From contig NZ_BLPF01000003.1 of NCBI RefSeq assembly GCF_011764425.1, positions 1,116,001 through 1,180,000 on the forward strand: 64,000 bases of DNA. Reading direction: 5' to 3'. Each line of letters opens with the position of its first letter. Position 1 is the stretch's first letter. The notes below the pieces were generated by a model. It had not been told where the DNA came from, did not search any database, and worked only from the letters and a program-made list of their open reading frames with translations. Source of the DNA: Phytohabitans houttuyneae (GTDB lineage Bacteria > Actinomycetota > Actinomycetes > Mycobacteriales > Micromonosporaceae). Position numbers and translations under genes: made by a program. Below are positions 1-64,000 of this stretch, in pieces.

Positions 1-1
1 G

Positions 2-172
2 CACACGGTCTTCTACGTCGGGGTTCCGGACGTGGCGGCCGCGCTGGCCAGGGCGGAGAGCCTGGGCGGCAAGCGGGTGATGGGCCCGGAGCGCGCACCC
101 GGCCGCGACCTCGTGGTCGCCCACTTCACCGACCCCGAGGGCAACCTGATGGGCCTCGCCGGCCCGGCGTAA
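2..172 (+). CDS. VOC/glyoxalase-fold protein, C-terminal part
   Basis: The window opens inside this gene; 56 residues and the TAA stop are visible. The visible end has the pattern of the last beta-alpha-beta unit of vicinal-oxygen-chelate proteins: a strand starting HTVFYVGVPD, an AxxxGG-like turn (ESLGGKRVMGP), and the closing strand FTDPEGNLMGL where the FxDPxGN signature sits. The substrate cannot be told. Many small actinobacterial VOC proteins are stand-alone and uncharacterised. The next gene starts 37 bases downstream on the same strand with its own ribosome site. Confidence 0.7.
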   Translation, partial: HTVFYVGVPDVAAALARAESLGGKRVMGPERAPGRDLVVAHFTDPEGNLMGLAGPA

Positions 173-209
173 GGGGGTTTGCCGGCCCCTGCGCGGGTAC
201 CTCGGAGGC

Positions 210-2003
210 ATGGCTGAGCGCACCGTCTCCGACGTCCTTGTCGAACGCCTCCACGCCTGGGGGGTGGACCGCGTCTTCGGCTACTCCGGGGACGGCATCG
301 ACGGGGTGCTGGGCGCGCTGCGCCGCGCCGGCAAGCCGGTGTTCGTGCAGGCGCGTCACGAGGAGACGGCCGCGCTCATGGCTGTCGGGCACGCCAAGTA
401 CACGGGCGGGGTCGGTGTGTGCCTGTCCACGCAGGGGCCCGGCGCGGTGCACCTGCTCAACGGCCTCTACGACGCCAAGCTGGACTCCAAGCCGGTCGTC
501 GCGATCGTGGGCCAGCAGGTGTCGACGGTGCTGGGCAGCGCGTACCAGCAGGAGATCGACCTCGTCCGCCTCTTCGGTGACGTGTGCGCCCAGTTCGTAC
601 AGGCCGCGCACACGCCCGAGCAGGTGCCGATGCTGGTCGACCGGGCGTTCCGTACGGCGCTGGCCACCCGCAGCCCGACCTGCGTCGTGCTGCCCCACGA
701 CGTGCAGACCGAGCCCGCGCCGGAACCGGGCGCGCACGAGCACGGCGTGATGACGACCAGCGCCGGCGTGCGCCCGGCCCGCGTGATCCCGCGCGCCGGC
801 GACATCCGGGACGCCGCCGAGGTGCTGGCCTCCGGCGAACGGGTGGCGATCCTCGTCGGCCAGGGTGCTTACGGCGCGGGCGAGGGCCTTGTCGAGCTCG
901 CCGACCGGCTGGGCGCCGGCGTGGCCGCGTCGCTGCTGGGCAAGCCGGTGCTGGACGAGGGCCTGCCCTTCCACACCGGCGTGATGGGCCACCTCGGCAC
1001 CACCGCGAGCGCCGAGCTGATGCGCGGCTGCGACACGCTGCTGCTGGTCGGCACCAACGACCCGTGGACCGAGTTCTATCCCGCGCCCGGGCAGGCCCGC
1101 GCGGTGCAGATCGACATCGACGGCCGCCGGCTCGGCGTGCGGTACCCGGTCGAGGTCCCGCTGCTCGGCGACGCCGCCGAGACGATCGAGGCGCTGCTCG
1201 CGGTGGTCGAGCGCCGCGACAACGATGCGTGGCGGCAGCGGGTGCGGACGTGGGTGCGCGACTGGGACCGGATCGCCGCGGAACGGGCCGCCGCGGCCGC
1301 CGACCCGCTCAACCCGCAGGGCGTCGTCCGGGCGCTGAACGGCCGGCTGCCCGCCGACGCGATGGTGGCGGTGGACGTGGGCTCGGTGACCTACTGGTAC
1401 GCCCGGCACCTGCGCCTGCCGCCCGGTGTACCGGCCCACCTGTCCAGCACCCTCGCCTCGATGGGCTCCGCCCTGCCGTACGGCCTCGCCGCCAAGCTCG
1501 CCGAGCCCGCGCGGCCGGTGGTGGCGCTGGCCGGCGACGGCGCCATGCAGATGAACGGCCTCGCCGAGCTCATCACGGTCGCCGCCCGGTGGCGGGACTG
1601 GGCCGACCCGCGGTTTGCCGTGTGCGTGCTGAACAACCGCGACCTGGCCGAGGTGAGCTGGGAGCAGCGGGAGACCGAGGGCGAGCCCCGCTTCCACGCC
1701 TCGCAGCACCTGCCCGACGTGCCGTACGCACGCTGGGCGCAGCTGCTGGGGCTGGGCGGCGTCCGGGTGAGCTCACCGGACGAGGTCGAGGCGGCCTGGG
1801 ACGAGGCGCTGCGCGCGGACCGGCCGTTCGTGATCGACGCGGTCGTCGACCCGGCGGTGCCGCTGCTGCCGCCGCTGCAGCCGTTCGAGAAGATCCAGCC
1901 GATGTACACCGGCCTCGCCGCCGAGGACACCCCGCTTGCCCGCCGGGCCGCCGCTCACCTGCGGCGCGAACGCGCCGGCGAGGGCTTCAGCGATCCCGGG
2001 TGA
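210..2003 (+). CDS. Thiamine-diphosphate enzyme, pyruvate oxidase/acetolactate synthase type
   Basis: A 597-residue member of the pyruvate oxidase (PoxB)/acetolactate synthase superfamily. The N-terminal PYR domain (about 1-170) carries the catalytic glutamate in QARHEETAALMA. A central Rossmann-like domain (about 195-330) follows, then the C-terminal PP domain with the ThDP-binding motif starting GDGAMQMNG (about 438) and ending LNN about 30 residues later. ATG at 210 is preceded at good distance by CGGAGG. Such proteins decarboxylate pyruvate or a related 2-oxo acid; the sequence does not decide between acetate-forming and acetolactate-forming chemistry. The 3' end overlaps the convergent XRE-cupin gene by 17 bases. 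Confidence 0.85.
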   Translation: MAERTVSDVLVERLHAWGVDRVFGYSGDGIDGVLGALRRAGKPVFVQARHEETAALMAVGHAKYTGGVGVCLSTQGPGAVHLLNGLYDAKLDSKPVVAIVGQQVSTVLGSAYQQEIDLVRLFGDVCAQFVQAAHTPEQVPMLVDRAFRTALATRSPTCVVLPHDVQTEPAPEPGAHEHGVMTTSAGVRPARVIPRAGDIRDAAEVLASGERVAILVGQGAYGAGEGLVELADRLGAGVAASLLGKPVLDEGLPFHTGVMGHLGTTASAELMRGCDTLLLVGTNDPWTEFYPAPGQARAVQIDIDGRRLGVRYPVEVPLLGDAAETIEALLAVVERRDNDAWRQRVRTWVRDWDRIAAERAAAAADPLNPQGVVRALNGRLPADAMVAVDVGSVTYWYARHLRLPPGVPAHLSSTLASMGSALPYGLAAKLAEPARPVVALAGDGAMQMNGLAELITVAARWRDWADPRFAVCVLNNRDLAEVSWEQRETEGEPRFHASQHLPDVPYARWAQLLGLGGVRVSSPDEVEAAWDEALRADRPFVIDAVVDPAVPLLPPLQPFEKIQPMYTGLAAEDTPLARRAAAHLRRERAGEGFSDPG

Positions 2004-2571
2004 CCGAACGGGCCCGCAGGTGGGCGCGCTCGCCCTGCGGCCCGAAGAGGCTCAGCAGCTCGGCCGGCTCGCCGTCGAGGCTGCCGAACCAGTGCGGCAC
2101 CCGCGTGTCGAACTCGGCCGCCTCGCCCGCCACCAGCACGAAGTCGCGGTCGCCGAGGACCACGCGGAGGCGTCCGTTCAGCACGTACATCCACTCGTAG
2201 CCCTCGTGCGTCTTGGGCTCCGGCGTGGACCGTCCACTTTCGATGATCAGCTTGTACGCCTGCACGCCGCCGGCCCGGCGGGTCAGCGGCACCATGGTCA
2301 TGCCGTTGTGCCGGATCGGGCGCAGGTGCACGCGCGGGTCGCCGGTGGCCGGCGCGCCGACCAGCTCGTCGATCTGCACACCGTGCGCGCGGGCCAGCGG
2401 CAGCAGCAGCTCGAGCGTGGGCCGGCGCTGGCCGGACTCCAGCCGGGAGAGGGTGGAGACCGAGATGCCGGTCGCGGCGGACAGGTCGGTCAAGGTGGTG
2501 CCGCGCCGCCGCCGCAGCTCACGCAGCCGCGGCCCGACCGCGGCGAGAACGCTGTCCAGGTCGTCGTCCAC
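1987..2571 (-). CDS. XRE-family regulator with C-terminal cupin sensor
   Basis: A 194-residue regulator. Residues about 10-65 form a helix-turn-helix of the XRE/Cro type (TLTDLSAATGISVSTLSRLE), and about 110-185 form a cupin_2 barrel (KTHEGYEWMYVLNGRLRVVLG). GTG at 2571 is chosen because it places the HTH at the normal distance from the N-terminus; the open frame extends further upstream only as low-quality arginine-rich sequence. The family (PuuR/SutR-like) typically represses neighbouring metabolic genes and binds a small ligand in the cupin. It is divergent from the flavoprotein gene at 2637, across a short region with repeated TTGCC half-sites, so autoregulation plus control of that gene is likely (inference). 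Confidence 0.88.
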   Translation of the reverse strand: MDDDLDSVLAAVGPRLRELRRRRGTTLTDLSAATGISVSTLSRLESGQRRPTLELLLPLARAHGVQIDELVGAPATGDPRVHLRPIRHNGMTMVPLTRRAGGVQAYKLIIESGRSTPEPKTHEGYEWMYVLNGRLRVVLGDRDFVLVAGEAAEFDTRVPHWFGSLDGEPAELLSLFGPQGERAHLRARSVTRDR

Positions 2572-2580
2572 CCGGCCAGT

Positions 2581-2606
2581 TTGCCATAACGGCAAGAACC
2601 TTTGCC
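2581..2606. promoter_or_regulatory. Candidate operator of XRE-cupin regulator (three TTGCC half-sites)
   Basis: In the 65-base gap between the divergent starts at 2571 and 2637 lie TTGCC (2581-2585), GGCAA (2591-2595) and TTGCC (2602-2606). The first two form a perfect inverted repeat with a 5-base spacer, the last two another with a 6-base spacer. Position and symmetry suit a dimeric HTH regulator; binding is inferred. Confidence 0.5.
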
Positions 2607-2636
2607 GCCTTCCGGCGGCCGGTGCACGGTGAACGC

Positions 2637-3608
2637 ATGGAACAGTTCGACGTGATCGTGATCGGTGGCGGCGCCGCGGGCCTGAGCGGCGCACTGACCC
2701 TGGCCCGCGCCCGGCGGGCGGTGGCCGTGGTGGACGCGGGCGAGCCGCGCAACGCACCCGCCGAGGGTGTGCACAACTTCCTGACCCGCGACGGGATGAC
2801 GCCGGCCGCGCTGGTCGCCGAGGGGCGGGCAGAGGTGACCCGGTACGGCGGCACGCTCGTCGCGGGCGCGGCGCGGGGCGCCCGCCGCACGGACTGCGGG
2901 TTCGAGGTCGACCTGGACAGCGGCCACCGGCTCGCCGCCCGGCGCCTGCTGGTGGCCAGCGGCCTCGTCGACGAGCTGCCCGACGTCGCCGGGCTGCGCG
3001 AGCGGTGGGGGCACGACGTGGTCCACTGCCCGTACTGCCACGGCTGGGAGGTGCGCGACCGGGCCATCGGCGTGCTCGGGTCCGGCACGATGTCGGCGGA
3101 CAAGGCGCTGCTGTTCCGCCAGTGGTCGGCGGACGTGGTGCTCTTCACGCACACCGCGGCGCCGCTGACCGGTGAGCAGGCCGAGCGGCTGGCCGCGCGC
3201 GGTGTGCGGGTGGTCGAGGGCGAGGTGGCGGCCGTCGAGGTGTCCGGCGACCGGATCGCCGGGCTGCGGCTGGCGGACGGCACCGTCGTCGCCCGCGACA
3301 TCGTGGCGATCTCCCCGCGCATGGTCGCCTCCTCGCCGGTCCTGGACGACCTGGGGCTCAAGCCGGTCGAGCACCCGATGGGCGTGGGCGCGGCCTACGC
3401 CGCCGGGCCGGCCGGGCAGACCGACCTGCCCGGTGTCTGGGTGGCCGGCAACGTCACCGACCTGATGGCACAGGTGGTGGGCGCGGCGGCGCAGGGCACG
3501 GTGGCCGGTGCCGCGATCAACATGGACCTTGTCGCCGAGGACGCCGACCGCGCCGTGGCAGCCGGTCGCGCGTCGCAGGATGGCAATCCACCGGCAACAA
3601 TCGCTTGA
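2637..3608 (+). CDS. Thioredoxin-reductase-like FAD/NAD(P) oxidoreductase
   Basis: A 323-residue two-dinucleotide-domain flavoprotein. The N-terminal FAD motif is VIGGGAAGLSGALTLARA (about 7-24), the redox motif is HCPYCHGWE (about 137), followed by an NAD(P)-binding stretch (IGVLGSGTMSADKALL, about 150) and a C-terminal FAD motif around VWVAGNVTD. The CxxC is CPYC instead of the CATC/CAVC of classic TrxB. Actinobacteria carry many such TrxR-like proteins with unknown partners; no thioredoxin gene is adjacent. ATG 2637 is preferred over an in-frame GTG at 2622. Likely regulated by the divergent XRE-cupin protein. Confidence 0.85.
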   Translation: MEQFDVIVIGGGAAGLSGALTLARARRAVAVVDAGEPRNAPAEGVHNFLTRDGMTPAALVAEGRAEVTRYGGTLVAGAARGARRTDCGFEVDLDSGHRLAARRLLVASGLVDELPDVAGLRERWGHDVVHCPYCHGWEVRDRAIGVLGSGTMSADKALLFRQWSADVVLFTHTAAPLTGEQAERLAARGVRVVEGEVAAVEVSGDRIAGLRLADGTVVARDIVAISPRMVASSPVLDDLGLKPVEHPMGVGAAYAAGPAGQTDLPGVWVAGNVTDLMAQVVGAAAQGTVAGAAINMDLVAEDADRAVAAGRASQDGNPPATIA

Positions 3609-3657
3609 CATCAGCCAACGACACCGGTCACTCTGGTCCCGCTGGGAGAGCGCTCTC
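3605..3657 (+). promoter_or_regulatory. GH81 promoter region with LacI/CebR-like palindrome
   Basis: A consensus -35 TTGACA lies at 3605-3610; the matching -10 (TCACTC, 3628-3633) is weak. Downstream is a perfect 12-base palindrome GAGAGCGCTCTC at 3646-3657 inside TGGGAGAGCGCTCTCAC. This resembles the CebR operator (TGGGAGCGCTCCCA) that controls cellulose and glucan utilisation genes in actinomycetes, with two inserted bases. A position just after the promoter fits repression. The regulator is not in this window. Confidence 0.55.
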
Positions 3658-3733
3658 ACGTCGGCGGGTTGGAGCGCGTACCTGGCGTTCCATCCCATGA
3701 GGACGCACGCCGTCCCGACCTGAAGGGGTCACG

Positions 3734-6699
3734 ATGAGAGCCGGACCGTCGACCACGACTCAGAGACCCCGAAAGCGGCAGCGGCTTCGCCTGCTCGCCG
3801 CCGGCGCGGTCGTCATCCTCGCCAGCGGACTGATCACGATCGCGGCCGGCAGGGCCGCGGACGCCGCGCCGGTCGGGGCGGGCAGCTACACCGAGACGCT
3901 CCCGCCCGGCGCGGCGCTCCCGTCCGGGTGCGGGACGATCTCCAGCAACCCGCGCCAGTTTCTGACCGCGAACGCGCCGGCCGGCGCCGTGCCCACAAAC
4001 GACTGGTGGTCGTCACTGGTGTTCAAGCGCTCGGACTGCGCGTACAGCCTGCCGCTGCACGCCCACCCGATCTCGTACGACACGTTCGCGGGCGGCCTGG
4101 GCTTCTCGTACACGACCACGCCGAGCATCAGCGGCACGCCGACCACCGTCGGCGAGTACCACTACTCGTACTCGCAGGACCTCCTCGTCGGTGTCGCCGG
4201 GCTGAACGCCCCCATCGTGCGGGTGGACGGGTGGAGCGACTGGACCGTGTCGCCGTACTGGACCGACGGCACCCGCACGCTGCGCGCCACGATCGGCCAC
4301 GGGCTGCCGTTCGCGTACTTCCAGGCGACCGGCGGCAACGCCCAGATCACCACCGCCGGCACGCCCACCGTGTGGCTCGACAGCGGTGCCACGCTGGGCT
4401 TCACTGCCGGCGGCAGCGACTACGTGGCGTACGCGCCGACCGGGGCGGCGTGGACCGTCAGCGGCGGCACCATCACGTCCACACTGGCCGGTCGCGGCTA
4501 CTTCTCCGTCGCCCTCCTGCCCAGCAGCGGCAACCGTGTGGACCTCGCCAACCGCTATGGCCAGTACGCGCACGCACACGTCACCGGCACCCGCGTCTCG
4601 TACGCCTACAACCCGGCGAACAACGGCCTGAACACCACGTACGCCTTCACCACCACGGCCCGCGAGGGGAGCGCCAGCGGGACTGTCGTCAGCCTCTACC
4701 CGCACCAGTGGCGGTACCTGAGCGGCGCCGCACCGATCACCGAGACCTACGTCTCGGCGCGCGGGGCGATGCGGACGCTGGTCGGGGTGCCGAGCTTCCA
4801 GACCCAGATGACGTTCCGCGGCGTACTGCCCGAGGTGCCGGCGGTCGCGGACAGCGCGGGCGCAGACCTGACCACGCTCAACAACTACCTCGCCGCCGTG
4901 CAGGGCAGCCCGGAGGGCCCCTCGGGCGGCGACACGTACTGGGCCGGCAAGGGCCTTGGCCGCGCCGCCCGGATCGCCGAGATCGCCGACCAGGTGGGCA
5001 ACACCGCCGTGCGCAACAGCGCGCTCACCGCGATCCGCAACCGGCTCAACAACTGGCTCACCGCCTCGTCCGGCGAGGGCGGCCAGCTGTTCTACTACAA
5101 CGCCAACTGGGGCACGCTGATCGGCTACCCCGCCTCGTACGGCTCGGACCAGGAGCTCAACGACCACCACTTCCACTACGGGTACTTCATCGCGGCGGCC
5201 GCGACGCTGGCCAAGTTCGACCCCACGTGGGCCTCGTCCGGGCAGTACGGCGGCATGATCGACCTGCTGATCCGGGACGCCAACAACTACGACCGCGGCG
5301 ACACCCGCTTCCCGTACCTGCGCGACTTCGACATCTACGCCGGCCACGACTGGGCCTCCGGGCACGGCTCGTTCGGCGCCGGCAACAACCAGGAGTCCTC
5401 TTCGGAGGGTCAGAACTTCGCCAACGCCCTCATCCAGTGGGGCCAGGCGACCGGCAACGCGGCGGTCCGCAACGCCGGCATCTTCCTCTACACCACGCAG
5501 GCGGCGGCGATCCAGGAGTACTGGTTCGACGCGGCCGACCAGAACTTCCCGTCCGCGTTCGGCCACTCCACGGTCGGCATGGTGTGGGGTGACGGCGGCG
5601 CGTACGCGACCTGGTTCAGCGGCGAGCCGGAGATGATCCAGGGCATCAACATGCTGCCCATCACCGGCGGCCACCTGTACCTCGGCTACAACCCGTCCTA
5701 TGTGAACACCAACTACGCCGAGCTGGTGCGCAACAACGGCGGACCGCCGACCGTCTGGCAGGACATCCTGTGGGAGTTCCAGGCGCTGGGCAACGGCGAC
5801 GCGGCCCTGGCCAACTTCCGGGCCAACAGCGGCTTCACCTCCGAGGAGGGGAGAGCAAGGCGCACACCTTCCACTGGATCCGCAACCTCGCCGCACTGGG
5901 CACGGTGGACACGTCGGTGTCGGCCAACCACCCGCTGACGGCGACGTTCCTCAAGAACGGCGCCCGCACCTACGTGGCGTCGAACATCAGCGGCTCGCCC
6001 ATCACGGTCACGTTCTCCACCGGTACCACGCTTTCCGTGCCCGCCGGGCGGACCGTGACCACCGGTGCGTTCTCCTGGAGCGGCGGCAGCGCCGGCGGCG
6101 GCACCAACCCCAGCAACCCGCCCACCACGGCGCCGCCGACGACCGCACCGCCCACGACCGCACCGCCGACCACCGCACCTCCCACGACCGCTCCGCCGAC
6201 CACGGCGCCGCCGACGAGCCAGCCGCCGACCGGCTCGCCGAACCGGTACCTGCTCAGCGGCGGCGGCCTGGCCGGTGCGGGCACGGCGGGCACCGTCACG
6301 GTGCCGTCGGCCGGCGGTACCAACCACGACGGCACGCCGTTCAACCCGGTCACCTTCACCGCGACCGGCCTCACGATGGCGTACAACGGCGGGGCCACCG
6401 CGTTCGACCTCTTCCTGGACGCGGGCGGCTCGGTCGGCAACGGCACCCAGGTGCGGGTCTCGTACGACCTGACCGGCAACGGAAGCTTCGACCGGGTCGA
6501 GACGTACCGGTACTTCGCCACCGACCCGGTCACCGGCTACGAGCACTACACCCAGGCGGCGGGGCTGGCGTCGTCGACCGGCACCCTGGGCAGCCTGAGC
6601 AACGGCACGGTGCGGGTCGAGGTGTGGAGCGCGATCGGCAACGCGCCGACCACCCTCGGCGTCGGCAACCAGTCCATCATCCGGATGCCGTTCGCCTGA
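3734..6699 (+). CDS. Secreted GH81 endo-beta-1,3-glucanase with C-terminal binding module (one apparent frameshift)
   Basis: A secreted enzyme of about 988 residues when one base is restored at the GGGG run 5848-5851. Residues 1-45 are a signal peptide ending near ADAAP. The GH81 domain starts at TNDWWSSLVF and holds the catalytic stretch with DHHFHYGYF and NNQESSSEGQN. After the shift the frame continues as ESKAHTFHWIRNL, the expected GH81 ending, then a PTTAPP-repeat linker (6110-6235) and a C-terminal beta-sandwich module of about 150 residues resembling the CBM56-type modules of bacterial beta-1,3-glucanases (tentative). GAAGGGG precedes the ATG. Role: hydrolysis of beta-1,3-glucans of fungal or plant walls. 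Without correction the first frame stops at 5938. Confidence 0.85.
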
Positions 6700-6711
6700 G
6701 CCACACCGGAC

Positions 6712-6744
6712 GTGGCGCCCCGCCTCCGGGCGGCGGGGCGCCAC
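6712..6744 (+). terminator. Strong hairpin after GH81
   Basis: A perfect 13-bp stem GTGGCGCCCCGCC / GGCGGGGCGCCAC with a 7-base loop starts 12 bases after the GH81 stop. No long U-run follows, as is usual for actinobacterial terminators. Confidence 0.75.
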
Positions 6745-6780
6745 GGTTGGCTTTCGCGCCCGCCGGGTAAGGCGGTGCGC

Positions 6781-6972
6781 ATGAGCGAACCTGACCGCGT
6801 GGAGAGCCGGGCCGAGCACCTGCTGCCCGAGGAGCGGGCGGCCGGCAGCGAGGACCCGGAGGCGCAGGCCGAGGCGATCCTCGCCGACTCCGACGCCCGC
6901 GAGGACTACATCGAGCCCTCGCCGGGCCTGCGGATCGACCACCGCCGCTCCGACGAGACCGTGGATCCCTAG
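6781..6972 (+). CDS. Small acidic conserved protein (63 aa)
   Basis: A 63-residue, strongly acidic, hydrophilic protein without cysteine (EHLLPEERAAGSEDPEAQAE, ILADSDAREDYIEPSPG). Short proteins of this pattern are common in Actinobacteria; no function is known to me. ATG 6781 is the natural start because sequence upstream belongs to the terminator region. The stop overlaps the convergent gene at 6969 by 4 bases. Confidence 0.6.
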   Translation: MSEPDRVESRAEHLLPEERAAGSEDPEAQAEAILADSDAREDYIEPSPGLRIDHRRSDETVDP

Positions 6973-7319
6973 GCGGTTTTCGCGTCGAGGCGCTGCAGGA
7001 GGTCGTGCGCGGCAAGCTCGATGTCCTTGTGCCGCCACTCCGAGGCCCGGTACACGCAGGCGATCAGCGCGGTGCGGTGCACGCGGCGCAGGTCGCCGTA
7101 GACGAACGCGTACCGCGCCTTCGTCCCGTCGGTGGCGCCCTCGGTCAGGCCGAGGTGCCAGCGCGCGTACTCCTCCCAGGAGTGCGACTTCAGGTACGCG
7201 TTCTGCGCGGCCGCGTCGGGCTGGACCGTGCCCCAGTCACTGTCCAGGACGTACTGCCGGGCATCGATCAGCTCGCGCGCCCGGGCCACCGCCTCGGGGT
7301 TGACCGTGTATTTCGCCAT
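6969..7319 (-). CDS. Conserved actinobacterial protein of unknown function (116 aa)
   Basis: A 116-residue soluble alpha-helical protein beginning [19 protein letters not shown], with conserved-looking [21 protein letters not shown] and [17 protein letters not shown]. The open frame extends to 7916, but the part upstream of ATG 7319 is alanine/arginine-rich shadow sequence antisense to the membrane-protein gene. I do not recognise a named domain. It shares a short divergent region with the gene at 7390. Confidence 0.75.
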
Positions 7320-7389
7320 ACCTGAGTCTTCCCAGCTCGGCCGGGTGCCAAGCGTACTTTCCGGCAAACCGCCGGGTAGATTGCCGCCC

Positions 7390-8652
7390 GTGGCACAGAC
7401 GAAGCGGGGTGCGGTGGGGTTCGCCGCGGTGTTCGGCGGGCTGGCCGGCGCGGCGATGGCCGGGCACTGGGGCACCGCCGCCGCCGTCGCCGGCGCGCTC
7501 GCCGGTGCGGCGGGGCTCGCCGCGTGCGAGGCCGTGGCCCGCGCGCGGCAGCGTCCCGGCCAGATCCCCGCCCTGTGGGCCCGGATCGCGACAAGCGTGG
7601 CGCTCGCCGCGCCGCTCGGCTGGCTCGCCGGACGGCTGGGCGCCGGGCCGCTGCTGGTCGGCATCGGCACCGGCGTGGTCGTCGGGCTCCTCGGGGTGCG
7701 GCCGCACAAGGTGCTCTTCGGCCCCGTCGTGGGTCTCGCCGCCGGGCTCGCGCTGTCGCTCGGCTGGGAGGCACCGGCCGCGGTCGTGGCGGCGGTGACC
7801 GTCCTGGCGTACCGGACGCTCTCGGCCCTGATTTTCCGCGACCCGCAGGTCACCCTGCTGGCCGAGCGGGTGCCCGCCGCCGACCTGCCGTTCGTGGTGC
7901 CGCTCGCCGCCCGCACCCGCTACGTCGGGACCGGATACGTCCGGGACCTCGCCGCGGCCATCGGCGGCCACTTCCGCGCGGACGCCCCGGACGTCGGCAT
8001 CGTCGCCTCGTTCGACGAGCTGGCCGGACCGGGCTTCGACCCGGCCGGCGTCGACCCGCGGGTACGCGAGTTCTACGAGCACACGACCCGCTTCGCGCTC
8101 GACATCGTGCCGCGGTGGCGGCTGTGGGTGCGCCCCGGCTACCTGCTCTACCGGAGCCTTCTGGCCCGCCCGCTCGGCCAGGCGAACGTGCCGATGAACC
8201 AGCGCGAGACCCAGCGCGGCATCCGCAGCCGCATCGACACGATCAGCCCGGAAGGCGACGGCGTGGTCGGGATCCGCGGGTGGATCCGCTCCTTCGCCGA
8301 CACCGACGAGCCCATCTACGTCGGCATATACACCACCTACCGGCACGGGGACCGCGGCTACGTGAGCGTCGGGTTCCCCTTGCCGCAGGCCAGCTTCACC
8401 GCCACACTGGTCCCGGAGCCGCGCCCCGACGGGGGTCTGGTGTTGACCAGCCGCAGCGACCTCGACCAGCCCGGCCACTACCTCACCCACATCGATCCCG
8501 AGTCGGGCGCGCTGACCACCCTCGCCGTGCACGGCTTCGCCGAGCGCCTGGACGTCTTCGTGCGGGACGGCGCGCTCCGCGCGGAGCACGCCTTCTGGGT
8601 CTTCGGCCTGCCTTTCCTGGTCCTGCACTACGACATCCGGCGGAAGGACTGA
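7390..8652 (+). CDS. Six-helix membrane protein with large soluble C-terminal domain
   Basis: A 420-residue protein not assigned to a family. Residues about 9-150 contain five to six closely packed Gly/Ala-rich membrane helices; the remaining ~265 residues are soluble and mixed alpha/beta, with [20 protein letters not shown], a segment [20 protein letters not shown] and a C-terminal end [15 protein letters not shown] 7390 is taken as start because upstream in-frame sequence is antisense to the 116-aa gene and does not look coding. The next gene follows after only 9 bases with an RBS inside the gap, so both are probably co-transcribed. Confidence 0.7.
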
Positions 8653-8661
8653 GGAGACACA

Positions 8662-9159
8662 GTGGACCTCATCAAGCCACCGCGGGTCGAGGAGCGGCCC
8701 GCCGTCGACTACGTCGGCATCCGCGTGGTCACCCCGTTTCGGGGCATGCTGCGGGTCCGCGACACCCTCATGAACGACCTCGTCGCCTGGCTGGACGGCC
8801 GCGGCGTGGACGACGCCGGCCCGCTCTTCTTCCGGCTGCACGTCATCGACATGGACGGCCCGATGGACATCGAGGTCGGCGCGGTCACCGCGAAGCCCCT
8901 CGCCGGCGACGGCGACCGGGTGCGCCGCGGCAGCCTGCCCGCCGGGCGGTACGCGACGCTGACGTACCGCAACCACTCGCTGCGGGCCAACAAGACGCTG
9001 CTGCAGTGGGTCCGCGACAACCGGGTGCGGCTCGACCGCCGGGACACCGCGGAGGGTGACGCGTTCGGCTGCCGGTACGAGGCGTACCTCACCGACCCCC
9101 GCACCGAGCCGCGCAAGACGAAATGGGAGACCGAGCTGAGCATGCGCCTCGCCGACTGA
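8662..9159 (+). CDS. GyrI/AraC-effector-binding-like small protein
   Basis: A 165-residue protein starting at GTG 8662, 9 bases after the membrane-protein stop (AGGAGA upstream). The layout matches the GyrI-like (Bac_rhamnosid/AraC E-binding, SOUL-type) ligand-binding fold: an N-terminal strand [11 protein letters not shown], a helix [13 protein letters not shown], then [18 protein letters not shown] and a late strand [12 protein letters not shown]. Proteins of this fold bind drugs or amphipathic ligands or inhibit gyrase. Pairing with a membrane protein suggests a small two-gene unit, function unknown. Confidence 0.65.
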
Positions 9160-9163
9160 CGGC

Positions 9164-9613
9164 TCAGCGCAGCACCAGCACCACGTGCTCGTTGTCGCCG
9201 TGGCGCACGGTCTCCTCCGCCACGAAGCCGCACTTTTCCAGCAGCCGCACCGAGCCGGTGTTGGTGGCGACCGGGTCGGCGTAGAGCGGCCGCGCCGCCT
9301 CCCGCTCCAGGAAGAGGCGCAGCGCCCGGGTGCCGACGCCCCGGCCCCACCACTGCCGGCCGAGCCAGTAGCCGACGAACCGGCGCTCGCCGTCCCACCA
9401 CGCCACGACGCTGCCGGCGAGCGCGCCGTCGACGGTCACCGCCCGCACGTGAACGGTGGGGTCGCCGAGCACCTTCGTCTCCCAGTGCGCCATGAACCGC
9501 TCGCGCGGGCGGGGCGGAAACTTCGAGCGGGCGGCCGCCTCCGGGTCGTGCTCCTGTGCCAGGAACACCTCCAGGTCGGCGTGCTCCACGTCCCTGAGCC
9601 GTACGTCAGCCAT
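9164..9613 (-). CDS. GNAT-family N-acetyltransferase
   Basis: A 149-residue GNAT protein. The acetyl-CoA-binding motif A is visible as [20 protein letters not shown], followed by the beta5-alpha4 region [21 protein letters not shown]. It is of the RimJ/RimL-like type acting on small molecules or protein N-termini; substrate unknown. ATG 9613 matches the domain start ([18 protein letters not shown]). Convergent with 8662-9159 and divergent from the NRPS gene. Confidence 0.85.
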
Positions 9614-9727
9614 GCCGGCCACTGTGCCACCAGCAGCCGACAAAACCCGACCGGACGGGGTTGCGCGCGCGAGGTAGCGTGGCCACCCGGCGGCGGCCGG
9701 TGCCGTCGCGGAGGGGTGCGGGGGACG

Positions 9728-12700
9728 ATGGGGGAGCGCCACGGCACGCGGCTGTCGCTGTCCGCCGCGCAGGAGGGGCTCTGGCTCGCCGACCGGCTCG
9801 ACCCGACCGGACGGGCCGCCACCCTCGCGGAGTGCCTGGAGATCCGCGGACCCGTCGACCGGACGCTGATGGAGCGGGCCTGGCGGATGGTGCTGGCCGA
9901 GACCGACGCGTGGCGGTTGCGGTTCGCGGAGGACGGGCCCGAGCAGACCATCATCGGGTACACCGAGCGCGAGCTGCCCTTCGCCGACCTGCCCGGCGAG
10001 GGCGAGGCCATGGCATGGATGCGCGCGGACCTCTCGCGTCCCTCGCCCGAGCCGGCGACGTTCGCGCTGCTCCGGGTCGCCGCGGACCGCTTCGTCTGGT
10101 ACCAGCGCTTCCACCACGCCGCCACCGACTACTACGGGGTGGTGCTGACCACGGCCCGCCTGGCCGAGGTCTACACCGCGCTGGCCATGGGCCTGGCGCC
10201 ACCGCCGTCGCGGTTCGGACGCCTCACCGACCTGCTCGCCGAGCAGTCGGCGTACCAGCTGTCCGCGGAGCGGGACCGCGACCGTGCGTACTGGATGGAT
10301 CGGCTGGCGGGCCGCGCGGAGCCGCCGGTCCCGCTCGGGCGCGGCACCCCGCGGGCTGAGGGTCCGCGGACCGTGACCACCTTCCTGGGCGAGCTCGCCG
10401 CGGGCACCGGGATCTCCTGGTCCCGGCTGCTGATCGCGGCCGTGGCGGCGTACCTGTACCGGGTGACCGGCGAGCGCGACGTGCTGCTCGCCCTGCCCGT
10501 CGCCGCCCGCACCACGCCGCTGGCCCGCCGCACCCCCGGGCCGGCCGCCAACATCGTGCCGCTGCGGCTACCGGTCGACCCGCGCACGCCGGTGCTGGAG
10601 CTTGTCGACAAGGTATCCGCCGCGGTGCGCGAGGCGGTGGCGCACCAGCACTACCGGTACGAGGACCTGCGCCGCGACCTCGACGCCGGCGACCTCCTCG
10701 GCCCGGCGGTCAACGTGATGTCCTTCGAGGACGAGCTGCGCTTCGGCGGCCACCCGGCGGTGCGGCACAACCTCGCCAACGGGCCGGTCGGCGACCTGGC
10801 GGTCTTCGCGTTCGGGCGGCCGGACGGGCGGGGCGTGCAGCTCGACCTGACCTCCCGCGCGTACGGCCCCGACGACCTCGCCGCACACCAGGGCGCCCTG
10901 CTGCGGCTGCTCCGCGCGGCCGCCGCCGACCCGAAGCGCCGGGTCGGCGACCTCGACCTGCGCGGACCTACGTGGCGACCGCCGGCCCGCGCCGCCGCTA
11001 CGGTGCCGCCGGTGCCGTTTCCGGTGCTGGTCGCGCGGCGGGCGGCCGCCACGCCGGACGCGGTGGCGGTCGACGGCGGCGGCGACCGGCTCGACTACGC
11101 CGCCCTGGACGCCTGGGCGGACCGGCTCGCGCACCGCCTCGCCACTGCCGGCGCCGGCCCGGGCACGGTGGTCGCGCTGCGGGCGCCGCGCGGCGTGGAG
11201 AGCGTGGTCGGGATGCTCGGCATCATGCGGGCCGGCGCCGCGTACCTGCCGGTCGACCCCGGCTACCCGCCCGCGCGCGTCGCGGCCCTGCTCGCCGACG
11301 CCCGGCCGGCGCTGGTCCTTACTCCGCCCGAGGTCCGCGCGGCGCGCACCGACCCGGAGCCCGCACCGCTTCCGCCACCGCGGGCGGACGACCCGGCGTA
11401 CCTCATCTTCACCTCCGGCAGCACCGGCCGGCCCAACGGCGTCGTCGTGCCGCACCGCGGGCTGGCCGCCCTCGCGGCGGCGCAGGCCGAGGCGTTCGGC
11501 ATCGGGCCCGGCAGCCGGGTGCTGCTGTTCGCCTCGCCGAGCTTCGACGCCGCCGTCGCCGAGGTGGTGACCACACTCGTCGCGGGGGCGACGCTGGTGG
11601 TGGCCCCGCTCGGCAGCGGCGGCGCCACCCACGTCACGCTCCCACCCTCGGTGCTGGCCACCCTCCCCGCAGACGGCCTGCCGGACGTCACCACGCTTGT
11701 CGTCGCCGGCGAGCGTTGCCCGCCCGACCTCGTCGACCGCTGGGCACCCGGGCGGCGGATGGTGAACGCGTACGGCCCGACCGAGGCCACCGTCTGCGCC
11801 ACCACGAGCCCGCCACTGTCCACAGCGGACACACACGACGGCCCGCCGCCGATCGGGCGCCCCATCCCCGGCACCGCCGCGTACGTGCTGGACGCCGCCC
11901 TGCACCCGCTGCCGCCCGGCATCACCGGCGAGCTCTACCTGGCCGGCACCGGGCTGGCCCACGGATACCTGGGCCGGCCCGGGCGCACGGCGGAGCGGTT
12001 CGTCGCCGACCCGTTCGGCCCGCCCGGCTCCCGCATGTACCGCACCGGCGACCTGGCCCGGTGGCGCGACGACGGCCAGCTGGAGTTCGCCGGCCGCGCC
12101 GACCGCCAGGCGAAGGTGCGCGGGCACCGGGTCGAGCCGGGCGAGGTCGAGGCCGTGCTCGCCGCGCACCCGGCGGTGGCGCAGGTCGCGGTCATCGTGC
12201 GCGAGGACCGGACCGGCGACCGCCGTCTCGTGGCGTACGCCGTGCCCGCCCCCGGCAACCTCGTCGACGGCGCGGCGCTGCGGCGGCACGCGGCCCGGAC
12301 GCTCCCCGGCCACCTGGTGCCGGCGGCGGTCGTCGCGGTGCGCCGGCTGCCCCTCACCCCGAACGGCAAGCTCGACCACCGCGCCCTGCCCAGGCCAGAG
12401 CCGCCCGCCGCCGGCCGGGCGCCCGCCACGGCGCTGGAGGAGGAGCTCTGCCACGTCGTGGCCGGCGTACTCGACCTGCCCAAGGTCGGCCCCGACGACG
12501 ACTTCTTCGACCTCGGCGGCGACTCGCTGCTCGCCGCCCGACTCGCCCGCCACCTGTCCATGCCCCCGCACCGGGTCTTCGAGACACCGACCGTCGCCGG
12601 CCTGGCCGAGGGCGGCGGCAGGCACGCCGGCGTACTGCCGATCCGGGCCGCCGGCGACCTCGACCCCCTCTTCTGCCTGCCACCCGCCGGCGGCCTGGCC

Positions 12701-13264
12701 TGGTGCTACGCGCCGTTGCGCGACCACCTCGACCCGGCCCGCCCGGTGTACGGCCTGCAGCTGACCGGCGCCGAGCCGGCCGGCGGCGTCGACGGGCTGG
12801 CCGCCACCCTCGTGGCCCGCATCCGCGCGATCCGGCCCACCGGCCCCTACCACCTGCTCGGCTGGTCGTTCGGCGGCTACCTGGCCCACGCCGCCGCGGT
12901 CACCCTGCGCGCCGCCGGCGAGGAGGTCGGCCTGCTCGCGATCCTGGACGCGCACCCGCACGCCGCGCCCCACCCCGCGCCCGACCACCCGCCCGGACTG
13001 TCCCGCCTGGACCCCGCCACCCGGGCGGACCTGCTGGACGCGGCCGCGGGACACACCCGGCTCGCCGCGGCGCACACCCCGGCCGTCTTCGACGGCGACC
13101 TGCTGCTGCTCGCCACCGCGGCCGGCGGCGACTGGGCACCCTATGTGGCCGGGCGGGTCGAGAGCCACCACGTCCCCTGTGGACACTTCGAGATGTTCGA
13201 GCCGGGACCGCTCGCCGGCATCGGCGCCACGGTCGAGGCCACCCTGAGGAGGAGCCGCCGGTGA
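9728..13264 (+). CDS. Single-module nonribosomal peptide synthetase, C-A-T-TE
   Basis: A 1178-residue synthetase. A condensation domain (about 10-440) has HHAATDYYG at 129-137, where the usual HHxxxDG glycine is Tyr. The adenylation domain (about 455-900) has [12 protein letters not shown] (A3), [11 protein letters not shown] (A5), YRTGDLARW (A7) and TPNGKLD (A10). The carrier domain has LGGDSLLA with phosphopantetheine serine about 933. The C-terminal thioesterase has GWSFGG (Ser about 1047) and CGHFEMF. The pocket residues, read against GrsA, are D-A-A-T-V-A-A-V-C-K, close to phenylalanine codes but with Ala at the position of Trp239, suggesting a bulky aromatic amino acid. Start ATG 9728 lies behind a G-rich SD. 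First gene of a four-gene overlapping operon. Confidence 0.92.
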
Positions 13265-14312
13265 CGTTCAGACTGACCCGCGACGAGATCGCCGCCCTGT
13301 GCTCCGCCGGCGTGCTCGCACCCTCCGGCGGCAACGCCCAGCCCTGGCGGGTCACCGTGGCCGGCGACCGGATCGCCGTCGACATCGACCCGTCCCGCGG
13401 CAGCTTCCTCGACGTCGGCGGGTACGCCTCACGGTTCGCCGCCGGCTGCTTCACCGAAAACGTGGTCATCACGGCGCGGGAGCGCGGGCTGGACCACGAG
13501 GTCGCGGTCGGCGAGGGCGTCGTCACGATCACGTTCACCGGCCGGCGCGACCCGCAGCCCGAGCCCCTCGCCGCGCTGCTGGGCGAGCGGGTCACCAACC
13601 GCGACCTCCACCAGGGCCTGCCGCTCGACGACGCCGTGGTGGGTCGGCTCGCCGCCACAGCCGATCCGTCGGTCGCCGTCCACGCGTTCGGGGGCGCGAA
13701 GGACGCGCACGTCGCGGCGCTCGGCCTCGCCGACGCGATCCGGATGCGGCACCGGGTCATGTTCGACGACATGATCCGGGAGATCTGCTGGACCGAGCGG
13801 GAGGCGGTGGACCGGAGCGAGGGCCTGCAGATCGACACGCTCGGCCTGCCCCGTCGACCCGCACGCTGCTGCGCGTGCTGCGCCGCCTGCCCTGGACCCG
13901 CCTCGCGCTGCCCCGCGCCCGGCTCGGCGACACCGCCCGCGACCTCGTCCGGGGCTGCTCGCACATCTGCTGCCTGTACACGACCGCCGGGGCCACCCCG
14001 GACGCGATGGTCGCCGCCGGCCGGGCCGTCCAGCGGCTGTGGCTGGAGGCCACCCGGGCCGGCGTGGCGCTGCAGCCGTGGACGGTGAGCACGCTGCAGC
14101 TGCTGCGCCTGGAGGCGTTCGGCGGCGAGGGCTTCACCTCCGGCGAGCGGGCCGAGGTCGCCCGGATGGGCGGGCTGCTGCGCGCGGCGTTCGACGTGCC
14201 CGCCACGGCCACGCCGGTGTTCGTCTTCCGGCTGTTCACGGCACCCCGCGGGGCGTACGGCGCGCGGCGGCAGCCGTGGGAGTGGCTCACCACGATCCAG
14301 GAGGCACAGTGA
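13261..14312 (+). CDS. Acg-like nitroreductase/FMN oxidoreductase (one apparent frameshift)
   Basis: About 350 residues after restoring one C in the CCCC run at 13849-13852: the first frame reads to IDTLGLP and the protein continues as [20 protein letters not shown] to AQ at 14312. The N-terminal part ([19 protein letters not shown]) is the nitroreductase-like opening of Acg-family flavoproteins; the C-terminal part keeps [24 protein letters not shown] 13261 overlaps the NRPS stop (GTGA). In NRPS clusters such FMN enzymes oxidise or dehydrogenate a residue, or are cryptic. Expected job: tailoring of the NRPS product (inference). Confidence 0.75.
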
Positions 14313-15892
14313 CCGAGGCGGCGGAGATCACCGAGGCGGTGGCGGGACGGACGCTGCTGGACGCGTTCCACGACAACGCCCGGGACCACCCCGACCTGCC
14401 CGCGCTCCGGTGGCGCGACGGCGCGCGGTGGAGCACGCTGGGCTGGCGGGAGTACCGGGCCGAGGTCGAGGCAGCCACCCTCGGGCTCGTCGCGGCCGGC
14501 GTGCGCCCCGGCGACCGGGTGGGCCTGCTCATGTCCAACCGCCCCGAGCTCGCCGTCGCCGACCTCGCCCTCCTGCACGCGCGGGCGGTGCCGGTGTGCC
14601 TGTTCGACAGCTTCACCGACGCGCAGCTGTCCACCGTGCTGCGTACCCTCGGCATCGCGCTCGTCATCGTCGAGGACGGCGCGGCCGGCGCCCGCCTGGC
14701 CGCCGCGACGACGGCAGGCGCGCTGCGCTTCGTCGTGCTGGAGGACGGCGGCTGGGAGCGGGTCATGACCGCCGGCCGCGCGGCCGCGGAGCGCGGCGAC
14801 GGCGCGTTCGAGCGCACCTGGCGGGCCGCCCAGCCGGACGACGTGGTGTCGGTCAACTACACAAGCGGCACCACCGGTGCCCTCAAGGGCGTCCAGCACA
14901 CCCACGCCAACGTGCTGTGGCACGCCGAGTCGTTCGCCCGCTTCCGGCCCGTGGCGCCCGGCACCCGCTTCCTGTCGTACCTGCCGCGGGCGCACGCCAC
15001 CGAGCGGTTCGTCACCACCTGGTACCCGCTCGTCCGGGCCGGCACCGTCCACCTGTGCCCCGAGCCCGGCCGCCTCCCCGAGTACCTGCCCGACGTGCGG
15101 CCCCAGTTCTTCGGCGGCGTGCTGCGCGTGTGGGAGAAGCTGTACGCCGCCCGCGCGCTCGCCGGGCTGGAGGAGTGCGAGTTCGCGTTCAGCGGCGGCG
15201 GGGCGCTCGCCGAGCCGGTGCAGGAGTACTTCGTGGACGCGGGCGTGCCGCTCGTCGAGGGGTGGGGGCAGAGCGAGCTCGTCTCCGCGGCCACGTGCGG
15301 GCACCCGGACCGGATCCGGGTCGGCACGGCGGGGCGCGCGCTGCCCGGCGTCGAGGTCCGGACCGCGGGCGACGGCGAGCTGCTCGTCCGGTCCGGCAGC
15401 CAGATGCTCGGGTACGTCGACACGCCGTCCCATGTGGACGACGACGGCTGGGTGCACACCGGCGACCTCGGCGCGATCGACGCCGGCGGGTACGTGCGCG
15501 TGCACGGCCGGCGCGAGGAGGTCTTCCCGCTCGCCGGCGGCCACCCGGTGCCCGCCACCCGGGTCGAGAGCCACCTGCGCGCCAACCTGCTGGTCGACCA
15601 GGCCTGCGTGGTCGGCGAGGGGCAGCCGGACCTGCACGCCCTCCTCGTGGTCGCCGCACCGCCCGACCGGTGGACGGCCGACGACGTCGCCGCCACGGTT
15701 GCCGCCGCCAACGAGCGGCTGCCGGCCGCCGAGCGCGTGCGCCGCTTCGCGGTGCTCGCCGAGCGGTGGGAGCCGGGCCGCGCCGAGGAGCTGACCCACA
15801 CCGGCAAGCTCAAGCGCGCGCTGATCGAGGCCAAGCACGCCGACCTCATCGCCGCCCTGCGCCGCGGCGACGCCGGCTTCGCCGTCCCGTGA
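14309..15892 (+). CDS. AMP-binding long-chain acyl-CoA ligase-like enzyme
   Basis: A 527-residue ANL-superfamily adenylating enzyme. Motifs: NYTSGTTGALKGVQHTH (P-loop, about 187), VEGWGQSE (about 318), WVHTGDLGAID (about 395). The C-terminal hinge has GRREEVFPLAGGHPVPATRVE in the style of FadD15-type long-chain fatty-acyl-CoA synthetases, and a late TGKLKR lysine. GTG 14309 overlaps the preceding stop (GTGA). Placed between NRPS and glycosyltransferase, it probably activates a fatty acid for N-acylation by the NRPS condensation domain (inference). Confidence 0.85.
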   Translation: MTEAAEITEAVAGRTLLDAFHDNARDHPDLPALRWRDGARWSTLGWREYRAEVEAATLGLVAAGVRPGDRVGLLMSNRPELAVADLALLHARAVPVCLFDSFTDAQLSTVLRTLGIALVIVEDGAAGARLAAATTAGALRFVVLEDGGWERVMTAGRAAAERGDGAFERTWRAAQPDDVVSVNYTSGTTGALKGVQHTHANVLWHAESFARFRPVAPGTRFLSYLPRAHATERFVTTWYPLVRAGTVHLCPEPGRLPEYLPDVRPQFFGGVLRVWEKLYAARALAGLEECEFAFSGGGALAEPVQEYFVDAGVPLVEGWGQSELVSAATCGHPDRIRVGTAGRALPGVEVRTAGDGELLVRSGSQMLGYVDTPSHVDDDGWVHTGDLGAIDAGGYVRVHGRREEVFPLAGGHPVPATRVESHLRANLLVDQACVVGEGQPDLHALLVVAAPPDRWTADDVAATVAAANERLPAAERVRRFAVLAERWEPGRAEELTHTGKLKRALIEAKHADLIAALRRGDAGFAVP

Positions 15893-17091
15893 AACGCGTC
15901 CTCTTCGTCGCGGAGGCGGTCACGCTCGCCCACGTGACCCGGTGCCTCGCGCTGTCGCGGGCGCTGGAGCCCGGCGCGTACCAGGTCTGCCATGCGTGGG
16001 ACCCGCGCTTCAACCGGCTGACCGGCGAGCCGCCGGGCGCGTACGTGCCGATCCGCACGATCCCGCGAGCCCGGTTCGCGGCGGCGCTGGCCCGCGGCAC
16101 ACCCATCTACCGCGGCGCGGACCTGCGCGCGTACGTCGCCGACGACCTCGCGCTCATCGAGCGGTTCCGGCCCGACGCGGTGGTCGGCGACTTCCGCCTC
16201 TCGCTCGACGTGAGCGCCCGCCTGGCCGGCGTGCCGTACCTGACGGTGACCAACGCCTACTGGAGCCCCTACGCGCGGGTGCTCCCGCCGGTGCCGGACA
16301 TCACGCTCACCCGGCTAGCCGGGGTGCGCCTGGCGCAGCGGCTCTTCGACCTCGGCCAGCCCGCGGCGCGCCGGTGGCACGGCCGGGCGTACCGCGAGCT
16401 GCGCCGCCACCACGGCCTCCCGCCCGGCCCGGCCGACGTGCGGGACGCGTACACCCGGGCGGACACCACGCTCTACGCCGACCTGCCGGAGCTCGTGCCG
16501 GTCGCCCACCCGCCGCCGACGCACCGCTTCCTCGGCCCGGTGACCTGGTCGCCCGACCTACCGTGTCCACAGTGGTGGGACGAGCTGCCCGGCGACCGCC
16601 CGATCGTTTACGTGACGCTCGGCAGCTCCGGACGCTCTCCCATGCTGGCCCGCGTTCTGCGCGCGCTGTCCGGCCTGCCGCTCACGGTGGTCGCCGCGAC
16701 GGCCGGGCATCCCGCGCCCACCCCGGTGCCGCCCAACGCGAGGGTGGCCGAGCTGCTGCCGGCCGCCCGGATGCTGCCACGCGCCAGGCTGGCGATCGGC
16801 AACGGCGGCAGCCCCAGCACCTACCAGGCTCTGTCCGCGGGCGTGCCGGTGCTCGGCATCTGCGACAACCTCGACCAGTACCTGAACATGTCCCTGGTGG
16901 AGCGGTCCGGCGCCGGCTGGCTGCTGCGCGGCGGCCGCGCCACCGAGGCGACGATCCGCGCGGCGGTCCGGCACGCCCTGACCGACGACGCCGCCCGGGT
17001 CCGCGCCGGCGAGCTGGCCACCGCCATCGAGAAGCACGACATGGCCGCCAGCTTCCGCGCGGCCGTCGACGCCTCACGGACCGGAGACTGA
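15889..17091 (+). CDS. GT-B fold glycosyltransferase (family 1/MGT-like)
   Basis: A 400-residue glycosyltransferase with the two-Rossmann GT-B layout. The N-terminal domain opens KRVLFVAEAVTLAHVTRCL; the C-terminal nucleotide-sugar domain has VYVTLGSSGRSPMLARVLRAL (about 241) and the donor loop GNGGSPSTYQALSAGVP (about 303), the family counterpart of HGG(S/A)xxxxEAL. GTG 15889 overlaps the ligase stop (GTGA). Last gene of the operon; probably glycosylates the NRPS-derived product. Donor sugar cannot be predicted. No transporter or regulator lies next to it. Confidence 0.85.
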   Translation: MKRVLFVAEAVTLAHVTRCLALSRALEPGAYQVCHAWDPRFNRLTGEPPGAYVPIRTIPRARFAAALARGTPIYRGADLRAYVADDLALIERFRPDAVVGDFRLSLDVSARLAGVPYLTVTNAYWSPYARVLPPVPDITLTRLAGVRLAQRLFDLGQPAARRWHGRAYRELRRHHGLPPGPADVRDAYTRADTTLYADLPELVPVAHPPPTHRFLGPVTWSPDLPCPQWWDELPGDRPIVYVTLGSSGRSPMLARVLRALSGLPLTVVAATAGHPAPTPVPPNARVAELLPAARMLPRARLAIGNGGSPSTYQALSAGVPVLGICDNLDQYLNMSLVERSGAGWLLRGGRATEATIRAAVRHALTDDAARVRAGELATAIEKHDMAASFRAAVDASRTGD

Positions 17092-17178
17092 GCCCGCCCC
17101 TCACCCGCCGCAGTGGGCACCCTCCCGCGTTGCGCATCCGTCCGTGGCCAAGGGCCCGGCTCCGACGAGGATTTTTGG

Positions 17179-17237
17179 GCTACCGCGATGCCCGTGGTGG
17201 TCCGGACCGTTGCTCCCGCGGCCTCACCCTCCGCCGT
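17179..17237 (+). repeat. Dispersed repeat, copy 1
   Basis: Begins GCTACCGCGATGCCCGTGG, contains the 10-base palindrome GGTCCGGACC (17199-17208) followed by GTTGCTCCCGCGGCCTCACC. The same order occurs, reverse-complemented, at 17910-17965 and 23809-23864. Similarity to copy 2 continues beyond this core (CTCACCCC, then TTCCGCAG versus TCCCGCAG). Confidence 0.75.
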
Positions 17238-17776
17238 CGCCCGGCTCACCCCAAACGGCCTGCTTCCGCAGCTCTCCCCTCCATCCGGGTCTCCCGGCCG
17301 AGGCAATGAGTCGGGCAATCGAGTGCAGGTCTCCCGCCGGCGGTCCGGTAGGCGGAGCGGCGTCTGTCGCGGTCGTGGGCCCGCCCGGTCGACGGTCTCG
17401 GCCGCGTTGGTGAGCGGCCCGGCCTCCGAGCCCTCCCACGCTTCCGCAGCGGCGGCCAGGACGGCTGCGGCTTGTTCCGAGTCGTGGCGCGCTCGCCGCA
17501 CGGCCGCCCACCGCACCGCCACCGCGTCGCCGGGCGGTGCCAGACCCCACGGCGGCCGTCACCTCCGCAGCGATGTGTCTCCCGCGGTCGTCTGAGAGGT
17601 GGCGGTCGGTGGGACGAGCACGGATGGAGCAGTGCCACACCGTCGAGCGGGCGGATTCCACCCCGACCGGACCGGCTGCTGAAGCAGCTCCGCCAGCGAG
17701 CGGACCTCGTGCGTCCGGCCGGTCGTGGGGGGCGTCGAGGGTCAGCCTGGTTGAGTTGACGCCGACCCGGTTGAGG

Positions 17777-17800
17777 GCTGGGCGCAGCGATGCGCCCAGC
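17777..17800. repeat. Hairpin belonging to repeat copy 2
   Basis: Perfect 10-bp stem GCTGGGCGCA / TGCGCCCAGC with loop GCGA. A matching 8-bp hairpin sits at 23721-23740 in the same orientation relative to copy 3, so it appears to be part of the repeated unit. Confidence 0.65.
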
Positions 17801-17909
17801 TCCGGAGCCTCCACAACCGAAGCCCCAACCGCGGGCGCGCCGCTACCAGTCCTGGAAGCAGAACCTCGGATCTGCGGGAGCGCGCTCCTCGGGGTGAGCT
17901 GGGCCAGCC

Positions 17910-17965
17910 GCGGACGGTGAGGCCGCGGGAGCAACGGTCCGGACCAGTACGGGCGTCGCGGTAGC
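17910..17965 (-). repeat. Dispersed repeat, copy 2 (inverted)
   Basis: On the minus strand this reads GCTACCGCGACGCCCGTACT, then GGTCCGGACC, then GTTGCTCCCGCGGCCTCACC, nearly identical to copy 1 and in opposite orientation, about 670 bases apart. Confidence 0.75.
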
Positions 17966-18000
17966 TCACATGGATCTGCCCCAAGCGGTCAGCGGGCGGC

Positions 18001-19136
18001 TCAGCGGACCAGCCTGAAGAACGCCCGCACGTCTTCGACGAAGCGCTCCGGGCCCTCGAACGCGGCGAAGTGGCCGCCCCGCTCGGGCTCGCTCCAGAAG
18101 CGGATGTCGGTGTACCGGCGGGCCGCCCACCGCCGCGACGGGCGGGGGAGGTCCTTGGGGAAGACCGAACAGCCTACCGGTACGTCCACCGTGTCCGATG
18201 TGGACTTGGTGAACCACTCCTGTACGCGCCGGATGCTCTCCCAGTACAGCCGCGCGGAGGAGGTGGCGGTGGCGGTCAGCCAGTAGAGGGTGATGTTGTC
18301 GAGCATCTCGTCGCGGGTGAACACGGTCTCCGGGTCGCCGTCGCAGTCGCTCCATGCGCGGAACTTCTCCACGATCCAGCCGCACAGGGCGGCGGGGAGT
18401 CGACCAGGCCGTAGCCGACGGTCTGCGGGCGCGTTCCCTGCACCAGCGAGTAGCCGTCCTCCCAGCGCGCGGCGTGCTCCAGCGCGGCGAGGCTCTCCCG
18501 TTCGCGGTCGGTCAGGTCGTCGTAGGTGGCCGGGTCGGGCGCGGCGATCGGCGGGTTGAGGTGGATGCCGGCCAGGTGCGCGGCGTCCTGCTGGGCGAGG
18601 CTGGTGGTGACGCTGGTGCCCCAGTCGCCGCCCTGCGCGCCGTACCGCGCGTAGCCGAGCCTCGCCATCAGCTCGGCCCACGCCGCCGCGATCCGCTCCA
18701 CGCCCCAGCCGGGCGCGGTGGGCTTGTCGCTGAAGCCGTACCCGGGCAGGGACGGGCAGACGACGTGGAACGCGTCCGCCGGGTCGGGCGGGTCGGTCAG
18801 CGGCCCGATCACCTTGAGGAACTCCACGATGGACCCCGGCCACCCGTGGGTGAGCACGAGCGGCAGGGCGTCCGGGTGCGGCGAGCGGGCGTGCAGCACG
18901 TGGATGCCGAGCCCGCCGAGCTCCACGCGCAGCTGCGGGATCGCGTTGAGCCGCGACTCGAGGCGGCGCCAGTCGTAGCCGGTCGCCCAGTGGTCGCACA
19001 GGTCCCGCAGGTAGGCCAGCGGCACGCCCTGCGACCAGTCGTCCACCGTCTCCCGCTCCGGCCACCGGGTGCGGCGCAGCCGGTCGCGCAGGTCGTCGAG
19101 GTCGGCCTGCGGCACATCGATGCGGTACGGGGTCAT
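18001..19136 (-). CDS. Epoxide hydrolase, EHN/alpha-beta fold (one apparent frameshift)
   Basis: About 378 residues after restoring one base in the GGGG run 18394-18397. N-terminal EHN domain (IDVPQADLDDLRDRLRRTRW), oxyanion motif THGWPGS, nucleophile Asp in AQGGDWGTSV, late tyrosine region and catalytic His in ERGGHFAAFEGP after the shift. In the raw reading the frame leaves the family at GYGLVDSP and resumes at ALCGWIVEKFRAW in another frame. The family hydrolyses epoxides to diols; substrate unknown. Start ATG 19136 overlaps the stop of the upstream dehydrogenase gene (ATGA), so both form an operon. Confidence 0.85.
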
Positions 19137-20049
19137 GCGCTCTCCTGTGGACGGTAGGGAGCCGCCGCCGCGGCGAAGTCGGCGAGCACCCCTCGGTGAA
19201 CGGCACGCCGGCGATCGCGGTCAGGCAGCCGGTCCAGCCCGCGACGAAGTAGTCCCAGCCGTCCACCGTGGGCGCGCCCTTCGCCGCGGCCTGGCGCAGG
19301 AAGTCCCGCCCGCCGCGGTAGTTGAAGTCCCACGCCAATGTGGACGGCCCGAACGGCGCCGCGTCGGTCACCGGGCTGCCCGGCGCGTCCTTGCCCAGCC
19401 CGGTGGCGTTGACGACGAGCTGCGGCGCGGGCGGCCCGGCCACGAGCGCGTCGCAGTCGTCGGGCCCCTTGACGGGCACGTACGCCAGGCGCGCCCCGTC
19501 GACGCCGGCCCGCTCGGCGACCGCGCGCAGGTCGTCCAGCGCCTCCGGCGACGTGTCCGCGAACGTGGCGCGCACCGCCCGCCGCCCCTGCAGCGTGAGC
19601 AGCAGCGCCGTGCCCGCGCCGCCCGCGCCGAGGCACAGCACGTCCGCCGCCGGCGGGAGCACGTGCGAGAGGGCGAGCGCGTCGCGGGCGTACCCGCGGA
19701 CCTTTCCGTCCCCGGTGGACAGCGTGTTCACCTCCCGGGTGATCTCGACCAGCTCGTCGTCGGGGCTGATGTCGGCGGCGCAGGCGCGGTACAGGCGGAG
19801 CTTGTGCGCGGTGACGACGGCGCCCTCCACGGCCGCGTTGCCGCGCAGGGCGGACAGCAGCCGCCGGTACGTCTGCGGGGGCGTGCCGACCGGCAGGTCC
19901 AGCCCGCGCAGCTCCCACGGCCGGTCCAGCGCGGCGGCCCACCGGTCGAAGACGGCGTGCGCGAGCGAGCCGCCGGTGCTGACCCCGACGAACACCACGA
20001 GCGGGGCGCCGGCCCACTCCTCGACCTCGTCCAGCGTGATCGTGTGCAT
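19133..20049 (-). CDS. Shikimate/quinate dehydrogenase-like protein (one apparent frameshift)
   Basis: About 305 residues when one base is restored in the CCCC run 19189-19192; the last ~17 residues (VLADFAAAAAPYRPQESA) are in another frame. The N-terminal domain has VGVSTGGSL in place of the AroE SxS motif and VVTAHKLRLY with the catalytic lysine; the NAD(P) domain has LCLGAGGAGTALLLTL and VNATGLGKDAPGSP. It is a divergent AroE/YdiB relative, so biosynthetic shikimate dehydrogenase is unsure; degradation of a cyclic polyol or a reductive tailoring role are possible. ATG 20049. First gene of a two-gene operon with the epoxide hydrolase. Confidence 0.75.
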
Positions 20050-20113
20050 GGTCCCTGCCTACGTCGTCCGGGCGGCGTCCGCCAGTTTGACCCGCGCTGG
20101 CAAGGTGAGATCC

Positions 20114-20809
20114 ATGCGATTTCGCCTCCCGTCCAAGGCCGGGGTCCGCCGCTGGACGCGCCGCGCCGTCAAGGTCGCCGCCGTCGCCACGCTGGCACTC
20201 ACGGCCACCGTCGTGGGCAGCGTCGTCTGGGTGCGGAGCGCCTCCGACGGGCACATCTTCACCGCCGAGGAGGTACCGGCGGCGCCGGTCGCTCTGGTCC
20301 TGGGCGCCCAGGTGTACGCGGACGGCACGCCCTCGCCGTTTCTCGCCGCCCGGCTGGACGTGGCGCGCCGGCTGCTGGAGACCGGCAAGGTGCGGGCGAT
20401 CCTCGTCTCCGGCGACCACATGAGCTGGGAGTACAACGAGCCCGGCGGCATGTTCAGCTACCTCACCGCCGCCGGCGTGCCGTCCGGGAAGGTGGTGCTG
20501 GACCACGCGGGGTTCGACACGTACGACTCGTGCGCCCGCGCCCGCCGCGTCTTCGGTGTGCGGCAGGCGATCGTGGTCACGCAGTCGTTCCACCTGCCGC
20601 GCGCGGTCACGCTCTGCCGCCGCCTCGGCGTGGAGGCGACCGGCGTGGGTGACGAGACGGTCAAGCGGTACCGGCAGACGTGGCGGGTCGGCTCGACCCG
20701 CGAGCTCGGCGCCTGCGTGAAGGCGGTCGTCGACGTGGTCTCCGGCCGTGACCCGGTGCACCTCGGCCGCCACGAGACCGGTGTGGACGACGCGCTCAGC
20801 CTGCCCTGA
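20114..20809 (+). CDS. SanA/YdcF-like DUF218 membrane-anchored protein
   Basis: A 231-residue protein with one N-terminal membrane helix (about 18-42) and an extracytoplasmic DUF218 domain: ALVLGAQVYADGTPSPFL (about 60), VSGDHMSWEYNEPGGM, and IVVTQSFHLPRAVTLCRRLG. This is the SanA branch, linked in enteric bacteria to envelope barrier function and vancomycin tolerance; the biochemical activity is not known. ATG 20114 after GGTGAGA. Its stop overlaps the convergent ABM gene by 14 bases. Confidence 0.85.
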   Translation: MRFRLPSKAGVRRWTRRAVKVAAVATLALTATVVGSVVWVRSASDGHIFTAEEVPAAPVALVLGAQVYADGTPSPFLAARLDVARRLLETGKVRAILVSGDHMSWEYNEPGGMFSYLTAAGVPSGKVVLDHAGFDTYDSCARARRVFGVRQAIVVTQSFHLPRAVTLCRRLGVEATGVGDETVKRYRQTWRVGSTRELGACVKAVVDVVSGRDPVHLGRHETGVDDALSLP

Positions 20810-21122
20810 CCGGCGGCGGGATCTCGTCGGCGATCTCGAAGTGGGTGACCGTCGAGGCGCCGTCGAGCAGGTAGCGCTCGTCCTCCGGGTACAGCACCGC
20901 CGCCTCGATGTCCTCGCCGGCGAACGCCCGGATCGCGTCGTACGAGTCCCAGTACGACAGCGTGACGAACGTGGTCCGGTCGCCCTCGTCCCGCCTGAGC
21001 AGCCAGGCACCCCGGTTGCCCGGGGTCTGGCCGTAGGCGGCGAACCCGGTCTCCCGGATGTAGTCGGCGTACACGTCCGCGTCCCCGAGCCGCACGGCCC
21101 CCTGCCACATGCGCGCGATCAT
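20796..21122 (-). CDS. Antibiotic-biosynthesis-monooxygenase (ABM) domain protein
   Basis: A 108-residue dimeric alpha-beta-barrel candidate: MIARMWQGAVRLGDADVYADYI, then FVTLSYWDSYDAIRAFAGED, then AAVLYPEDERYLLDGASTVT. Such stand-alone ABM-fold proteins include heme-degrading enzymes, quinol monooxygenases and many of unknown role; the His/Trp/Asn pattern here gives no clear activity. ATG 21122 lies 40 bases from the divergent LysE start. Confidence 0.75.
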   Translation of the reverse strand: MIARMWQGAVRLGDADVYADYIRETGFAAYGQTPGNRGAWLLRRDEGDRTTFVTLSYWDSYDAIRAFAGEDIEAAVLYPEDERYLLDGASTVTHFEIADEIPPPVRAG

Positions 21123-21162
21123 GGCGCCCACCCTAGCCCGGCGTTCCGGTAGCGTCGGGCAC

Positions 21163-21801
21163 ATGCCGTCGCCTGACCACCTGCTCGCCTTCTCGCTCGC
21201 CGCGTTCCTGCTGATCATCGTGCCCGGCCCGGCCGTGCTCTTCGCCATCAGCCGCGCGCTGGCGTACGGGCGCCGGGCCGCGTTCACCAGCGTCGCCGGT
21301 GGCGCGGTCGGCAGCTTCACCGCGGCCGTGCTGGTCGCGGTCGGTGTCGGCGCGATCGTGCAGACGTCCGCGCTCGTCTACACGGCGATCAAGCTGGCCG
21401 GCGCCGCCTACCTGGTGTACCTGGGTGTGCAGGCCATCCGGCACCGCAAGGCGCTGCGCGAGGCCTTCGCGGCCAGGGTCGAGCCGATCGCCGGGCGCCG
21501 CACCTTCCTGCAGGGGTACGTGGTGGGCGTGACCAACCCGAAGACGGTGGTCTTCTTCGCGGCGATCCTGCCGCAGTTCGTCGACCCGGCCGCGGGGCAC
21601 GCCAGCCTGCAGATGGTGGTGCTGGGTGGGGTGTTCGCGCTGATCGCGCTCGCTTCGGACACGGTGTGGGGCCTTGTCGCGGGCACCGCGCGCGCGTGGT
21701 TCGCCCGCTCCGCCCGCCGCCTCGACATGATCGGTGGCGCGGCCGGCCTCACGATGGTCGGCCTCGGCGTGGGGCTCGCGGTGGAGGGCCGCAAAGCCTA
21801 G
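21163..21801 (+). CDS. LysE-family amino-acid/metabolite exporter
   Basis: A 212-residue protein with six predicted membrane helices. The RhtB/LysE signature is present: FLLIIVPGPAVLFAISRALAYG near the N-terminus and GYVVGVTNPKTVVFFAAILP in the middle. The family exports amino acids or small metabolites by proton antiport. It ends 5 bases before the convergent LysR gene; the exporter-LysR neighbourhood is common but the orientation here is convergent. Confidence 0.88.
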   Translation: MPSPDHLLAFSLAAFLLIIVPGPAVLFAISRALAYGRRAAFTSVAGGAVGSFTAAVLVAVGVGAIVQTSALVYTAIKLAGAAYLVYLGVQAIRHRKALREAFAARVEPIAGRRTFLQGYVVGVTNPKTVVFFAAILPQFVDPAAGHASLQMVVLGGVFALIALASDTVWGLVAGTARAWFARSARRLDMIGGAAGLTMVGLGVGLAVEGRKA

Positions 21802-21806
21802 GCGCC

Positions 21807-22751
21807 TCAGCCCGCCCGCGAAGGTGTCCGGGCGGGACCCGCGTCGACGTAGGGGTCGACCATGTCGATCAGGGCGGCCGTCGCGGCGCTCACGTGGCGG
21901 TGCTTGGCGGTCGCGACGTGTAAAGACCACTCCAGCGACTGGTCGGTGACCCGCAGCGGTACGCAGCGCGGGCTGTCCGGCACCGCGCGCACCGGCAGGA
22001 TCGTCACGCCCAGGCCGTGCGCGGCGAAGTCGGCCGCCACCGTGACGTCGGTGACCTCCATCGCGATCATCCGTTCCAGGCCGGCGGCGCCGAAGGCGCG
22101 GTCGTTTGCGGTGCGGTTGGCGTACCCGAGCGGGTAGTCGATGAACGGCTCGCCGGCCACCTCGGCGAGCGTGACCTCGCCGCGGCCGGCCAGCTCGTGC
22201 GCGGCGGGCACGACGAGCACCTGGGGGATGCGCAGCAGCTCGCGCGTGCGCAGGTGTGGGAAGGGCCGGCCGCCCACGCCGAGGAACGCCACGTCGATCT
22301 CGCCGGCGCCCAGCGAGCGGGCCAGCCCGGCCGAGCCGTCCCAGGTGGCGGCGCGCAGCAGCAGGCGTACCCCCGGGTTGGCGGCGTGGTAGGCGCCGAG
22401 CAGGCCGGCGAAGTCGATGCCTCCCACGCCGGTCAGGCAGCCCACCGTCACCGTGCCGCGCAGCTGCGTGCCGGCCTCGAGCACCGCGTCGCGGGCGGCC
22501 TGCGCGGCGTCGAGCGCGGCGCGGGCCTTGGGGAGCAGGGCCTCGCCCGGCCCGGTGAGGGCGACCCGCTGGGCGCTGCGCGCGAAGAGGGTGGTGCCGA
22601 GCTCGCGTTCCAGGGCGGAGACCGCGGCGGACACGGCGGACTGGACCACGTGCAGGCGCGCGGCGGCGCGGGTGAAGCTGCGCTCGTCCGCGACCGCGAC
22701 GAAGTACTCCAGATGCCTCAGCTCCACGCCGCCCAGGATCACACACGGCAT
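21807..22751 (-). CDS. LysR-family transcriptional regulator
   Basis: About 306-314 residues. The winged HTH is at the N-terminus (LRHLEYFVAVADERSFTRAA, then LHVVQSAVSAAVSALE); the rest is the periplasmic-binding-like effector domain. ATG 22751 overlaps the SDR stop as TGATG, supporting coupling; an in-frame GTG at 22727 (VELRHLEYF) matches the usual family start equally well. It probably controls the SDR gene co-transcribed upstream, inducer unknown. Confidence 0.88.
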   Translation of the reverse strand: MPCVILGGVELRHLEYFVAVADERSFTRAAARLHVVQSAVSAAVSALERELGTTLFARSAQRVALTGPGEALLPKARAALDAAQAARDAVLEAGTQLRGTVTVGCLTGVGGIDFAGLLGAYHAANPGVRLLLRAATWDGSAGLARSLGAGEIDVAFLGVGGRPFPHLRTRELLRIPQVLVVPAAHELAGRGEVTLAEVAGEPFIDYPLGYANRTANDRAFGAAGLERMIAMEVTDVTVAADFAAHGLGVTILPVRAVPDSPRCVPLRVTDQSLEWSLHVATAKHRHVSAATAALIDMVDPYVDAGPARTPSRAG

Positions 22752-23488
22752 CAGGCGATACCGCCGTTGGTGTAGATGACCTGGCCGTTGACCCAGCGGG
22801 CCGGCCCGGCCAGGAACGAGACCACCTCGGCGATGTCCGCCGGCGTGCCCAGGCGCTCCAGGGGCGGCTGGGCGGCCGCGCGGGCGATCGTGGCCTCGTC
22901 CTTGCCGTCGAAGTAGAGGGCGGTGGCGGTGGGGCCGGGGGCGACCGCGTTCACGGTGATGTCGCGGCCGCGCAGCTCGCGGGCGAGGATGAGCGTGACC
23001 GCCTCGACCGCGCCCTTCGACGCCGCGTACCCGGCGTAGGTCGGCACCTGCAGCCGGGTCATCGTGCTGGAGAAGTTGACGATGGCTCCGCCGGCCCGCA
23101 CGCGGCGGGCGGCCTGCTGGTCCACGACGAAGGTGCCGCGGATGTTGGTGCGGTGCATGCGGTCCAGGTCGGCGAGGTCGAGGTCGACGACGGTGGAGAG
23201 GACCATCTGGCCGGCCGCGTGCACGACCACGTCCACGCCGCCGAACTCCCGTTCCGCCGCGTCGAACAGCGCCGCCACCGCGGACTCGTCGGCCACGTCC
23301 GCCTGTACCGCGATCGCTTTGCCGCCCGCGGCGGTGATGGCCGCGACCGCCTCCTGCGCCTCGACCTTGCCGCCGCCGTAGCCGACGACCACTGCCAGAC
23401 CGTCGGCGGCGAGCCGCTCGGCGGCATGCCGGCCGATCCCGCGCGAGCCGCCGGTCACGATCGCTACCCGCTGTGTGGTGATATCCAT
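22751..23488 (-). CDS. Short-chain dehydrogenase/reductase
   Basis: A 245-residue classical SDR. NADP-binding TGGSRGIG (about 12), NNAG-equivalent HAAGQ, catalytic Ser in NFSSTMTR, YAGYAASKGAVE carrying the Tyr-x3-Lys pair, and the C-terminal VNGQVIYTNGG. FabG-like 3-oxoacyl reductases and many secondary-alcohol dehydrogenases share this layout. ATG 23488 is supported by the family start; the leader upstream is not conserved. Followed by the LysR gene in TGATG overlap. Confidence 0.88.
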   Translation of the reverse strand: MDITTQRVAIVTGGSRGIGRHAAERLAADGLAVVVGYGGGKVEAQEAVAAITAAGGKAIAVQADVADESAVAALFDAAEREFGGVDVVVHAAGQMVLSTVVDLDLADLDRMHRTNIRGTFVVDQQAARRVRAGGAIVNFSSTMTRLQVPTYAGYAASKGAVEAVTLILARELRGRDITVNAVAPGPTATALYFDGKDEATIARAAAQPPLERLGTPADIAEVVSFLAGPARWVNGQVIYTNGGIA

Positions 23489-23894
23489 GCGTCCAGGCTG
23501 CACCCGGAGCAGCATCAACGCCAACGAATCCTGACGATGGTCATCATCAACACAACTGATGCTGGCTCTTCCGCCACGATCCGCCCGACCGCTCTACCCC
23601 GCGACCCGGGGGTGCGCCCGCTGCGCGGCTGCGGCTCGGCGCTCGCCGGGTGGAGTGGCTGGGGCAGGCGTCGTTCCTGTGGGAGCGGCCCCAACCCGCG
23701 CCGCGGCGCACCACGGGCGGTGGGCGCATCGCTGCGCCCAGCTTGGTATGCCCCGTGCGGCACCCCCGGGAGTCGGCGCCAAGGCGCGGACCGGTGGGGT
23801 GCGCAACCGCGGAGGGTGAGGCCGCGGGAGCAACGGTCCGGACCACCGCGGACATCGCGGTAGCTCGCATCTGTTTGGGTCTTTGAAAGCCGGA
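23489..23894. other. Gene-free stretch with repeat copy 3 and its hairpin
   Basis: About 400 bases between the SDR start and the NACHT stop. The SDR promoter must lie in 23489-23570, which is locally AT-richer. The rest holds a hairpin TGGGCGCA / TGCGCCCA (23721-23740) and the conserved core at 23809-23864. No coding signal is convincing. Confidence 0.55.
23809..23864 (-). repeat. Dispersed repeat, copy 3
   Basis: On the minus strand: GCTACCGCGATGTCCGCGG, then TGGTCCGGACCGTTGCTCCC, then GCGGCCTCACCCTCCGC. It matches copy 1 with a few changes. The associated hairpin lies 69 bases further along the minus strand, against 110 bases for copy 2. Confidence 0.75.
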
Positions 23895-26816
23895 TCAGGC
23901 GTCGCTCTCGTCGACAAGGTCCAGGTACTCGTCCCAGGGGGTGCGGCGGACCAGGTCGGTGAAGCGGCGCAGGACCCGGTCGCGCTCCTCCGGCGTGGTC
24001 TCGCGGGCGCGCAGCAGCCACACCTCCAGCAGGGCGTGCGCGATGGAGCGCAAGGCGTGGTCGGGCGCGTCCACCATCGTGCGGCTGGCGTCGGGGAGGG
24101 CGGCCTCCAGCGGCTCGAGGTTGTGGATCGCGGCATCGTCGCTGGTGCGGCAGAGGAAGTTCGTGCGGCGGCGCAGGTACTCGGTGTCGCGGGAGACGGC
24201 GGCCGTGAAGCCGCCGCGGCGGGGGTCGCCGGGTGGGATCTCGTACGTCCAGTAGAGGTCGACGGGCGGGGTCTCGAACGTGCCGTCGTCGAGGCCGAGC
24301 ACGATGTCGCGGGTGGCGCCGGCCCAGACGCGTTCGAGCGTGAGCAGCTCCACGAGGCTCTGCCACTCGTCCCAGGCGAGCTGGGCGCGCCACAGCATCG
24401 CCTGCCGCTTCCAGCCGGTGACCGCGTCCTCGTCGAAGAGCGTGCTCGCCCGCAGCGGGCCGGCCGCGTGGACGGCGAGCAGCAGCAGGTTGGCGCTGTA
24501 CGCGGCGTAGCGGGTGGGCACCGGCAGGACGCGCGGCTGGTACGCGGACAGGCGGCGGGTGGCGCGTGCCTGGTGCACGAGCCGGAAGAGGCGGACCAGC
24601 AGGTCGCCGAGGGCCGCGCGCTCGGCACCGTCCACACCGGACAGCATGCCGCGCAGGAAGGCGACGATGGGGGTGCGGACGCTCAGCACCGAGAATGACA
24701 GCAGCGCGTGCAGCAGGTCGTCGTCCACCGGTGCGGCGCCGAACGAGAGCGTGGCGGCGGCGTCCCGCGCGGCGAGGTCGCGCAGCGCCTGGAAGGTCAT
24801 CCGGGCGACCAGGAACTCGCCGAACGTGGCGTGCAGGAACTCGTACGTGCCCAGCTGCGTGCCGTCGCGCACGGCGCGGGCCCGGTGCACGAAGAAGAAC
24901 CGCCCCAGCACGATCTCGGCCCGCCCCAGCGGCGCGCGCAGGTCGGTCGCGGCGGGCGGCGGCTCGGCCATGACGGCCGCGAGGTCCGCGGCGAGGTCGG
25001 CCTCCGTGACCCACTGGGTGTTGCGGTTGAACATGGCGAACGCGACAAGCGAGAGCCGGCGCAGCTCCTCCTCGACGGCGCGTTCGGTGTCCCGTTCGGA
25101 CAGTCCGGGCCGGTGCTTGGTGACCTCGCGGCGGGCGAAGCTGTGCAGCAGCCGCTCGTACAGCTCGTCCTGCCCCAGGCCGCCGTCCGCCGCGAGCGGG
25201 AGGCGGCGCAGCGCGTTGCCGTCCGCGTCGTACAGCGCGAGCATGAGCAGCAGCAGCGGCTGCCCGGCCAGCTGCCGGTGCGGCATCACCGAGGCGAGCG
25301 TGAGCGGTGCCAGGCCGCGGGCGGCGAGGTGGGTGGCGTTGGCCCTGTTCCACACGTCGACCCAGATGGCGATGCGCGGCTCGTCGAAGGGCTCCAGCCG
25401 TACCGCCACCGTCCCCTCCGGCGCCCGCGCGCGGTCGGCGACGCTGGTGCGGCTGGTCACGATCACCACGACCGGCCGGCCCTGCTCGGCCTCGCGGCGC
25501 TGGAACGCGGCGACCCGGCTCAGGTAGTCGGACTGGCTCACGCCCGTGGCCTGCAGCAGCTCGTCGAAGCCGTCGAGCATCACCACCGGCAGCGCGTCCC
25601 CGGCCGACCTGGCCAGTGCCGGCCATTCGAGGCGCTCGCCGGTCTCGGCGCGGATCGCGTACTCGATCTGGTCCTGCAGGTCGGCGGTGACCGGCACGTC
25701 CCGGAGGGCGACCCGCACGGGCAGGAAGTCGGCGGCCGGCAGGCGGGCGGCGAGCACCTTGGTGAGCACCGACTTGCCGGAGCCGGGCTGGCCGAGCACG
25801 AGCAGTGGCGCCTCGACCGCGCGCGGCGAGGTGAGGAACCCGGCCAGAAACTCCTGCAGGTCGTCGCGGACCTCCACATCGGACCAGAACGCCTCGTCGC
25901 TGGTGCGCCCGCCGGCGTTGGCGACCCGGTAGAGCGGCGTCACGTACGCCTCGCCGAGCGCCGGCACCCGCAGTCCCGGCGGCACGTCGCCGGCCTCCAC
26001 GATCGGCCGGTCCAGCGCGGCCTCGTGGGCGCGGGCGAGGGCGGCCCGCCGCTCGTCCGGCACCCGCCCGGTGGAGATGCCGTCGAGCACCTGGCCGAGG
26101 CCGGTGAGCGCGACGCCGAGGCCGCGCAGCTCCGCGCGGGTGGCCGAGTGCTCGCGCAGGCTGGACCAGAACGCGACCTCGGGAAAGTCGGCACCGAGCT
26201 GGCGGAACAGCTCGTCGTAGCGGGCCTCGGCCGCGGGCGGGAGCGCGTCGAGGGTGCGGCGGAACCGGTCGCGGTCGGTCTGCGGCAGCCGCTCCCACAC
26301 CGCGAGCCCGCTGACGAACCGGGCGAGGCCGTCGGAGATCTCGGCGTAGTAGTCGCGCAGGGTCTCCAGCACGCGCTCGCGGGGGTACTGCGGGCGGGGC
26401 AGCAGCAGGCCCACCGAGAAGATCGCCTGCGGGAGCGCGACCGTCGGGTCGGCGCCGCCCGCCAGGGCCAGCTGCTCCTGCTTGGTCAGCTCCAGGTCCG
26501 CGAACCCGATCGGCAGCTCCGCCTCGGCGAGCGCCTCGAAGTACGCGGTCACGACGATCACCGCGTGCGCGGCCTCCAGGCGCTGGGTCCGGCCGTACCG
26601 GGACAGGCCGCTGCGCCGGTCGGACAGCCCGCGCACGAGCTGGTGGCCGAGCCGCACGAACTCGGACTTGGCGTCGAACCACCCCAGCACCACCGGAAAC
26701 GGCACGGCCGCGCCGAGCATCGCGCCACTGGTCAGCGCCTCGATCGCGGCGACGACCCGGCTGTCGCGCCCGCCGAGCAGGCGTACCGCGTCCGCGTAGC
26801 TGAGAACCTGGGGCAT
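23895..26816 (-). CDS. NACHT-type STAND ATPase, probable immunity/signalling protein
   Basis: A 973-residue protein. The helical N-terminus (LSYADAVRLLGGRDSRVVAA) resembles the NNH-type domains found before bacterial NACHT modules. The NTPase core has Walker A LGQPGSGKSV (Lys 348), Walker B VVMLDGFDELLQATG (Asp 415 to Glu 419, the NACHT DxxDE form) and sensor-like VVVIVTSRTS, followed by helical TYEFLHATFGEFLVAR. The ~350-residue C-terminus has no recognised repeats and may be the sensor. Bacterial NACHT proteins of this build act in phage defence or programmed death. ATG 26816 is chosen because a MITE starts 14 bases upstream; sequence beyond is not coding. Confidence 0.8.
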   Translation of the reverse strand: MPQVLSYADAVRLLGGRDSRVVAAIEALTSGAMLGAAVPFPVVLGWFDAKSEFVRLGHQLVRGLSDRRSGLSRYGRTQRLEAAHAVIVVTAYFEALAEAELPIGFADLELTKQEQLALAGGADPTVALPQAIFSVGLLLPRPQYPRERVLETLRDYYAEISDGLARFVSGLAVWERLPQTDRDRFRRTLDALPPAAEARYDELFRQLGADFPEVAFWSSLREHSATRAELRGLGVALTGLGQVLDGISTGRVPDERRAALARAHEAALDRPIVEAGDVPPGLRVPALGEAYVTPLYRVANAGGRTSDEAFWSDVEVRDDLQEFLAGFLTSPRAVEAPLLVLGQPGSGKSVLTKVLAARLPAADFLPVRVALRDVPVTADLQDQIEYAIRAETGERLEWPALARSAGDALPVVMLDGFDELLQATGVSQSDYLSRVAAFQRREAEQGRPVVVIVTSRTSVADRARAPEGTVAVRLEPFDEPRIAIWVDVWNRANATHLAARGLAPLTLASVMPHRQLAGQPLLLLMLALYDADGNALRRLPLAADGGLGQDELYERLLHSFARREVTKHRPGLSERDTERAVEEELRRLSLVAFAMFNRNTQWVTEADLAADLAAVMAEPPPAATDLRAPLGRAEIVLGRFFFVHRARAVRDGTQLGTYEFLHATFGEFLVARMTFQALRDLAARDAAATLSFGAAPVDDDLLHALLSFSVLSVRTPIVAFLRGMLSGVDGAERAALGDLLVRLFRLVHQARATRRLSAYQPRVLPVPTRYAAYSANLLLLAVHAAGPLRASTLFDEDAVTGWKRQAMLWRAQLAWDEWQSLVELLTLERVWAGATRDIVLGLDDGTFETPPVDLYWTYEIPPGDPRRGGFTAAVSRDTEYLRRRTNFLCRTSDDAAIHNLEPLEAALPDASRTMVDAPDHALRSIAHALLEVWLLRARETTPEERDRVLRRFTDLVRRTPWDEYLDLVDESDA

Positions 26817-26829
26817 GCGCCCGACGCTA

Positions 26830-26991
26830 GGGGCTGTGTCAAATTCCTTGCCGGGCTGCGCCGGGCCCAGACGCCGCCATGCGGCGTCGGGCGTAAGGCC
26901 GCATACAACACCGGTATGCGACCTTGCGCCCGCCACCACCTGACACCGCCTGGACTTCGGCTCGCACCGACAAACTCTTTGACACAGCCCC
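26830..26991. mobile_element. 162-bp MITE-like element with TIRs and TA duplication
   Basis: Ends are perfect inverted repeats GGGGCTGTGTCAAA / TTTGACACAGCCCC, flanked by TA on both sides (26828-26829 and 26992-26993); with the flanks the symmetry is 17 bp. No transposase gene is inside. Two internal hairpins occur: GACGCCGC-CAT-GCGGCGTC and a longer one around GCATAC/GTATGC. TA duplication suits mobilisation by an IS630- or IS427(IS5)-type transposase. It sits exactly between the TetR stop codon and the NACHT start. Confidence 0.85.
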
Positions 26992-27575
26992 TAGCGGAGC
27001 GCCGCGATGTACTGATCCACGAGGGCGACCTGCCGCTCGGGCGGGAAGCGGTCCGGGTCGAAGAGCGCCTGCGTGACCACCCCGTGGCCGAACGCGGCCG
27101 CGCCCGCCACCACGTCGTCCACGTCGGACCCGGCGGCCAGCTCGCCGCGGCGCAGTGCCGCCTCGACGTGCGGGCGGAGCAGGCCGCGCCACCGCTCGTA
27201 CCGCCGCGCCTCGTACGCGGTCAGCTCCGGGTCGCCCAGCGCGGCGTCCCAGAAGCTGACCCACACCCTGTTCATGACCGTGGCCTCGGGGGTGAGCGGC
27301 AGGACGAACAGCAGCGCCGCCCGCAGCCCGGCGAGCCCTTCGGCGCCCGCGTCCGGCCGGGCCAGCCGCTCGCCCTGCTCCTGCGCCACGTCGAGCGCGT
27401 GCCGCAGCAGCTCCCGCTTGCTGGGGAAGTAGTGGGTGAGCAGCCCGGTCGTCGAGCCGAGCTCGGCCGCCACGGCGCGCAGGGTCAGCCCGCCGAACCC
27501 CTTGTCCGCGAGCACCTGCCACACGGCCCGGGACACGTCGAGCCGCCGCGCGTCATGATCCCCCCGAGCCGGCAC
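26991..27575 (-). CDS. TetR-family transcriptional regulator
   Basis: A 194-residue TetR regulator. The HTH is GFGGLTLRAVAAELGSTTGL with the typical LLTHYFPSKRELL following; the C-terminal domain (about 80-194) is helical and of the AcrR C-terminal type. Start is GTG 27575. The stop TAG is made of the TA target duplication and the last base of the MITE; without the MITE the host bases also give TAG. Upstream are the ABC-2 genes on the same strand, 61 bases away, so this regulator may belong to the ABC operon or to the NACHT gene. Confidence 0.88.
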   Translation of the reverse strand: MPARGDHDARRLDVSRAVWQVLADKGFGGLTLRAVAAELGSTTGLLTHYFPSKRELLRHALDVAQEQGERLARPDAGAEGLAGLRAALLFVLPLTPEATVMNRVWVSFWDAALGDPELTAYEARRYERWRGLLRPHVEAALRRGELAAGSDVDDVVAGAAAFGHGVVTQALFDPDRFPPERQVALVDQYIAALR

Positions 27576-27636
27576 CCCCTCACGCTACCGGCCACCGCCG
27601 CCGGTCCCGGCCGCCGGGCCGGGACCGGTCGGCTGG

Positions 27637-28365
27637 TCAGGCGTCCCGGGCCTGGAGCACCAGCGCTCCCACCAGCAGCGCGCCGGCGGCCCACAGCGCG
27701 AGCACGCCCAGGCCCGCCCACGGCCCGATCGGCAGCTCGTCCAGGCCGGTCGTGGCCTGTATCGACTGGCCGGCGCTCATCGGTCCCAGCTTCTGCAGGC
27801 GGCGCTGCCAGTCCTCGTCCGACATGGACATCGCGACGATCGGAAAGAGGTAGAGCAGGCCGAGCACGGCGCCGATGGCCGCCGCCGGCTGGCGCACCAC
27901 CGCCGTCACGCCGAGGGCCAGCAGCGCGACGAGCAGCAGGTACAGGACCGATCCGGCGGCCGCCCGCAGCACCGCGCCGCCGCCGGCCGGTGACGGCCCG
28001 TCGGCGGACAGCACCGCCACGGGTACCGCCACCGCGGCGGCCGGCAGCACGACCGCCGCCAGCACGGCCGCCTTTGCCGCGAGGACGGCCGGGCGGCGGG
28101 GGAGGGCGGCGAGCGTCACGCGCATCATGCCCGTGGCGTACTCGCCGCCGATCACCAGGACCGCCAGGACCGCGAGCACCGACTGTCCGATGTGGATGCC
28201 GGTCAGGCTGGTGCGGGTCGGGTCGGCGCCACACTCGCCCGGCGAGCAGGCGGCCGCCGCGAGCGCGCCCAGCCCGGCCGTACCCACCGCGGCGCCGAGC
28301 AGCAGCCAGGCCGTGCCGGGCAGCGTCCACAGCTTCGTCCACTCGGCGCGCAGGGCCACGGGCAT
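27637..28365 (-). CDS. ABC-2 type permease
   Basis: A 242-residue, six-helix permease with the RAEWTKLWTLPGTAW start typical of actinobacterial ABC-2 export permeases and the IGGEYATGMMRVTLAALP motif in the first cytoplasmic loop. ATG 28365 overlaps the stop of the upstream permease gene (TGATG). Third gene of a three-gene operon with ATPase and larger permease; expected to form the heterodimeric membrane part of an exporter of unknown substrate. Confidence 0.85.
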   Translation of the reverse strand: MPVALRAEWTKLWTLPGTAWLLLGAAVGTAGLGALAAAACSPGECGADPTRTSLTGIHIGQSVLAVLAVLVIGGEYATGMMRVTLAALPRRPAVLAAKAAVLAAVVLPAAAVAVPVAVLSADGPSPAGGGAVLRAAAGSVLYLLLVALLALGVTAVVRQPAAAIGAVLGLLYLFPIVAMSMSDEDWQRRLQKLGPMSAGQSIQATTGLDELPIGPWAGLGVLALWAAGALLVGALVLQARDA

Positions 28366-29837
28366 CACGCGTCCCTCCGCCGCAGCAGCAGGGCGGCGCC
28401 GGCGAGAGCGACGGCCGCGTACCCGGCCAGCACCCCGAAGCCGGCCCACGGCGGCAGCGGGAAGTAGCCGTCGGTGGGGATGTAGAGGTTGGCCACCTGG
28501 TCGTACTGCTTCGCGCTCTGCTGCAGCGCGAACGCCGCCGCCGGCGTCACCCGCAGCACCCACCGGCCGGCGTCGGTCGGGAGGGCCGCCATCACCAGCA
28601 GGTACGGCAGCACGATCGTCGCCACGGCGGCGGTGACCGCGGTCGCGCCGCGGCGCAGCAGCGTGCCGAGGGCGAGGGCGAGCACGGCGGCGACCGCGAG
28701 CAGCGCGCCGGTGCCGATGATCACGCGCAGCTCGGTGGCGGTGCTGACCGCGTGCACGTAGACGCCGTTGCCGCGCAGGAGCCGCTTGCCCAGCGTGACC
28801 ACTACGGCCGCGGCGGCCACGCCGGTCAGGAACGTCACGGACGCGACAACCACCGCCTTCGCGGCCAGCACCAGGCCGCGGCCGGGCGTGGCGGCCAGGG
28901 TGGTGCGGATGAGGCCGCGCCGGTACTCCCCGGTGGCCACCATCGTGCCCACCACGACCATCACGATCAGCGCGGCGAACGTGCCGACGAGCGTCTGCGT
29001 GATCGTCGTGCCGAGGCCGGCCGCGCCCGCCACCGCGGGGGCGATGTCGCCGCTGCCGGTGAGCGTGAAGGTGCCGCCGTCCCGCTCGTACCCGCTCAGC
29101 GGCTCCTCGCCGGGGCGGCCCACCGCGCCGACGACCGTGTCGGTCCACCCGTCCGCCGGCGTCACGCCGTCGAACACGGCGGTGACCCGGCTCGGCGTGC
29201 TGGACGCGCTCATCGCGCCGATCGACTGGCTCATGATCTCCGCGTACTGCGGCGACGTGGCGAACAGGCCGATCTCCACAGTGGACGGCAGGTCGTCGAG
29301 GCGCACCGAGCCGACGTCGGTCCACCGCGTACCGTCGGCGGACTCGGCACCGGTGACCGTGTCGCCGGCCCGGGTCAGCCGCAGCCAGCGGGTGCCGGTG
29401 GCGGCCGAGCCGGCGCGGTCGTGGACGAAGTCGTGCTGCATGCGTACCCCGTGGGCGCCGGTGAGCAGCACCGCCGCGTAGCTGGAGCCGCGTCGCGTGC
29501 CGTCCTTGACGATGAGGCCGGCCTTGGCCCACGGCACCGTCACCTCGCCCGCGTCCGGCACGCTCCCGGTCATCGACGCCACCCGGGCCGTCACGCTGCC
29601 GTCACCGGTCAGCGGCCGGTGCACGAACGTGAACGAGTCCGTCACCTCCTCGCCGCCCGGTCCCACCGGCAGGGCGCACTCCGAGCCCGGGCCGCGCTGC
29701 CCGCACGAGCCGCTCATGCCCGGCGCCAGCCCGAGCCCGACCATCGCCACCGCCGCGACCGCGGTCGCGACCACCCAGCCGCGCACGGTCCGGAACTTCG
29801 TCCACTCCGCGCGCACCGCCGTCAGGAACCCCGTCAT
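28365..29837 (-). CDS. ABC-2 permease with large extracytoplasmic DUF1349-like insert
   Basis: 490 residues. The first membrane helix (about 20-42) is followed by ~250 residues outside the membrane before the remaining helices (from about 300). The insert contains a beta-sandwich-like stretch with SFTFVHRPLTGDGSVTARV, WAKAGLIVKDGTRRGSSYA and GTRWLRLTRAGDTVTGAES, matching the DUF1349/LamG-like jelly-roll pattern (tentative). The conserved EYRRGLIRTTLAATPGRG loop follows. Overlaps the ATPase gene (ATGA) and the next permease (TGATG). The insert may recognise the substrate or an envelope component. Confidence 0.8.
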   Translation of the reverse strand: MTGFLTAVRAEWTKFRTVRGWVVATAVAAVAMVGLGLAPGMSGSCGQRGPGSECALPVGPGGEEVTDSFTFVHRPLTGDGSVTARVASMTGSVPDAGEVTVPWAKAGLIVKDGTRRGSSYAAVLLTGAHGVRMQHDFVHDRAGSAATGTRWLRLTRAGDTVTGAESADGTRWTDVGSVRLDDLPSTVEIGLFATSPQYAEIMSQSIGAMSASSTPSRVTAVFDGVTPADGWTDTVVGAVGRPGEEPLSGYERDGGTFTLTGSGDIAPAVAGAAGLGTTITQTLVGTFAALIVMVVVGTMVATGEYRRGLIRTTLAATPGRGLVLAAKAVVVASVTFLTGVAAAAVVVTLGKRLLRGNGVYVHAVSTATELRVIIGTGALLAVAAVLALALGTLLRRGATAVTAAVATIVLPYLLVMAALPTDAGRWVLRVTPAAAFALQQSAKQYDQVANLYIPTDGYFPLPPWAGFGVLAGYAAVALAGAALLLRRRDA

Positions 29838-30754
29838 GACGCCGCCGCCCGGTACTCGACCGCGTCCCGGGTCAGCTCCAGGTACGCGTCCTCAAGGGTG
29901 GCCCGGTGCGCGGACACCTCGGAGAACGGGACCCGGCGCGCGCCGAGCAGCCCGATCACCTCCTCGGCGCCGAGCCCGGACACCGTCAGCGTGTCCGGGC
30001 CGGTCGCGGTCACGGCCGCGCCGGCCTCGGCGAGCACCGCGGCGGCCGCGCCCGACGTCGAACGCACCGTCACCCGCCCGCCGGCCGTCGCGGTCAGCAG
30101 CTCGGCGACGGTGGCGTCGGCGATCACCCGTCCCCGCCCGACGATCACCACGTGGTCGGCGGTGCCCTGCAGCTCACCCATCAGGTGGCTGGACACCAGG
30201 ACGGCCCGGCCTTCGGCGGCCAGCGACCGCAGGAAGCCGCGGGTCCAGATGATGCCCTCCGGGTCCATCCCGTTGAACGGCTCGTCCAGCAGCACGGCGG
30301 CCGGGTCGCCCAGCAGCGCGGCGGCGATGCCGAGCCGCTGCCGCATGCCGAGCGAGAACCCGCCCGCCCGCCGCCGGGCCACCCCGCCGAGGCCGACCAC
30401 GTCGAGCACCTCGTCCACCCGGGCGGCGGTCAGGCCCTGCGAGTGGGCCAGCCACAGCAGGTGGTTGCGGGCGGTGCGGCTGGGCTGGAGCGCGCTCGCG
30501 TCCAGCAGCGAGCCCACCACCCGCATGGGGTGGCGCAGGCTCCGGTACGGCCGGCCGCCGACCAGCGCGGTGCCCGCCTCCGCCCGGTCCAGGCCGAGGA
30601 TCACCCGCATGGTCGTGGACTTGCCGGCGCCGTTGGGGCCGACGAAGCCGGTCACCTGTCCCGGCCGCACCGTGAACGTCATGCCGTCCAGGGCGAGGTG
30701 CGGCCCGTACCGCTTGCGCAGCCCCCGCACCTCGATGGTCGCGTCAGTAGTCAT
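29834..30754 (-). CDS. ABC transporter ATPase
   Basis: A 306-residue ATPase: Walker A GPNGAGKST (about 40), signature FSLGMRQRLGIA, Walker B AAVLLDEPFNGMD and H-loop VLVSSHLMGEL. The C-terminal ~80 residues are the extension common to antibiotic/bacteriocin-type exporters. ATG 30754 faces the two-component genes across 88 bases. First gene of the ABC operon running to 27637; likely regulated by the divergent response regulator (inference from layout). Confidence 0.9.
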   Translation of the reverse strand: MTTDATIEVRGLRKRYGPHLALDGMTFTVRPGQVTGFVGPNGAGKSTTMRVILGLDRAEAGTALVGGRPYRSLRHPMRVVGSLLDASALQPSRTARNHLLWLAHSQGLTAARVDEVLDVVGLGGVARRRAGGFSLGMRQRLGIAAALLGDPAAVLLDEPFNGMDPEGIIWTRGFLRSLAAEGRAVLVSSHLMGELQGTADHVVIVGRGRVIADATVAELLTATAGGRVTVRSTSGAAAAVLAEAGAAVTATGPDTLTVSGLGAEEVIGLLGARRVPFSEVSAHRATLEDAYLELTRDAVEYRAAAS

Positions 30755-30802
30755 GGCCAGGAGTTGTACGCGCCGGCCGGTGTCAGCACGGTGCCGCGCA
30801 AC

Positions 30803-30819
30803 GACACTCCGTTGACACT
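30803..30819. promoter_or_regulatory. Tandem GACACT repeats, candidate response-regulator site
   Basis: GACACT at 30803-30808 and 30814-30819, exactly 11 bases apart, the spacing used by OmpR/PhoB-type dimers. The second copy overlaps a -35-like TTGACA (30812-30817). It lies between the ABC operon and the response-regulator gene. Confidence 0.45.
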
Positions 30820-30842
30820 TTCGGCCTGGCATCGTGGGGCAC

Positions 30843-31505
30843 ATGCGCGTGCTCGTGGTGGAAGACTTCGAGATCCTGGCCCGGACGATCGGCACCGGGC
30901 TGCGCCGCGAGGGCATGGCCGTCGACGTGGTGCTGGACGGCGACGACGCGCTGGAGCACTTGGCCGTCACGCGGTACGACGTGGTGGTGCTCGACCGCGA
31001 CATCCCCGGTACGCACGGTGACGAGGTGTGCCGGCGGATCGTCGCCTCCCACCCGGCGAGCCGGGTGCTGATGCTCACCGCCGCCGGTACGGTCAAGCAC
31101 CGCGTCGAGGGGTTGGGCCTCGGCGCCGACGACTACCTGCCCAAGCCGTTCGACTTCGCCGAGCTGGTGGCCCGCATCCGGGCCCTCGCCCGGCGGCCGA
31201 CCACGGTGCTGCCGCCCGTCCTTTCGTGCGGTGACCTGACCCTCGACTCGAACACGCGGGTGGCCGCGCGCGGCGGCCGGCGGCTCGACCTGAGCCCGAA
31301 GGAGTTCGCGGTGCTGGAGTGCCTGATGGCGGCCGGCGGCCGGGTGGTCTCCGCGGAGGAGCTGCTGGAGCGGGTCTGGGACGAGGCGGCCGACCCGTTC
31401 ACGACCGCGGTGAAGACCACCGTGCGGCGGCTGCGCGGCAAGCTCGGCGACCCGCCGGTCGTGCACACCGTGCGCGAGGCCGGGTACCGGATCGGCGCCG
31501 CCTGA
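30843..31505 (+). CDS. OmpR/PhoB-family response regulator
   Basis: 220 residues. Receiver domain with acidic pocket VVED, phospho-acceptor Asp 51 in VVVLDRDIPG, and Lys 101 in DDYLPKPFD; C-terminal winged helix with LSPKEFAVLECLMAAGGRVV and the recognition end VHTVREAGYRIG. ATG 30843 is preferred over an in-frame upstream start because the domain begins there. The stop overlaps the kinase ATG (TGATG). Divergent from an ABC exporter operon, a frequent arrangement for cell-envelope stress or antibiotic-resistance modules. Confidence 0.93.
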   Translation: MRVLVVEDFEILARTIGTGLRREGMAVDVVLDGDDALEHLAVTRYDVVVLDRDIPGTHGDEVCRRIVASHPASRVLMLTAAGTVKHRVEGLGLGADDYLPKPFDFAELVARIRALARRPTTVLPPVLSCGDLTLDSNTRVAARGGRRLDLSPKEFAVLECLMAAGGRVVSAEELLERVWDEAADPFTTAVKTTVRRLRGKLGDPPVVHTVREAGYRIGAA

Positions 31506-32611
31506 TGGCCCGCCGCCGCTCGCTGCGCACGCAGCTGATGCTGCTGTACACGGTGCCGTTCCTCATCTCCGGCGTCCTGCTGCTCAGCCTCTCCTTCTCG
31601 CAGACCGGTTCGAGCTCGCCGGTCGGTGTCGGGCCGGCGGAGGAGCCGAGCGTGGAGGAGGGGCCGGACGTCGCGCTGTTCGTGCTGCTGCTCGCCGTGA
31701 TGGTGGTCCTCGCGGTCGTGCTCGGCTGGCTCGTCGCCGGCCGGTTCCTGCGGCCGCTGCGCGGCATCGTCGCGACCGCGCGGGACATCTCGGCCACCAA
31801 CCTGCACCGCCGCCTCGGCGACGCCGGGCGCGGCCGCGAGTTCGCGGAGCTGGCTGCGACGCTCGACGACCTGTTCGCGCGGCTGGAGGCGGCGTTCGAG
31901 TCGCAGCGGCGGTTCGTGGCCAACGCCGCGCACGAGCTGCGCACCCCGCTGACCGCCGAGCGGACGCTGCTGCAGGTCGCGCTCGCCGACCCGGACGCGA
32001 CCGCCGAGACGCTGCGCGCCGCCTGCCAGGAGGTCATCGCGCTCGGCGCCGCGCAGGAGCGGCTGATCAACGCGCTGCTCACGCTTGCCAGCGGGGAGCA
32101 GGGGGTGGAGCGGCGGGAGCGGTTCGACCTGGCGGCGGTGGCCGGTCACGCGGTGGCCGCCCGCCGCGCGGAGGCGGACCGGCGCGGCGTCCGGATCGAC
32201 ACCGCCTTCGCGCCCGCACCGGCCGCCGGCGACCCGAGCCTTGTGGAGAGCCTCGTGGCAAACCTCGTCGACAACGCCGTTCGCTACAACGCGCCGGGCG
32301 GCCGGGTCGAGGTGAGCACGGGCGGGACCGGCTCCGGCGGCCTGGTCCGGGTGTGGAACACCGGGCCGGTCGTGCCGCCCGGCGAGGTCGAGCGGCTGTT
32401 CCAGCCGTTTCAGCGCCTGGGCCGCGACCGCCTGACCCCGGGGCGACCGGCGGGGGCGAGCGCGGCCAGCACGGCCGCCGGCCGTGACGGCCACGGGTTG
32501 GGGCTTGCGATCGTGCGGGCGATCGCCGTCGCGCACGGCGCCGCGCTCCGGGTCACGGCCCGACCCGAGGGCGGGCTCGACGTCGAGGTAGCCTTCCCCG
32601 CAGGTACATAA
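31505..32611 (+). CDS. Sensor histidine kinase
   Basis: 368 residues with two membrane helices (about 12-32 and 55-80) around a short 20-residue external loop, HAMP linker (RPLRGIVATARDISATNL), phospho-acceptor NAAHELRTPLTAE, N box LVANLVDNAVRYN and G box DGHGLGLAIVRA. The tiny extracytoplasmic loop is typical of intramembrane-sensing kinases that work with ABC exporters. Translationally coupled to the response regulator. Confidence 0.92.
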   Translation: MARRRSLRTQLMLLYTVPFLISGVLLLSLSFSQTGSSSPVGVGPAEEPSVEEGPDVALFVLLLAVMVVLAVVLGWLVAGRFLRPLRGIVATARDISATNLHRRLGDAGRGREFAELAATLDDLFARLEAAFESQRRFVANAAHELRTPLTAERTLLQVALADPDATAETLRAACQEVIALGAAQERLINALLTLASGEQGVERRERFDLAAVAGHAVAARRAEADRRGVRIDTAFAPAPAAGDPSLVESLVANLVDNAVRYNAPGGRVEVSTGGTGSGGLVRVWNTGPVVPPGEVERLFQPFQRLGRDRLTPGRPAGASAASTAAGRDGHGLGLAIVRAIAVAHGAALRVTARPEGGLDVEVAFPAGT

Positions 32612-32625
32612 CAACTGTTGTGTAC
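32604..32625. promoter_or_regulatory. Near-perfect palindrome over kinase stop codon
   Basis: GTACATAACA and TGTTGTGTAC form an inverted repeat with one mismatch and a 2-base centre, too tight for a terminator loop but suitable as an operator upstream of the acetyltransferase gene at 32647. No regulator can be assigned. Confidence 0.35.
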
Positions 32626-32646
32626 GTGCCCCTCGGAGGTTGACCC

Positions 32647-33198
32647 ATGCTCACCTGGCCCCTGACCGACGGCGCCGAGATGCGGGCGCTGGAGCCGTGG
32701 CTGGCGGAGGAGTTCGCCGCGTACATCGCCCGCCACCGCGAGCACCTGGCCCGCTGGCTGCCCTGGGCGCAGTCCCTCGTCGACGTCGACGGCACCCGCG
32801 CGTGGCTGCAGCGGTACGCCGAGGAGGTGGCCCGCGACGGCGGCCGGATCTACGGCATCTGGCTCGACGGCGAGCTGGTCGGCGGCACGCTCTTCCGGAT
32901 CTTCGACACCCGGCTGAGCACGGCCGAGATCGGCGTCTGGCTGTCGCCCGAGGCCAGCGGCCGCGGGCTCGTCACGATCGCCGCCCGCCGGATGATCGAG
33001 TGGGCCGTCGAGGAGCGCGGCATCCACCGCGTGGAGTGGCGCTGCGTGCCCGACAACGCCCGCAGCGTCGCGGCCGCCCGGCGGCTCGGCATGACCAACG
33101 AGGGGACGATGCGCGGCGCGTACCCGTACCGCGGCGTCCACCACGACATCCAGGTCTGGTCGCTGCTGGCCGAGGAGTGGCGGGCCCAAGTCAGGTGA
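32647..33198 (+). CDS. RimJ/RimL-type GNAT acetyltransferase
   Basis: 183 residues. Typical features: RHREHLARWLPWAQSL near the N-terminus, EIGVWLSPEASGRGLVTIAA (motif A, with GRG) and ECRCVPDN-like WRCVPDNARSVAAARRLGM. This group acetylates ribosomal-protein N-termini or aminoglycoside-like small molecules; target unknown. ATG follows CGGAGG. It overlaps the convergent permease gene by 8 bases. Confidence 0.88.
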   Translation: MLTWPLTDGAEMRALEPWLAEEFAAYIARHREHLARWLPWAQSLVDVDGTRAWLQRYAEEVARDGGRIYGIWLDGELVGGTLFRIFDTRLSTAEIGVWLSPEASGRGLVTIAARRMIEWAVEERGIHRVEWRCVPDNARSVAAARRLGMTNEGTMRGAYPYRGVHHDIQVWSLLAEEWRAQVR

Positions 33199-33937
33199 GC
33201 AGCATCCGGCCGAGGCGGCGGTGCGCGACCCACCAGCCGGCGCCGCCCATCGCGGCCAGGTACGCCACCGCGGCGAGCGTGCCGGCGCCGAGCGCGCCCG
33301 TGGTGAGGCCGCGGATCAGCTCGATGCTCTGGTAGAGCGGCAGCGCGGCGACCACCGGCTGCAGCGGCCGCGGGTACAGCGACAGAGGGAAGAACGTGGT
33401 CGCGAACAGGAACATCGGCAGCATGCACAGCTGCAGGTACTGGTGGTGGTGGAAGTCGCGCATCAGCGTGGCCACCGCCAGCCCGGCCGCCGAGAACGCG
33501 AACGCCACGAGCACCGCCGCCGGCACCGCGAGCAGCGCCCACCACGAGCGGACCATGCCGAGCGCGGTGATGACGGCAAGGAAGCAGGTCGAGGACAGTC
33601 CACTTCGGAGCACCGAGGCGGCGATCTCGCCGGCCGCGATGTCGCCGACCCGCATGGGCGTGGTGACGATCGCGTCGTACACCTTCTCGAACCGCACCCG
33701 GAACCAGAACGAGCCGGTGGTCTCGTTGACGGCGCTGTTCATCGCCGCGGTGGCCAGGAGCGCGGGCGCGACGAACGCGGCGTACCGGCTCGTCTCCGGC
33801 CCCGCCACGACGAGCTGGCCGACGCCGATGCCGATCGACAGCAGGTAGAGGAACGGCTCGAAGATGCCGTCCACCAGCAGCCCCCACGGGCGGCCGCGGC
33901 GCAGCACCCACAGGTGGCGCACGACGATCAGATGCAC
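33191..33937 (-). CDS. ABC-2 permease (DrrB-like), subunit 1
   Basis: 248 residues, six helices, ABC-2 type (NodJ/DrrB group): LVDGIFEPFLYLLSIGIGVG, ETTGSFWFRVRFEKVYDAIV and the late PMFLFATTFFPLSLYP. GTG 33937 follows GGAGG by a short spacer. It lies 10 bases after the second permease gene in the operon ATPase-permease-permease. Confidence 0.88.
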   Translation of the reverse strand: MHLIVVRHLWVLRRGRPWGLLVDGIFEPFLYLLSIGIGVGQLVVAGPETSRYAAFVAPALLATAAMNSAVNETTGSFWFRVRFEKVYDAIVTTPMRVGDIAAGEIAASVLRSGLSSTCFLAVITALGMVRSWWALLAVPAAVLVAFAFSAAGLAVATLMRDFHHHQYLQLCMLPMFLFATTFFPLSLYPRPLQPVVAALPLYQSIELIRGLTTGALGAGTLAAVAYLAAMGGAGWWVAHRRLGRMLLT

Positions 33938-33947
33938 GTGTGCCTCC

Positions 33948-34709
33948 TCAGGCGTGCAGGTGACGGCGGTAGTTGCGGCGGGCCAGCAGGTAGCCGGCGG
34001 CGCCCATCGCGGTCAGGTACGCCACGTGACCCAGCGACCCGGCCCACGTGGCTGTGCCGAGGCTCAGCGAGCGGCACAGGTCGACGCCGTGCCACAGCGG
34101 CGTGACGTACACGACCGGGCGCAGCGCCTCGGGCAGCTGGGCGACCGCGAAGAACGTGCCGGAGAACAGGTACAGCGGCATGACCACCCACTTGTAGACC
34201 CGCCCCACCGGCTCCACATCGGACAGCGTGACCGCCCACGCCGCGGCCGGCAGCGCGAACGCCATCGCGGTCAGCGCCGCGGCCGGCAGCGCGAGGAGCA
34301 CCATCGCGGACCGCGCGGCGCCCAGCGCCACCATGACGGCCAGGAACGCGGCGGCGCTCATCGTCACCCGTACCGCCATGAAGAGCGCGTGCCCGTGCAG
34401 CAGGTCGGACGGCTCCAGCGGGGTGGCGACCGCGACCGGATAGCTGCCGCCGGGCCGGCGTCCCCAGCTGACCGGGAAGGCCGACTCGACAAGGCCGTTC
34501 TGCATGGCGGCGGCGGCCAGGATGCCCGGCGCGAAGAACGCCAGGTAGCTCACCCCGCCGAGCGCCCGCGTGTCCGGCGCGACGATCTGCCCCAGCCCCG
34601 AGCCGATCGCGACGAGGAAGAGCAGCGGGTTGGCCACGCTGATCACGACGGTGCCGCGCCAGGTGCGGCGGTAGCGCAGCAGCCAGTACCGGAAGGCCCT
34701 GATCGCCAT
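33948..34709 (-). CDS. ABC-2 permease (DrrB-like), subunit 2
   Basis: 253 residues, six helices, paralogous to its neighbour: VVISVANPLLFLVAIGSGLG, FFAPGILAAAAMQNGLVESA and MPLYLFSGTFFAVAQLP. ATG 34709 overlaps the ATPase stop by one or more bases, indicating coupling. Together with the other permease it would form a heterodimeric exporter channel, drug or lipid substrate unknown. Confidence 0.88.
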   Translation of the reverse strand: MAIRAFRYWLLRYRRTWRGTVVISVANPLLFLVAIGSGLGQIVAPDTRALGGVSYLAFFAPGILAAAAMQNGLVESAFPVSWGRRPGGSYPVAVATPLEPSDLLHGHALFMAVRVTMSAAAFLAVMVALGAARSAMVLLALPAAALTAMAFALPAAAWAVTLSDVEPVGRVYKWVVMPLYLFSGTFFAVAQLPEALRPVVYVTPLWHGVDLCRSLSLGTATWAGSLGHVAYLTAMGAAGYLLARRNYRRHLHA

Positions 34710-35665
34710 CAGTCCACCAGGGTCCGGCCGGTGAGCGCGAGGAAGACGTCCTCCAGGCTCGCCCGCCGCACCAGCGCCGTCGCGGGTCTAAGACCCAGCT
34801 CGTGTACCGCCGCCAGGGCCGCGTCGCCCTCGGCGGTGTACCAGAGCAGGCGGTCGGGCAGCTCCTCCATCCGGTCCGCGTGCCGGGCGGCGCGCAGCTT
34901 GTCCACGGCGGTGGCCTGCTCGCCGACCGGGAAGCGGAGCTCGAGGACCTCGCGCGTGGAGTGCGTGGCGATCAGCTCGGCCGGCGACCCCTGCGCGACG
35001 ATCCTCCCCTTGTCCATCACGACGAGCCGGTCGCAGAGCTGCTCGGCCTCGTCCATGTAGTGGGTGGTGAGCACCAGGCTCACGCCCTGCTGCTTGAGCC
35101 GGAAGAGCCGGTCCCAGAGCACGTGCCGGGCCTGCGGGTCGAGGCCGGTCGTCGGCTCGTCGAGGAGCAGGATCTCCGGCTCGTTGATGAGCGAGCGGGC
35201 GATCGTGAGCCGCCGCCGCATGCCGCCGGAGAGCGCGTCGACCCGCTCGGCGCCGCGCTCCTCCAGTTGCGCGAACTCCAGCAGCCGCGCGCTGCGCTCC
35301 GCGATGACGGCCTTGGGCAGCCCGAAGTACCGCCCGTAGATGAGCAGGTTTTCCCGGACGGACAGCTCGCGGTCGAGCGCGTCGTCCTGCGGCACCACGC
35401 CCAGCCGCGCCCGGATCCGTCGCCCGTCGGCGGCCGGGTCCATGCCGAGCACGCGGAGCGTGCCGCCGGTGGCGGGGGAGACGCAGGCGATCATCCGCAT
35501 CGTGGAGGACTTGCCGGCCCCGTTGGGCCCGAGGAACCCGAACGACTCGCCCCGGCGCAGCTGGAAGTCGATCCCGTCGACCGCGACGAACGGCGAGCCG
35601 TGCCGGTCCCGCGCCGGGTAACGCTTGACGAGGCCGCGCGCCTCGACCAGGAGATCGTCACTCAC
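34709..35665 (-). CDS. ABC transporter ATPase (DrrA/NodI type)
   Basis: 318 residues: Walker A FLGPNGAGKSST, Q-loop VVPQDDALDRELSVRENL, signature LSGGMRRRLTIA, Walker B ILLLDEPTTGLDPQ, H-loop LVLTTHYMDEAEQL. The fused C-terminal part ends LEDVFLALTGR, typical of DrrA/NodI proteins. GTG 35665 start. First gene of the operon reaching 33191. Confidence 0.92.
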   Translation of the reverse strand: MSDDLLVEARGLVKRYPARDRHGSPFVAVDGIDFQLRRGESFGFLGPNGAGKSSTMRMIACVSPATGGTLRVLGMDPAADGRRIRARLGVVPQDDALDRELSVRENLLIYGRYFGLPKAVIAERSARLLEFAQLEERGAERVDALSGGMRRRLTIARSLINEPEILLLDEPTTGLDPQARHVLWDRLFRLKQQGVSLVLTTHYMDEAEQLCDRLVVMDKGRIVAQGSPAELIATHSTREVLELRFPVGEQATAVDKLRAARHADRMEELPDRLLWYTAEGDAALAAVHELGLRPATALVRRASLEDVFLALTGRTLVD

Positions 35666-35704
35666 GCGGGCAGCGTAGGAAATCGCGCAGCTATCCGCAA
35701 TTCT

Positions 35705-36247
35705 TTAACAGCGAGACGAAATTTCACGACTGCTTTGTACAAGACGGGTTCTGCGTCCGGTGCCGCCTGCCGTCGCAGCGTCCAGGCGCCGCCCGGGACG
35801 GCTCCGCCAAGCGCCGCGGCCGCCGGCCGCGCGGACGGTGAGCGAGCCGGTCGGCAGCAGCACCTCGTCGAGCTGCGTGGTGCCGCCGGCGGCGACGCGC
35901 ACCGGGTCGGCGGTCGCCGCGCTGCTGCGGCCGGTCGCCCACTGCACCTGGCCGCCGGACTCGTACCGGACGGTGTACGTGCCGGGCCACACCATCTTGA
36001 ACCAGGTGCCGTCGGCCGCCGTGGTGGCCGGGAACTGCCGGCCGCGCGCCGCGTCCTCGATGACCACGCCGCTGGCGACCGGCGGCTGCCCGGCCCGGTC
36101 GGTGAGCCGGCCGCGCACCATCCCGGTGGGCAGCTGGCGCTCGTCGAGCGTCACGCTCTGCCCGGCCACGACCTGTACCGGCCGGGTCGCCGCCTCCGAC
36201 TCGGCGCCGCCGAGCCACTGGTCTATCAATGTGACGAGAGGTCGCAC
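35705..36247 (-). pseudogene. Remnant of carboxypeptidase-regulatory-like repeat protein
   Basis: The frame encodes two partial repeats of a surface beta-sandwich: QWLGGAESEAATRPVQVVAG, VTLDERQLPTGMVRGRLTD, GTWFKMVWPGTYTVRYESGG and TQLDEVLLPTGSLTVRA. It begins in the middle of a repeat right after the neighbouring small gene and loses similarity after LTVRA, running into arginine-rich sequence up to a TAG-type stop at 35705. No signal peptide or anchor remains. Most likely a decayed fragment of a larger secreted repeat protein; a GTG at 36247 could still start a 180-residue product. Confidence 0.5.
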
Positions 36248-36276
36248 CCTGCGTTTCCCACCGCCGCGCGCCTCGG

Positions 36277-36459
36277 TTACGGCACCGTCTTCTCGATCGC
36301 CGCCGGCCCTTCTTCGGCCAGCCGCCGCCGCGCCCGCGCGATGTTCTCCGGCGTGGGGTCCCGCCCCTCGGCGACCACCAGGTCCTCCGGCTCCCACGGC
36401 TGGTCGGACCCGGTCCGCGGCTGCTCCTCGCGCGGCCGCCGCTCACTGTTCTCCGTCAT
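36277..36459 (-). CDS. Small charged protein (60 aa)
   Basis: 60 residues, highly charged and without hydrophobic segments: MTENSERRPREEQPRTGSD, WEPEDLVVAEGRDPTPENIA, RARRRLAEEGPAAIEKTVP. Short proteins of this pattern occur widely in Actinobacteria; function unknown to me. ATG 36459 is preceded by GAGGGGT-like purines. Confidence 0.6.
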   Translation of the reverse strand: MTENSERRPREEQPRTGSDQPWEPEDLVVAEGRDPTPENIARARRRLAEEGPAAIEKTVP

Positions 36460-36516
36460 CGCACCACCCCTCGCGGTACGCATACCCCGATCCCCGCAAT
36501 CCACCCGCCCCTCCCC

Positions 36517-36578
36517 GTTGATCAGGGACCTCATGGGTGGACACGCCGGCCGACACGCCCACCAACTCCCTGATCAAC
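36517..36578. repeat. 62-bp palindromic element
   Basis: Perfect 12-base arms GTTGATCAGGGA (36517-36528) and TCCCTGATCAAC (36567-36578), with further imperfect pairing inwards (GGTGGACACGCC / GGCGTGTCGGCC region). The right arm overlaps the stop codon of the hydrolase gene. GTTGATCA-type palindromes are, as I recall, abundant dispersed repeats in Micromonospora-like genomes. Confidence 0.7.
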
Positions 36579-37323
36579 AGCCAGCAGCACGGCCCGCAGC
36601 GCGGCCGTGGAGCAGGGGGAGGAGGGCGGCTGGGGACTCGACGTGGGCGTTGTGGCCCAGCCCGGGGAGGGTGACCGGGTTCGGAACGAGGGCCGCGAGC
36701 TGGGCCGCGTCCACCATCCGGTCGTGCTCGCCGCGGGCCAGGACAACCGGTACCGGCGCGGCGGCCAGCAGTGCGGCCACACCTGGCTCGCCGACACCGA
36801 ACGCGCGTGGGTCGAACGCCGGCCGCCACCCCTCGTCCACCCGCACCACGGCCGCGTCGAGCGCGGGGTCGGCCGGGTCGGTGAGCCCGTCGAGGCCGGC
36901 GACCTTCAGGTGGCGGCGGACCGCCTCCTCGCGCGTGGCGAACACCGGCGCCTCCCGCGCGGCCAGCGCCGCCGCGCGGGAAAGCTCGTCGGCTGTCCAC
37001 GCGACCTTGATGCCGAGCCCGACCACGGCGCGCACGCCGGGCCGGCCGGCGAGGTGCAGCCCGATCACCCCGCCGAACGAGTGGCCCACGACCACGGTGC
37101 CGCGCGGGTCGACGAGCCCGGCGACCGCGTCCGCCACCGCCGCGAACGTGTAATCCGCGAGCGGCGCCGAGCCGCCGTGCCCCGGCAGGTCGGGCGCGAC
37201 CCAGGCGGAGCCGCCGATGGCGCCGGTGAGGCCGGACCACACGTCGCCGGTGGCGCCGAGGCCGTGCAGCAGCAGGAATGTGGGCGGTTCGCCGCCGCCG
37301 GCGCGTACCCGAAGATCGGTCAT
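36574..37323 (-). CDS. Alpha/beta hydrolase
   Basis: 249 residues. Oxyanion strand LLLHGLGATGDVW, nucleophile elbow VVVGHSFGGVIGL (Ser about 97), acid region VLARGEHDRMV and catalytic His in LPGLGHNAHVESP. Substrate unknown; close to the broad hydrolase_6 group. ATG 37323. The C-terminus (RAAGRAAGC) is encoded inside the palindromic element, so the last residues may be element-derived. Confidence 0.88.
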   Translation of the reverse strand: MTDLRVRAGGGEPPTFLLLHGLGATGDVWSGLTGAIGGSAWVAPDLPGHGGSAPLADYTFAAVADAVAGLVDPRGTVVVGHSFGGVIGLHLAGRPGVRAVVGLGIKVAWTADELSRAAALAAREAPVFATREEAVRRHLKVAGLDGLTDPADPALDAAVVRVDEGWRPAFDPRAFGVGEPGVAALLAAAPVPVVLARGEHDRMVDAAQLAALVPNPVTLPGLGHNAHVESPAALLPLLHGRAAGRAAGC

Positions 37324-37372
37324 GCCGCCAGCATCGCCGACCGCGGACCCCGCAGCTCACGGCGGGTGCCCT

Positions 37373-37404
37373 CCGGTGCGTGGCGGCGGACCGCCACGCA
37401 CCGG
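37373..37404 (-). terminator. Hairpin terminator after CE4 gene
   Basis: Perfect 14-bp stem CCGGTGCGTGGCGG / CCGCCACGCACCGG with loop CGGA, 10 bases beyond the stop of the minus-strand esterase gene. Confidence 0.75.
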
Positions 37405-37413
37405 CGCGGGGTG

Positions 37414-38451
37414 TCAGCCGGCGGTGCAGGACCTGATCTGCGGTCGGGCGCCGCTGTTGCCGTTCATCATCGTGGTGAAGCCGAACGTGTTGCCGCTGCC
37501 GTTCGACCGCACCGTCATCACCGTCCCGCTGCTGTCCCAGCTGAAGCTGCCGTTCCAGGTGGTCGTGACCCGCTGCGGCGAGGTGATGCCGATGACGACC
37601 GTCCAGCTGCTGGCGCCGCTGACCGTGACGGACGTGTTGTAGCGGTCGCCCCACACGTTGGGGGTGGTGGCCGTCGCGGTGCAGGAGCCGCCACCGCCCG
37701 GCGGCGGGGTGGTCGGGTTGCCGCCGCCACCGCCGTCGGGCGCCACGGCGCGGCCGGTCGACGGCGAGATCATGCCGGGGCAGAGGTTGCGGCTGGTCAG
37801 GTTCGCCATGATCTGCGGGATGGCGTTCTGGGTGTTCTGGATGCCGTCGTGCATGAGGATGACCTGGCCGTTCTGCAGCCGGCCGGCGGCGGACACGATG
37901 GCGCTCACGCTCGCGCCGTTCCAGTCCTGCGAGTCGACGTCCCAGAGGACCTGCCGCATGCCGAGCGAGGAGGCCACCGACTGCAGCGTCGAGTTGGTCT
38001 CGCCGTACGGCGGGCGGAACAGCTGCGGCCGCACGCCGGTGGCCGACTGGATCGCCGAGCTCGTCTGGGACAGGTCGGACTGCATCTGGGACTGGCTCAT
38101 CGTGGTCATGTGGGCGTGGTTCCAGCTGTGGTTGGCGACCCACATGCCGGCCGCGACCTGCGCCTGGGCCGCGGCGCGGTTGTTCTGCACGTTCTGGCCG
38201 ACGTTGAACATCGTGGCCCGCACGCCGTTGTTGCGCAGCACGTTCAGCAGGGCGCTGGTGCTGCCGGTGGGCCCGTCGTCGAAGGTGAGCCCGACGTAGC
38301 CGTTGCACGCGGCGGCGCTGGACGGTGCAGCGGTGACCGCGATGGCCACGCCGCCCATGGCGACGGCGGTGGCGAGGGCCGCGAGCCGGGCGGTGTGCGC
38401 CAGCCGGCGGGAGCCGGCCGGTGGGTGGGTACTGCCGAGTCTTCCGAACAT
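37414..38451 (-). CDS. axeA: Secreted acetyl xylan esterase, CE4 (NodB) plus CBM2
   Basis: 346 residues. Twin-arginine-poor signal peptide to about 48 (ends ...APSSAAA), then a CE4 domain beginning CNGYVGLTFDDGPTGSTSAL. Metal and catalytic motifs: TFDDG, HSWNHAHM, RPPYGET, DVDSQDWNGAS, ILMHDG; the end LCPGMISPSTGRAVAPD is characteristic of AxeA of Streptomyces. A Gly/Pro linker leads to a CBM2 with paired cysteines and surface Trp (SSWTVVIGI, TTTWNGSFSWD). Role: deacetylation of xylan at the cell exterior; chitin oligosaccharide deacetylation is an alternative. ATG 38451 follows GGAAGGG; the longer frame upstream lacks conservation. Confidence 0.88.
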   Translation of the reverse strand: MFGRLGSTHPPAGSRRLAHTARLAALATAVAMGGVAIAVTAAPSSAAACNGYVGLTFDDGPTGSTSALLNVLRNNGVRATMFNVGQNVQNNRAAAQAQVAAGMWVANHSWNHAHMTTMSQSQMQSDLSQTSSAIQSATGVRPQLFRPPYGETNSTLQSVASSLGMRQVLWDVDSQDWNGASVSAIVSAAGRLQNGQVILMHDGIQNTQNAIPQIMANLTSRNLCPGMISPSTGRAVAPDGGGGGNPTTPPPGGGGSCTATATTPNVWGDRYNTSVTVSGASSWTVVIGITSPQRVTTTWNGSFSWDSSGTVMTVRSNGSGNTFGFTTMMNGNSGARPQIRSCTAG

Positions 38452-38936
38452 GCCGGTGCCCTTCCTGGTGGGTGGGGACGTGCGCGGGGCGCGGTTCAGC
38501 GGCGCGGGAGGCATTGATGGACCGCGATCCACTGGAACGTTTCGCAGTATGACTCGGTAGTTTTCGGAGCACAAGCCCCTGCCTGCCAGGGGTATACGGG
38601 CTCAGCCGCCCTCGGCGCCGGCCAACGGGCGCGACCTGGCAGCATCCGATCCCGCAAGTTTTCCGGAAGACATTTCGGCGCCTGGGCCGGACCGCGACAG
38701 TCCTGTATGGAGCCCGCCGGCCGGAAGGGGGAGGCATGACGGACAAGCACGATCTGTCCGGATGCTCGAAGTGGACCGTCCCCACGACGGCAACGGTGGT
38801 TGTCCATAGAGCGGGCGTGGAATAGCGTCCTTTCGTTGCCCGCGTATCCGACCGGGTGCGTCGGGTGATCGACCTCGTGCATTGACGCGCGCGGAAAGGG
38901 GAGGACGTTGCTACGTGGTACATCCAACGGGGGACT
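38452..38936. other. 485-bp divergent intergenic region
   Basis: Separates the divergent esterase and M6 protease genes and must hold both promoters. I see no clear -35/-10 pair and no strong operator. A weak GGAACGTTTCG near 38530 is only partly symmetric. Arginine/proline-rich short frames here look non-coding. Confidence 0.5.
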
Positions 38937-41774
38937 ATGTGGACAAGCAGGAAAAGACGGGCATTAGTTTCGATACCTGTGCTGGTTCTCGCCGTAGCCG
39001 GGGTGTCGGTCACCTCGGCCGGTCCGGCGGCGGCTGACCGCCCCGCCAAATACATCCCGACTGACCGGGACTACTACATCAACTACGTCGAGCCGAAGGT
39101 GGAGCGCACCTCGGACGGCCGGGAGACGGTCGCCGAGGGCGCCAAGCGCGACGTGAAGAAGGGCCAGCCCGACCCGGTCACGCAGTACGGCCGGAAGTTC
39201 TTCGAGGGCAACCCGGTCGCGGCGCGGAGCCTCGCCAAGACCGAGGACGAGGCCATCCGCACCGGCAAGAACCCCCGGCACATCCGATACAAGCAGGCCG
39301 ACGAGACCCAGGTCGCCAAGCTGCTGACCATTCTCATCGAGTTCAACCCCAACGCCAACGACGACTTCAGCGGCGTGATGGTGCCGCAGGCGACGTTCGA
39401 CGACGCCACCACACCGCAGAACGAGCGTGACTGCGTGCCCGGCAATGTGCAGAACGGGCCGCTGCACAACAACATCCCGAACCCGGCCGACGCGTCCCAC
39501 CCGGACAACAACAGTTTCTGGGTGCCGGACTTCTCGCCGGAGTTGTACAACGACATGCTCTACACCCGTGAGGGCATCACCGAGCGGGTGCGCAAGGACC
39601 TGCGCGGCCCGGACGGCCGGCGGGGCATCAACCTGCGCGGGTACACGATGCACAACATGTACCTGGAGATGTCGAAGGGCGCGTACACCGTCGACGGCGA
39701 GGCGACCCCCTGGGTGACGGTGCCGCACTCCGAGGCGTGGTACGGCGCGGACACCTGCACGCAGACCGACGGCGTGTGGGAGGCCGGCCCGAGCCAGGAC
39801 ATGAACGGGCACCCGGACAACCCGGGCGGCGCGGCCACCCTCGGCATCGACGCGGTCAACGTGCTCGCCGCCCAGAACCCGAGCTTCCCGTGGGCCGACT
39901 ACGACATCGAGGACGTGTCCGACGCGGACGGCGACGGCAACCTCAACGAGCCGGACGGCGTGGTCGACCACCTCGTGCTGGTGCACGCGGGCGAGGACAA
40001 GTCCGGTGGCGGCGGTGCCCAGGGCCCGTACGCGATCTGGGCGCACTCCTCCACCGTCGTGCCGGGTCACACCATCCCGGGCACCGACAAGATGATCGCC
40101 AACTACATCGTGCAGCCCGAGGACTCCGGCGTCGGCGTCTTCGCCCACGAGTACGGCCACGACCTGGGCCTGCCGGACCTGTACGACACCGCGTCCGGTG
40201 GCGACTCCGACGTCGACTTCTGGGACCTGATGTCCTCCGGCTCGCACACCGGGCCGATCTTCCAGGGCATCCCGACGCACATGGGCCTGTGGGACAAGTT
40301 CGTGCTCGGCTGGGCCGACCCGCTGATCCTCAACCCGGGCGACGACCCGGCCCGCGTCAAGATCGGGCAGACGTCGCGCACTCCGGTCGGCACCGAGGAC
40401 GGCGTACGGGTCAACCTGCCCACCAAGCAGGTCAACCTCTCCACGCCGCACAGCGGTGAGGGCCAGTGGTGGACCAACAACGACCAGTCCTGGGCCGACG
40501 TGCGGCTGACCCGCGAGGTCGCGGTCCCGGCCGGCACCGACGTGCGCTTCTGGCTGTGGAACCACTACCAGATCGAAGAGGACTGGGACTTCGGCTTCGT
40601 CGAGGTGTCCACCGACGGCGGCGCCACGTGGGCCGAGCAGAAGGTCTTCGACGAGGCGGGCAACCTCGTCTCCACCGACGACGGCTACCCGGACCCGCAC
40701 GGCCGCATGCACGACTACGGCGACAAGAAGTACGGCCTCACCGGCTCCACCGGAGGCGAGTGGCGGCACGACTACGTCAGCCTGAACGCGTTCGCCGGCC
40801 AGACCGTCCAGCTGCGGCTGCGGTACGCCACCGACGAGGCGTTCGAGGACGTCGGGTGGTTCACCGACGACTTCTCGGTCACCGCGGACGGCACCACCAC
40901 GTGGTCCGACGACGTCGAGAGCGGCAACAACGGCTGGACGCCCACGGTGACCTCGTTCACCAACACCACCGGCGCCGGCTGGGCCATCTCGCCCGGCAAC
41001 TTCTCCTTCGCGCACTACTACCTCGCCGAGTGGCGCAACCACGACGGCTTCGACGAGGGCCTGAAGTACGCGTACAACACGAACTACCTGCGCGACGGCG
41101 CGTGGAAGGTCGACCGGGTGCCCTACAACGCCCCCGGCATGCTGGTGTGGTACCGCGACACCAGCTACGGCAACAACAACCACGTGCTCAACAACCTGTT
41201 CGACCCGCCGAGCATCGGCTCCAAGGGCGGCCTGCTGATCGTCGACTCGCACTTCGACCCGCTGCGCCGGCAGGGCGTGGCGGCGGACAAGGACCCGTCG
41301 CTGCTCAACAACCTGCCCTCGCGGCCGCAGTCGTCGAACGCGGCGTTCGGCTTCGGCAAGACGTACCCGTTCACCGAGTGCTACGAGGCGCCGAGCGAGC
41401 CCTTCAGCTCGTACTGCACCAAGTTCAAGTCCCAGTCCGGCGTCACCAACTTCACCGACGCCAAGGGCTGGTACCCCGGTATCGAGTACCGTCCGGACCT
41501 CGACCCTGAGAGCCCGCTGTTCTTCCGCGACTCCGACGCGTCGGTCGTGCTGCCCTCCGAGGGCAACGCGCCGTACACGGTGCGGATCGTCGACAAGAAC
41601 GGCAAGCCCGTGAAGAGCCAGTACGGCATCGACCTGGGTGGCGGCGTCCTGACCGGTACCGGCAACCCCGGCGACGCCGGCGTCAACTTCGGCGTCGGGT
41701 TCCGGCTGCTCTACCCCGGCTACAAGAACCAGTGGGTCACCGTCCAGGTGACCCCGCCGCCCGCGGCGCCGTAA
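38937..41774 (+). CDS. Secreted M6 family metalloprotease (immune inhibitor A-like)
   Basis: 945 residues. Signal peptide to about 34 (...PAAADRPAK), then a propeptide-like region and the M6 catalytic domain with zinc motif VFAHEYGHDLGLPDLYD (HExxH plus downstream Asp). Downstream are the VEG/MAM-like beta-sandwich segments typical of InhA proteins (WLWNHYQIEEDWDFGFVEVS; GWFTDDFSVTADG) and a C-terminal domain with few cysteines. Role: extracellular protein degradation. ATG 38937 lies just after GGGGG. A strong terminator follows. Confidence 0.92.
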   Translation: MWTSRKRRALVSIPVLVLAVAGVSVTSAGPAAADRPAKYIPTDRDYYINYVEPKVERTSDGRETVAEGAKRDVKKGQPDPVTQYGRKFFEGNPVAARSLAKTEDEAIRTGKNPRHIRYKQADETQVAKLLTILIEFNPNANDDFSGVMVPQATFDDATTPQNERDCVPGNVQNGPLHNNIPNPADASHPDNNSFWVPDFSPELYNDMLYTREGITERVRKDLRGPDGRRGINLRGYTMHNMYLEMSKGAYTVDGEATPWVTVPHSEAWYGADTCTQTDGVWEAGPSQDMNGHPDNPGGAATLGIDAVNVLAAQNPSFPWADYDIEDVSDADGDGNLNEPDGVVDHLVLVHAGEDKSGGGGAQGPYAIWAHSSTVVPGHTIPGTDKMIANYIVQPEDSGVGVFAHEYGHDLGLPDLYDTASGGDSDVDFWDLMSSGSHTGPIFQGIPTHMGLWDKFVLGWADPLILNPGDDPARVKIGQTSRTPVGTEDGVRVNLPTKQVNLSTPHSGEGQWWTNNDQSWADVRLTREVAVPAGTDVRFWLWNHYQIEEDWDFGFVEVSTDGGATWAEQKVFDEAGNLVSTDDGYPDPHGRMHDYGDKKYGLTGSTGGEWRHDYVSLNAFAGQTVQLRLRYATDEAFEDVGWFTDDFSVTADGTTTWSDDVESGNNGWTPTVTSFTNTTGAGWAISPGNFSFAHYYLAEWRNHDGFDEGLKYAYNTNYLRDGAWKVDRVPYNAPGMLVWYRDTSYGNNNHVLNNLFDPPSIGSKGGLLIVDSHFDPLRRQGVAADKDPSLLNNLPSRPQSSNAAFGFGKTYPFTECYEAPSEPFSSYCTKFKSQSGVTNFTDAKGWYPGIEYRPDLDPESPLFFRDSDASVVLPSEGNAPYTVRIVDKNGKPVKSQYGIDLGGGVLTGTGNPGDAGVNFGVGFRLLYPGYKNQWVTVQVTPPPAAP

Positions 41775-41789
41775 CGAGGTAAGACCCAA

Positions 41790-41822
41790 GGGGCCGCCGC
41801 CAGCATCGCTGGCGGCGGCCCC
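41790..41822 (+). terminator. Terminator hairpin after M6 protease
   Basis: Perfect 15-bp stem GGGGCCGCCGCCAGC / GCTGGCGGCGGCCCC with loop ATC, followed by ACCGTTT. Confidence 0.85.
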
Positions 41823-41854
41823 ACCGTTTGCCCCGGCGGCCCTAGAGTTGCGCA

Positions 41855-42766
41855 ATGCAGGTCTGGTTGTACGTGGCCGGCCGGCCGGCCACGACCGCCC
41901 GGCAGCTGGTCCACCTGGCCGAGGCGGTCGAGCGGCACGGGTTCGACGGCATGCTCGTGGCGTCGTCCACAAACGACAGATGGTCCTCGATGCAGGCGGT
42001 GGCGCGGCGCACCCGGCGGCTGCGCCTGGGCGTCCTGCTCCCGCCGTCGGCGCTCACCAGCCCCGAGCGCATCGCGGCCGCCGCGGCCGACCTGGACCGG
42101 CGCAGCGCCGGGCGCTTCGAGCTCGCACTCGCCGCCACCCGCAACTCGCCGGAGCCCAACCGGCTGCCGCCACTGCCGGAGGGCTTCAGCCGCCTCGACG
42201 AGACGCTCGCCGTGCTGACCGGGCTGTGGTGGACGCAGCCCGGCGAGCGGTTCACCTTCACCGGCCGCTACCACACGGTGCTGGACAGCCCGGCGATCAC
42301 CGCGGTGCAGCAGCCCGGCCCGCCGCTGATCGTCTCCGGCAGCGGCCGCCGCACCACCAGCTACCTCGCGGCGCGCTGGGCCGACGAGGTCAACGTCCCG
42401 TTCCGCGGCCTGCGCCACACGGCCCGCCAGTACTGGGACGCCGACGACGCCAGCAGCCACGGCGGCCGCCTGCACCGCGGCCGGCCGCCGCTGCGCCACT
42501 CCGCGGCCGTGACCGTCCACAGTGACCCGGACCTGTGCGCCCGCCACCCACCGTCCATATCGGACGAAGACGAGACGCTCGCCGGCACGCCGCACCAGAT
42601 CGTGGCCGCCCTCCACGAATACCAGAGCATCGGCACCGCCCGCGTCTACCTGCGCCTGCCGGACACGGCCGGGCGCCGGCACTTCGAGCTGATCGCCCGC
42701 CAGATCCTGCCCGCCCTGCACCCCGCGCCGACCCCGCCGCCACCGGGTCCGCCGTACTCCTGCTGA
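41855..42766 (+). CDS. LLM-class flavin/F420-dependent oxidoreductase
   Basis: 303 residues of the luciferase-like monooxygenase TIM barrel: LVHLAEAVERHGFDGMLVAS, RTRRLRLGVLLPPSALTSPE, ERIAAAAADLDRRSAGRFEL, and the substrate/coenzyme loop QQPGPPLIVSGSG. In actinomycetes most members use coenzyme F420; FMN use cannot be excluded. The C-terminal proline-rich tail (PAPTPPPPGPP) is unusual. It is convergent with the truncated CorA gene. Confidence 0.85.
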   Translation: MQVWLYVAGRPATTARQLVHLAEAVERHGFDGMLVASSTNDRWSSMQAVARRTRRLRLGVLLPPSALTSPERIAAAAADLDRRSAGRFELALAATRNSPEPNRLPPLPEGFSRLDETLAVLTGLWWTQPGERFTFTGRYHTVLDSPAITAVQQPGPPLIVSGSGRRTTSYLAARWADEVNVPFRGLRHTARQYWDADDASSHGGRLHRGRPPLRHSAAVTVHSDPDLCARHPPSISDEDETLAGTPHQIVAALHEYQSIGTARVYLRLPDTAGRRHFELIARQILPALHPAPTPPPPGPPYSC

Positions 42767-42905
42767 GCCCGGCGCCGCACGGCCGTCGCGGATCCTTCGA
42801 GGCCGATTGCCCCGGTCCGCGCCAGCCGCTGACCGCATGCTCCCGCGGGCACCGCTCCGGCCGGCGGCTCGCCGGCGCTCGCCGAGATCCCCGGCCTGGC
42901 TGCCG

Positions 42906-43838
42906 GATCTCCTCGTTCTGGGCCTGCGAGACGAGCGTGGCGTTGAGCGTGAGGATGTCGGCGAGGACCTGCCGGAAGCCGTCCACCCGCTCGGCCGCCG
43001 TCGTGGCGTGGTCGGCCACGTCGGCCAGGTAGCGGCGCAGCTCCTGGTCGGTGCCGTACTTGTCGAACCCGGCGGTCAGCCCGGCCAGGATCTCCAGCAG
43101 CGGCCGGGTGGCCCGCTGGAACTCGAGCACCTCGCGGGACAGCTCGTAGATGCGGCGGGACACCTTCGGGTCGCCGCCGAAGACCTGGGTCTCGATCTCG
43201 TCGATGTCGTTCTGCAGCCCGGCGATCACCGGCGCGTATCCGTCGACGACGGCGTCCAGGACCGCGTACAGCACCGCCTCGGGGCCGCGCGCCAGCAGCT
43301 CCGGGTCGCCCTCCAGCCGCCGCCGCACCGCCGGCAGGTCGGGCGCCGCGCCGTGCCGCACGGTGAGCACGAAGTTGTGCCCCACGAACAGGTGCAGCTC
43401 GGCGAAGTCGACCTCCTCCACGTCGTCGAGGTAGCGCGCCGCCCGCAGCACCACGAAGAGCGTCTCGCCGTACCGCTCCAGCTTCGGCCGCTGGTGCGCG
43501 ACGATCGCGTCCTCGACCGCGAGCGCGTGCAGCCCGAACTCCTCGCCCACGGTCAGCAGCTGCGCCTCCGACGGCCGGTACAGGCCGATCCAGGCCATCG
43601 CGCCGGGCACCCGCTCCAGCCGCTCGGAGATCTGCGCCAGCGTCGGCGGCGTCTCCACCCGCCGCCCCTGCGCGTAGATGGCCGAGGTGACCACGCTCTC
43701 CTCGACGGCCGGCACCCGCGGCTCGTCGGCGGCGGCGCGGGGGTCCATCGACAGCTCGGGTGGCGCGCCGTCGGCCGGGCGCCCGTGGGAACGCCGCAAC
43801 AGCCGCGGCCGTACCCGCGTGCGCCAGTTGTCCGCCAT
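42906..43838 (-). pseudogene. CorA-type Mg/Co transporter, truncated before the membrane helices
   Basis: From ATG 43838 about 311 residues follow the CorA cytoplasmic funnel: VGEEFGLHALAVEDAIVAHQ, KLERYGETLFVVLRAARYLD, LHLFVGHNFVLTVRHG, long helix ending LNATLVSQAQNEEI. A normal CorA continues with KRISAW and two membrane helices around the GMN motif; here similarity stops at 42906 and the frame continues to 42390 as arginine-rich sequence antisense to the LLM gene. No frame holds the missing helices. At the break is an inverted repeat GAGATCC ... GGATCTC. The product could not transport; treated as a pseudogene. Confidence 0.8.
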
Positions 43839-43987
43839 GTCCGCCTCCGCCCGTAGCCCCGCCGTCGCCTGCCGTTATACCCGCGCCCGGGGCGGACGAT
43901 GTCCGCCGTCTAGCCTTCAGCGGATCTGAACGCGGGATGTAGGAGCATGCGCTACCGCTGAACAGCCCGGTGCGGGACGATCGGCGC

Positions 43988-44890
43988 ATGACCGAGTACC
44001 GGGCGGCCTTCGACGCCGACGTGACCTTCCTCAACGGCGGCGGCCTGCAGGTGCAGGGCTTCCGGCTGGACGTGCCGGGCCCGGAGGTGGCCGAGGACGC
44101 GCTCGCCGACCTGTTCGTCCGCGAGCTGGGCCTGCTGATGGTGGGCGAGGTGCGGCTCGCCGGGGTGCGGGTCTTCGCCGAGGCGCACAAGGGGACCCGG
44201 ACCGCCGCGCCCGCGTCCGCCGGAAAGCGGCGGCTCGTCGAGCTCAGCCACGTGATCACCGAGGGCATGACCACGTACCCCGGGCTGCCCGGGCCCGAGA
44301 TCACGCCGCACCTGACCCGGGCCGACTCGCGCGGGCGCTACGCGCCCGGCACCGAGTTCGCCATCGACCGCATCAGCATGGTGGGCAACACCGGCACCTA
44401 CCTCGACAGCCCCTTCCACCGGTACGCGGACGGCGCCGACCTCGCCGCCGTACCGCTCGACGCCGTCGCCGACCTGCCCGTGGTGCTCGTCCGGCTGGCC
44501 GGCAGCGCCGAGCCGGGGGTGAGCGCGCCGGCCCTCGCGCCCTACGACGTGGCCGGCGCCGCCGTCCTGCTGCACACCGGGTGGGACCGGCACTGGGGCA
44601 CCGAGGCGTACGGCGGGCCGGACTCTCCGTACCTCACCGAGGACGGCGCGCACGCGCTCGTGGCCGCGGGCGCCCGCCTGGTCGGCATCGACAGCGTCAA
44701 CATCGACAGCACGGCGAGCGACGCGCGGCCCGCGCACTCCATCCTGCTCGCCGCCGGCATCCCCGTGCTGGAGCACCTCACCGGCCTGGACCAGCTGCCG
44801 CCGTCCGGCGCGCGGCTGCACGCGGCGCCGCCGAGGGTGCGGGACTTCGGCACCTTTCCGGTGCGCGCGTACGCGACGGTGACCGAATAG
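43988..44890 (+). CDS. Cyclase-family metal hydrolase with N-terminal extension
   Basis: 300 residues. From about residue 82 it is a cyclase/kynurenine-formamidase-like domain: ELSHVITEGMTTYPGLPGP, GNTGTYLDSPFHRYADG (the HxGTHxDxPxH-type metal motif, with TYLDSPFH) and IDSVNIDS. The first ~75 residues (DADVTFLNGGGLQVQGFRLD) form a small separate domain often fused to or next to this family in actinomycetes. ATG 43988 is preferred over an upstream in-frame start. Reaction unknown; hydrolysis of a cyclic amide or formyl group is typical. Confidence 0.85.
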   Translation: MTEYRAAFDADVTFLNGGGLQVQGFRLDVPGPEVAEDALADLFVRELGLLMVGEVRLAGVRVFAEAHKGTRTAAPASAGKRRLVELSHVITEGMTTYPGLPGPEITPHLTRADSRGRYAPGTEFAIDRISMVGNTGTYLDSPFHRYADGADLAAVPLDAVADLPVVLVRLAGSAEPGVSAPALAPYDVAGAAVLLHTGWDRHWGTEAYGGPDSPYLTEDGAHALVAAGARLVGIDSVNIDSTASDARPAHSILLAAGIPVLEHLTGLDQLPPSGARLHAAPPRVRDFGTFPVRAYATVTE

Positions 44891-44909
44891 GACAGTCACA
44901 TTTAAAGCC

Positions 44910-44939
44910 TTGCGCGGGTACCCGCGGCGGGCTTACCGT
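44910..44939 (+). promoter_or_regulatory. Promoter with 14-bp palindrome, before small-peptide gene
   Basis: TTGCGC (44910-44915) and TACCGT (44934-44939) are spaced 18 bases. Between and over the -35 lies the perfect palindrome CGCGGGTACCCGCG (44913-44926), placed where a repressor would block polymerase. Confidence 0.5.
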
Positions 44940-44972
44940 AATTGTCAACAACACCGAAAAAGGAGTCCCGAC

Positions 44973-45104
44973 ATGTTGTGGCAAGCCATCGCCAAACCGC
45001 AGCGCCAGGCGCTGTGCGGTTTCGCGGGCGCGCCCACGGTCGGGCGGCTCGTCTTCGTCACCGCCAGCCAGCGGCACAGCCAGGGTCCGAGGCGGCGAGG
45101 TTAG
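44973..45104 (+). CDS. Small basic peptide gene (43 aa)
   Basis: Encodes a 43-residue basic peptide (MLWQAIAKPQRQALCGFAGA, then PTVGRLVFVTASQRHSQGPR and RRG). AAAAAGGAG lies 7 bases before the ATG, a promoter is seen at 44910-44939 and a rho-independent terminator at 45123-45162, so it forms its own transcription unit. No family recognised. It could be a short protein, or the transcript may matter more than the peptide. Confidence 0.55.
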   Translation: MLWQAIAKPQRQALCGFAGAPTVGRLVFVTASQRHSQGPRRRG

Positions 45105-45122
45105 CGCAGGCACACCGCGCTG

Positions 45123-45162
45123 ACGCCGCCCACCCGGATCGGGATCGGGCGGCGTTTCTTTT
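45123..45162 (+). terminator. Rho-independent terminator
   Basis: Stem ACGCCGCCC / GGGCGGCGT (45123-45131, 45147-45155) with a 15-base loop, followed by TTCTTTT. The clearest U-tract terminator in the window. Confidence 0.88.
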
Positions 45163-45199
45163 ACACCGGCTTTGCCATTGTCCATTCGCATATTCGCGC

Positions 45200-45273
45200 G
45201 CGGTCATAGCTCAACGGGAGAGCATCGCCTTGCCGAGGCGACGATCCGAGTTCGACCCTCGGTGGCCGCTCCA
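45200..45273 (+). tRNA. tRNA-Gly (GCC)
   Basis: Acceptor stem GCGGTCA / TGGCCGC, D-arm AGCTC...GAGC, anticodon arm TCGCC-TTGCCGA-GGCGA giving anticodon GCC, T-arm CCGAG-TTCGACC-CTCGG, discriminator T and encoded CCA (45271-45273). The D-loop is short and the body diverges from the usual actinobacterial tRNA-Gly. Confidence 0.9.
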
Positions 45274-45308
45274 AACAAGGCGTCCACGACGGCGAGAGGA
45301 GGCACGCG

Positions 45309-45380
45309 ATGTACGTACACCGGCTCAGTGTCGGCACCCTCCGGCGCGGCTGCCTTCCGCCGCCCCGCCGCTGCGCGTAG
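45309..45380 (+). CDS. Possible 23-aa peptide between tRNA genes
   Basis: ATG at 45309 follows GAGGAGG at a good distance and reads MYVHRLSVGTLRRGCLPPPR to a TAG ten bases before tRNA-Gln. The strong ribosome site is the only support; it could be chance in GC-rich spacer. Confidence 0.25.
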   Translation: MYVHRLSVGTLRRGCLPPPRRCA

Positions 45381-45389
45381 CGGCGGCCC

Positions 45390-45461
45390 TGGGAGCTGAT
45401 GTAACCGGCAGCATCGTTGGCTCTGAACCAACGCGTGGGGGTTCGAATCCTCCGCTCCCAG
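45390..45461 (+). tRNA. tRNA-Gln (CTG)
   Basis: Acceptor TGGGAGC / GCTCCCA, anticodon arm GTTGG-CTCTGAA-CCAAC giving CTG, T-arm GGGGG-TTCGAAT-CCTCC, discriminator G; CCA is not encoded. A U at position 1 is typical of bacterial tRNA-Gln. Confidence 0.92.
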
Positions 45462-45473
45462 CTCACCATCTCT

Positions 45474-45556
45474 GGAGGGTTCGCCATTGGCAAGGCAAGC
45501 GGGTTGCTAACCCGTGCGGGACACCCCCGTTGCCGGTTCGACTCCGGCACTCTCCG
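45474..45556 (+). tRNA. tRNA-Ser (GCT)
   Basis: Class II tRNA of 83 bases: acceptor GGAGGGT / ACTCTCC, anticodon arm GCGGG-TTGCTAA-CCCGT giving GCT, a 16-base variable arm (GCGGG...CCCGT), T-arm GCCGG-TTCGACT-CCGGC, discriminator G, no encoded CCA. It begins 12 bases after tRNA-Gln, so both are probably processed from one transcript. Confidence 0.9.
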
Positions 45557-45559
45557 CTC

Positions 45560-45603
45560 GTCCCGCCGCGGCCCCGGAGGGCCCGGCGCCCGTCCGGCGG
45601 GAC
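45560..45603 (+). terminator. Hairpin after tRNA-Ser
   Basis: Arms GTCCCGCCG (45560-45568) and CGGCGGGAC (45595-45603) with a GC-rich loop, 4 bases after the tRNA; probable end of the tRNA transcript. Confidence 0.6.
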
Positions 45604-45840
45604 ACGGGCCGCCCTCCGGACCTCGCGGCCGGTCTCTTGATGCGCACTGGGCAACTGACCGCGCTCTTCCCGCGCTTCACGCCGCCGCGCTCGGTGCCGC
45701 GCGGCAACTGCTGAGGCGGCAGTATCGCGGCCGGTCGGGTGAGGCCGCACGCGATATCGAAAGGCGGTGAAACGCCAGAAATCGGGACGGGACCGCACGC
45801 AGGATGGGCGGAGGCCGTCACGAGGAAAGGCAGGACCGTC

Positions 45841-46674
45841 ATGGCACGAGTGAAGGTCGGCGCTGAGAACGGCGCCGACATCGAGATCTACTACGAGGAC
45901 CACGGCCAGGGGCAGCCGGTGGTGCTCATCCACGGGTACCCGCTCAACGGGCGCTCGTGGGAGCGCCAGCACCGCGAGCTGCTGGAGGCCGGCTACCGCG
46001 TGATCGCGTACGACCGGCGCGGGTGGGGCCAGTCGAGCCGCCCGACGCTCGGGTACGACTACGACACGTTCGCCAGCGACCTCAAAATCCTGATGGAGCA
46101 CCTCGACCTCACCGACGCGGTGCTGGTCGGCTTCTCGATGGGCACCGGTGAGGTGACCCGCTACCTGGGCAACTTCGGCTCGGCCCGGGTGCGCAAGGCG
46201 GCGCTGCTGGGCGCGATCCCACCGTTTCTGCTCAAGACCGGCGACAACCCCGAGGGCGTCGACCAGAAGGTCTTCGACGACATCAAGGCGGCGGTGCTCG
46301 CCGACCGGTACGCGTACTTCAAGGACTTCTTCGACAACTTCTACAACACCGACAAGCTGGCGCCGGAGCGGATCAGCCCGCAGGCCTGGCAGGCAAGCTT
46401 CAACGTGGCCGCGGACGGCTCGCCGTTCGCCTCGTACGCCTGCGTCGACGCCTGGCTGACCGACTTCCGCGGCGACCTGCCGAAGATCGACGTGCCGGTA
46501 CTGGTGGTGCACGGCACCGAGGACCGCATCCTGCCCTACGCGAGCACCGCGCAGCGGCTGCCGGGCCTGGTCAAGGACCTGCGCCTGGTGACCGTCGAGG
46601 GCGGGCCGCACAACATCGGGTGGACCCACCCGGAGGAGGTGAACCCGGCGCTGCTCGGCTTCCTGAGCGAGTAG
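45841..46674 (+). CDS. Cofactor-free haloperoxidase-like alpha/beta hydrolase
   Basis: 277 residues of the chloroperoxidase/bromoperoxidase-A group: VVLIHGYPLNGRSWERQ, YDRRGWGQSSRP, nucleophile elbow LVGFSMGTGEVTRYLG, acid VVHGTEDRILPY and catalytic His in VEGGPHNIGWTHPEEV. Members show perhydrolase or esterase activity; a true halogenating role in vivo is doubtful. ATG 45841 is preceded by AGGAAAGGCAGGACC. It stands alone downstream of the tRNA cluster. Confidence 0.88.
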   Translation: MARVKVGAENGADIEIYYEDHGQGQPVVLIHGYPLNGRSWERQHRELLEAGYRVIAYDRRGWGQSSRPTLGYDYDTFASDLKILMEHLDLTDAVLVGFSMGTGEVTRYLGNFGSARVRKAALLGAIPPFLLKTGDNPEGVDQKVFDDIKAAVLADRYAYFKDFFDNFYNTDKLAPERISPQAWQASFNVAADGSPFASYACVDAWLTDFRGDLPKIDVPVLVVHGTEDRILPYASTAQRLPGLVKDLRLVTVEGGPHNIGWTHPEEVNPALLGFLSE

Positions 46675-46814
46675 TCAACCGCTCAACCAGGCTTGATTTA
46701 CCTACGTCGATATGGATACGCTGCGCGGAGCGGGAACGGGCGACATCTGGGCATCCGTTCATTCCAGGTGCCGCTCCGTAGCGTGGAGTGGCGTGGTCGC
46801 CGCCGGAGGCGCGC

Positions 46815-47390
46815 ATGTCCACAACCACACCCGCCCCGACGGCGGGTCAGCCCTACTACAGTCCGCGCCACGCCGGCCGGCCGCGCCGCCTCGTCCTGCG
46901 CGCGGCCGCCGCCATCACCGCCGTGTGGGTCGCGGTCGTCTGGACCTCGCCGCACATCGACGTGGGTCCGGAGGTGCACCGCCTCGCGCTCTTCTGTCAC
47001 CTCGCCGCGCTCGTGGTGGGCTTCGGCGCCGTGCTCGCCATGGACTGGCTCGGTCTACAGTGGATGCTGCGCCGCCTCGACCTGCCGACGCTGCTGCGCA
47101 CGACGCACAACGCGCACCTGCTCGTCTGGCTGGGCCTCGCCGGCCTGGTCGCCAGCGGCGCGCTGCTCGGCCCGAACATCGGCGCCGGGCAGACCCGGGT
47201 GAAGCTCGTCGCAGTGCTGGCCGTCGCCCTCAACGGCCTTTACGTGGGGCGGCTGCAGCACCGGCTCGGCGCGTACACCGAGTCGCGTCCACCGTGGACA
47301 CTGCTCGCGGCCGGCGGCCTCGCCTCGCTGGTCTCGCAGGCCGGATGGTGGACCGCGACGGCGGTGGGCTTCCTCTCGGCGCAGAGCTGA
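46815..47390 (+). CDS. Conserved membrane protein, 4-5 helices
   Basis: 191 residues with membrane helices near 28-46, 57-77, 98-118, 125-143 and 160-185. The polar segments contain PHIDVGPEVHRLALFCHL and LRTTHNAHLLVWLG with several histidines in helices, which might bind heme or metal, but this is speculation. ATG 46815 follows CCGGAGG. No family recognised. Confidence 0.7.
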   Translation: MSTTTPAPTAGQPYYSPRHAGRPRRLVLRAAAAITAVWVAVVWTSPHIDVGPEVHRLALFCHLAALVVGFGAVLAMDWLGLQWMLRRLDLPTLLRTTHNAHLLVWLGLAGLVASGALLGPNIGAGQTRVKLVAVLAVALNGLYVGRLQHRLGAYTESRPPWTLLAAGGLASLVSQAGWWTATAVGFLSAQS

Positions 47391-47411
47391 GCGGCCGCCC
47401 CGTTCCCGCGG

Positions 47412-48085
47412 CTACGCGTGGCCGCCGCCCTCCATCAGCATGCCGTCCGGGTCGTCGCCGGTGCGCGCGGCGAGGTGGACGCTGAACCAGGCGGTGGCCG
47501 CGCTCGCGACCTCGTCCAGCGCGCCCGGCTCCTCGAAGAGGTGGCCGGCGCCCGCCACGACCCGCAGCGCCCACTCGCCGCCGAGGCCCGCGGTGGCCGC
47601 GCGGTTGAGCGCGATGACCTCCGGGTCCCGCTCGCCGACGATCAGCAGCGTGGGCGCGACCACCCCGGCCAGGCGGTCGCCGGCCAGGTCGGGGCGCCCG
47701 CCGCGGGAGACGACCGCGCGTACCTGCCGGGGCCGCTCGGCGGTCGCCAGCAGCGCCGCGGCCGCGCCCGTGCTGGCGCCGAAGAGCCCGACCGGGAGGC
47801 GGTCGAGGACCGCGTGCTCGGGCAGGAGGTCGAGGACCGCGGTCAGCCGGCGCGCGAGCAGCGCGATGTCGAACCGCAGCTCCGCGTCCGCTTCCGCCTC
47901 GTCCGGCGTGAGCAGGTCGGTCAGTACCGTGCCGAAACCCGCGCTCGCCAGGCGGCCGGCGACCATGCGGTTGCGCGGGCTCAGCCGCGAGCTGCCGCTG
48001 CCGTGCGCGAAGAGCACCACCCCCGGGCCTGCGCCGGGACGGCCAGGTCGGCCTCCAGGACGGTGCCGGCGGCATCCAGCTTCAT
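47412..48085 (-). CDS. Dienelactone-hydrolase-family protein (one apparent frameshift)
   Basis: About 224 residues after restoring one base in the CCCCC run 48020-48024. From ATG 48085 the frame reads MKLDAAGTVLEADLAVPAQA then, in another frame, VVLFAHGSGSSRLSPRNR, exactly the continuous start of this family. Nucleophile region VGLFGASTGAAAALL, acid region LLIVGERDPEVIAL, His in VAGAGHLFEEPGALDE. Unrepaired, a GTG near 48018 would give a 202-residue product. Substrate unknown; members are often found beside phosphoribosyltransferases but not here. Confidence 0.8.
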
Positions 48086-48132
48086 GGGGTACGGGTACCC
48101 GGCGCCGCCGCCGCTATACCGGCTCGTCGCGG

Positions 48133-48162
48133 TTGACATGTAGGAAACTTCCTACGTATCGT
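48133..48162 (+). promoter_or_regulatory. Promoter with ArsR-type operator between -35 and -10
   Basis: TTGACA (48133-48138) and TATCGT (48157-48162), spacer 18. The inverted repeat GTAGGAA-AC-TTCCTAC (48140-48155) fills the spacer. It lies 8-37 bases upstream of the first gene of an operon that encodes an ArsR repressor, so autorepression is the simplest reading. Confidence 0.7.
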
Positions 48163-48169
48163 CGGCGGC

Positions 48170-48523
48170 ATGACGATCGACAGCGTGCGGACGATGACCG
48201 TTTTCGTCTCCGACCAGGAAAAGGCCCGGGACTTCTACGTGGACGTGCTCGGCTTCGGCGTGAAGGCCGACCAGACCTTCCACGACAACCGGTGGCTGGA
48301 GGTGGGCCCGGACGCCGGCACGTCACTGGTGCTGCACAAGCCGTTCCCCGGCGCGACCGCCGGCCTGGCCCAGGGGACCGTGCTGGGCAGCTCGGACGTG
48401 GACGCCGACGTGGCCCGCCTGCGCGCGGCCGGCATCGCCGTCGAGGGTCCCACCGACACGCCGTGGGGGCGCCAGGCGACGTTCGCCGACCCGGACGGAA
48501 ACGGGTTCGTCCTGCACGGGTGA
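48170..48523 (+). CDS. VOC/glyoxalase-family protein
   Basis: 117 residues: TMTVFVSDQEKARDFYVDVL at the N-terminus, RWLEVGPDAGTSLVLHKP in the middle and ATFADPDGNGFVLHG at the end, the two-module VOC pattern. Members often act as glyoxalases, dioxygenases or antibiotic-binding proteins. First gene of the operon VOC-ArsR-SRPBCC; start ATG 48170 with GGCGGC before it. Confidence 0.88.
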   Translation: MTIDSVRTMTVFVSDQEKARDFYVDVLGFGVKADQTFHDNRWLEVGPDAGTSLVLHKPFPGATAGLAQGTVLGSSDVDADVARLRAAGIAVEGPTDTPWGRQATFADPDGNGFVLHG

Positions 48524-48535
48524 GATGCTGACCCG

Positions 48536-48874
48536 GTGCCCCGACGCGTCAAGGAAACCCCGCTCGACCAGCTCTTCGCCGCGCTGGCCAACCCCACGCG
48601 CCGGGACATCCTCGACGCGCTGCGCGCCGGCGACCGGAGCGCGGGCGACCTGGCCCGCCTCTTCGAGATGAGCCGGCCGAGCGTGTCGGAGCACCTGCGG
48701 GCCCTGCGCGAGGCGGGGCTGGTGGAGGAGCGGGCGGTGGGCCGGCAGCGGATCTACCGGGTCACCGCCGCGCCCCTCGCCGACCTGGCCGGCTGGCTGA
48801 GCCCGTACGAGCGCTTCTGGCGCGACCGCCTCACCGCGCTCGGCGAGGTCGTCGACCGGATGGGTCCGGAATGA
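48536..48874 (+). CDS. ArsR-family repressor
   Basis: 112 residues with winged HTH: LDQLFAALANPTRRDILDAL, LARLFEMSRPSVSEHLRALR, GRQRIYRVTAAPL. It lacks the ELCVCDL metal-binding cysteine motif, so it is of the non-metal type usually paired with AHSA1/SRPBCC genes. GTG 48536. Overlaps the next gene (ATGA). Presumably represses the palindromic promoter at 48133-48162. Confidence 0.92.
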   Translation: MPRRVKETPLDQLFAALANPTRRDILDALRAGDRSAGDLARLFEMSRPSVSEHLRALREAGLVEERAVGRQRIYRVTAAPLADLAGWLSPYERFWRDRLTALGEVVDRMGPE

Positions 48875-49332
48875 CCGAGGACCTGAAGGCGATCCGCGTC
48901 GACCACTTCTACCCGCACCCGCCCGCCAAGGTGTGGCGGGCGCTGACCACGCCCGAGCTGATGGCGCAGTGGCTGATGCCCAACGACTTCCGCGCCGAGC
49001 CCGGCCACCGCTTCACCCTCCAGGCCCGCCCGGTCGGCGCGACAGGCTTCTCCGGCCGCATCGCGTGCGAGGTCCTCGAGATCACCCCGCCGTCCCGCCT
49101 GCGCATCAGCTGGGTCGACGCCGCCCACCCGGACGGCAACCGCACGGAGGTCTCGTGGACCCTCGCCGCCGAGGGCACCGGCACCCGCGTGCTGCTGGAG
49201 CACAGCGGCTTCGACCCCGACGACCCCACCGAGCAGCTCGCCCGCCAGATCCTGGGCGGAGGGTGGCAGGGCCGCGTCCGCCGCCGGCTCGCCGCGGTGC
49301 TCGACGGCCGGAGCGGGCCCGCCGGTGTATGA
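48871..49332 (+). CDS. SRPBCC/AHSA1-domain protein
   Basis: 153 residues with the AHSA1-type start-domain layout: FYPHPPAKVWRALTTPELMA near the N-terminus, EVLEITPPSRLRISW, VSWTLAAEGTGTRVLLEHSG, and a C-terminal helix. ATG 48871 overlaps the ArsR stop. ArsR plus SRPBCC pairs are frequent in actinomycetes; the hydrophobic ligand is unknown. Confidence 0.9.
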   Translation: MTEDLKAIRVDHFYPHPPAKVWRALTTPELMAQWLMPNDFRAEPGHRFTLQARPVGATGFSGRIACEVLEITPPSRLRISWVDAAHPDGNRTEVSWTLAAEGTGTRVLLEHSGFDPDDPTEQLARQILGGGWQGRVRRRLAAVLDGRSGPAGV

Positions 49333-49405
49333 CGTAGCCGACACCCTTCCCGGAACCTGAGCTTTCGCTTGGCCGGCTCACGATCGCCCGCATAGGGTCA
49401 GATGA

Positions 49406-50482
49406 ATGGCGCAGCGCATCTACCGTTCGGCGATCGTCGGCACCGGTGGCATAGCCGGCGCCCACGCGCGGGCCGTCAGGGAGTCGGGCCGGGGCCGCCT
49501 CGTGGCCGCCGTCGACGTGGACGCCGAGCGGGCGCGCGCGTTCGCCGGGGAGTGGGACGTGCCGCTGGTCTTCACGAGCCTCGACGAGGTGCTGCTGGCC
49601 GAGGAGCTGGACCTGGTGCACATCTGCACGCCGCCGGGCCCGCACGCGCACCTCGCGTCGCGGTGCCTGGCCGCCGGTGTCACCGCCCTCGTGGAAAAGC
49701 CGCCGGTCGTCTCGCTCGCCGAGCTCGACCGGCTCGCCGAGGCCGAGCGCGGCTCGGCGGCCTTCGTGGCCACCATCTTCCAGCAGCGGTTCGGCCCGGG
49801 CGCGGCACGGCTGCGGCGGATGGCCGCGGCGGGCGAGCTCGGCCGCCCGCTCGTCGCCACGTGCCTGACCCAGTGGTACCGCGACGGCGACTACTTCGCC
49901 GTCCCGTGGCGCGGCTCCTGGGATTCCGAGGGCGGCGGGCCGACGATGGGGCACGGCATCCACCAGTTCGACCTGCTGCTGTCGGTGCTCGGCCCGTGGC
50001 GGGAGGTCACCGCTGTCGCCGCCCGCCAGGCGCGGCAGGTCGACACCGAGGACGTGTCGATGGCGCTGGTCACCTTCGACAGCGGAGCGGTCGCCACCGT
50101 CGTCAACTCGGTGCTGTCGCCGCGGCAGGTGACCGCGCTGCGGTTCGACTACGAGCACGCGACGGTCGAGCTGGAGCATCTCTACAGCTACACCGACGCC
50201 GACTGGCGGGTCACGCCCGCGCCCGGCCACGACGCGGTCGCGGCGCGCTGGGCGGCCGACCCCGCGCCCGGCGGCAGTGGCCACAGTGGACAGCTCGCCT
50301 CCGTGTACGAGGCGCTCGACGCGGGCCTGCCGCCGCCGGTGACGCTCGCCGACGCCCGCCCGACGGTCGAGTTCATCGCCGCCGTCTACGCCTCCGCGTT
50401 CACCGGCGAGCGGGTGCAAAGCGGCGCGGTGCCGGCCGCGTTCGTGGAGCGGATGGACGGGACGGGCGCGCCATGGCGTTGA
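49406..50482 (+). CDS. Gfo/Idh/MocA-family oxidoreductase
   Basis: 358 residues. N-terminal NAD(P) Rossmann domain with AIVGTGGIAGAHARAV, DLVHICTPPGPHAHLA and ALVEKPPVVSLAEL (EKP motif); C-terminal domain with GGGPTMGHGIHQFDLLLSVL. Such enzymes oxidise or reduce sugars and inositols. Two ATG codons (49402 out of frame, 49406 in frame) lie close; 49406 fits the family start. First of three overlapping genes (with PmoA-like and cupin proteins), which suggests a sugar-derivative catabolic unit. Confidence 0.9.
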   Translation: MAQRIYRSAIVGTGGIAGAHARAVRESGRGRLVAAVDVDAERARAFAGEWDVPLVFTSLDEVLLAEELDLVHICTPPGPHAHLASRCLAAGVTALVEKPPVVSLAELDRLAEAERGSAAFVATIFQQRFGPGAARLRRMAAAGELGRPLVATCLTQWYRDGDYFAVPWRGSWDSEGGGPTMGHGIHQFDLLLSVLGPWREVTAVAARQARQVDTEDVSMALVTFDSGAVATVVNSVLSPRQVTALRFDYEHATVELEHLYSYTDADWRVTPAPGHDAVAARWAADPAPGGSGHSGQLASVYEALDAGLPPPVTLADARPTVEFIAAVYASAFTGERVQSGAVPAAFVERMDGTGAPWR

Positions 50483-51366
50483 GGGCGCACCACGTCACCG
50501 GGCGGTCGGTCACCGTCACCGCCGGCAACGTCGACCTCCTCACGTACGTGTACGGGCCGGACACCCCCACGGTGGAGTCGCCGAAGCCGTACCTGCACCC
50601 GGTGCGCACTCTCGCCGGCGATGTCGTGACGGCCTTCCGCCCCGACGACCACGTGTGGCACAAGGGCATCGCGTGGTCGCTGCCGCACGTGGGGGAGCAC
50701 AACTTCTGGGGCGGGCCGACCTATGTGGACGGCCGCTACACGCAGCTGGCCAACAACGGCAGCGCGGTGCACCGCGAGCTGACCACGCTCGCGGCCGGCG
50801 GCGACCGGGCCGAGGTGGCGCACCGGCTGGAGTGGAGCTCCGAGGCCGGGCGGCCGGTCTGCGACGAGCGGCGCGGCCTCACCGTGACCGTGCTCGACGG
50901 CCGCACCTGGGTCCTGGCCTTCAGCACGGCCATGACAAACACGTCGGGCTCCACACTGGACTTCGGCTCGCCCACCACCAAGGGCCGGCCGAACGCCGGC
51001 TACGGCGGCCTGTTCTGGCGCGGGCCCCGCTCGTTCACCGGCGGCACCGTGCAGTCGCCCGAGCGCGCCGGCGGCGACGACCTGCGCGGCGTCCGCGCGG
51101 AGTGGCTCGCCTACCGCAGCGGCGCCGGGCGCGGCACCACGATCGTGATGGTCGACGACCCGGCGAACCCGAGGCACCCGACGCCGTGGTTCGCGCGCAG
51201 CGCCCACTTCGCCTGCCTCTGCCCGGCCCCGTTCTTCCACGAGGAGCTCGCGGTGGCACCCGGCGAGGGCATCGCCTTCCGGTACGCGGTCGTGGTCGCC
51301 GCCGGTGACCGCGGCGACGACGGCACCCGCAAGCTGGCCGCGCTCGGCCGTTCGGTGCTGTCGTGA
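50473..51366 (+). CDS. PmoA-like (DUF6807) protein
   Basis: 297 residues, matching the actinobacterial PmoA/DUF6807 family: KPYLHPVRTLAGDVVTAFRP, DDHVWHKGIAWSLPHVGEHN and FGSPTTKGRPNAGYGGLFWR, with conserved His and Trp typical of a galactose-mutarotase-like fold. The name refers to a database label; no methane-monooxygenase role is implied. Overlaps the upstream gene by 10 bases. Often found beside Gfo/Idh/MocA dehydrogenases in sugar degradation operons. Confidence 0.85.
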   Translation: MALRAHHVTGRSVTVTAGNVDLLTYVYGPDTPTVESPKPYLHPVRTLAGDVVTAFRPDDHVWHKGIAWSLPHVGEHNFWGGPTYVDGRYTQLANNGSAVHRELTTLAAGGDRAEVAHRLEWSSEAGRPVCDERRGLTVTVLDGRTWVLAFSTAMTNTSGSTLDFGSPTTKGRPNAGYGGLFWRGPRSFTGGTVQSPERAGGDDLRGVRAEWLAYRSGAGRGTTIVMVDDPANPRHPTPWFARSAHFACLCPAPFFHEELAVAPGEGIAFRYAVVVAAGDRGDDGTRKLAALGRSVLS

Positions 51367-52055
51367 GCGCCCCGGTGTTTCCCGGCGGCACCTCGGTCAG
51401 CCGGCTCACCGTCTACACCGGACGGTGCGCGGACGGCCTGGAGGGCGGCACGCCGCACGTGCACACCGCCTCCACCGAGGCGTACGTGGTGACCGCCGGC
51501 GAGGGCGCGCTGCAGACCCTGTCCGGCGCCGGTTTCGCCGAGACGCCGCTGCGCGCCGGCACGACCGTGTGGTTCACTCCGGGCGCCATCCACCGGGCGG
51601 TCAACCGCGGCGGCCTGCACGTCGTGGTCGTCATGTCCAACGCCGGCCTGCCCGAGGCGGGCGACGCGGTGATGACGTTCCCGCCGGACGTGCTCGCCGA
51701 CCCGGAGGCGTACCGGGCCGCCGCCACCCTCCCGCCCGGCGGCGACGTCGAGGCCGCGGTCGGGCGCCGCCGCGACCTGGCCGTCGAGGGCTTCCGCCGC
51801 CTCGCCGACGCCCTGCGCGCCGGCGACAGCGCACCCCTCGAGGCGTTCTACGCGCAGGCGGCCGCCCTGGTCCGCCCGGCCGTCGCCGGCTGGCGGCGGA
51901 TCTTCGACGAAACGGTCGCCCGGGAGACCCGGCGCACCGCCGAGGTGCTCGACGCCCTGGAGCGCGGCGACGCCGCCCACCTGCGCGACGCCGCGGTGCG
52001 CGAGGCGCCCAGCGGCGAACGCTGGGGCATGTGCGGCCGCCTGACGACCCACTAG
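51363..52055 (+). CDS. Cupin-domain protein
   Basis: 230 residues. The N-terminal half is a cupin: GGTPHVHTASTEAYVVTAGE (HxH and Glu metal ligands) and GTTVWFTPGAIHRAVNRGG. The C-terminal ~100 residues are helical (AVEGFRRLADALRAGDSAPL). GTG 51363 overlaps the PmoA stop (GTGA). Likely a sugar isomerase-like or sensor protein of the operon. Confidence 0.85.
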   Translation: MSAPVFPGGTSVSRLTVYTGRCADGLEGGTPHVHTASTEAYVVTAGEGALQTLSGAGFAETPLRAGTTVWFTPGAIHRAVNRGGLHVVVVMSNAGLPEAGDAVMTFPPDVLADPEAYRAAATLPPGGDVEAAVGRRRDLAVEGFRRLADALRAGDSAPLEAFYAQAAALVRPAVAGWRRIFDETVARETRRTAEVLDALERGDAAHLRDAAVREAPSGERWGMCGRLTTH

Positions 52056-52138
52056 CGTCTGTCGCGCCTGAGCGGCCTTCGTGATCCGGCGGAGGGCGGC
52101 GCGGGACGGCGCTGTTCGCGCTCGGGCAGGATGGGGGC

Positions 52139-52627
52139 ATGGGGAAGATCGAGATCAGGCGGGTCGGCTACCTCGACCCGGACGCGCAGGTGATGGTCGA
52201 GGCGGCTCTTGACGACCTGCGCGTGCGGTACGACGACGGTGAGGGTGACGGCACGCCGGTCGACCCGTCCGACTTCGAGCCGCCGCGCGGCGCGTTCTTC
52301 GTCGCCTACCTCGACGGCGAGCCGGTCGCCTCCGGCGCGTGGCGCACCCACGGCGCGGACGGCGCGGCCGCGGAGATCAAGCGGATGTACACCGCGCCGG
52401 CCGCCCGCGGGCGCGGCATCGCGCGGGCGGTCCTGGCCGAGGTGGAGCGGTCCGCGCGGGACAGCGGGCTCCAGCGCGCGGTGCTGGAGACCGGCGGCCG
52501 CCAGCCCGAGGCGATCCGGCTGTACCAGACGTCGGGGTACCGCCGGATCGCCAACTTCGGCTTCTACCGCGACGAGCCCGACGTGCACTCGTTCGGCAAG
52601 GAGCTGCTAGCGGGTTCCCAGGACTGA
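52139..52627 (+). CDS. GNAT-family acetyltransferase
   Basis: 162 residues: IKRMYTAPAARGRGIARAVL (motif A, RGRGIA) and RQPEAIRLYQTSGYRRIANF (motif B). ATG 52139 with GGGGGC before it. It overlaps the convergent lyase gene by 21 bases. Small-molecule N-acetyltransferase of unknown substrate. Confidence 0.88.
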   Translation: MGKIEIRRVGYLDPDAQVMVEAALDDLRVRYDDGEGDGTPVDPSDFEPPRGAFFVAYLDGEPVASGAWRTHGADGAAAEIKRMYTAPAARGRGIARAVLAEVERSARDSGLQRAVLETGGRQPEAIRLYQTSGYRRIANFGFYRDEPDVHSFGKELLAGSQD

Positions 52628-54235
52628 GCCGCCGGTCAGCCTCGCCGGCCCGGCGCAGCGGTCGACGCCCACCCGCACGTAGCGGCCGAGCCCGGTGAAC
52701 TCGACGCGGCCGGCGCCGACGCGGTCGGTGGCGTCCCGCGCGGCCACCGTCCACCGGCGGCCGTCCACCGAGGTCTCCACCCGGTAGTCGACCGCGTGCC
52801 GGCGGGCGGCGAACGTGACCTCGACGCCGGTCAGCTCGCGCAGCCGGCCCAGGTCGACGTGCCAGCCGCCGTGCCCCGGCCTCCACCGCAGGCCGCCGGC
52901 GTGGTCCACCGGGATCTCCTCGGCCGTGTACCGGCTGTAGTTGTAGTGCTTCTTCGCCTGCGGCAGCGGCCGGCCGGTCACCTTCGCGGCCAGGTCGCAC
53001 GGCGCGCTGGAGTACACGTACGCGCGGTCGCCCATCACGTAGTCGACCACCTCGGTGCGGTCGTCGCCGCACACGTCCGCGCGGACCATGCGCCCGTCGA
53101 CCGGGAACGTGGCCACGCGCTGGCCGGTGCCGTCCCAGATGCCGGCCACCTCGCCGCAGCCCCTGTTCCAGGCCAGGAGCAGGTCGCGGTACGTGCCGTC
53201 CCAGTTGTGCAGCGGCTCCAGCACGGTGCCCCAGCAGCCGAGCGTGCTCCGCTGCTCCTTCCACAGCGTCTGGCCGGTCGCGGAGACCAGGTACAGCGAG
53301 TCCTTGCCGGTGGTGGCGGTGCGGTCCACCCGGTCCAGGCCGGCCACCTCGAGGCCCGGCAGGTCGGGCCGGAAGTCGCCGAGGCCGACCTGCTGCGCCT
53401 CGACCGCGTCGAGGTTCTGCCAGAGCAGGGTGCCGTCGGAGCGGTACGCGTTGGTGCTGTCACCGCCCAGCCCCGCGCCGCCGAACACGACGTCCTCGGC
53501 ACCGTCGCCGTCGATGTCGCCGACCGCGATGGAGTCGGGGTGGTCGGCCATGTTCGCGGTCCAGACGAGCTCGCCGTCGGGGGTGACGAAGTCGTACCCG
53601 GCCAGCAGTTCCTGCCGGCCGTCGTCGTCGAAGTCGTGCGGGTACGGGCGGTGGCCGACCGTGCCGCGGTGCGTCCAGAGCAGGTTGCCCTCGCTGTCGG
53701 TGACCCACACCTGCTCGTACCGGTCCTTGAACATGATGTCCCGCGGCCGGTCGAGCCCGCGCACGTTCGCGATGACGATGGTGTCCCAGGCGTTCGGGCC
53801 GGGCACCGGGAATGCGCGGGTGAGCTGCCCGGTCCGCCCGTCGAAGATGCGCAGCTCGCCCTCCATCACGGCGAGCACCTCGTTGTCGCCGTCGCCGTCG
53901 ATGTCGTAGATCTCGGCGGGGATGTCGGTGCCGTTGTTGGTGACCCGCGGGTCGGGGGTGCCGACCTGCCACAGCTGGCCGCCGCCGCCCAGGTCGAAGG
54001 CGGCGAGCGCCTGCACCTGCCGGCCGATGTACCGGTCGTCGGCCGAGTACGTCGGCTGCATCGTCACGATGTCGAGCCGCCCGTCGCCGCTCACGTCACC
54101 CATCAGCAGCCGCGCCCCGGTGCCGCCGGCGCTGGTGTCCACGCTGGTGACCAGCTGGGGTTCGAGCGAAACCGGCGCGGGCGGCGCCACCCCTGTCGCC
54201 GCGACCGCCAGGGCGGCCGCGATCAGAACGTTCAT
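52607..54235 (-). CDS. Secreted rhamnogalacturonan-lyase-like beta-propeller with F5/8-type C-domain
   Basis: 542 residues. Short signal peptide (MNVLIAAALAVAATGVA). Repeated FG-GAP/PL11-type calcium motifs: GDVSGDGRLDIV, YDIDGDGDNEVL, HDFDDDGRQELL, GDIDGDGAEDVV, in a propeller; then KKHYNYSRYTAEEIPVDHAG and a ~110-residue galactose-binding beta-sandwich (WHVDLGRLRELTGVEVTFAA; GLGRYVRVGVDRC) of the F5/8 type C or CBM32 kind. Together this resembles rhamnogalacturonan (exo)lyases of family PL11, though catalytic residues cannot be assigned with confidence. Located right downstream of the ECF-PL9 gene on the same strand. Confidence 0.72.
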   Translation of the reverse strand: MNVLIAAALAVAATGVAPPAPVSLEPQLVTSVDTSAGGTGARLLMGDVSGDGRLDIVTMQPTYSADDRYIGRQVQALAAFDLGGGGQLWQVGTPDPRVTNNGTDIPAEIYDIDGDGDNEVLAVMEGELRIFDGRTGQLTRAFPVPGPNAWDTIVIANVRGLDRPRDIMFKDRYEQVWVTDSEGNLLWTHRGTVGHRPYPHDFDDDGRQELLAGYDFVTPDGELVWTANMADHPDSIAVGDIDGDGAEDVVFGGAGLGGDSTNAYRSDGTLLWQNLDAVEAQQVGLGDFRPDLPGLEVAGLDRVDRTATTGKDSLYLVSATGQTLWKEQRSTLGCWGTVLEPLHNWDGTYRDLLLAWNRGCGEVAGIWDGTGQRVATFPVDGRMVRADVCGDDRTEVVDYVMGDRAYVYSSAPCDLAAKVTGRPLPQAKKHYNYSRYTAEEIPVDHAGGLRWRPGHGGWHVDLGRLRELTGVEVTFAARRHAVDYRVETSVDGRRWTVAARDATDRVGAGRVEFTGLGRYVRVGVDRCAGPARLTGGSVLGTR

Positions 54236-54257
54236 GCCGAGCTCCTTCCCTTGTGCA

Positions 54258-56357
54258 TCAGCCCATCGCGGCGCCGTACCTTGCGTCGCCGGTCAGGAAG
54301 CGGGTGGCCGGCAGCGAGCCGTCCGGCCGGCGCGGACCCTGGGCCGTGGCCGGGTCCGTCGAGTCGAAGGCGGGCTCCTGGCCGCCGTCCCAGGTGTTGC
54401 CCTCGGACCGGGCCTGCTCGTCGCCGATCTCGGCGGGGGTCGGGTTGCCGGCGGCCGCGTTGCCGGTCAGCGCGGCGGTCGCCGTCGCCAGGTGGAAGCC
54501 GATCTCGCCGTTGCGGAACGCGGTGTTGTGCGAGAGCTCGATGCCGCCGGGGTTGCCGCCGTCGTCGAAGCCGTACCGCACGTTGTCCCAGGCGGCGTTG
54601 TCGCGCAGCTGGTGCGCGGCGGCCGGGGCCGGGCTGCCGCCGCCGAGGTGGAAGCCGTCGGCGTTGGCCTGCCACTCGGGCGCGTTCCACCGGTTGACGC
54701 CGTTGCCGTACGCCCAGTTGCGTTCCAGGCGCACCGGGTCGGCGAAGTGGCCGACGTCGAAGCCGCTGTCGGCGTTGTCGAAGGCGCGGCAGCCGCGGAC
54801 GAGGTTGCCGGTGCCGTCGCCGAACTTGATGGCCAGGCCCACGCCGGCGCGGCCCTTCTCGCGCGGGTCGTAGTTGCGGTAGAAGTCGCTGTCCAGCACC
54901 TGGTTGTCGACGGTGCCCGGATCCCGCAGGGTCAGCCCGGAGCGGACATTGTCGTGAAAGGACAGTCGCTGGAAGACGTTGCCGCGGCAGGAGACGCAGA
55001 CGTACGCGTGGCTGAGTGAGCCTTTGATCTCCAGGCCGCGCACGGTCCAGTAGTCGCCGCGGTGGGTGACCGCCCACTTGCGGATCGGCACGTCGCGCGC
55101 GTCGATGACCGGCCGCTCGTCGCGGTAGTTGGTGAGCGTGATGCGGCGGTCCGGCTCGCCGTCGACGTCGATGACCAGGTCGTCCGTGGGCCGGTACGTG
55201 CCGCCGCGCATCGCGATCGTCTGCCCGGGCCGGACGGCGGCGACCGCCTTGTGCAGTGTGGCGTAGGGACGGGCGAGGCTGCCGTCGCCGGCGTCGGACC
55301 CGTCGGGCGCGACCACGATGTCGGGTACCGCCGTCGCGCCCGGCGGCGCCGTGCCCGCCCGCGCGGGGGTGGTGGCCGGGCCGGTCGCCGGCGCCGTCCC
55401 GCTCCCGGCCCCGGTCACGGCCGGCTCGGCGAAGGGCAGGGCCGGCAGCAAGGGCTTCTCCACCACGGCGTACGTGAAGCCGCCACCCGCCACCGCGGTG
55501 GCCGCCGCGGCGACAAGCAGCTTCTTATGCAGGTAGCCGAGGAGCCCCGGGCCGGCCGACAGGGACGTGCCCTTGGCCAGGACGACGGGTGCGGGGAGCG
55601 CGGACAGGCTGAGTAGCAGCTGGTCGAGCGGTACGAGGCCGCGGCGGTGGCCCGCGCACCGCGCGCAGTCGCGGGTGTGCCGGACCAGCCGCTTGCGCCA
55701 CAGGGGAGCGGTGGTGCCGTTCCAGCCGCGCAGCTGGCCGGAGAGCTCGGGGCAGCGCGGGTGGGCGCTGAGCGCGCGGACGAGCCCACGGGTCGCATCG
55801 AGGCGTTCGCGGAGGCGCTGCAGGCGTACCGCGGCGTGTTTGGCGTTGACCGCGAGCGCCGCCGCCACCTCCTCGCGGGTGAGCTCGCCGGCCGCCTCCT
55901 GCCACCAGAGTGCGAGCAGCTGGCGGTCGCCGTCGTCGAGCCACCGCGAGGCCTGGGCGAGCTCGCGCCGCTGCCCGGTGAGGGCGAGCGCGCTGACCGC
56001 GTGGTCGGCGAAGTCGGCGCGCGGGTCGGGCAGCTCCGCCGGGGCGTCCCGGACCCGCAGCAGGGTGCGGCGGCGGTCCCGCAGGTGGCGCTGGACCTGC
56101 CGGTACGCGATGGTGATCGCCCAGGCGCGGAAGCGGTCGGGCTCGCGCAGGCCGGGCAGCCCACGCATGATCTTGATCATGGTGTCCTGCACGAGGTCGT
56201 CGACGTCGGCGTGGCCGCCGAGGGCGCGGCCCACGACGCCGTAGATCACCGGCAGGTGGGCGGCGACGAGCGCGTCGAGCGCGTCGCGGTCGCCGGCCTG
56301 CGCGCGCACCACCAGCGCGGTGACGCCAGGGGCGGCCTCGATCTCACTCTGAGTCAT
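54258..56357 (-). CDS. ECF sigma factor fused through a membrane helix to a PL9-like pectate lyase
   Basis: One frame of 699 residues. Residues 15-95: sigma region 2 (HADVDDLVQDTMIKIMRGL, FRAWAITIAYRQVQRHL). 130-190: sigma region 4 (TREEVAAALAVNAKHAAVRL). 200-240: zinc-finger-like segment HTRDCARC (H227, C231, C234, with C202). 281-298: single membrane helix after KK. 310-345: Thr/Pro/Gly linker. 346-699: right-handed beta-helix with the PL9 opening GSLARPYATLHKAVAAV and active-site pattern GLAIKFGDGTGNLVRGCRAF with Lys 511 at the catalytic position and DNADSGFD as calcium ligands. Predicted topology: sigma domain inside, lyase outside. ATG 56357; the far upstream extension is not conserved. 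Neighbours are pectin genes on both sides. Confidence 0.82.
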   Translation of the reverse strand: MTQSEIEAAPGVTALVVRAQAGDRDALDALVAAHLPVIYGVVGRALGGHADVDDLVQDTMIKIMRGLPGLREPDRFRAWAITIAYRQVQRHLRDRRRTLLRVRDAPAELPDPRADFADHAVSALALTGQRRELAQASRWLDDGDRQLLALWWQEAAGELTREEVAAALAVNAKHAAVRLQRLRERLDATRGLVRALSAHPRCPELSGQLRGWNGTTAPLWRKRLVRHTRDCARCAGHRRGLVPLDQLLLSLSALPAPVVLAKGTSLSAGPGLLGYLHKKLLVAAAATAVAGGGFTYAVVEKPLLPALPFAEPAVTGAGSGTAPATGPATTPARAGTAPPGATAVPDIVVAPDGSDAGDGSLARPYATLHKAVAAVRPGQTIAMRGGTYRPTDDLVIDVDGEPDRRITLTNYRDERPVIDARDVPIRKWAVTHRGDYWTVRGLEIKGSLSHAYVCVSCRGNVFQRLSFHDNVRSGLTLRDPGTVDNQVLDSDFYRNYDPREKGRAGVGLAIKFGDGTGNLVRGCRAFDNADSGFDVGHFADPVRLERNWAYGNGVNRWNAPEWQANADGFHLGGGSPAPAAAHQLRDNAAWDNVRYGFDDGGNPGGIELSHNTAFRNGEIGFHLATATAALTGNAAAGNPTPAEIGDEQARSEGNTWDGGQEPAFDSTDPATAQGPRRPDGSLPATRFLTGDARYGAAMG

Positions 56358-56583
56358 GGCTGCGCCGCTCACCACCGATCGATCCGGCCGGCACGATGGT
56401 GACACAACGACGTAAGTAAGTAAAGACAACCAACTATGTATTGCGTTGTCGCTGGGGGAAGCGTATTCCTGATAGCCAGATCGAGGATTTTGGTTATCCG
56501 CCGTTGCCCGCGGGTGTCTACCAGGGTGCCGTCACCTCCCACGGCCACCACCTTGCTCACCGTGACCACAGAGGAGCCCCACG
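56358..56583. promoter_or_regulatory. AT-richer divergent promoter region of ECF-PL9 and PL3 genes
   Basis: 226 bases between divergent starts, notably AT-rich at 56400-56500. It holds ACAACG (56404-56409) inverted with CGTTGT (56444-56449), a further GACAACC in between and the run GTAAGTAAGTAAAG. Repeated ACAAC elements could be -35-like sites of the adjacent ECF factor; unproven. GAGGAG precedes the PL3 ATG. Confidence 0.4.
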
Positions 56584-57843
56584 ATGATCCAACTGAGACG
56601 CATCGGCAGGGGGCGCCGCCTGGCGCTCGTCGCCGGTGCGACCGCCCTCGCCGCCGTTGGCGCGATCACGACCGTCAGCGTCACCACGGCGTCGGCGGCG
56701 ACCGTCAGCACCAGTGCCGACTACGTGTTCGTCAACCGGCACAGCGGCAAGGCGATGGACGTGTACAACTGGGCCACGGGCGACAACGCCCCCATCGTCC
56801 AGTTCGCCCGCAACGACCTCGCCGTGCAGCGGTGGCGCTTCGTCGACGCCGGCAGCGGCTACTACAAGGTGCGGTCGGTGCACAGCGGCAAGGTGCTGAC
56901 CCTGCCGGACGCCACCGACGGCGCCCGCCTGGTCCAGGCGACCGACAACGGCAACACCCGGCAGCACTTCCGGCTGGCCGACTCGGACAGCGGCTACGTC
57001 CGGTTCATCAGCCGCCACAGCAACAAGGCGCTCGACCTGTGGGAGTGGTCCACCGCCGACGGGGCGCCGATCGCCCAGTTCACCGACCTCAACGGCGCGA
57101 ACCAGCAGTGGCAGCTGGTCAACCTCGGCGGTGGCGGGGGCAACCCGACGCAGCCGCCGCCGTCCGGCAGCTGGCCGACGCCGACCGGGCAGGTCTCGGT
57201 GAACGGCACGATCAACGTCTCCGGCACGCTCGACGGCGGGATGCGCCGGTACTGCTGCATCGGTGACGGCGGGCAGGAGGAGAGCCAGGACCCGATGTTC
57301 AGCCTGGCTTCCGGCGCCACCCTGCAGAACGTCATCATCGGCGGTCCGGCCGGCGACGGCGTGCACTGCGCCGGCGCCTGCACGCTGCGCAACGTGTGGT
57401 GGGAGGACGTGGGCGAGGACGCGGCCACGTTCCGGGGCAGCGGCTCGCCGAACTTCCTGGTCGACGGCGGTGGCGCGCGCAGCGCCAGCGACAAGGTCTT
57501 CCAGCACAACGGGCCGGGCACGCTGACCATCCAGAACTTCCAGGCCACCAACTTCGGCACGTTCTACCGCTCGTGCGGCAACTGCTCGACGCAGCACGCC
57601 CGCCACGTGGTGATCCGGAACGTGACGCTGACCCGGCCGGGCAACACGATCGCCGGCATCAACACCAACTACGGCGACACCGCCCGGTTCAGCGGCATCA
57701 CGATCGTCAACGACTCGTCGCGGGCGATGGTCATCTGCCGCAAGTACCGGGGCAACAACAGCGGTGACGAGCCGACCCAGGTCGGAACCGGCGCGGACAG
57801 CACGAACTGCTTCTACGCCACGTCCGACATCACCTACCGGTAG
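56584..57843 (+). CDS. Secreted pectate lyase PL3 with N-terminal ricin-type lectin domain
   Basis: 419 residues. Signal peptide to about 39 (...TTASAAT). A ricin-B-like trefoil (about 42-180) with three repeats (FVNRHSGKAMDVYNWATGDN; SVHSGKVLTLPDATDG; SRHSNKALDLWEWSTADG). After a PPPSGSW linker, a PL3 domain: GTLDGGMRRYCCIGDGGQEE, GVHCAGACTLRNVWWEDVGE, DAATFRGSGS and KVFQHNGPGT; these are the conserved PL3 blocks with calcium-binding acidic residues. Role: calcium-dependent cleavage of polygalacturonate. Divergent from the ECF-PL9 gene and a likely target of it (inference). Confidence 0.92.
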   Translation: MIQLRRIGRGRRLALVAGATALAAVGAITTVSVTTASAATVSTSADYVFVNRHSGKAMDVYNWATGDNAPIVQFARNDLAVQRWRFVDAGSGYYKVRSVHSGKVLTLPDATDGARLVQATDNGNTRQHFRLADSDSGYVRFISRHSNKALDLWEWSTADGAPIAQFTDLNGANQQWQLVNLGGGGGNPTQPPPSGSWPTPTGQVSVNGTINVSGTLDGGMRRYCCIGDGGQEESQDPMFSLASGATLQNVIIGGPAGDGVHCAGACTLRNVWWEDVGEDAATFRGSGSPNFLVDGGGARSASDKVFQHNGPGTLTIQNFQATNFGTFYRSCGNCSTQHARHVVIRNVTLTRPGNTIAGINTNYGDTARFSGITIVNDSSRAMVICRKYRGNNSGDEPTQVGTGADSTNCFYATSDITYR

Positions 57844-57866
57844 CCGCCTACATCGGCGACCACCGA

Positions 57867-57896
57867 TTGACAAAGTTTAACGCTCCAACTTAGTGT
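57867..57896 (+). promoter_or_regulatory. Promoter of GH5 cellulase gene
   Basis: TTGACA (57867-57872) and TAGTGT (57891-57896), spacer 18, in an AT-richer gap. It places the transcript start at about 57903, inside the hairpin at 57899-57935. Confidence 0.5.
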
Positions 57897-57898
57897 TC

Positions 57899-57935
57899 AC
57901 GGCGCGCGGGTGGCGCCCGGCCTCCCGCGCGCCGT
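57899..57935 (+). other. Leader hairpin at the 5' end of the GH5 transcript
   Basis: Stem ACGGCGCGCGGG / CCCGCGCGCCGT, 12 perfect pairs, loop 13, followed by GTTTCTCT then GGAGGG and the ATG. It may be the PL3 terminator or, given the promoter at 57867, a stabilising or attenuating leader. Confidence 0.55.
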
Positions 57936-57954
57936 GTTTCTCTGGAGGGCACCT

Positions 57955-60060
57955 ATGAGGCGAACACGCCGGCGGCTCGGAATCGTCGCCGCCGCCACGG
58001 CCGGACTCGTCGCCGCGGCCGGCGTCATCCTGGCCACGAGCGCGCAGGCGGCGGCCGGCTGCCGCGTGACGTACGCGGCCGGCAGCCAGTGGCCCGGCGG
58101 CTTCACCGCCAACGTCGGCATCACCAACCTCGGTGACCCGGTCAACGGCTGGAGCCTGGTCTGGACCTTCCCGTCCGGCCAGCGGGTGACCCAGGCGTGG
58201 AGCGCGAACGTGACGTCCTCCGGCGCCACGGTCACCGCGACGAACGTCGGCTACAACGGCGCGATCGCCACCAACGCGACCGTCTCGTTCGGCTTCAACG
58301 GCTCGTGGACCGGCACCAACACCGCGCCCACCTCGTTCGCCCTCAACGGCGTCACCTGCACCGGCGCGGTCGGTACGACGCCGCCGCCGACGAGCCAGCC
58401 GCCGACCAGCGGACCGCCGACGAGCGCGCCGCCCACCTCGCGGCCGCCGACCACGCCGCCGCCGGCCGGCAACGCGATGGCCGCGGTGGCCGCCATGCAG
58501 CCCGGATGGAACCTGGGCAACTCGTTCGACGCGGTCGGCGCGGACGAGACCGCGTGGGGCAACCCGCGGGTCACCGAGGCGCTGCTGGACAACATCCGCG
58601 CACAGGGCTTCAACAGCATCCGCATCCCGGTCACCTGGACCAACCACCACGGCGGCGCGCCGAACTACACGATCGACGCGGCCTGGCTGAACCGGGTGCG
58701 CGAGGTGGTCAACTGGGCGCTCGCGGACGGCTTCTACGTGATGATCAACCTGCACCACGACTCGTGGCAGTGGATCAACACGATGCCGACCGACCGCACG
58801 AACGTGCTCAACCGGTACAACGCGCTGTGGACGCAGCTCGCCGCCGCCTTCCGGGACGCGGGCCCGCGCCTGACCCTGGAGAGCGTGAACGAGCCGCAGT
58901 TCACCGGCAGCTCCGGCGACGCGCAGAACGCGCAGCTACTCAACGAGCTCAACACCTCGTTCCACCGGATCGTGCGCGCCTCCGGCGGTAACAACGCGAC
59001 TCGCCTGCTCGTGCTCCCCACCCTGCACACCTCGGCCGACCAGGCGCGGGTGGACGAGCTGACCGCCACGTTCAACGCACTCAACGACCCCAACCTGATC
59101 GCCACCGTGCACTTCTACGGGTACTGGCCGTTCAGCGTGAACGTGGCCGGCGGCACCCGCTTCGACGCCACCGCGCAGCAGGACCTCGTGGCCCAGTTCG
59201 ACCGCGTGTACAACGCGTTCGTGTCCCGCAACATCCCAGTGATCATCGGCGAGTACGGGCTGCTCGGCTTCGACCGGCACACCGGCACGATCGAGCAGGG
59301 CGAGAAGCTGAAGTTCTTCGAGTACCTGGGCTACTACGCCCGCAACCGGCGGATCACCACCCAGCTGTGGGACAACGGCCAGCACTTCGGCCGCACCTCG
59401 TTCCAGTGGAGCGACCCGGAGCTGATCGCCCAGATCAAGTCGAGCTGGACCACCCGCTCCGGTACCGCCGCGAGCGACCAGGTGTACGTGCCGCGCACCG
59501 GCTCGATCACCAGCAAGAGCCTGGCGCTCAACCTCAACGGCCTGACCTTCCAGGGGCTGCGGCAGGGGAACACCGACCTGGTCAGCGGCACCGACTACAC
59601 GGTCTCCGGCGGCACGCTCACGCTCACCGCGGCGGCGGTCACCCGGCTGGTCGGCTCCCGCGCCTACGGGGTCAACGCGAACATCCAGGCCCGCTTCTCG
59701 GCCGGCGTGCCGTGGCGGATCAGCATCATCACGTACGACCCGCCGGTGCTGTCGAACGCGACCGGGCCGACCGGGTCGTTCACCGTGCCGACCCAGTTCC
59801 GCGGCGACCAGCTCGCCACGATGGAGGCCAGGTACGCGGACGGCAGCAACGCCGGCCCGCACAACTGGACCTCCTTCAAGGAGTTCGACGTCACGTTCGC
59901 GCCGAACTACAGCGCCAACACGATCACGCTGAAGCCGGAGTTCTTCGCCGAGGTCAACGACGGCCAGCGGGTGACGCTGACGTTCCACTTCTGGAGCGGC
60001 ACCACGCTCACGTACTACGTCACCGAGTCCGGCGGCAACGTCACCGGAAGCACGAGCTAG
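57955..60060 (+). CDS. Secreted endoglucanase CBM2-GH5_4-CBM_X2-CBM46
   Basis: 701 residues. Signal peptide to about 36 (...TSAQAAAG). CBM2 (CRVTYAAGSQWPGGFTANVG), then PPTSxPPT linker, then GH5_4: GWNLGNSFDAVGADETAWGN, IRIPVTWTNHHGG, acid/base Glu in ESVNEPQF, nucleophile Glu in VIIGEYGLLGFD. Next an Ig-like CBM_X2 (GSITSKSLALNLNGLTFQG; TDYTVSGGTLTLTAAAV) and CBM46 (EFDVTFAPNYSANTITLKPE; VTLTFHFWSGTTLTYYV). The GH5-X2-46 order is that of Bacillus Cel5B, in which CBM46 helps act on xyloglucan. ATG 57955 after GGAGGG. Role: endo-cleavage of cellulose or beta-glucan. Confidence 0.92.
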   Translation: MRRTRRRLGIVAAATAGLVAAAGVILATSAQAAAGCRVTYAAGSQWPGGFTANVGITNLGDPVNGWSLVWTFPSGQRVTQAWSANVTSSGATVTATNVGYNGAIATNATVSFGFNGSWTGTNTAPTSFALNGVTCTGAVGTTPPPTSQPPTSGPPTSAPPTSRPPTTPPPAGNAMAAVAAMQPGWNLGNSFDAVGADETAWGNPRVTEALLDNIRAQGFNSIRIPVTWTNHHGGAPNYTIDAAWLNRVREVVNWALADGFYVMINLHHDSWQWINTMPTDRTNVLNRYNALWTQLAAAFRDAGPRLTLESVNEPQFTGSSGDAQNAQLLNELNTSFHRIVRASGGNNATRLLVLPTLHTSADQARVDELTATFNALNDPNLIATVHFYGYWPFSVNVAGGTRFDATAQQDLVAQFDRVYNAFVSRNIPVIIGEYGLLGFDRHTGTIEQGEKLKFFEYLGYYARNRRITTQLWDNGQHFGRTSFQWSDPELIAQIKSSWTTRSGTAASDQVYVPRTGSITSKSLALNLNGLTFQGLRQGNTDLVSGTDYTVSGGTLTLTAAAVTRLVGSRAYGVNANIQARFSAGVPWRISIITYDPPVLSNATGPTGSFTVPTQFRGDQLATMEARYADGSNAGPHNWTSFKEFDVTFAPNYSANTITLKPEFFAEVNDGQRVTLTFHFWSGTTLTYYVTESGGNVTGSTS

Positions 60061-60074
60061 CTCGCGCGGCACAA

Positions 60075-60106
60075 GGGCACGGCCGGCGAACCAGCCGGTC
60101 GTGCCC
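60075..60106 (+). terminator. Hairpin after GH5 cellulase
   Basis: Arms GGGCACGGCCGGC and GCCGGTCGTGCCC, one mismatch, 6-base loop, 14 bases after the stop. Confidence 0.7.
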
Positions 60107-60161
60107 GCAGCCTGCCTGGCCTACGGCCCCGCTGTCCACATCGGACGCGGCGGCGACCCGG

Positions 60162-60581
60162 TCAGCCGTAGCGGCGCACCGTCTCCGGATGGATGACGAT
60201 GCGGACCAGCTCGTCGCGGAGCATGCCGTCCAGCACCGCGGCGAGCGCGGGGTCGGACAGGTCCCAGTAACGGTCGGCCAGGCGCGAGGCGAGCTCGGCG
60301 CCGCCGTCCGGCGACACCGTCACCGGGCCGGTCACGGAGACCCAGTACTCGGGTTCGCCGACCTCGTTCGCCGCGACCAGCGAGGCACGCGGCCGCGCGC
60401 GGAGCCGGCGGACCTTCGGCGAACCGGCGCCGGAGAAGATCTGGAACGTGCCGTCGCCGGCCACCTCGAACCACACCGGCCGCGGCGCCGGCACCGGGTC
60501 GCCGTCCCGGCCGGGCACGGTGAGGAAGCCCAGCCGCGGGCGGCGCAGGAACTCGCGGTCACGTTCGTTGAGCGCGCTCAC
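60162..60581 (-). CDS. PPOX-type flavin/F420 oxidoreductase
   Basis: 139 residues with a pyridoxamine-phosphate-oxidase-like split barrel: LRRPRLGFLTVPGRDGDPVP, RPVWFEVAGDGTFQIFSGAG, RASLVAANEVGEPEYWVSVT. Actinobacterial members frequently bind F420 or FMN. GTG 60581 gives the usual family length; the longer frame is unconserved. Divergent from the next gene across 49 bases. Confidence 0.85.
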   Translation of the reverse strand: MSALNERDREFLRRPRLGFLTVPGRDGDPVPAPRPVWFEVAGDGTFQIFSGAGSPKVRRLRARPRASLVAANEVGEPEYWVSVTGPVTVSPDGGAELASRLADRYWDLSDPALAAVLDGMLRDELVRIVIHPETVRRYG

Positions 60582-60630
60582 CCGTCGACGGTACCCCTCT
60601 AAGATCCGTGGCGAGCGGGAGGAGCGCGCG

Positions 60631-61062
60631 ATGGCCGAGGCATGGGTTACGGACGGCGACCTGCGGGCGGCGGGGGAGCGGTACGCGGCCGGCATACCCG
60701 GCTACGCGGTGCCGGCCGCGCACGGCGTCGCCCGCAAGGACGGCGACGAGCTGACGTTCGCGCACGTCAACCCGCCCGGCGCGGCCCGCGTGCTGCCCGC
60801 GGTGGTGATGGCTTCGGTCTGCGGGTACGTGGCGACGACCGGCGTCTTCCCCCTCGACCGCGCGCGTTTCGCCGAGGCTGTCGCGCGTCTCACACCGGCC
60901 GAGGCGGCGACCCACATCCCGCACCCCAACCTGTGGACGTGGCGGGAACTGCTGGCCGGCTGCGACGAGGACAGCACCTTCCTCGCGTTCTACCTGGCGG
61001 ACGCCGGTGACCCGGTGGTCGACGGCGACGACGCACGGTTCCGTGAGCGCTTCCCGGCGTGA
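60631..61062 (+). CDS. Conserved protein of unknown function (143 aa)
   Basis: 143 residues, soluble, with GDLRAAGERYAAGIPGYAVP, HPNLWTWRELLAGCDEDSTF and a final ARFRERFPA. GGGAGGAG precedes ATG 60631. No family recognised; no membrane segment, no clear motif for a catalytic site. Confidence 0.65.
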   Translation: MAEAWVTDGDLRAAGERYAAGIPGYAVPAAHGVARKDGDELTFAHVNPPGAARVLPAVVMASVCGYVATTGVFPLDRARFAEAVARLTPAEAATHIPHPNLWTWRELLAGCDEDSTFLAFYLADAGDPVVDGDDARFRERFPA

Positions 61063-61143
61063 GCGTCCCCGCGACTCTCTTGTGGACTGACTAAGCTGGA
61101 CCCCGCAGTTGCCTGGCCGTCCTCGATCCTGGCAGGGGTGCCG

Positions 61144-61944
61144 ATGGACCAGCCGACCTGGGCGGAAGGCGTCGACCTTTCGCGGCCCAGCCCGGCCCGT
61201 GTGTACGACTATCTGCTGGGTGGTCGGCACAACTTCGCCTCCGACCGGGCCCTGGCCGAGCAGATGCTGGCCGTCGAGCCGGACGCGCGGCGGTGGGCGG
61301 CGGCCAACCGCAGCTTCCTGGGGCGCGCGGTCGAGCACCTGCTGGACGCCGGTGTGCGGCAGTTCATCGACCTGGGCGCGGGCATCCCCACGGTGGGCAA
61401 CGTGCACGACATCGCGCTCGGCGCCACCTCGGACGCGCGCGTGGTGTACGTCGACGTCGACAAGGTCGCGGTCACGCACAGTCGCCACCTCGTCTCGGAC
61501 GTGTCGGACCGGGTGGGCGTGGTCCAGGCCGACCTGCGCCGCCCCGAGGCGGTGCTCGGCGACCCGGTCACCCAGCGCCTGATCGACTTCCGCCGTCCGG
61601 TCGGCATCCTGATGGTCGCGGTGCTGCACTTCGTGCCCGACTCCGACGACCCGCGCGGCGTGCTCGCGGTGTACCGCGACGCGGTGCCACCCGGCAGCGG
61701 CCTCGTCATCTCGCACATGACCCACCCGGCGGAGATGACCGAGGATGTGGAGCGGACGGTCAAGACCTACAGCTCCAGTGCGGCGCCGCTGACGTTCCGG
61801 TCCAAGAGCGAGATCGAGGAGCTGTTCACCGGCTGGTGGCTCACCGACCCCGGCGTGGTCGGCGTCCTGCAGTGGCACCCGTCGTCCCCCGGCTCGGTCG
61901 GACCGGACATTCCGGGCCTCGTCGGGGTGGCGACCAAGCTGTAG
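61144..61944 (+). CDS. SAM-dependent methyltransferase, DUF574 type
   Basis: 266 residues of the actinobacterial Methyltransf_19 (DUF574) family: SRPSPARVYDYLLGGRHNFA near the N-terminus, SAM pocket QFIDLGAGIPTVGNVHDIA, then YVDVDKVAVTHSRHLV and a C-terminal FRSKSEIEELFTGWWLTDPG. These proteins occur in many paralogous copies in actinomycetes; their targets are unknown. ATG 61144 preferred over GTG 61138 in the same frame. Confidence 0.9.
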   Translation: MDQPTWAEGVDLSRPSPARVYDYLLGGRHNFASDRALAEQMLAVEPDARRWAAANRSFLGRAVEHLLDAGVRQFIDLGAGIPTVGNVHDIALGATSDARVVYVDVDKVAVTHSRHLVSDVSDRVGVVQADLRRPEAVLGDPVTQRLIDFRRPVGILMVAVLHFVPDSDDPRGVLAVYRDAVPPGSGLVISHMTHPAEMTEDVERTVKTYSSSAAPLTFRSKSEIEELFTGWWLTDPGVVGVLQWHPSSPGSVGPDIPGLVGVATKL

Positions 61945-62148
61945 GCCGCGGCCGGCCGTGAGAATCTTCACGCCCGGCGCGTACGGCATCACCACTGGTC
62001 GATCGGTGTCCAGGCCGTCGCGCGGGCGAAATCGTTGCTACGTCAAGGAAAGCGGCGGCCGAGCCGCCTGCCGACCCTTCACGATCGACTCCCAGGGCTT
62101 CTGAGCAGCCTCTTTATTGTGGATCAAGGCCAGCGGAGGCGGTTCGAG

Positions 62149-62826
62149 ATGGGGGTTGCGCGCGTCGTGAGTGGTTTCGCCACCCGGACCTGGGACGGGT
62201 TGACCATCCCGGCACCGGGGACCTACGAGCTCGACCCCGCGCACAAGCGGATCGGCTTCCTCGCCCGGCACATGATGGTCAGCCCGGTGCGCGGCGAGTT
62301 CGCGGCGGCGACCGCCCGGATCACGGTGGCCGACGACCCGCTGGAGTCCGCGGTGACCGCCACGATCGACGCGACGAGCATCACCACCGGCAGCGCCGAC
62401 CGGGACGCGCACCTGAGCAGCGCGGACTTCCTCGACGTGGCGACCTACCCGACGCTGTCGTACCGCAGCACCGGCATCGGGCGGCCCGAGACCGAGGACC
62501 CGATCTTCTTCTGGGCCCGGCTGAAGGGGTACCGCCAGGGTCTGCGCGACGGCGGCGGCCCGGTGCCCCGGCAGTCGCCCGGCCGGTTCGTGCTGGCCGG
62601 GGAGCTGACCGTCAAGGACGTCACCCGCCCGGTCGACCTGCAGGTGGAGTTCGGCGGCGCCCGCACCGACCCGTACGGGCAGGACATCTTCGGGTTCAGC
62701 GCCACCGCCGAGATCAACCGCGAGGACTTCGGGCTGCTGTGGAACGTGGCGCTGGAGACCGGCGGCGTCCTCGTCGGCCGCACCGTCCAGATCGAGATCG
62801 CCGGGGAGGCGATCCGCCAGCCCTGA
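62149..62826 (+). CDS. YceI-family lipocalin-like protein
   Basis: 225 residues with the YceI beta-barrel signature: GTYELDPAHKRIGFLARHMM, SPVRGEFAAATARITVADDP, SADFLDVATYPTLSYRSTGI, GELTVKDVTRPVDLQVEFGG, and the final NREDFGLLWN. Family members bind isoprenoid or amide lipids; no signal peptide is evident here. A ~45-residue insert (WARLKGYRQGLRDGGGPVPR) between strands is longer than in typical members. ATG 62149 follows GGAGGC. Confidence 0.88.
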   Translation: MGVARVVSGFATRTWDGLTIPAPGTYELDPAHKRIGFLARHMMVSPVRGEFAAATARITVADDPLESAVTATIDATSITTGSADRDAHLSSADFLDVATYPTLSYRSTGIGRPETEDPIFFWARLKGYRQGLRDGGGPVPRQSPGRFVLAGELTVKDVTRPVDLQVEFGGARTDPYGQDIFGFSATAEINREDFGLLWNVALETGGVLVGRTVQIEIAGEAIRQP

Positions 62827-63057
62827 CCGGCCGCCGCGTCGTGGCTGGTCAGCACGCCTGCCCGGGCGCCGCCGCGACGGATGACGTACCCGCGAATCAG
62901 GTCATCCCGCCGAGGCCCGATGTCACCTCGGCGGCCTGCCCGGACCTCGCCGGCCCGTGCACGGTGACCGTCCCGCTGTCCCGGCCGCTCGGCGACCGGG
63001 AGCTGTACGACGCCGCCGGCCGGCGCTGGTCCCGGCCAACGGCTGAGCGGACAGAAA

Positions 63058-63089
63058 GCGGCGCCCCTCCCGGCCAGGAGGGGCGCCGC
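63058..63089 (-). terminator. Terminator of partial GH5_2 gene
   Basis: Perfect 13-bp stem GCGGCGCCCCTCC / GGAGGGGCGCCGC, loop 6, followed on the minus strand by TTTCTGT; 15 bases beyond the GH5 stop. Confidence 0.8.
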
Positions 63090-63104
63090 GGGTGACGGCT
63101 GTGA

Positions 63105-64000
63105 TCAGCTCGTCGGGAAGTTGTCCGGGGTCATGATGCGGCTGCGGATGAACTGGCCGGACGGCTTGAGCACGCCGGTACCGCTGTAGTTGCCGCCGTT
63201 GCAGGTGCCCGGCAGCAGCGCGGCGCTGCTCTCGCTGTGGTCGGAGAACGTCCAGTTCGCGTAGCTGATCTTCAGTGAGTCGAGCAGGTTGATCCAGGTC
63301 GTGCTGCTGGCCTGGTCGAACGGCCCGCTGCCGGTGTAGTCCACCGTGCCGAACTCGGTGACGAACAGCGGGATGCGGGTCGCCGCCCGGCTCACCGCCG
63401 CGCGGTAGTTGTCCTGGTGCGAGGCGGCGTAGAAGTGGAACGCGTACATCACGTTTGTGGCGTTGACCGGGTTGTTGATCACCTCGGTCTCGTTGCCGCC
63501 CTCGGAGACGCCCAGCGACGACCAGGCGCGGGTACCGACGATCACGACGCTGTCCGGGTCGTTGCCGCGGATCACCGGGATGACCTGCTCGGCGTAGCTC
63601 TTGATGGAGCCCCAGCTCACGCCGTTGGGCTCGTTGGCGATCTCGTAGATGACGTTGTTCTTGTTGGCGTGGCGGGCGGACACCGCGGCGAAGAACGTCT
63701 TGGCCCGCTCGAGGTTGAAGTTCGGGTCACCCGGCGTGAGGATGTGGAAGTCGATCAGCGCGTACAGCCCGCGCGCCGTGGCCAGCTCGACCAGGTTGTT
63801 CACCTGGTTGGTGAACGCGGTCGGGTTGGTCTCGTACCCCTCCTCCTGCACGTACATCGAGATGCGGAAGAGGTCGGCCTTCCAGTCGTTGGCCAGCGCG
63901 TCGAGCGAGGCGTTGTTGTAGCAGCTGCCGAACCACTGGATGCCGTGCGTGCTCATGCCGCGCAGCTGGATCGGGCGGTTGAACTGGTTGCACAGGTTGA
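63105..64000 (-). CDS. Secreted-type endoglucanase GH5_2, 5' end beyond window
   Basis: About 298 residues visible, C-terminal stop at 63105, start outside the window. GH5_2 pattern: RPIQLRGMSTHGIQWFG, acid/base Glu in YEIANEPNG, SVVIVGTRAWSSLG, FHFYAASHQDN, nucleophile Glu in PLFVTEFGTVDY, and WTFSDHSESSAALLPG close to the end. The frame continues unbroken to the window edge. Role: endo-beta-1,4-glucanase. Upstream modules (signal peptide, CBM) cannot be seen. Confidence 0.92.
   Translation of the reverse strand, partial: NLCNQFNRPIQLRGMSTHGIQWFGSCYNNASLDALANDWKADLFRISMYVQEEGYETNPTAFTNQVNNLVELATARGLYALIDFHILTPGDPNFNLERAKTFFAAVSARHANKNNVIYEIANEPNGVSWGSIKSYAEQVIPVIRGNDPDSVVIVGTRAWSSLGVSEGGNETEVINNPVNATNVMYAFHFYAASHQDNYRAAVSRAATRIPLFVTEFGTVDYTGSGPFDQASSTTWINLLDSLKISYANWTFSDHSESSAALLPGTCNGGNYSGTGVLKPSGQFIRSRIMTPDNFPTS

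Follow-up and report, generated by a model that had tools for sequence, protein, structure and literature searches.

In the ECF sigma factor groups ECF52 and ECF53 of Actinobacteria, the sigma factor carries a C-terminal zinc-finger, one or two membrane helices and an extension outside the cell, and proteolytic release has been proposed (PMC8999054, PMC5826349; these and the other papers on related systems are drawn on through excerpts). Some of these proteins contain predicted glycosyl hydrolase or carbohydrate-binding domains, described as experimentally unvalidated (PMC10766802). The model for ECF52 is SCO4117, and the motif proposed for it, CSGYN-17bp-SRHA, is called theoretical (PMC5826349). 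In the SigI/RsgI systems of Clostridium thermocellum, CBM, GH or PA14 domains outside the cell report plant polysaccharides to the sigma factor, and PA14 reportedly recognises pectin (PMC12203970). In IutY of Pseudomonas putida (ECF243), the sigma factor is fused to a membrane anti-sigma part and is activated by regulated proteolysis (PMC8999054).

The protein considered here, P0001, is encoded in a 64,000-nucleotide stretch of the genome of the soil bacterium Phytohabitans houttuyneae (contig NZ_BLPF01000003.1), referred to below as the window. Like the ECF52/53 factors, as these are defined in the excerpts of PMC8999054 and PMC5826349, it has an HxxxCxxC zinc motif, a membrane helix (residues 281–299) and a large extension outside; a preliminary description had named group ECF53 for actinobacterial ECF factors with C-terminal membrane and carbohydrate-related extensions, which agrees with two reviews (PMC8999054, PMC10766802). 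Unlike the ECF52/53 proteins in those excerpts, P0001 has an exodomain of PL9 fold with an altered site, and its gene is linked to pectin genes. Predicted carbohydrate domains are thus already known from sigma factors of ECF52/53 type, and the variant with a PL9 pectate-lyase exodomain is what is new here; titles and abstracts of the open-licence literature contained no pectate-lyase/sigma fusion. As in SigI/RsgI, a polysaccharide signal would cross the membrane to a sigma factor, a role that is predicted for P0001; unlike SigI/RsgI, in which sigma and anti-sigma are separate, P0001 is one polypeptide and its sensor is an altered lyase. It shares with IutY a sigma domain joined to a membrane anti-sigma-like part, but IutY answers the siderophore aerobactin (cell-surface signalling), and the excerpt describing it includes no polysaccharide exodomain. 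The promoter motif found at the P0001 locus differs, when compared by eye, from that proposed for SCO4117. Finally, the exodomain has the same beta-helix fold as the PL9 enzyme Pel9A (1RU4), with clear homology; unlike Pel9A, it is without Lys273 and Asp209. The gene and its parts are as follows.

54258..56357, minus strand: sigma–PL9 sensor gene (P0001), 699 codons plus stop (open frame, Pfam/NCBIfam, orthologous fusions)
55797..56321, minus strand: ECF sigma domain, residues ~13–187 (Sigma70_r2, TIGR02937, PDB sigma matches)
55656..55679, minus strand: HxxxCxxC zinc anti-sigma-like motif, residues 227–234 (frames and alignments)
55461..55517, minus strand: predicted membrane helix, residues 281–299, with basic residues at the sigma side (hydropathy)
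55323..55460, minus strand: Pro/Thr/Gly-rich linker, residues 300–345 (sequence)
54261..55322, minus strand: PL9-like beta-helix exodomain, residues 346–699 (1RU4 alignment, fold, residue table)

The frame is uninterrupted, with no stop on the minus strand, as the preliminary description had it, and HMM scans matched Sigma70_r2 at residues 30–98 (Pfam, E 3.7e-17), TIGR02937 sigma70-ECF at residues 25–186 (NCBIfam) and a Pel9A-like beta-helix at residues 457–618 (Pfam). Its assignment of sigma regions 2 and 4 holds directly for region 2, which has residues that are invariant across aligned relatives; region 4 has no separate Pfam match at E 0.01, but the stretch is modelled as helical (AlphaFold2, pLDDT ~75–88). 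With regions 2 and 4 and without regions 1 and 3, the domain is an ECF sigma factor (sigma-70 group IV). The zinc motif comprises H227, C231 and C234. It is found in 26/26 fused and 33/33 other sigma frames examined, and the His and both Cys are invariant across alignments A1, A2 and A3 (A1 includes L118, a member with an out-of-frame tail). The single membrane helix and the linker also stand as first described, the former as a hydrophobic helix that extends by hydropathy to residue 299 rather than about 298.

The exodomain was correctly recognised as a PL9-like beta-helix. Residues 348–688 match Pel9A in a phmmer search against solved structures (1RU4, E 1e-44), and 1RU4 is also the top PDB match of the AlphaFold2 model (Foldseek E 5.9e-21, TM 0.76 by target length), which makes the domain a right-handed beta-helix homologous to Pel9A. 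The rhamnogalacturonan lyase 5OLQ/5OLR ranks next in both sequence and fold searches; ECF sigma–anti-sigma complexes are also among the fold matches. The model, built from 13 sequences, is confident in the beta-helix, fairly confident in the sigma part and unreliable at residues 249–342, the membrane helix included.

Of 101 genomes from the host's family, the window's own among them, 25 contain a full-length sigma–PL9 fusion, and 24 of these have an intact copy. Two genomes have two copies each, giving 26 intact fused frames with P0001; those elsewhere in the family are long and 45–67% identical. One frame, in G055, is broken by an in-frame stop, and in G057, of the same genus, the sensor copy is decayed past its sigma part and was left out of the fusion counts. 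Because 26 intact homologous frames share the same fusion, as the search for orthologues put forward in the preliminary description established, a frameshift or assembly artefact is ruled out. Among the 80 matches listed in a scan of named genomes, fusions are also present in Actinoplanes, Paractinoplanes, Catellatospora and Hamadaea, and in Streptomyces xylophagus, S. fuscichromogenes and an uncultured record labelled Streptomyces; that of Micromonospora sp. CPCC 205371 has the same sequence as G077, a genome of the window's genus. The fusion is thus not restricted to one family, as S. xylophagus and S. fuscichromogenes demonstrate. An even sample of 396 genomes of the phylum (E<=1e-95) contained it in the window's own genome only, so this sample and cut-off missed such cases.

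In Pel9A, the calcium sites involve Asp209, Asp233 and Asp237, and Lys273 is the base (PMC10992409, in part); matching residues are named for another PL9 protein in the available part of PMC6627557. In the 1RU4 alignment, Lys273 (chain residue 248) pairs with His570 of P0001. Lys511, at first taken for the catalytic lysine, pairs with chain residue 189 (Lys214), a different lysine, and is ruled out as the base. The acidic calcium ligands, likewise thought to be kept, are so in part: Asp233 and Asp237 are present as Asp530 and Asp534, but Asp209 has become Val506. Asp234 of Pel9A, which we take to be a further calcium ligand, pairs with Ser531. Where an active PL9 enzyme is expected to have Asp209, Asp233, Asp237 and Lys273, P0001 has Val506, Asp530, Asp534 and His570. 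Since both the Lys273 base and the Asp209 ligand are lost, the exodomain most likely no longer cuts pectic polymer, and the alignment makes a pectin receptor more likely than an enzyme.

All five active-site residues are kept in 39/39 free PL9 frames, fetched for their resemblance to P0001, vs 3/26 intact fusions (L022, L024 and L078). With the tree's 38 free frames as the comparison and relatedness ignored, the 3/26 gives a Fisher p of 1.8e-14. The free class omits L010, which is one half of the fusion with the stop, and L099, a fusion that runs off the end of its contig; L007, a more distant secreted PL9, falls below the cut-off and outside the residue table. Four further fused proteins change only Lys273 to Arg. 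Arginine is a base used by other lyases, and these four may be active. In a quick tree of 66 rows made without the five active-site columns (L045 and P0001, the latter the same as L001, were left out), 28 fused and 38 free rows are separated with a branch support of 100. The subclade containing P0001's row has neither Asp209 nor Lys273 in 14/14 fused rows; elsewhere in the fused clade, separate branches have D237G, D233G, D237A with K273D, and K273R. Active-site loss among the fused domains is thus repeated in the alignment, but not universal, given the three complete sets and the four proteins in which K273R is the sole change. The fused PL9 domains are one clade, so the rows do not count as independent cases of fusion, residue change or promoter type.

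Two neighbours flank the sensor gene in the window.

56584..57843, plus strand: gene for a RicinB lectin plus PL3 pectate lyase, oriented divergently to the sensor gene and a predicted target (Pfam)
52607..54235, minus strand: gene for a protein with FG-GAP/RGL11_C-like and F5/8C-like parts (Pfam; neighbour scan)

The PL3 gene is as first reported. The second neighbour, described as rhamnogalacturonan-lyase-like, has a partial RGL11_C match and FG-GAP repeats. It is on the same strand as the sensor, begins 22 bases past its stop and is possibly co-transcribed with it. Across 41 fusion loci scanned, such a gene adjoins the sensor at the window's locus only, which rules it out as a conserved partner.

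Neighbouring pectin enzymes, queried as PL1, PL3, PL9 and pectinesterase, are common beside the fusions. They occur in the flanks of 37/41 fusion loci, the stop-broken one included. Three PL9 loci were fetched twice and are counted so in all 41-locus figures (neighbours and promoter) and in the residue-89 tally below; L159, which has no sigma frame, was left out of the scan. Among the 38 distinct loci, 34 have a pectin enzyme gene in the flank, 33 have it within 2 kb, and 25 have a divergent upstream one within 2 kb; the four without any in the flank are L075, L076, L154 and L163. The enzyme type (PL1, PL3, pectinesterase) and its position vary, a common layout being a RicinB-pectinesterase and a RicinB-PL1 gene that both point away from the sensor. 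Relatives with other exodomains have a pectin neighbour in 0/65 cases, among the matches listed in named genomes, which are mostly Streptomyces. In the same-genome control, 2/20 non-PL9 sensors (L272 and L280) lie less than 2 kb from a pectin enzyme gene, against 33/38 fusions (p 1.1e-8); for a third, L283, it is 14 kb away.

The space between the sensor and the divergent PL3 gene contains a predicted promoter.

56493..56521, plus strand: predicted sigma promoter GTTAT-N18-GTCTAC (motif match; 0 in 100 shuffles)

It ends 62 bases ahead of the PL3 start codon and is the single match in the window. The full form of the motif before the PL3 gene is TTTnnGTTAT-N17/18-RTCTAC. It first surfaced, as GTTAT-N18-GTCTAC facing the divergent gene, by dyad counting in sensor upstream regions; in the 4-mer dyad search the GC-rich background was close to the signal. 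PL9 loci served to find the motif, its threshold is a hand-set one, and shuffles and non-PL9 loci are the controls. Under the fixed rule, a TTT that stands two bases ahead of GTTAT is given weight, and any base is allowed at the fifth position of the −10 word. Applied to 139 sensor upstream regions, this rule gives 68 sites facing the sensor and 30 facing away; five dinucleotide shuffles gave 0, 0, 0, 1 and 0 of 139 (toward only). Of the PL9-type loci, 0/41 have a site toward the sensor and 25/41 have one facing away. The figures toward the sensor are 34/39 for CAP-type loci, 20/23 for GH128-type (2 away), 5/10 for L003-like, 9/18 for unclassified (1 away) and 0/8 for AbfB-type loci (2 away), three duplicate pairs of non-PL9 loci being kept in these counts. 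At the hand-set threshold, 15/38 distinct PL9 loci have no site. A looser first rule (GTTAT and GTCTAC, one mismatch) gave 21/38 away and 3/38 toward for PL9 loci, and 28/65 toward and 2/65 away for the other types among the matches listed. PL9-type sensors therefore cannot be said never to face the motif: under the looser rule L038, L082 and L085 have GTTAT-N18-GTCAAC directed toward the sensor.

The two classes of site also differ in the −10 word, which is RTCTAC in 19/25 PL9 sites (away); all 68 toward-sensor sites of the non-PL9 types have C at its fifth base. Relatives with other exodomains show RTCTCC, mostly ahead of themselves. In the 11.3-Mb genome, GTTAT-N17/18-RTCTAC has two matches, both ahead of pectate lyase genes; the second lies 37 bp before the likely start of a secreted CBM2-PL9 gene (L002). 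Across eight genomes the same pattern gives 15 matches vs 4 for a backward-read control, so some matches are due to chance. Across 26 genomes, TTTnnGTTAT-N16/18-nTCTnC gives 23 vs 2. Thirteen of these matches end in CTAC, and 9 of them precede a pectin enzyme gene; L246 precedes a protein with a sub-cutoff Pectate_lyase_4 match, L244 and L256 are fusion loci with no pectin gene in that direction, and L266 precedes the gene of an LRR-domain protein. In G058 the TTT-extended motif again stands ahead of an unlinked PL9 gene. The motif precedes 2/21 free PL9 genes in sensor-bearing genomes and 1/17 elsewhere, the latter in G057 with its decayed sensor. Free PL9 genes are thus not all targets, and with only 2/21 the regulon appears small or variable.

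P0001 belongs to a wider set of sensors with other exodomains. The paralogues in the window's genome carry AbfB (L005), GH128-like (L004) and two unassigned exodomains (L003, L006). Pfam finds Glyco_hydro_cc in 14 of 30 non-PL9 members scanned, AbfB in 4, CAP in 2, and Lcl_C and Pectate_lyase_4 in 1 each. Among 80 loci listed, the sigma frames divide into 38 CAP-type (named from a Pfam check of one member), 14 PL9, 8 GH128, 6 L003-like and 4 AbfB-type; the remaining 10 form small clusters or stand alone. Both catalytic Glu are kept in 16/16 sigma-linked GH128-type frames, which rules out that all exodomains of the set are dead enzymes; because of these pairs, catalysis and sensing can coexist in the sigma–helix–exodomain architecture, and catalysis loss is not needed for it. 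In a single sigma–PL1 fusion, L034, Gln stands in the place of the Arg that belongs to QRxPRxR in two free PL1 relatives; the other 28 free or partial PL1 frames gave no match to this motif. In PL1 the motif presumably holds Arg218.

We consider it rather probable that P0001 combines a transmembrane receptor for pectin with a transcription factor in one protein, in which the exodomain binds and the sigma domain drives pectin enzyme genes. As its gene adjoins pectin-digesting genes with a predicted switch, P0001 probably senses pectin and switches these genes on. Pectic polymer or fragments would bind to the PL9-like domain outside the cell without being cut. The zinc motif next to the sigma domain would keep the latter inactive at the membrane. 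Ligand binding would lead to a cut in the membrane helix or close to it, or else to a conformational release, and so free the sigma domain. The binding, cleavage and release steps are modelled on what the excerpts say of ECF52/53, IutY and RsgI (PMC8999054, PMC5826349, PMC12203970). Once free, sigma may guide RNA polymerase to promoters of the form TTTnnGTTAT-N17/18-RTCTAC ahead of genes for secreted pectin enzymes; its predicted outputs are the divergent PL3 gene and the CBM2-PL9 lyase gene elsewhere in the genome.

The preliminary description had pectin either sensed or cut. Sensing with a pectin-gene output fits the conserved neighbours and the motif; cutting does not fit the changed lysine and Asp209. 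It is unlikely that the exodomain remains an active lyase, for pectate or rhamnogalacturonan, that is tethered to the membrane and signals by cutting or through its product: Asp530 and Asp534 are retained, His570 might in principle serve as a base, three fused relatives have all five residues and the GH128-type frames keep both Glu, but Lys273 and Asp209 are both changed in P0001 and absent in all 14 subclade rows, and every free PL9 frame keeps the full set. We are somewhat more doubtful that the exodomain senses a non-pectin cue (another polysaccharide or the state of the cell wall), with pectin neighbours only marking the gene's origin. Four of 38 fusion loci are without such neighbours, PL9 also includes the rhamnogalacturonan lyase that matches next after 1RU4, and two control sensors lie beside pectin enzymes too; linkage nevertheless persists at 33/38 loci despite changing enzyme type and position, and two genomes have the motif ahead of an unlinked PL9 gene. 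That P0001 is the decaying remnant of a sigma–lyase fusion, without any signalling role at present, is very improbable, for although the G057 copy has decayed and that of G055 has a stop, long frames stay intact at 45–67% identity, the His/Cys/Cys and region-2 residues are invariant, and neighbours and promoter motif are conserved.

The pectin receptor reading points to a likely class of ligand and has a decayed enzyme in the role of receptor. It also comes with a motif for the promoter, with two genes of one genome predicted as targets and with a residue-level guess at how promoters are chosen, so that the one-protein model can be put to a direct test. It would, moreover, be a plain instance of an enzyme that became a receptor, with the free copies still enzymes and some of these predicted as outputs. 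If working, its swappable modules could yield sugar-responsive switches in actinomycetes.

The residue-level guess concerns residue 89 in region 2.4, which is Gln in 17/19 sigmas with RTCTAC sites and Arg in 70/73 sigmas with C at the fifth −10 base. It presumably adjoins the −12-reading positions of sigma-70. Other sigma columns score equally or higher, residue 119 first; as the site classes are also largely two clades and a few rows are duplicated, residue 89 is a lead, not a proof. A broader reading, for which the balance is about even, is that of a modular set of one-protein receptors in which enzyme-derived exodomain and promoter specificity diverged together. PL9-type sigmas would read RTCTAC and drive divergent pectin genes; CAP, GH128, DUF and other types would read RTCTCC and mostly drive themselves. 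In the PL9 branch, an ex-enzyme would have been made a receptor through loss of catalysis, and one cell could hold several insulated polysaccharide channels. A similar site, ATCTCC, is also present at a separate conserved ECF gene.

Four of the sigma-PL9 loci whose flanks were scanned (L075, L076, L154 and L163) have no pectin enzyme nearby. Two of the four are represented in the comparison of PL9 active-site residues between fused and free frames, namely L075 and L076, whose genes are the same as those in L018 and L019; their active sites are among the most altered. A decayed copy of the sensor is found in a genome of the same genus as the window (G057). Its sigma part is retained with 83% identity, while the lyase part survives only as pieces spread over three frames. 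This copy still has a PL3-RicinB gene next to it.

Features of the loci discussed
L043 (G057), about 8679-9804: decayed sensor, sigma part kept, lyase part fragmentary
L034 (G059), 760-2943, minus strand: sigma-zinc-helix protein with PL1 pectate lyase domain
L279 (G048), 6412-7518 and 7923-9842, minus strand: free GH128 enzyme gene and GH128-type sigma receptor
Window, 57910-60060, plus strand: CBM2-GH5-CBMX2-CBM46 cellulase, adjoining the PL3 gene

Sigma-zinc-helix proteins can carry other exodomains. In L034, a PL1 pectate lyase domain takes the place of PL9; it has Gln at the position of the QRxPRxR Arg, whereas two free PL1 relatives have Arg. The GH128-type receptor in L279 is adjoined by a free GH128 enzyme gene, an enzyme-receptor pair that parallels the PL9 case. 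Among 20 control loci (non-PL9 sensors from sensor-bearing genomes), a RicinB-domain frame lies within 1 kb of three of the five AbfB-type receptors (L277, L282 and L284). The commonest exodomain cluster among the named loci listed is the CAP type (Cysteine-rich secretory protein family, as judged from a Pfam scan of one cluster member, L214), with L214 and at least 37 more, mostly from Streptomyces. These receptors usually have their own RTCTCC motif in front.

In the window, the cellulase and the PL3 gene, together with a CBM2-PL9 gene shortly past the window edge (L007), look like a plant-cell-wall gene cluster. Four genomes of the genus, including the window's own, also contain a short stand-alone ECF sigma gene (L250, L252, L253 and L260), with a TTTnnGTTAT...ATCTCC site immediately 5' of it.
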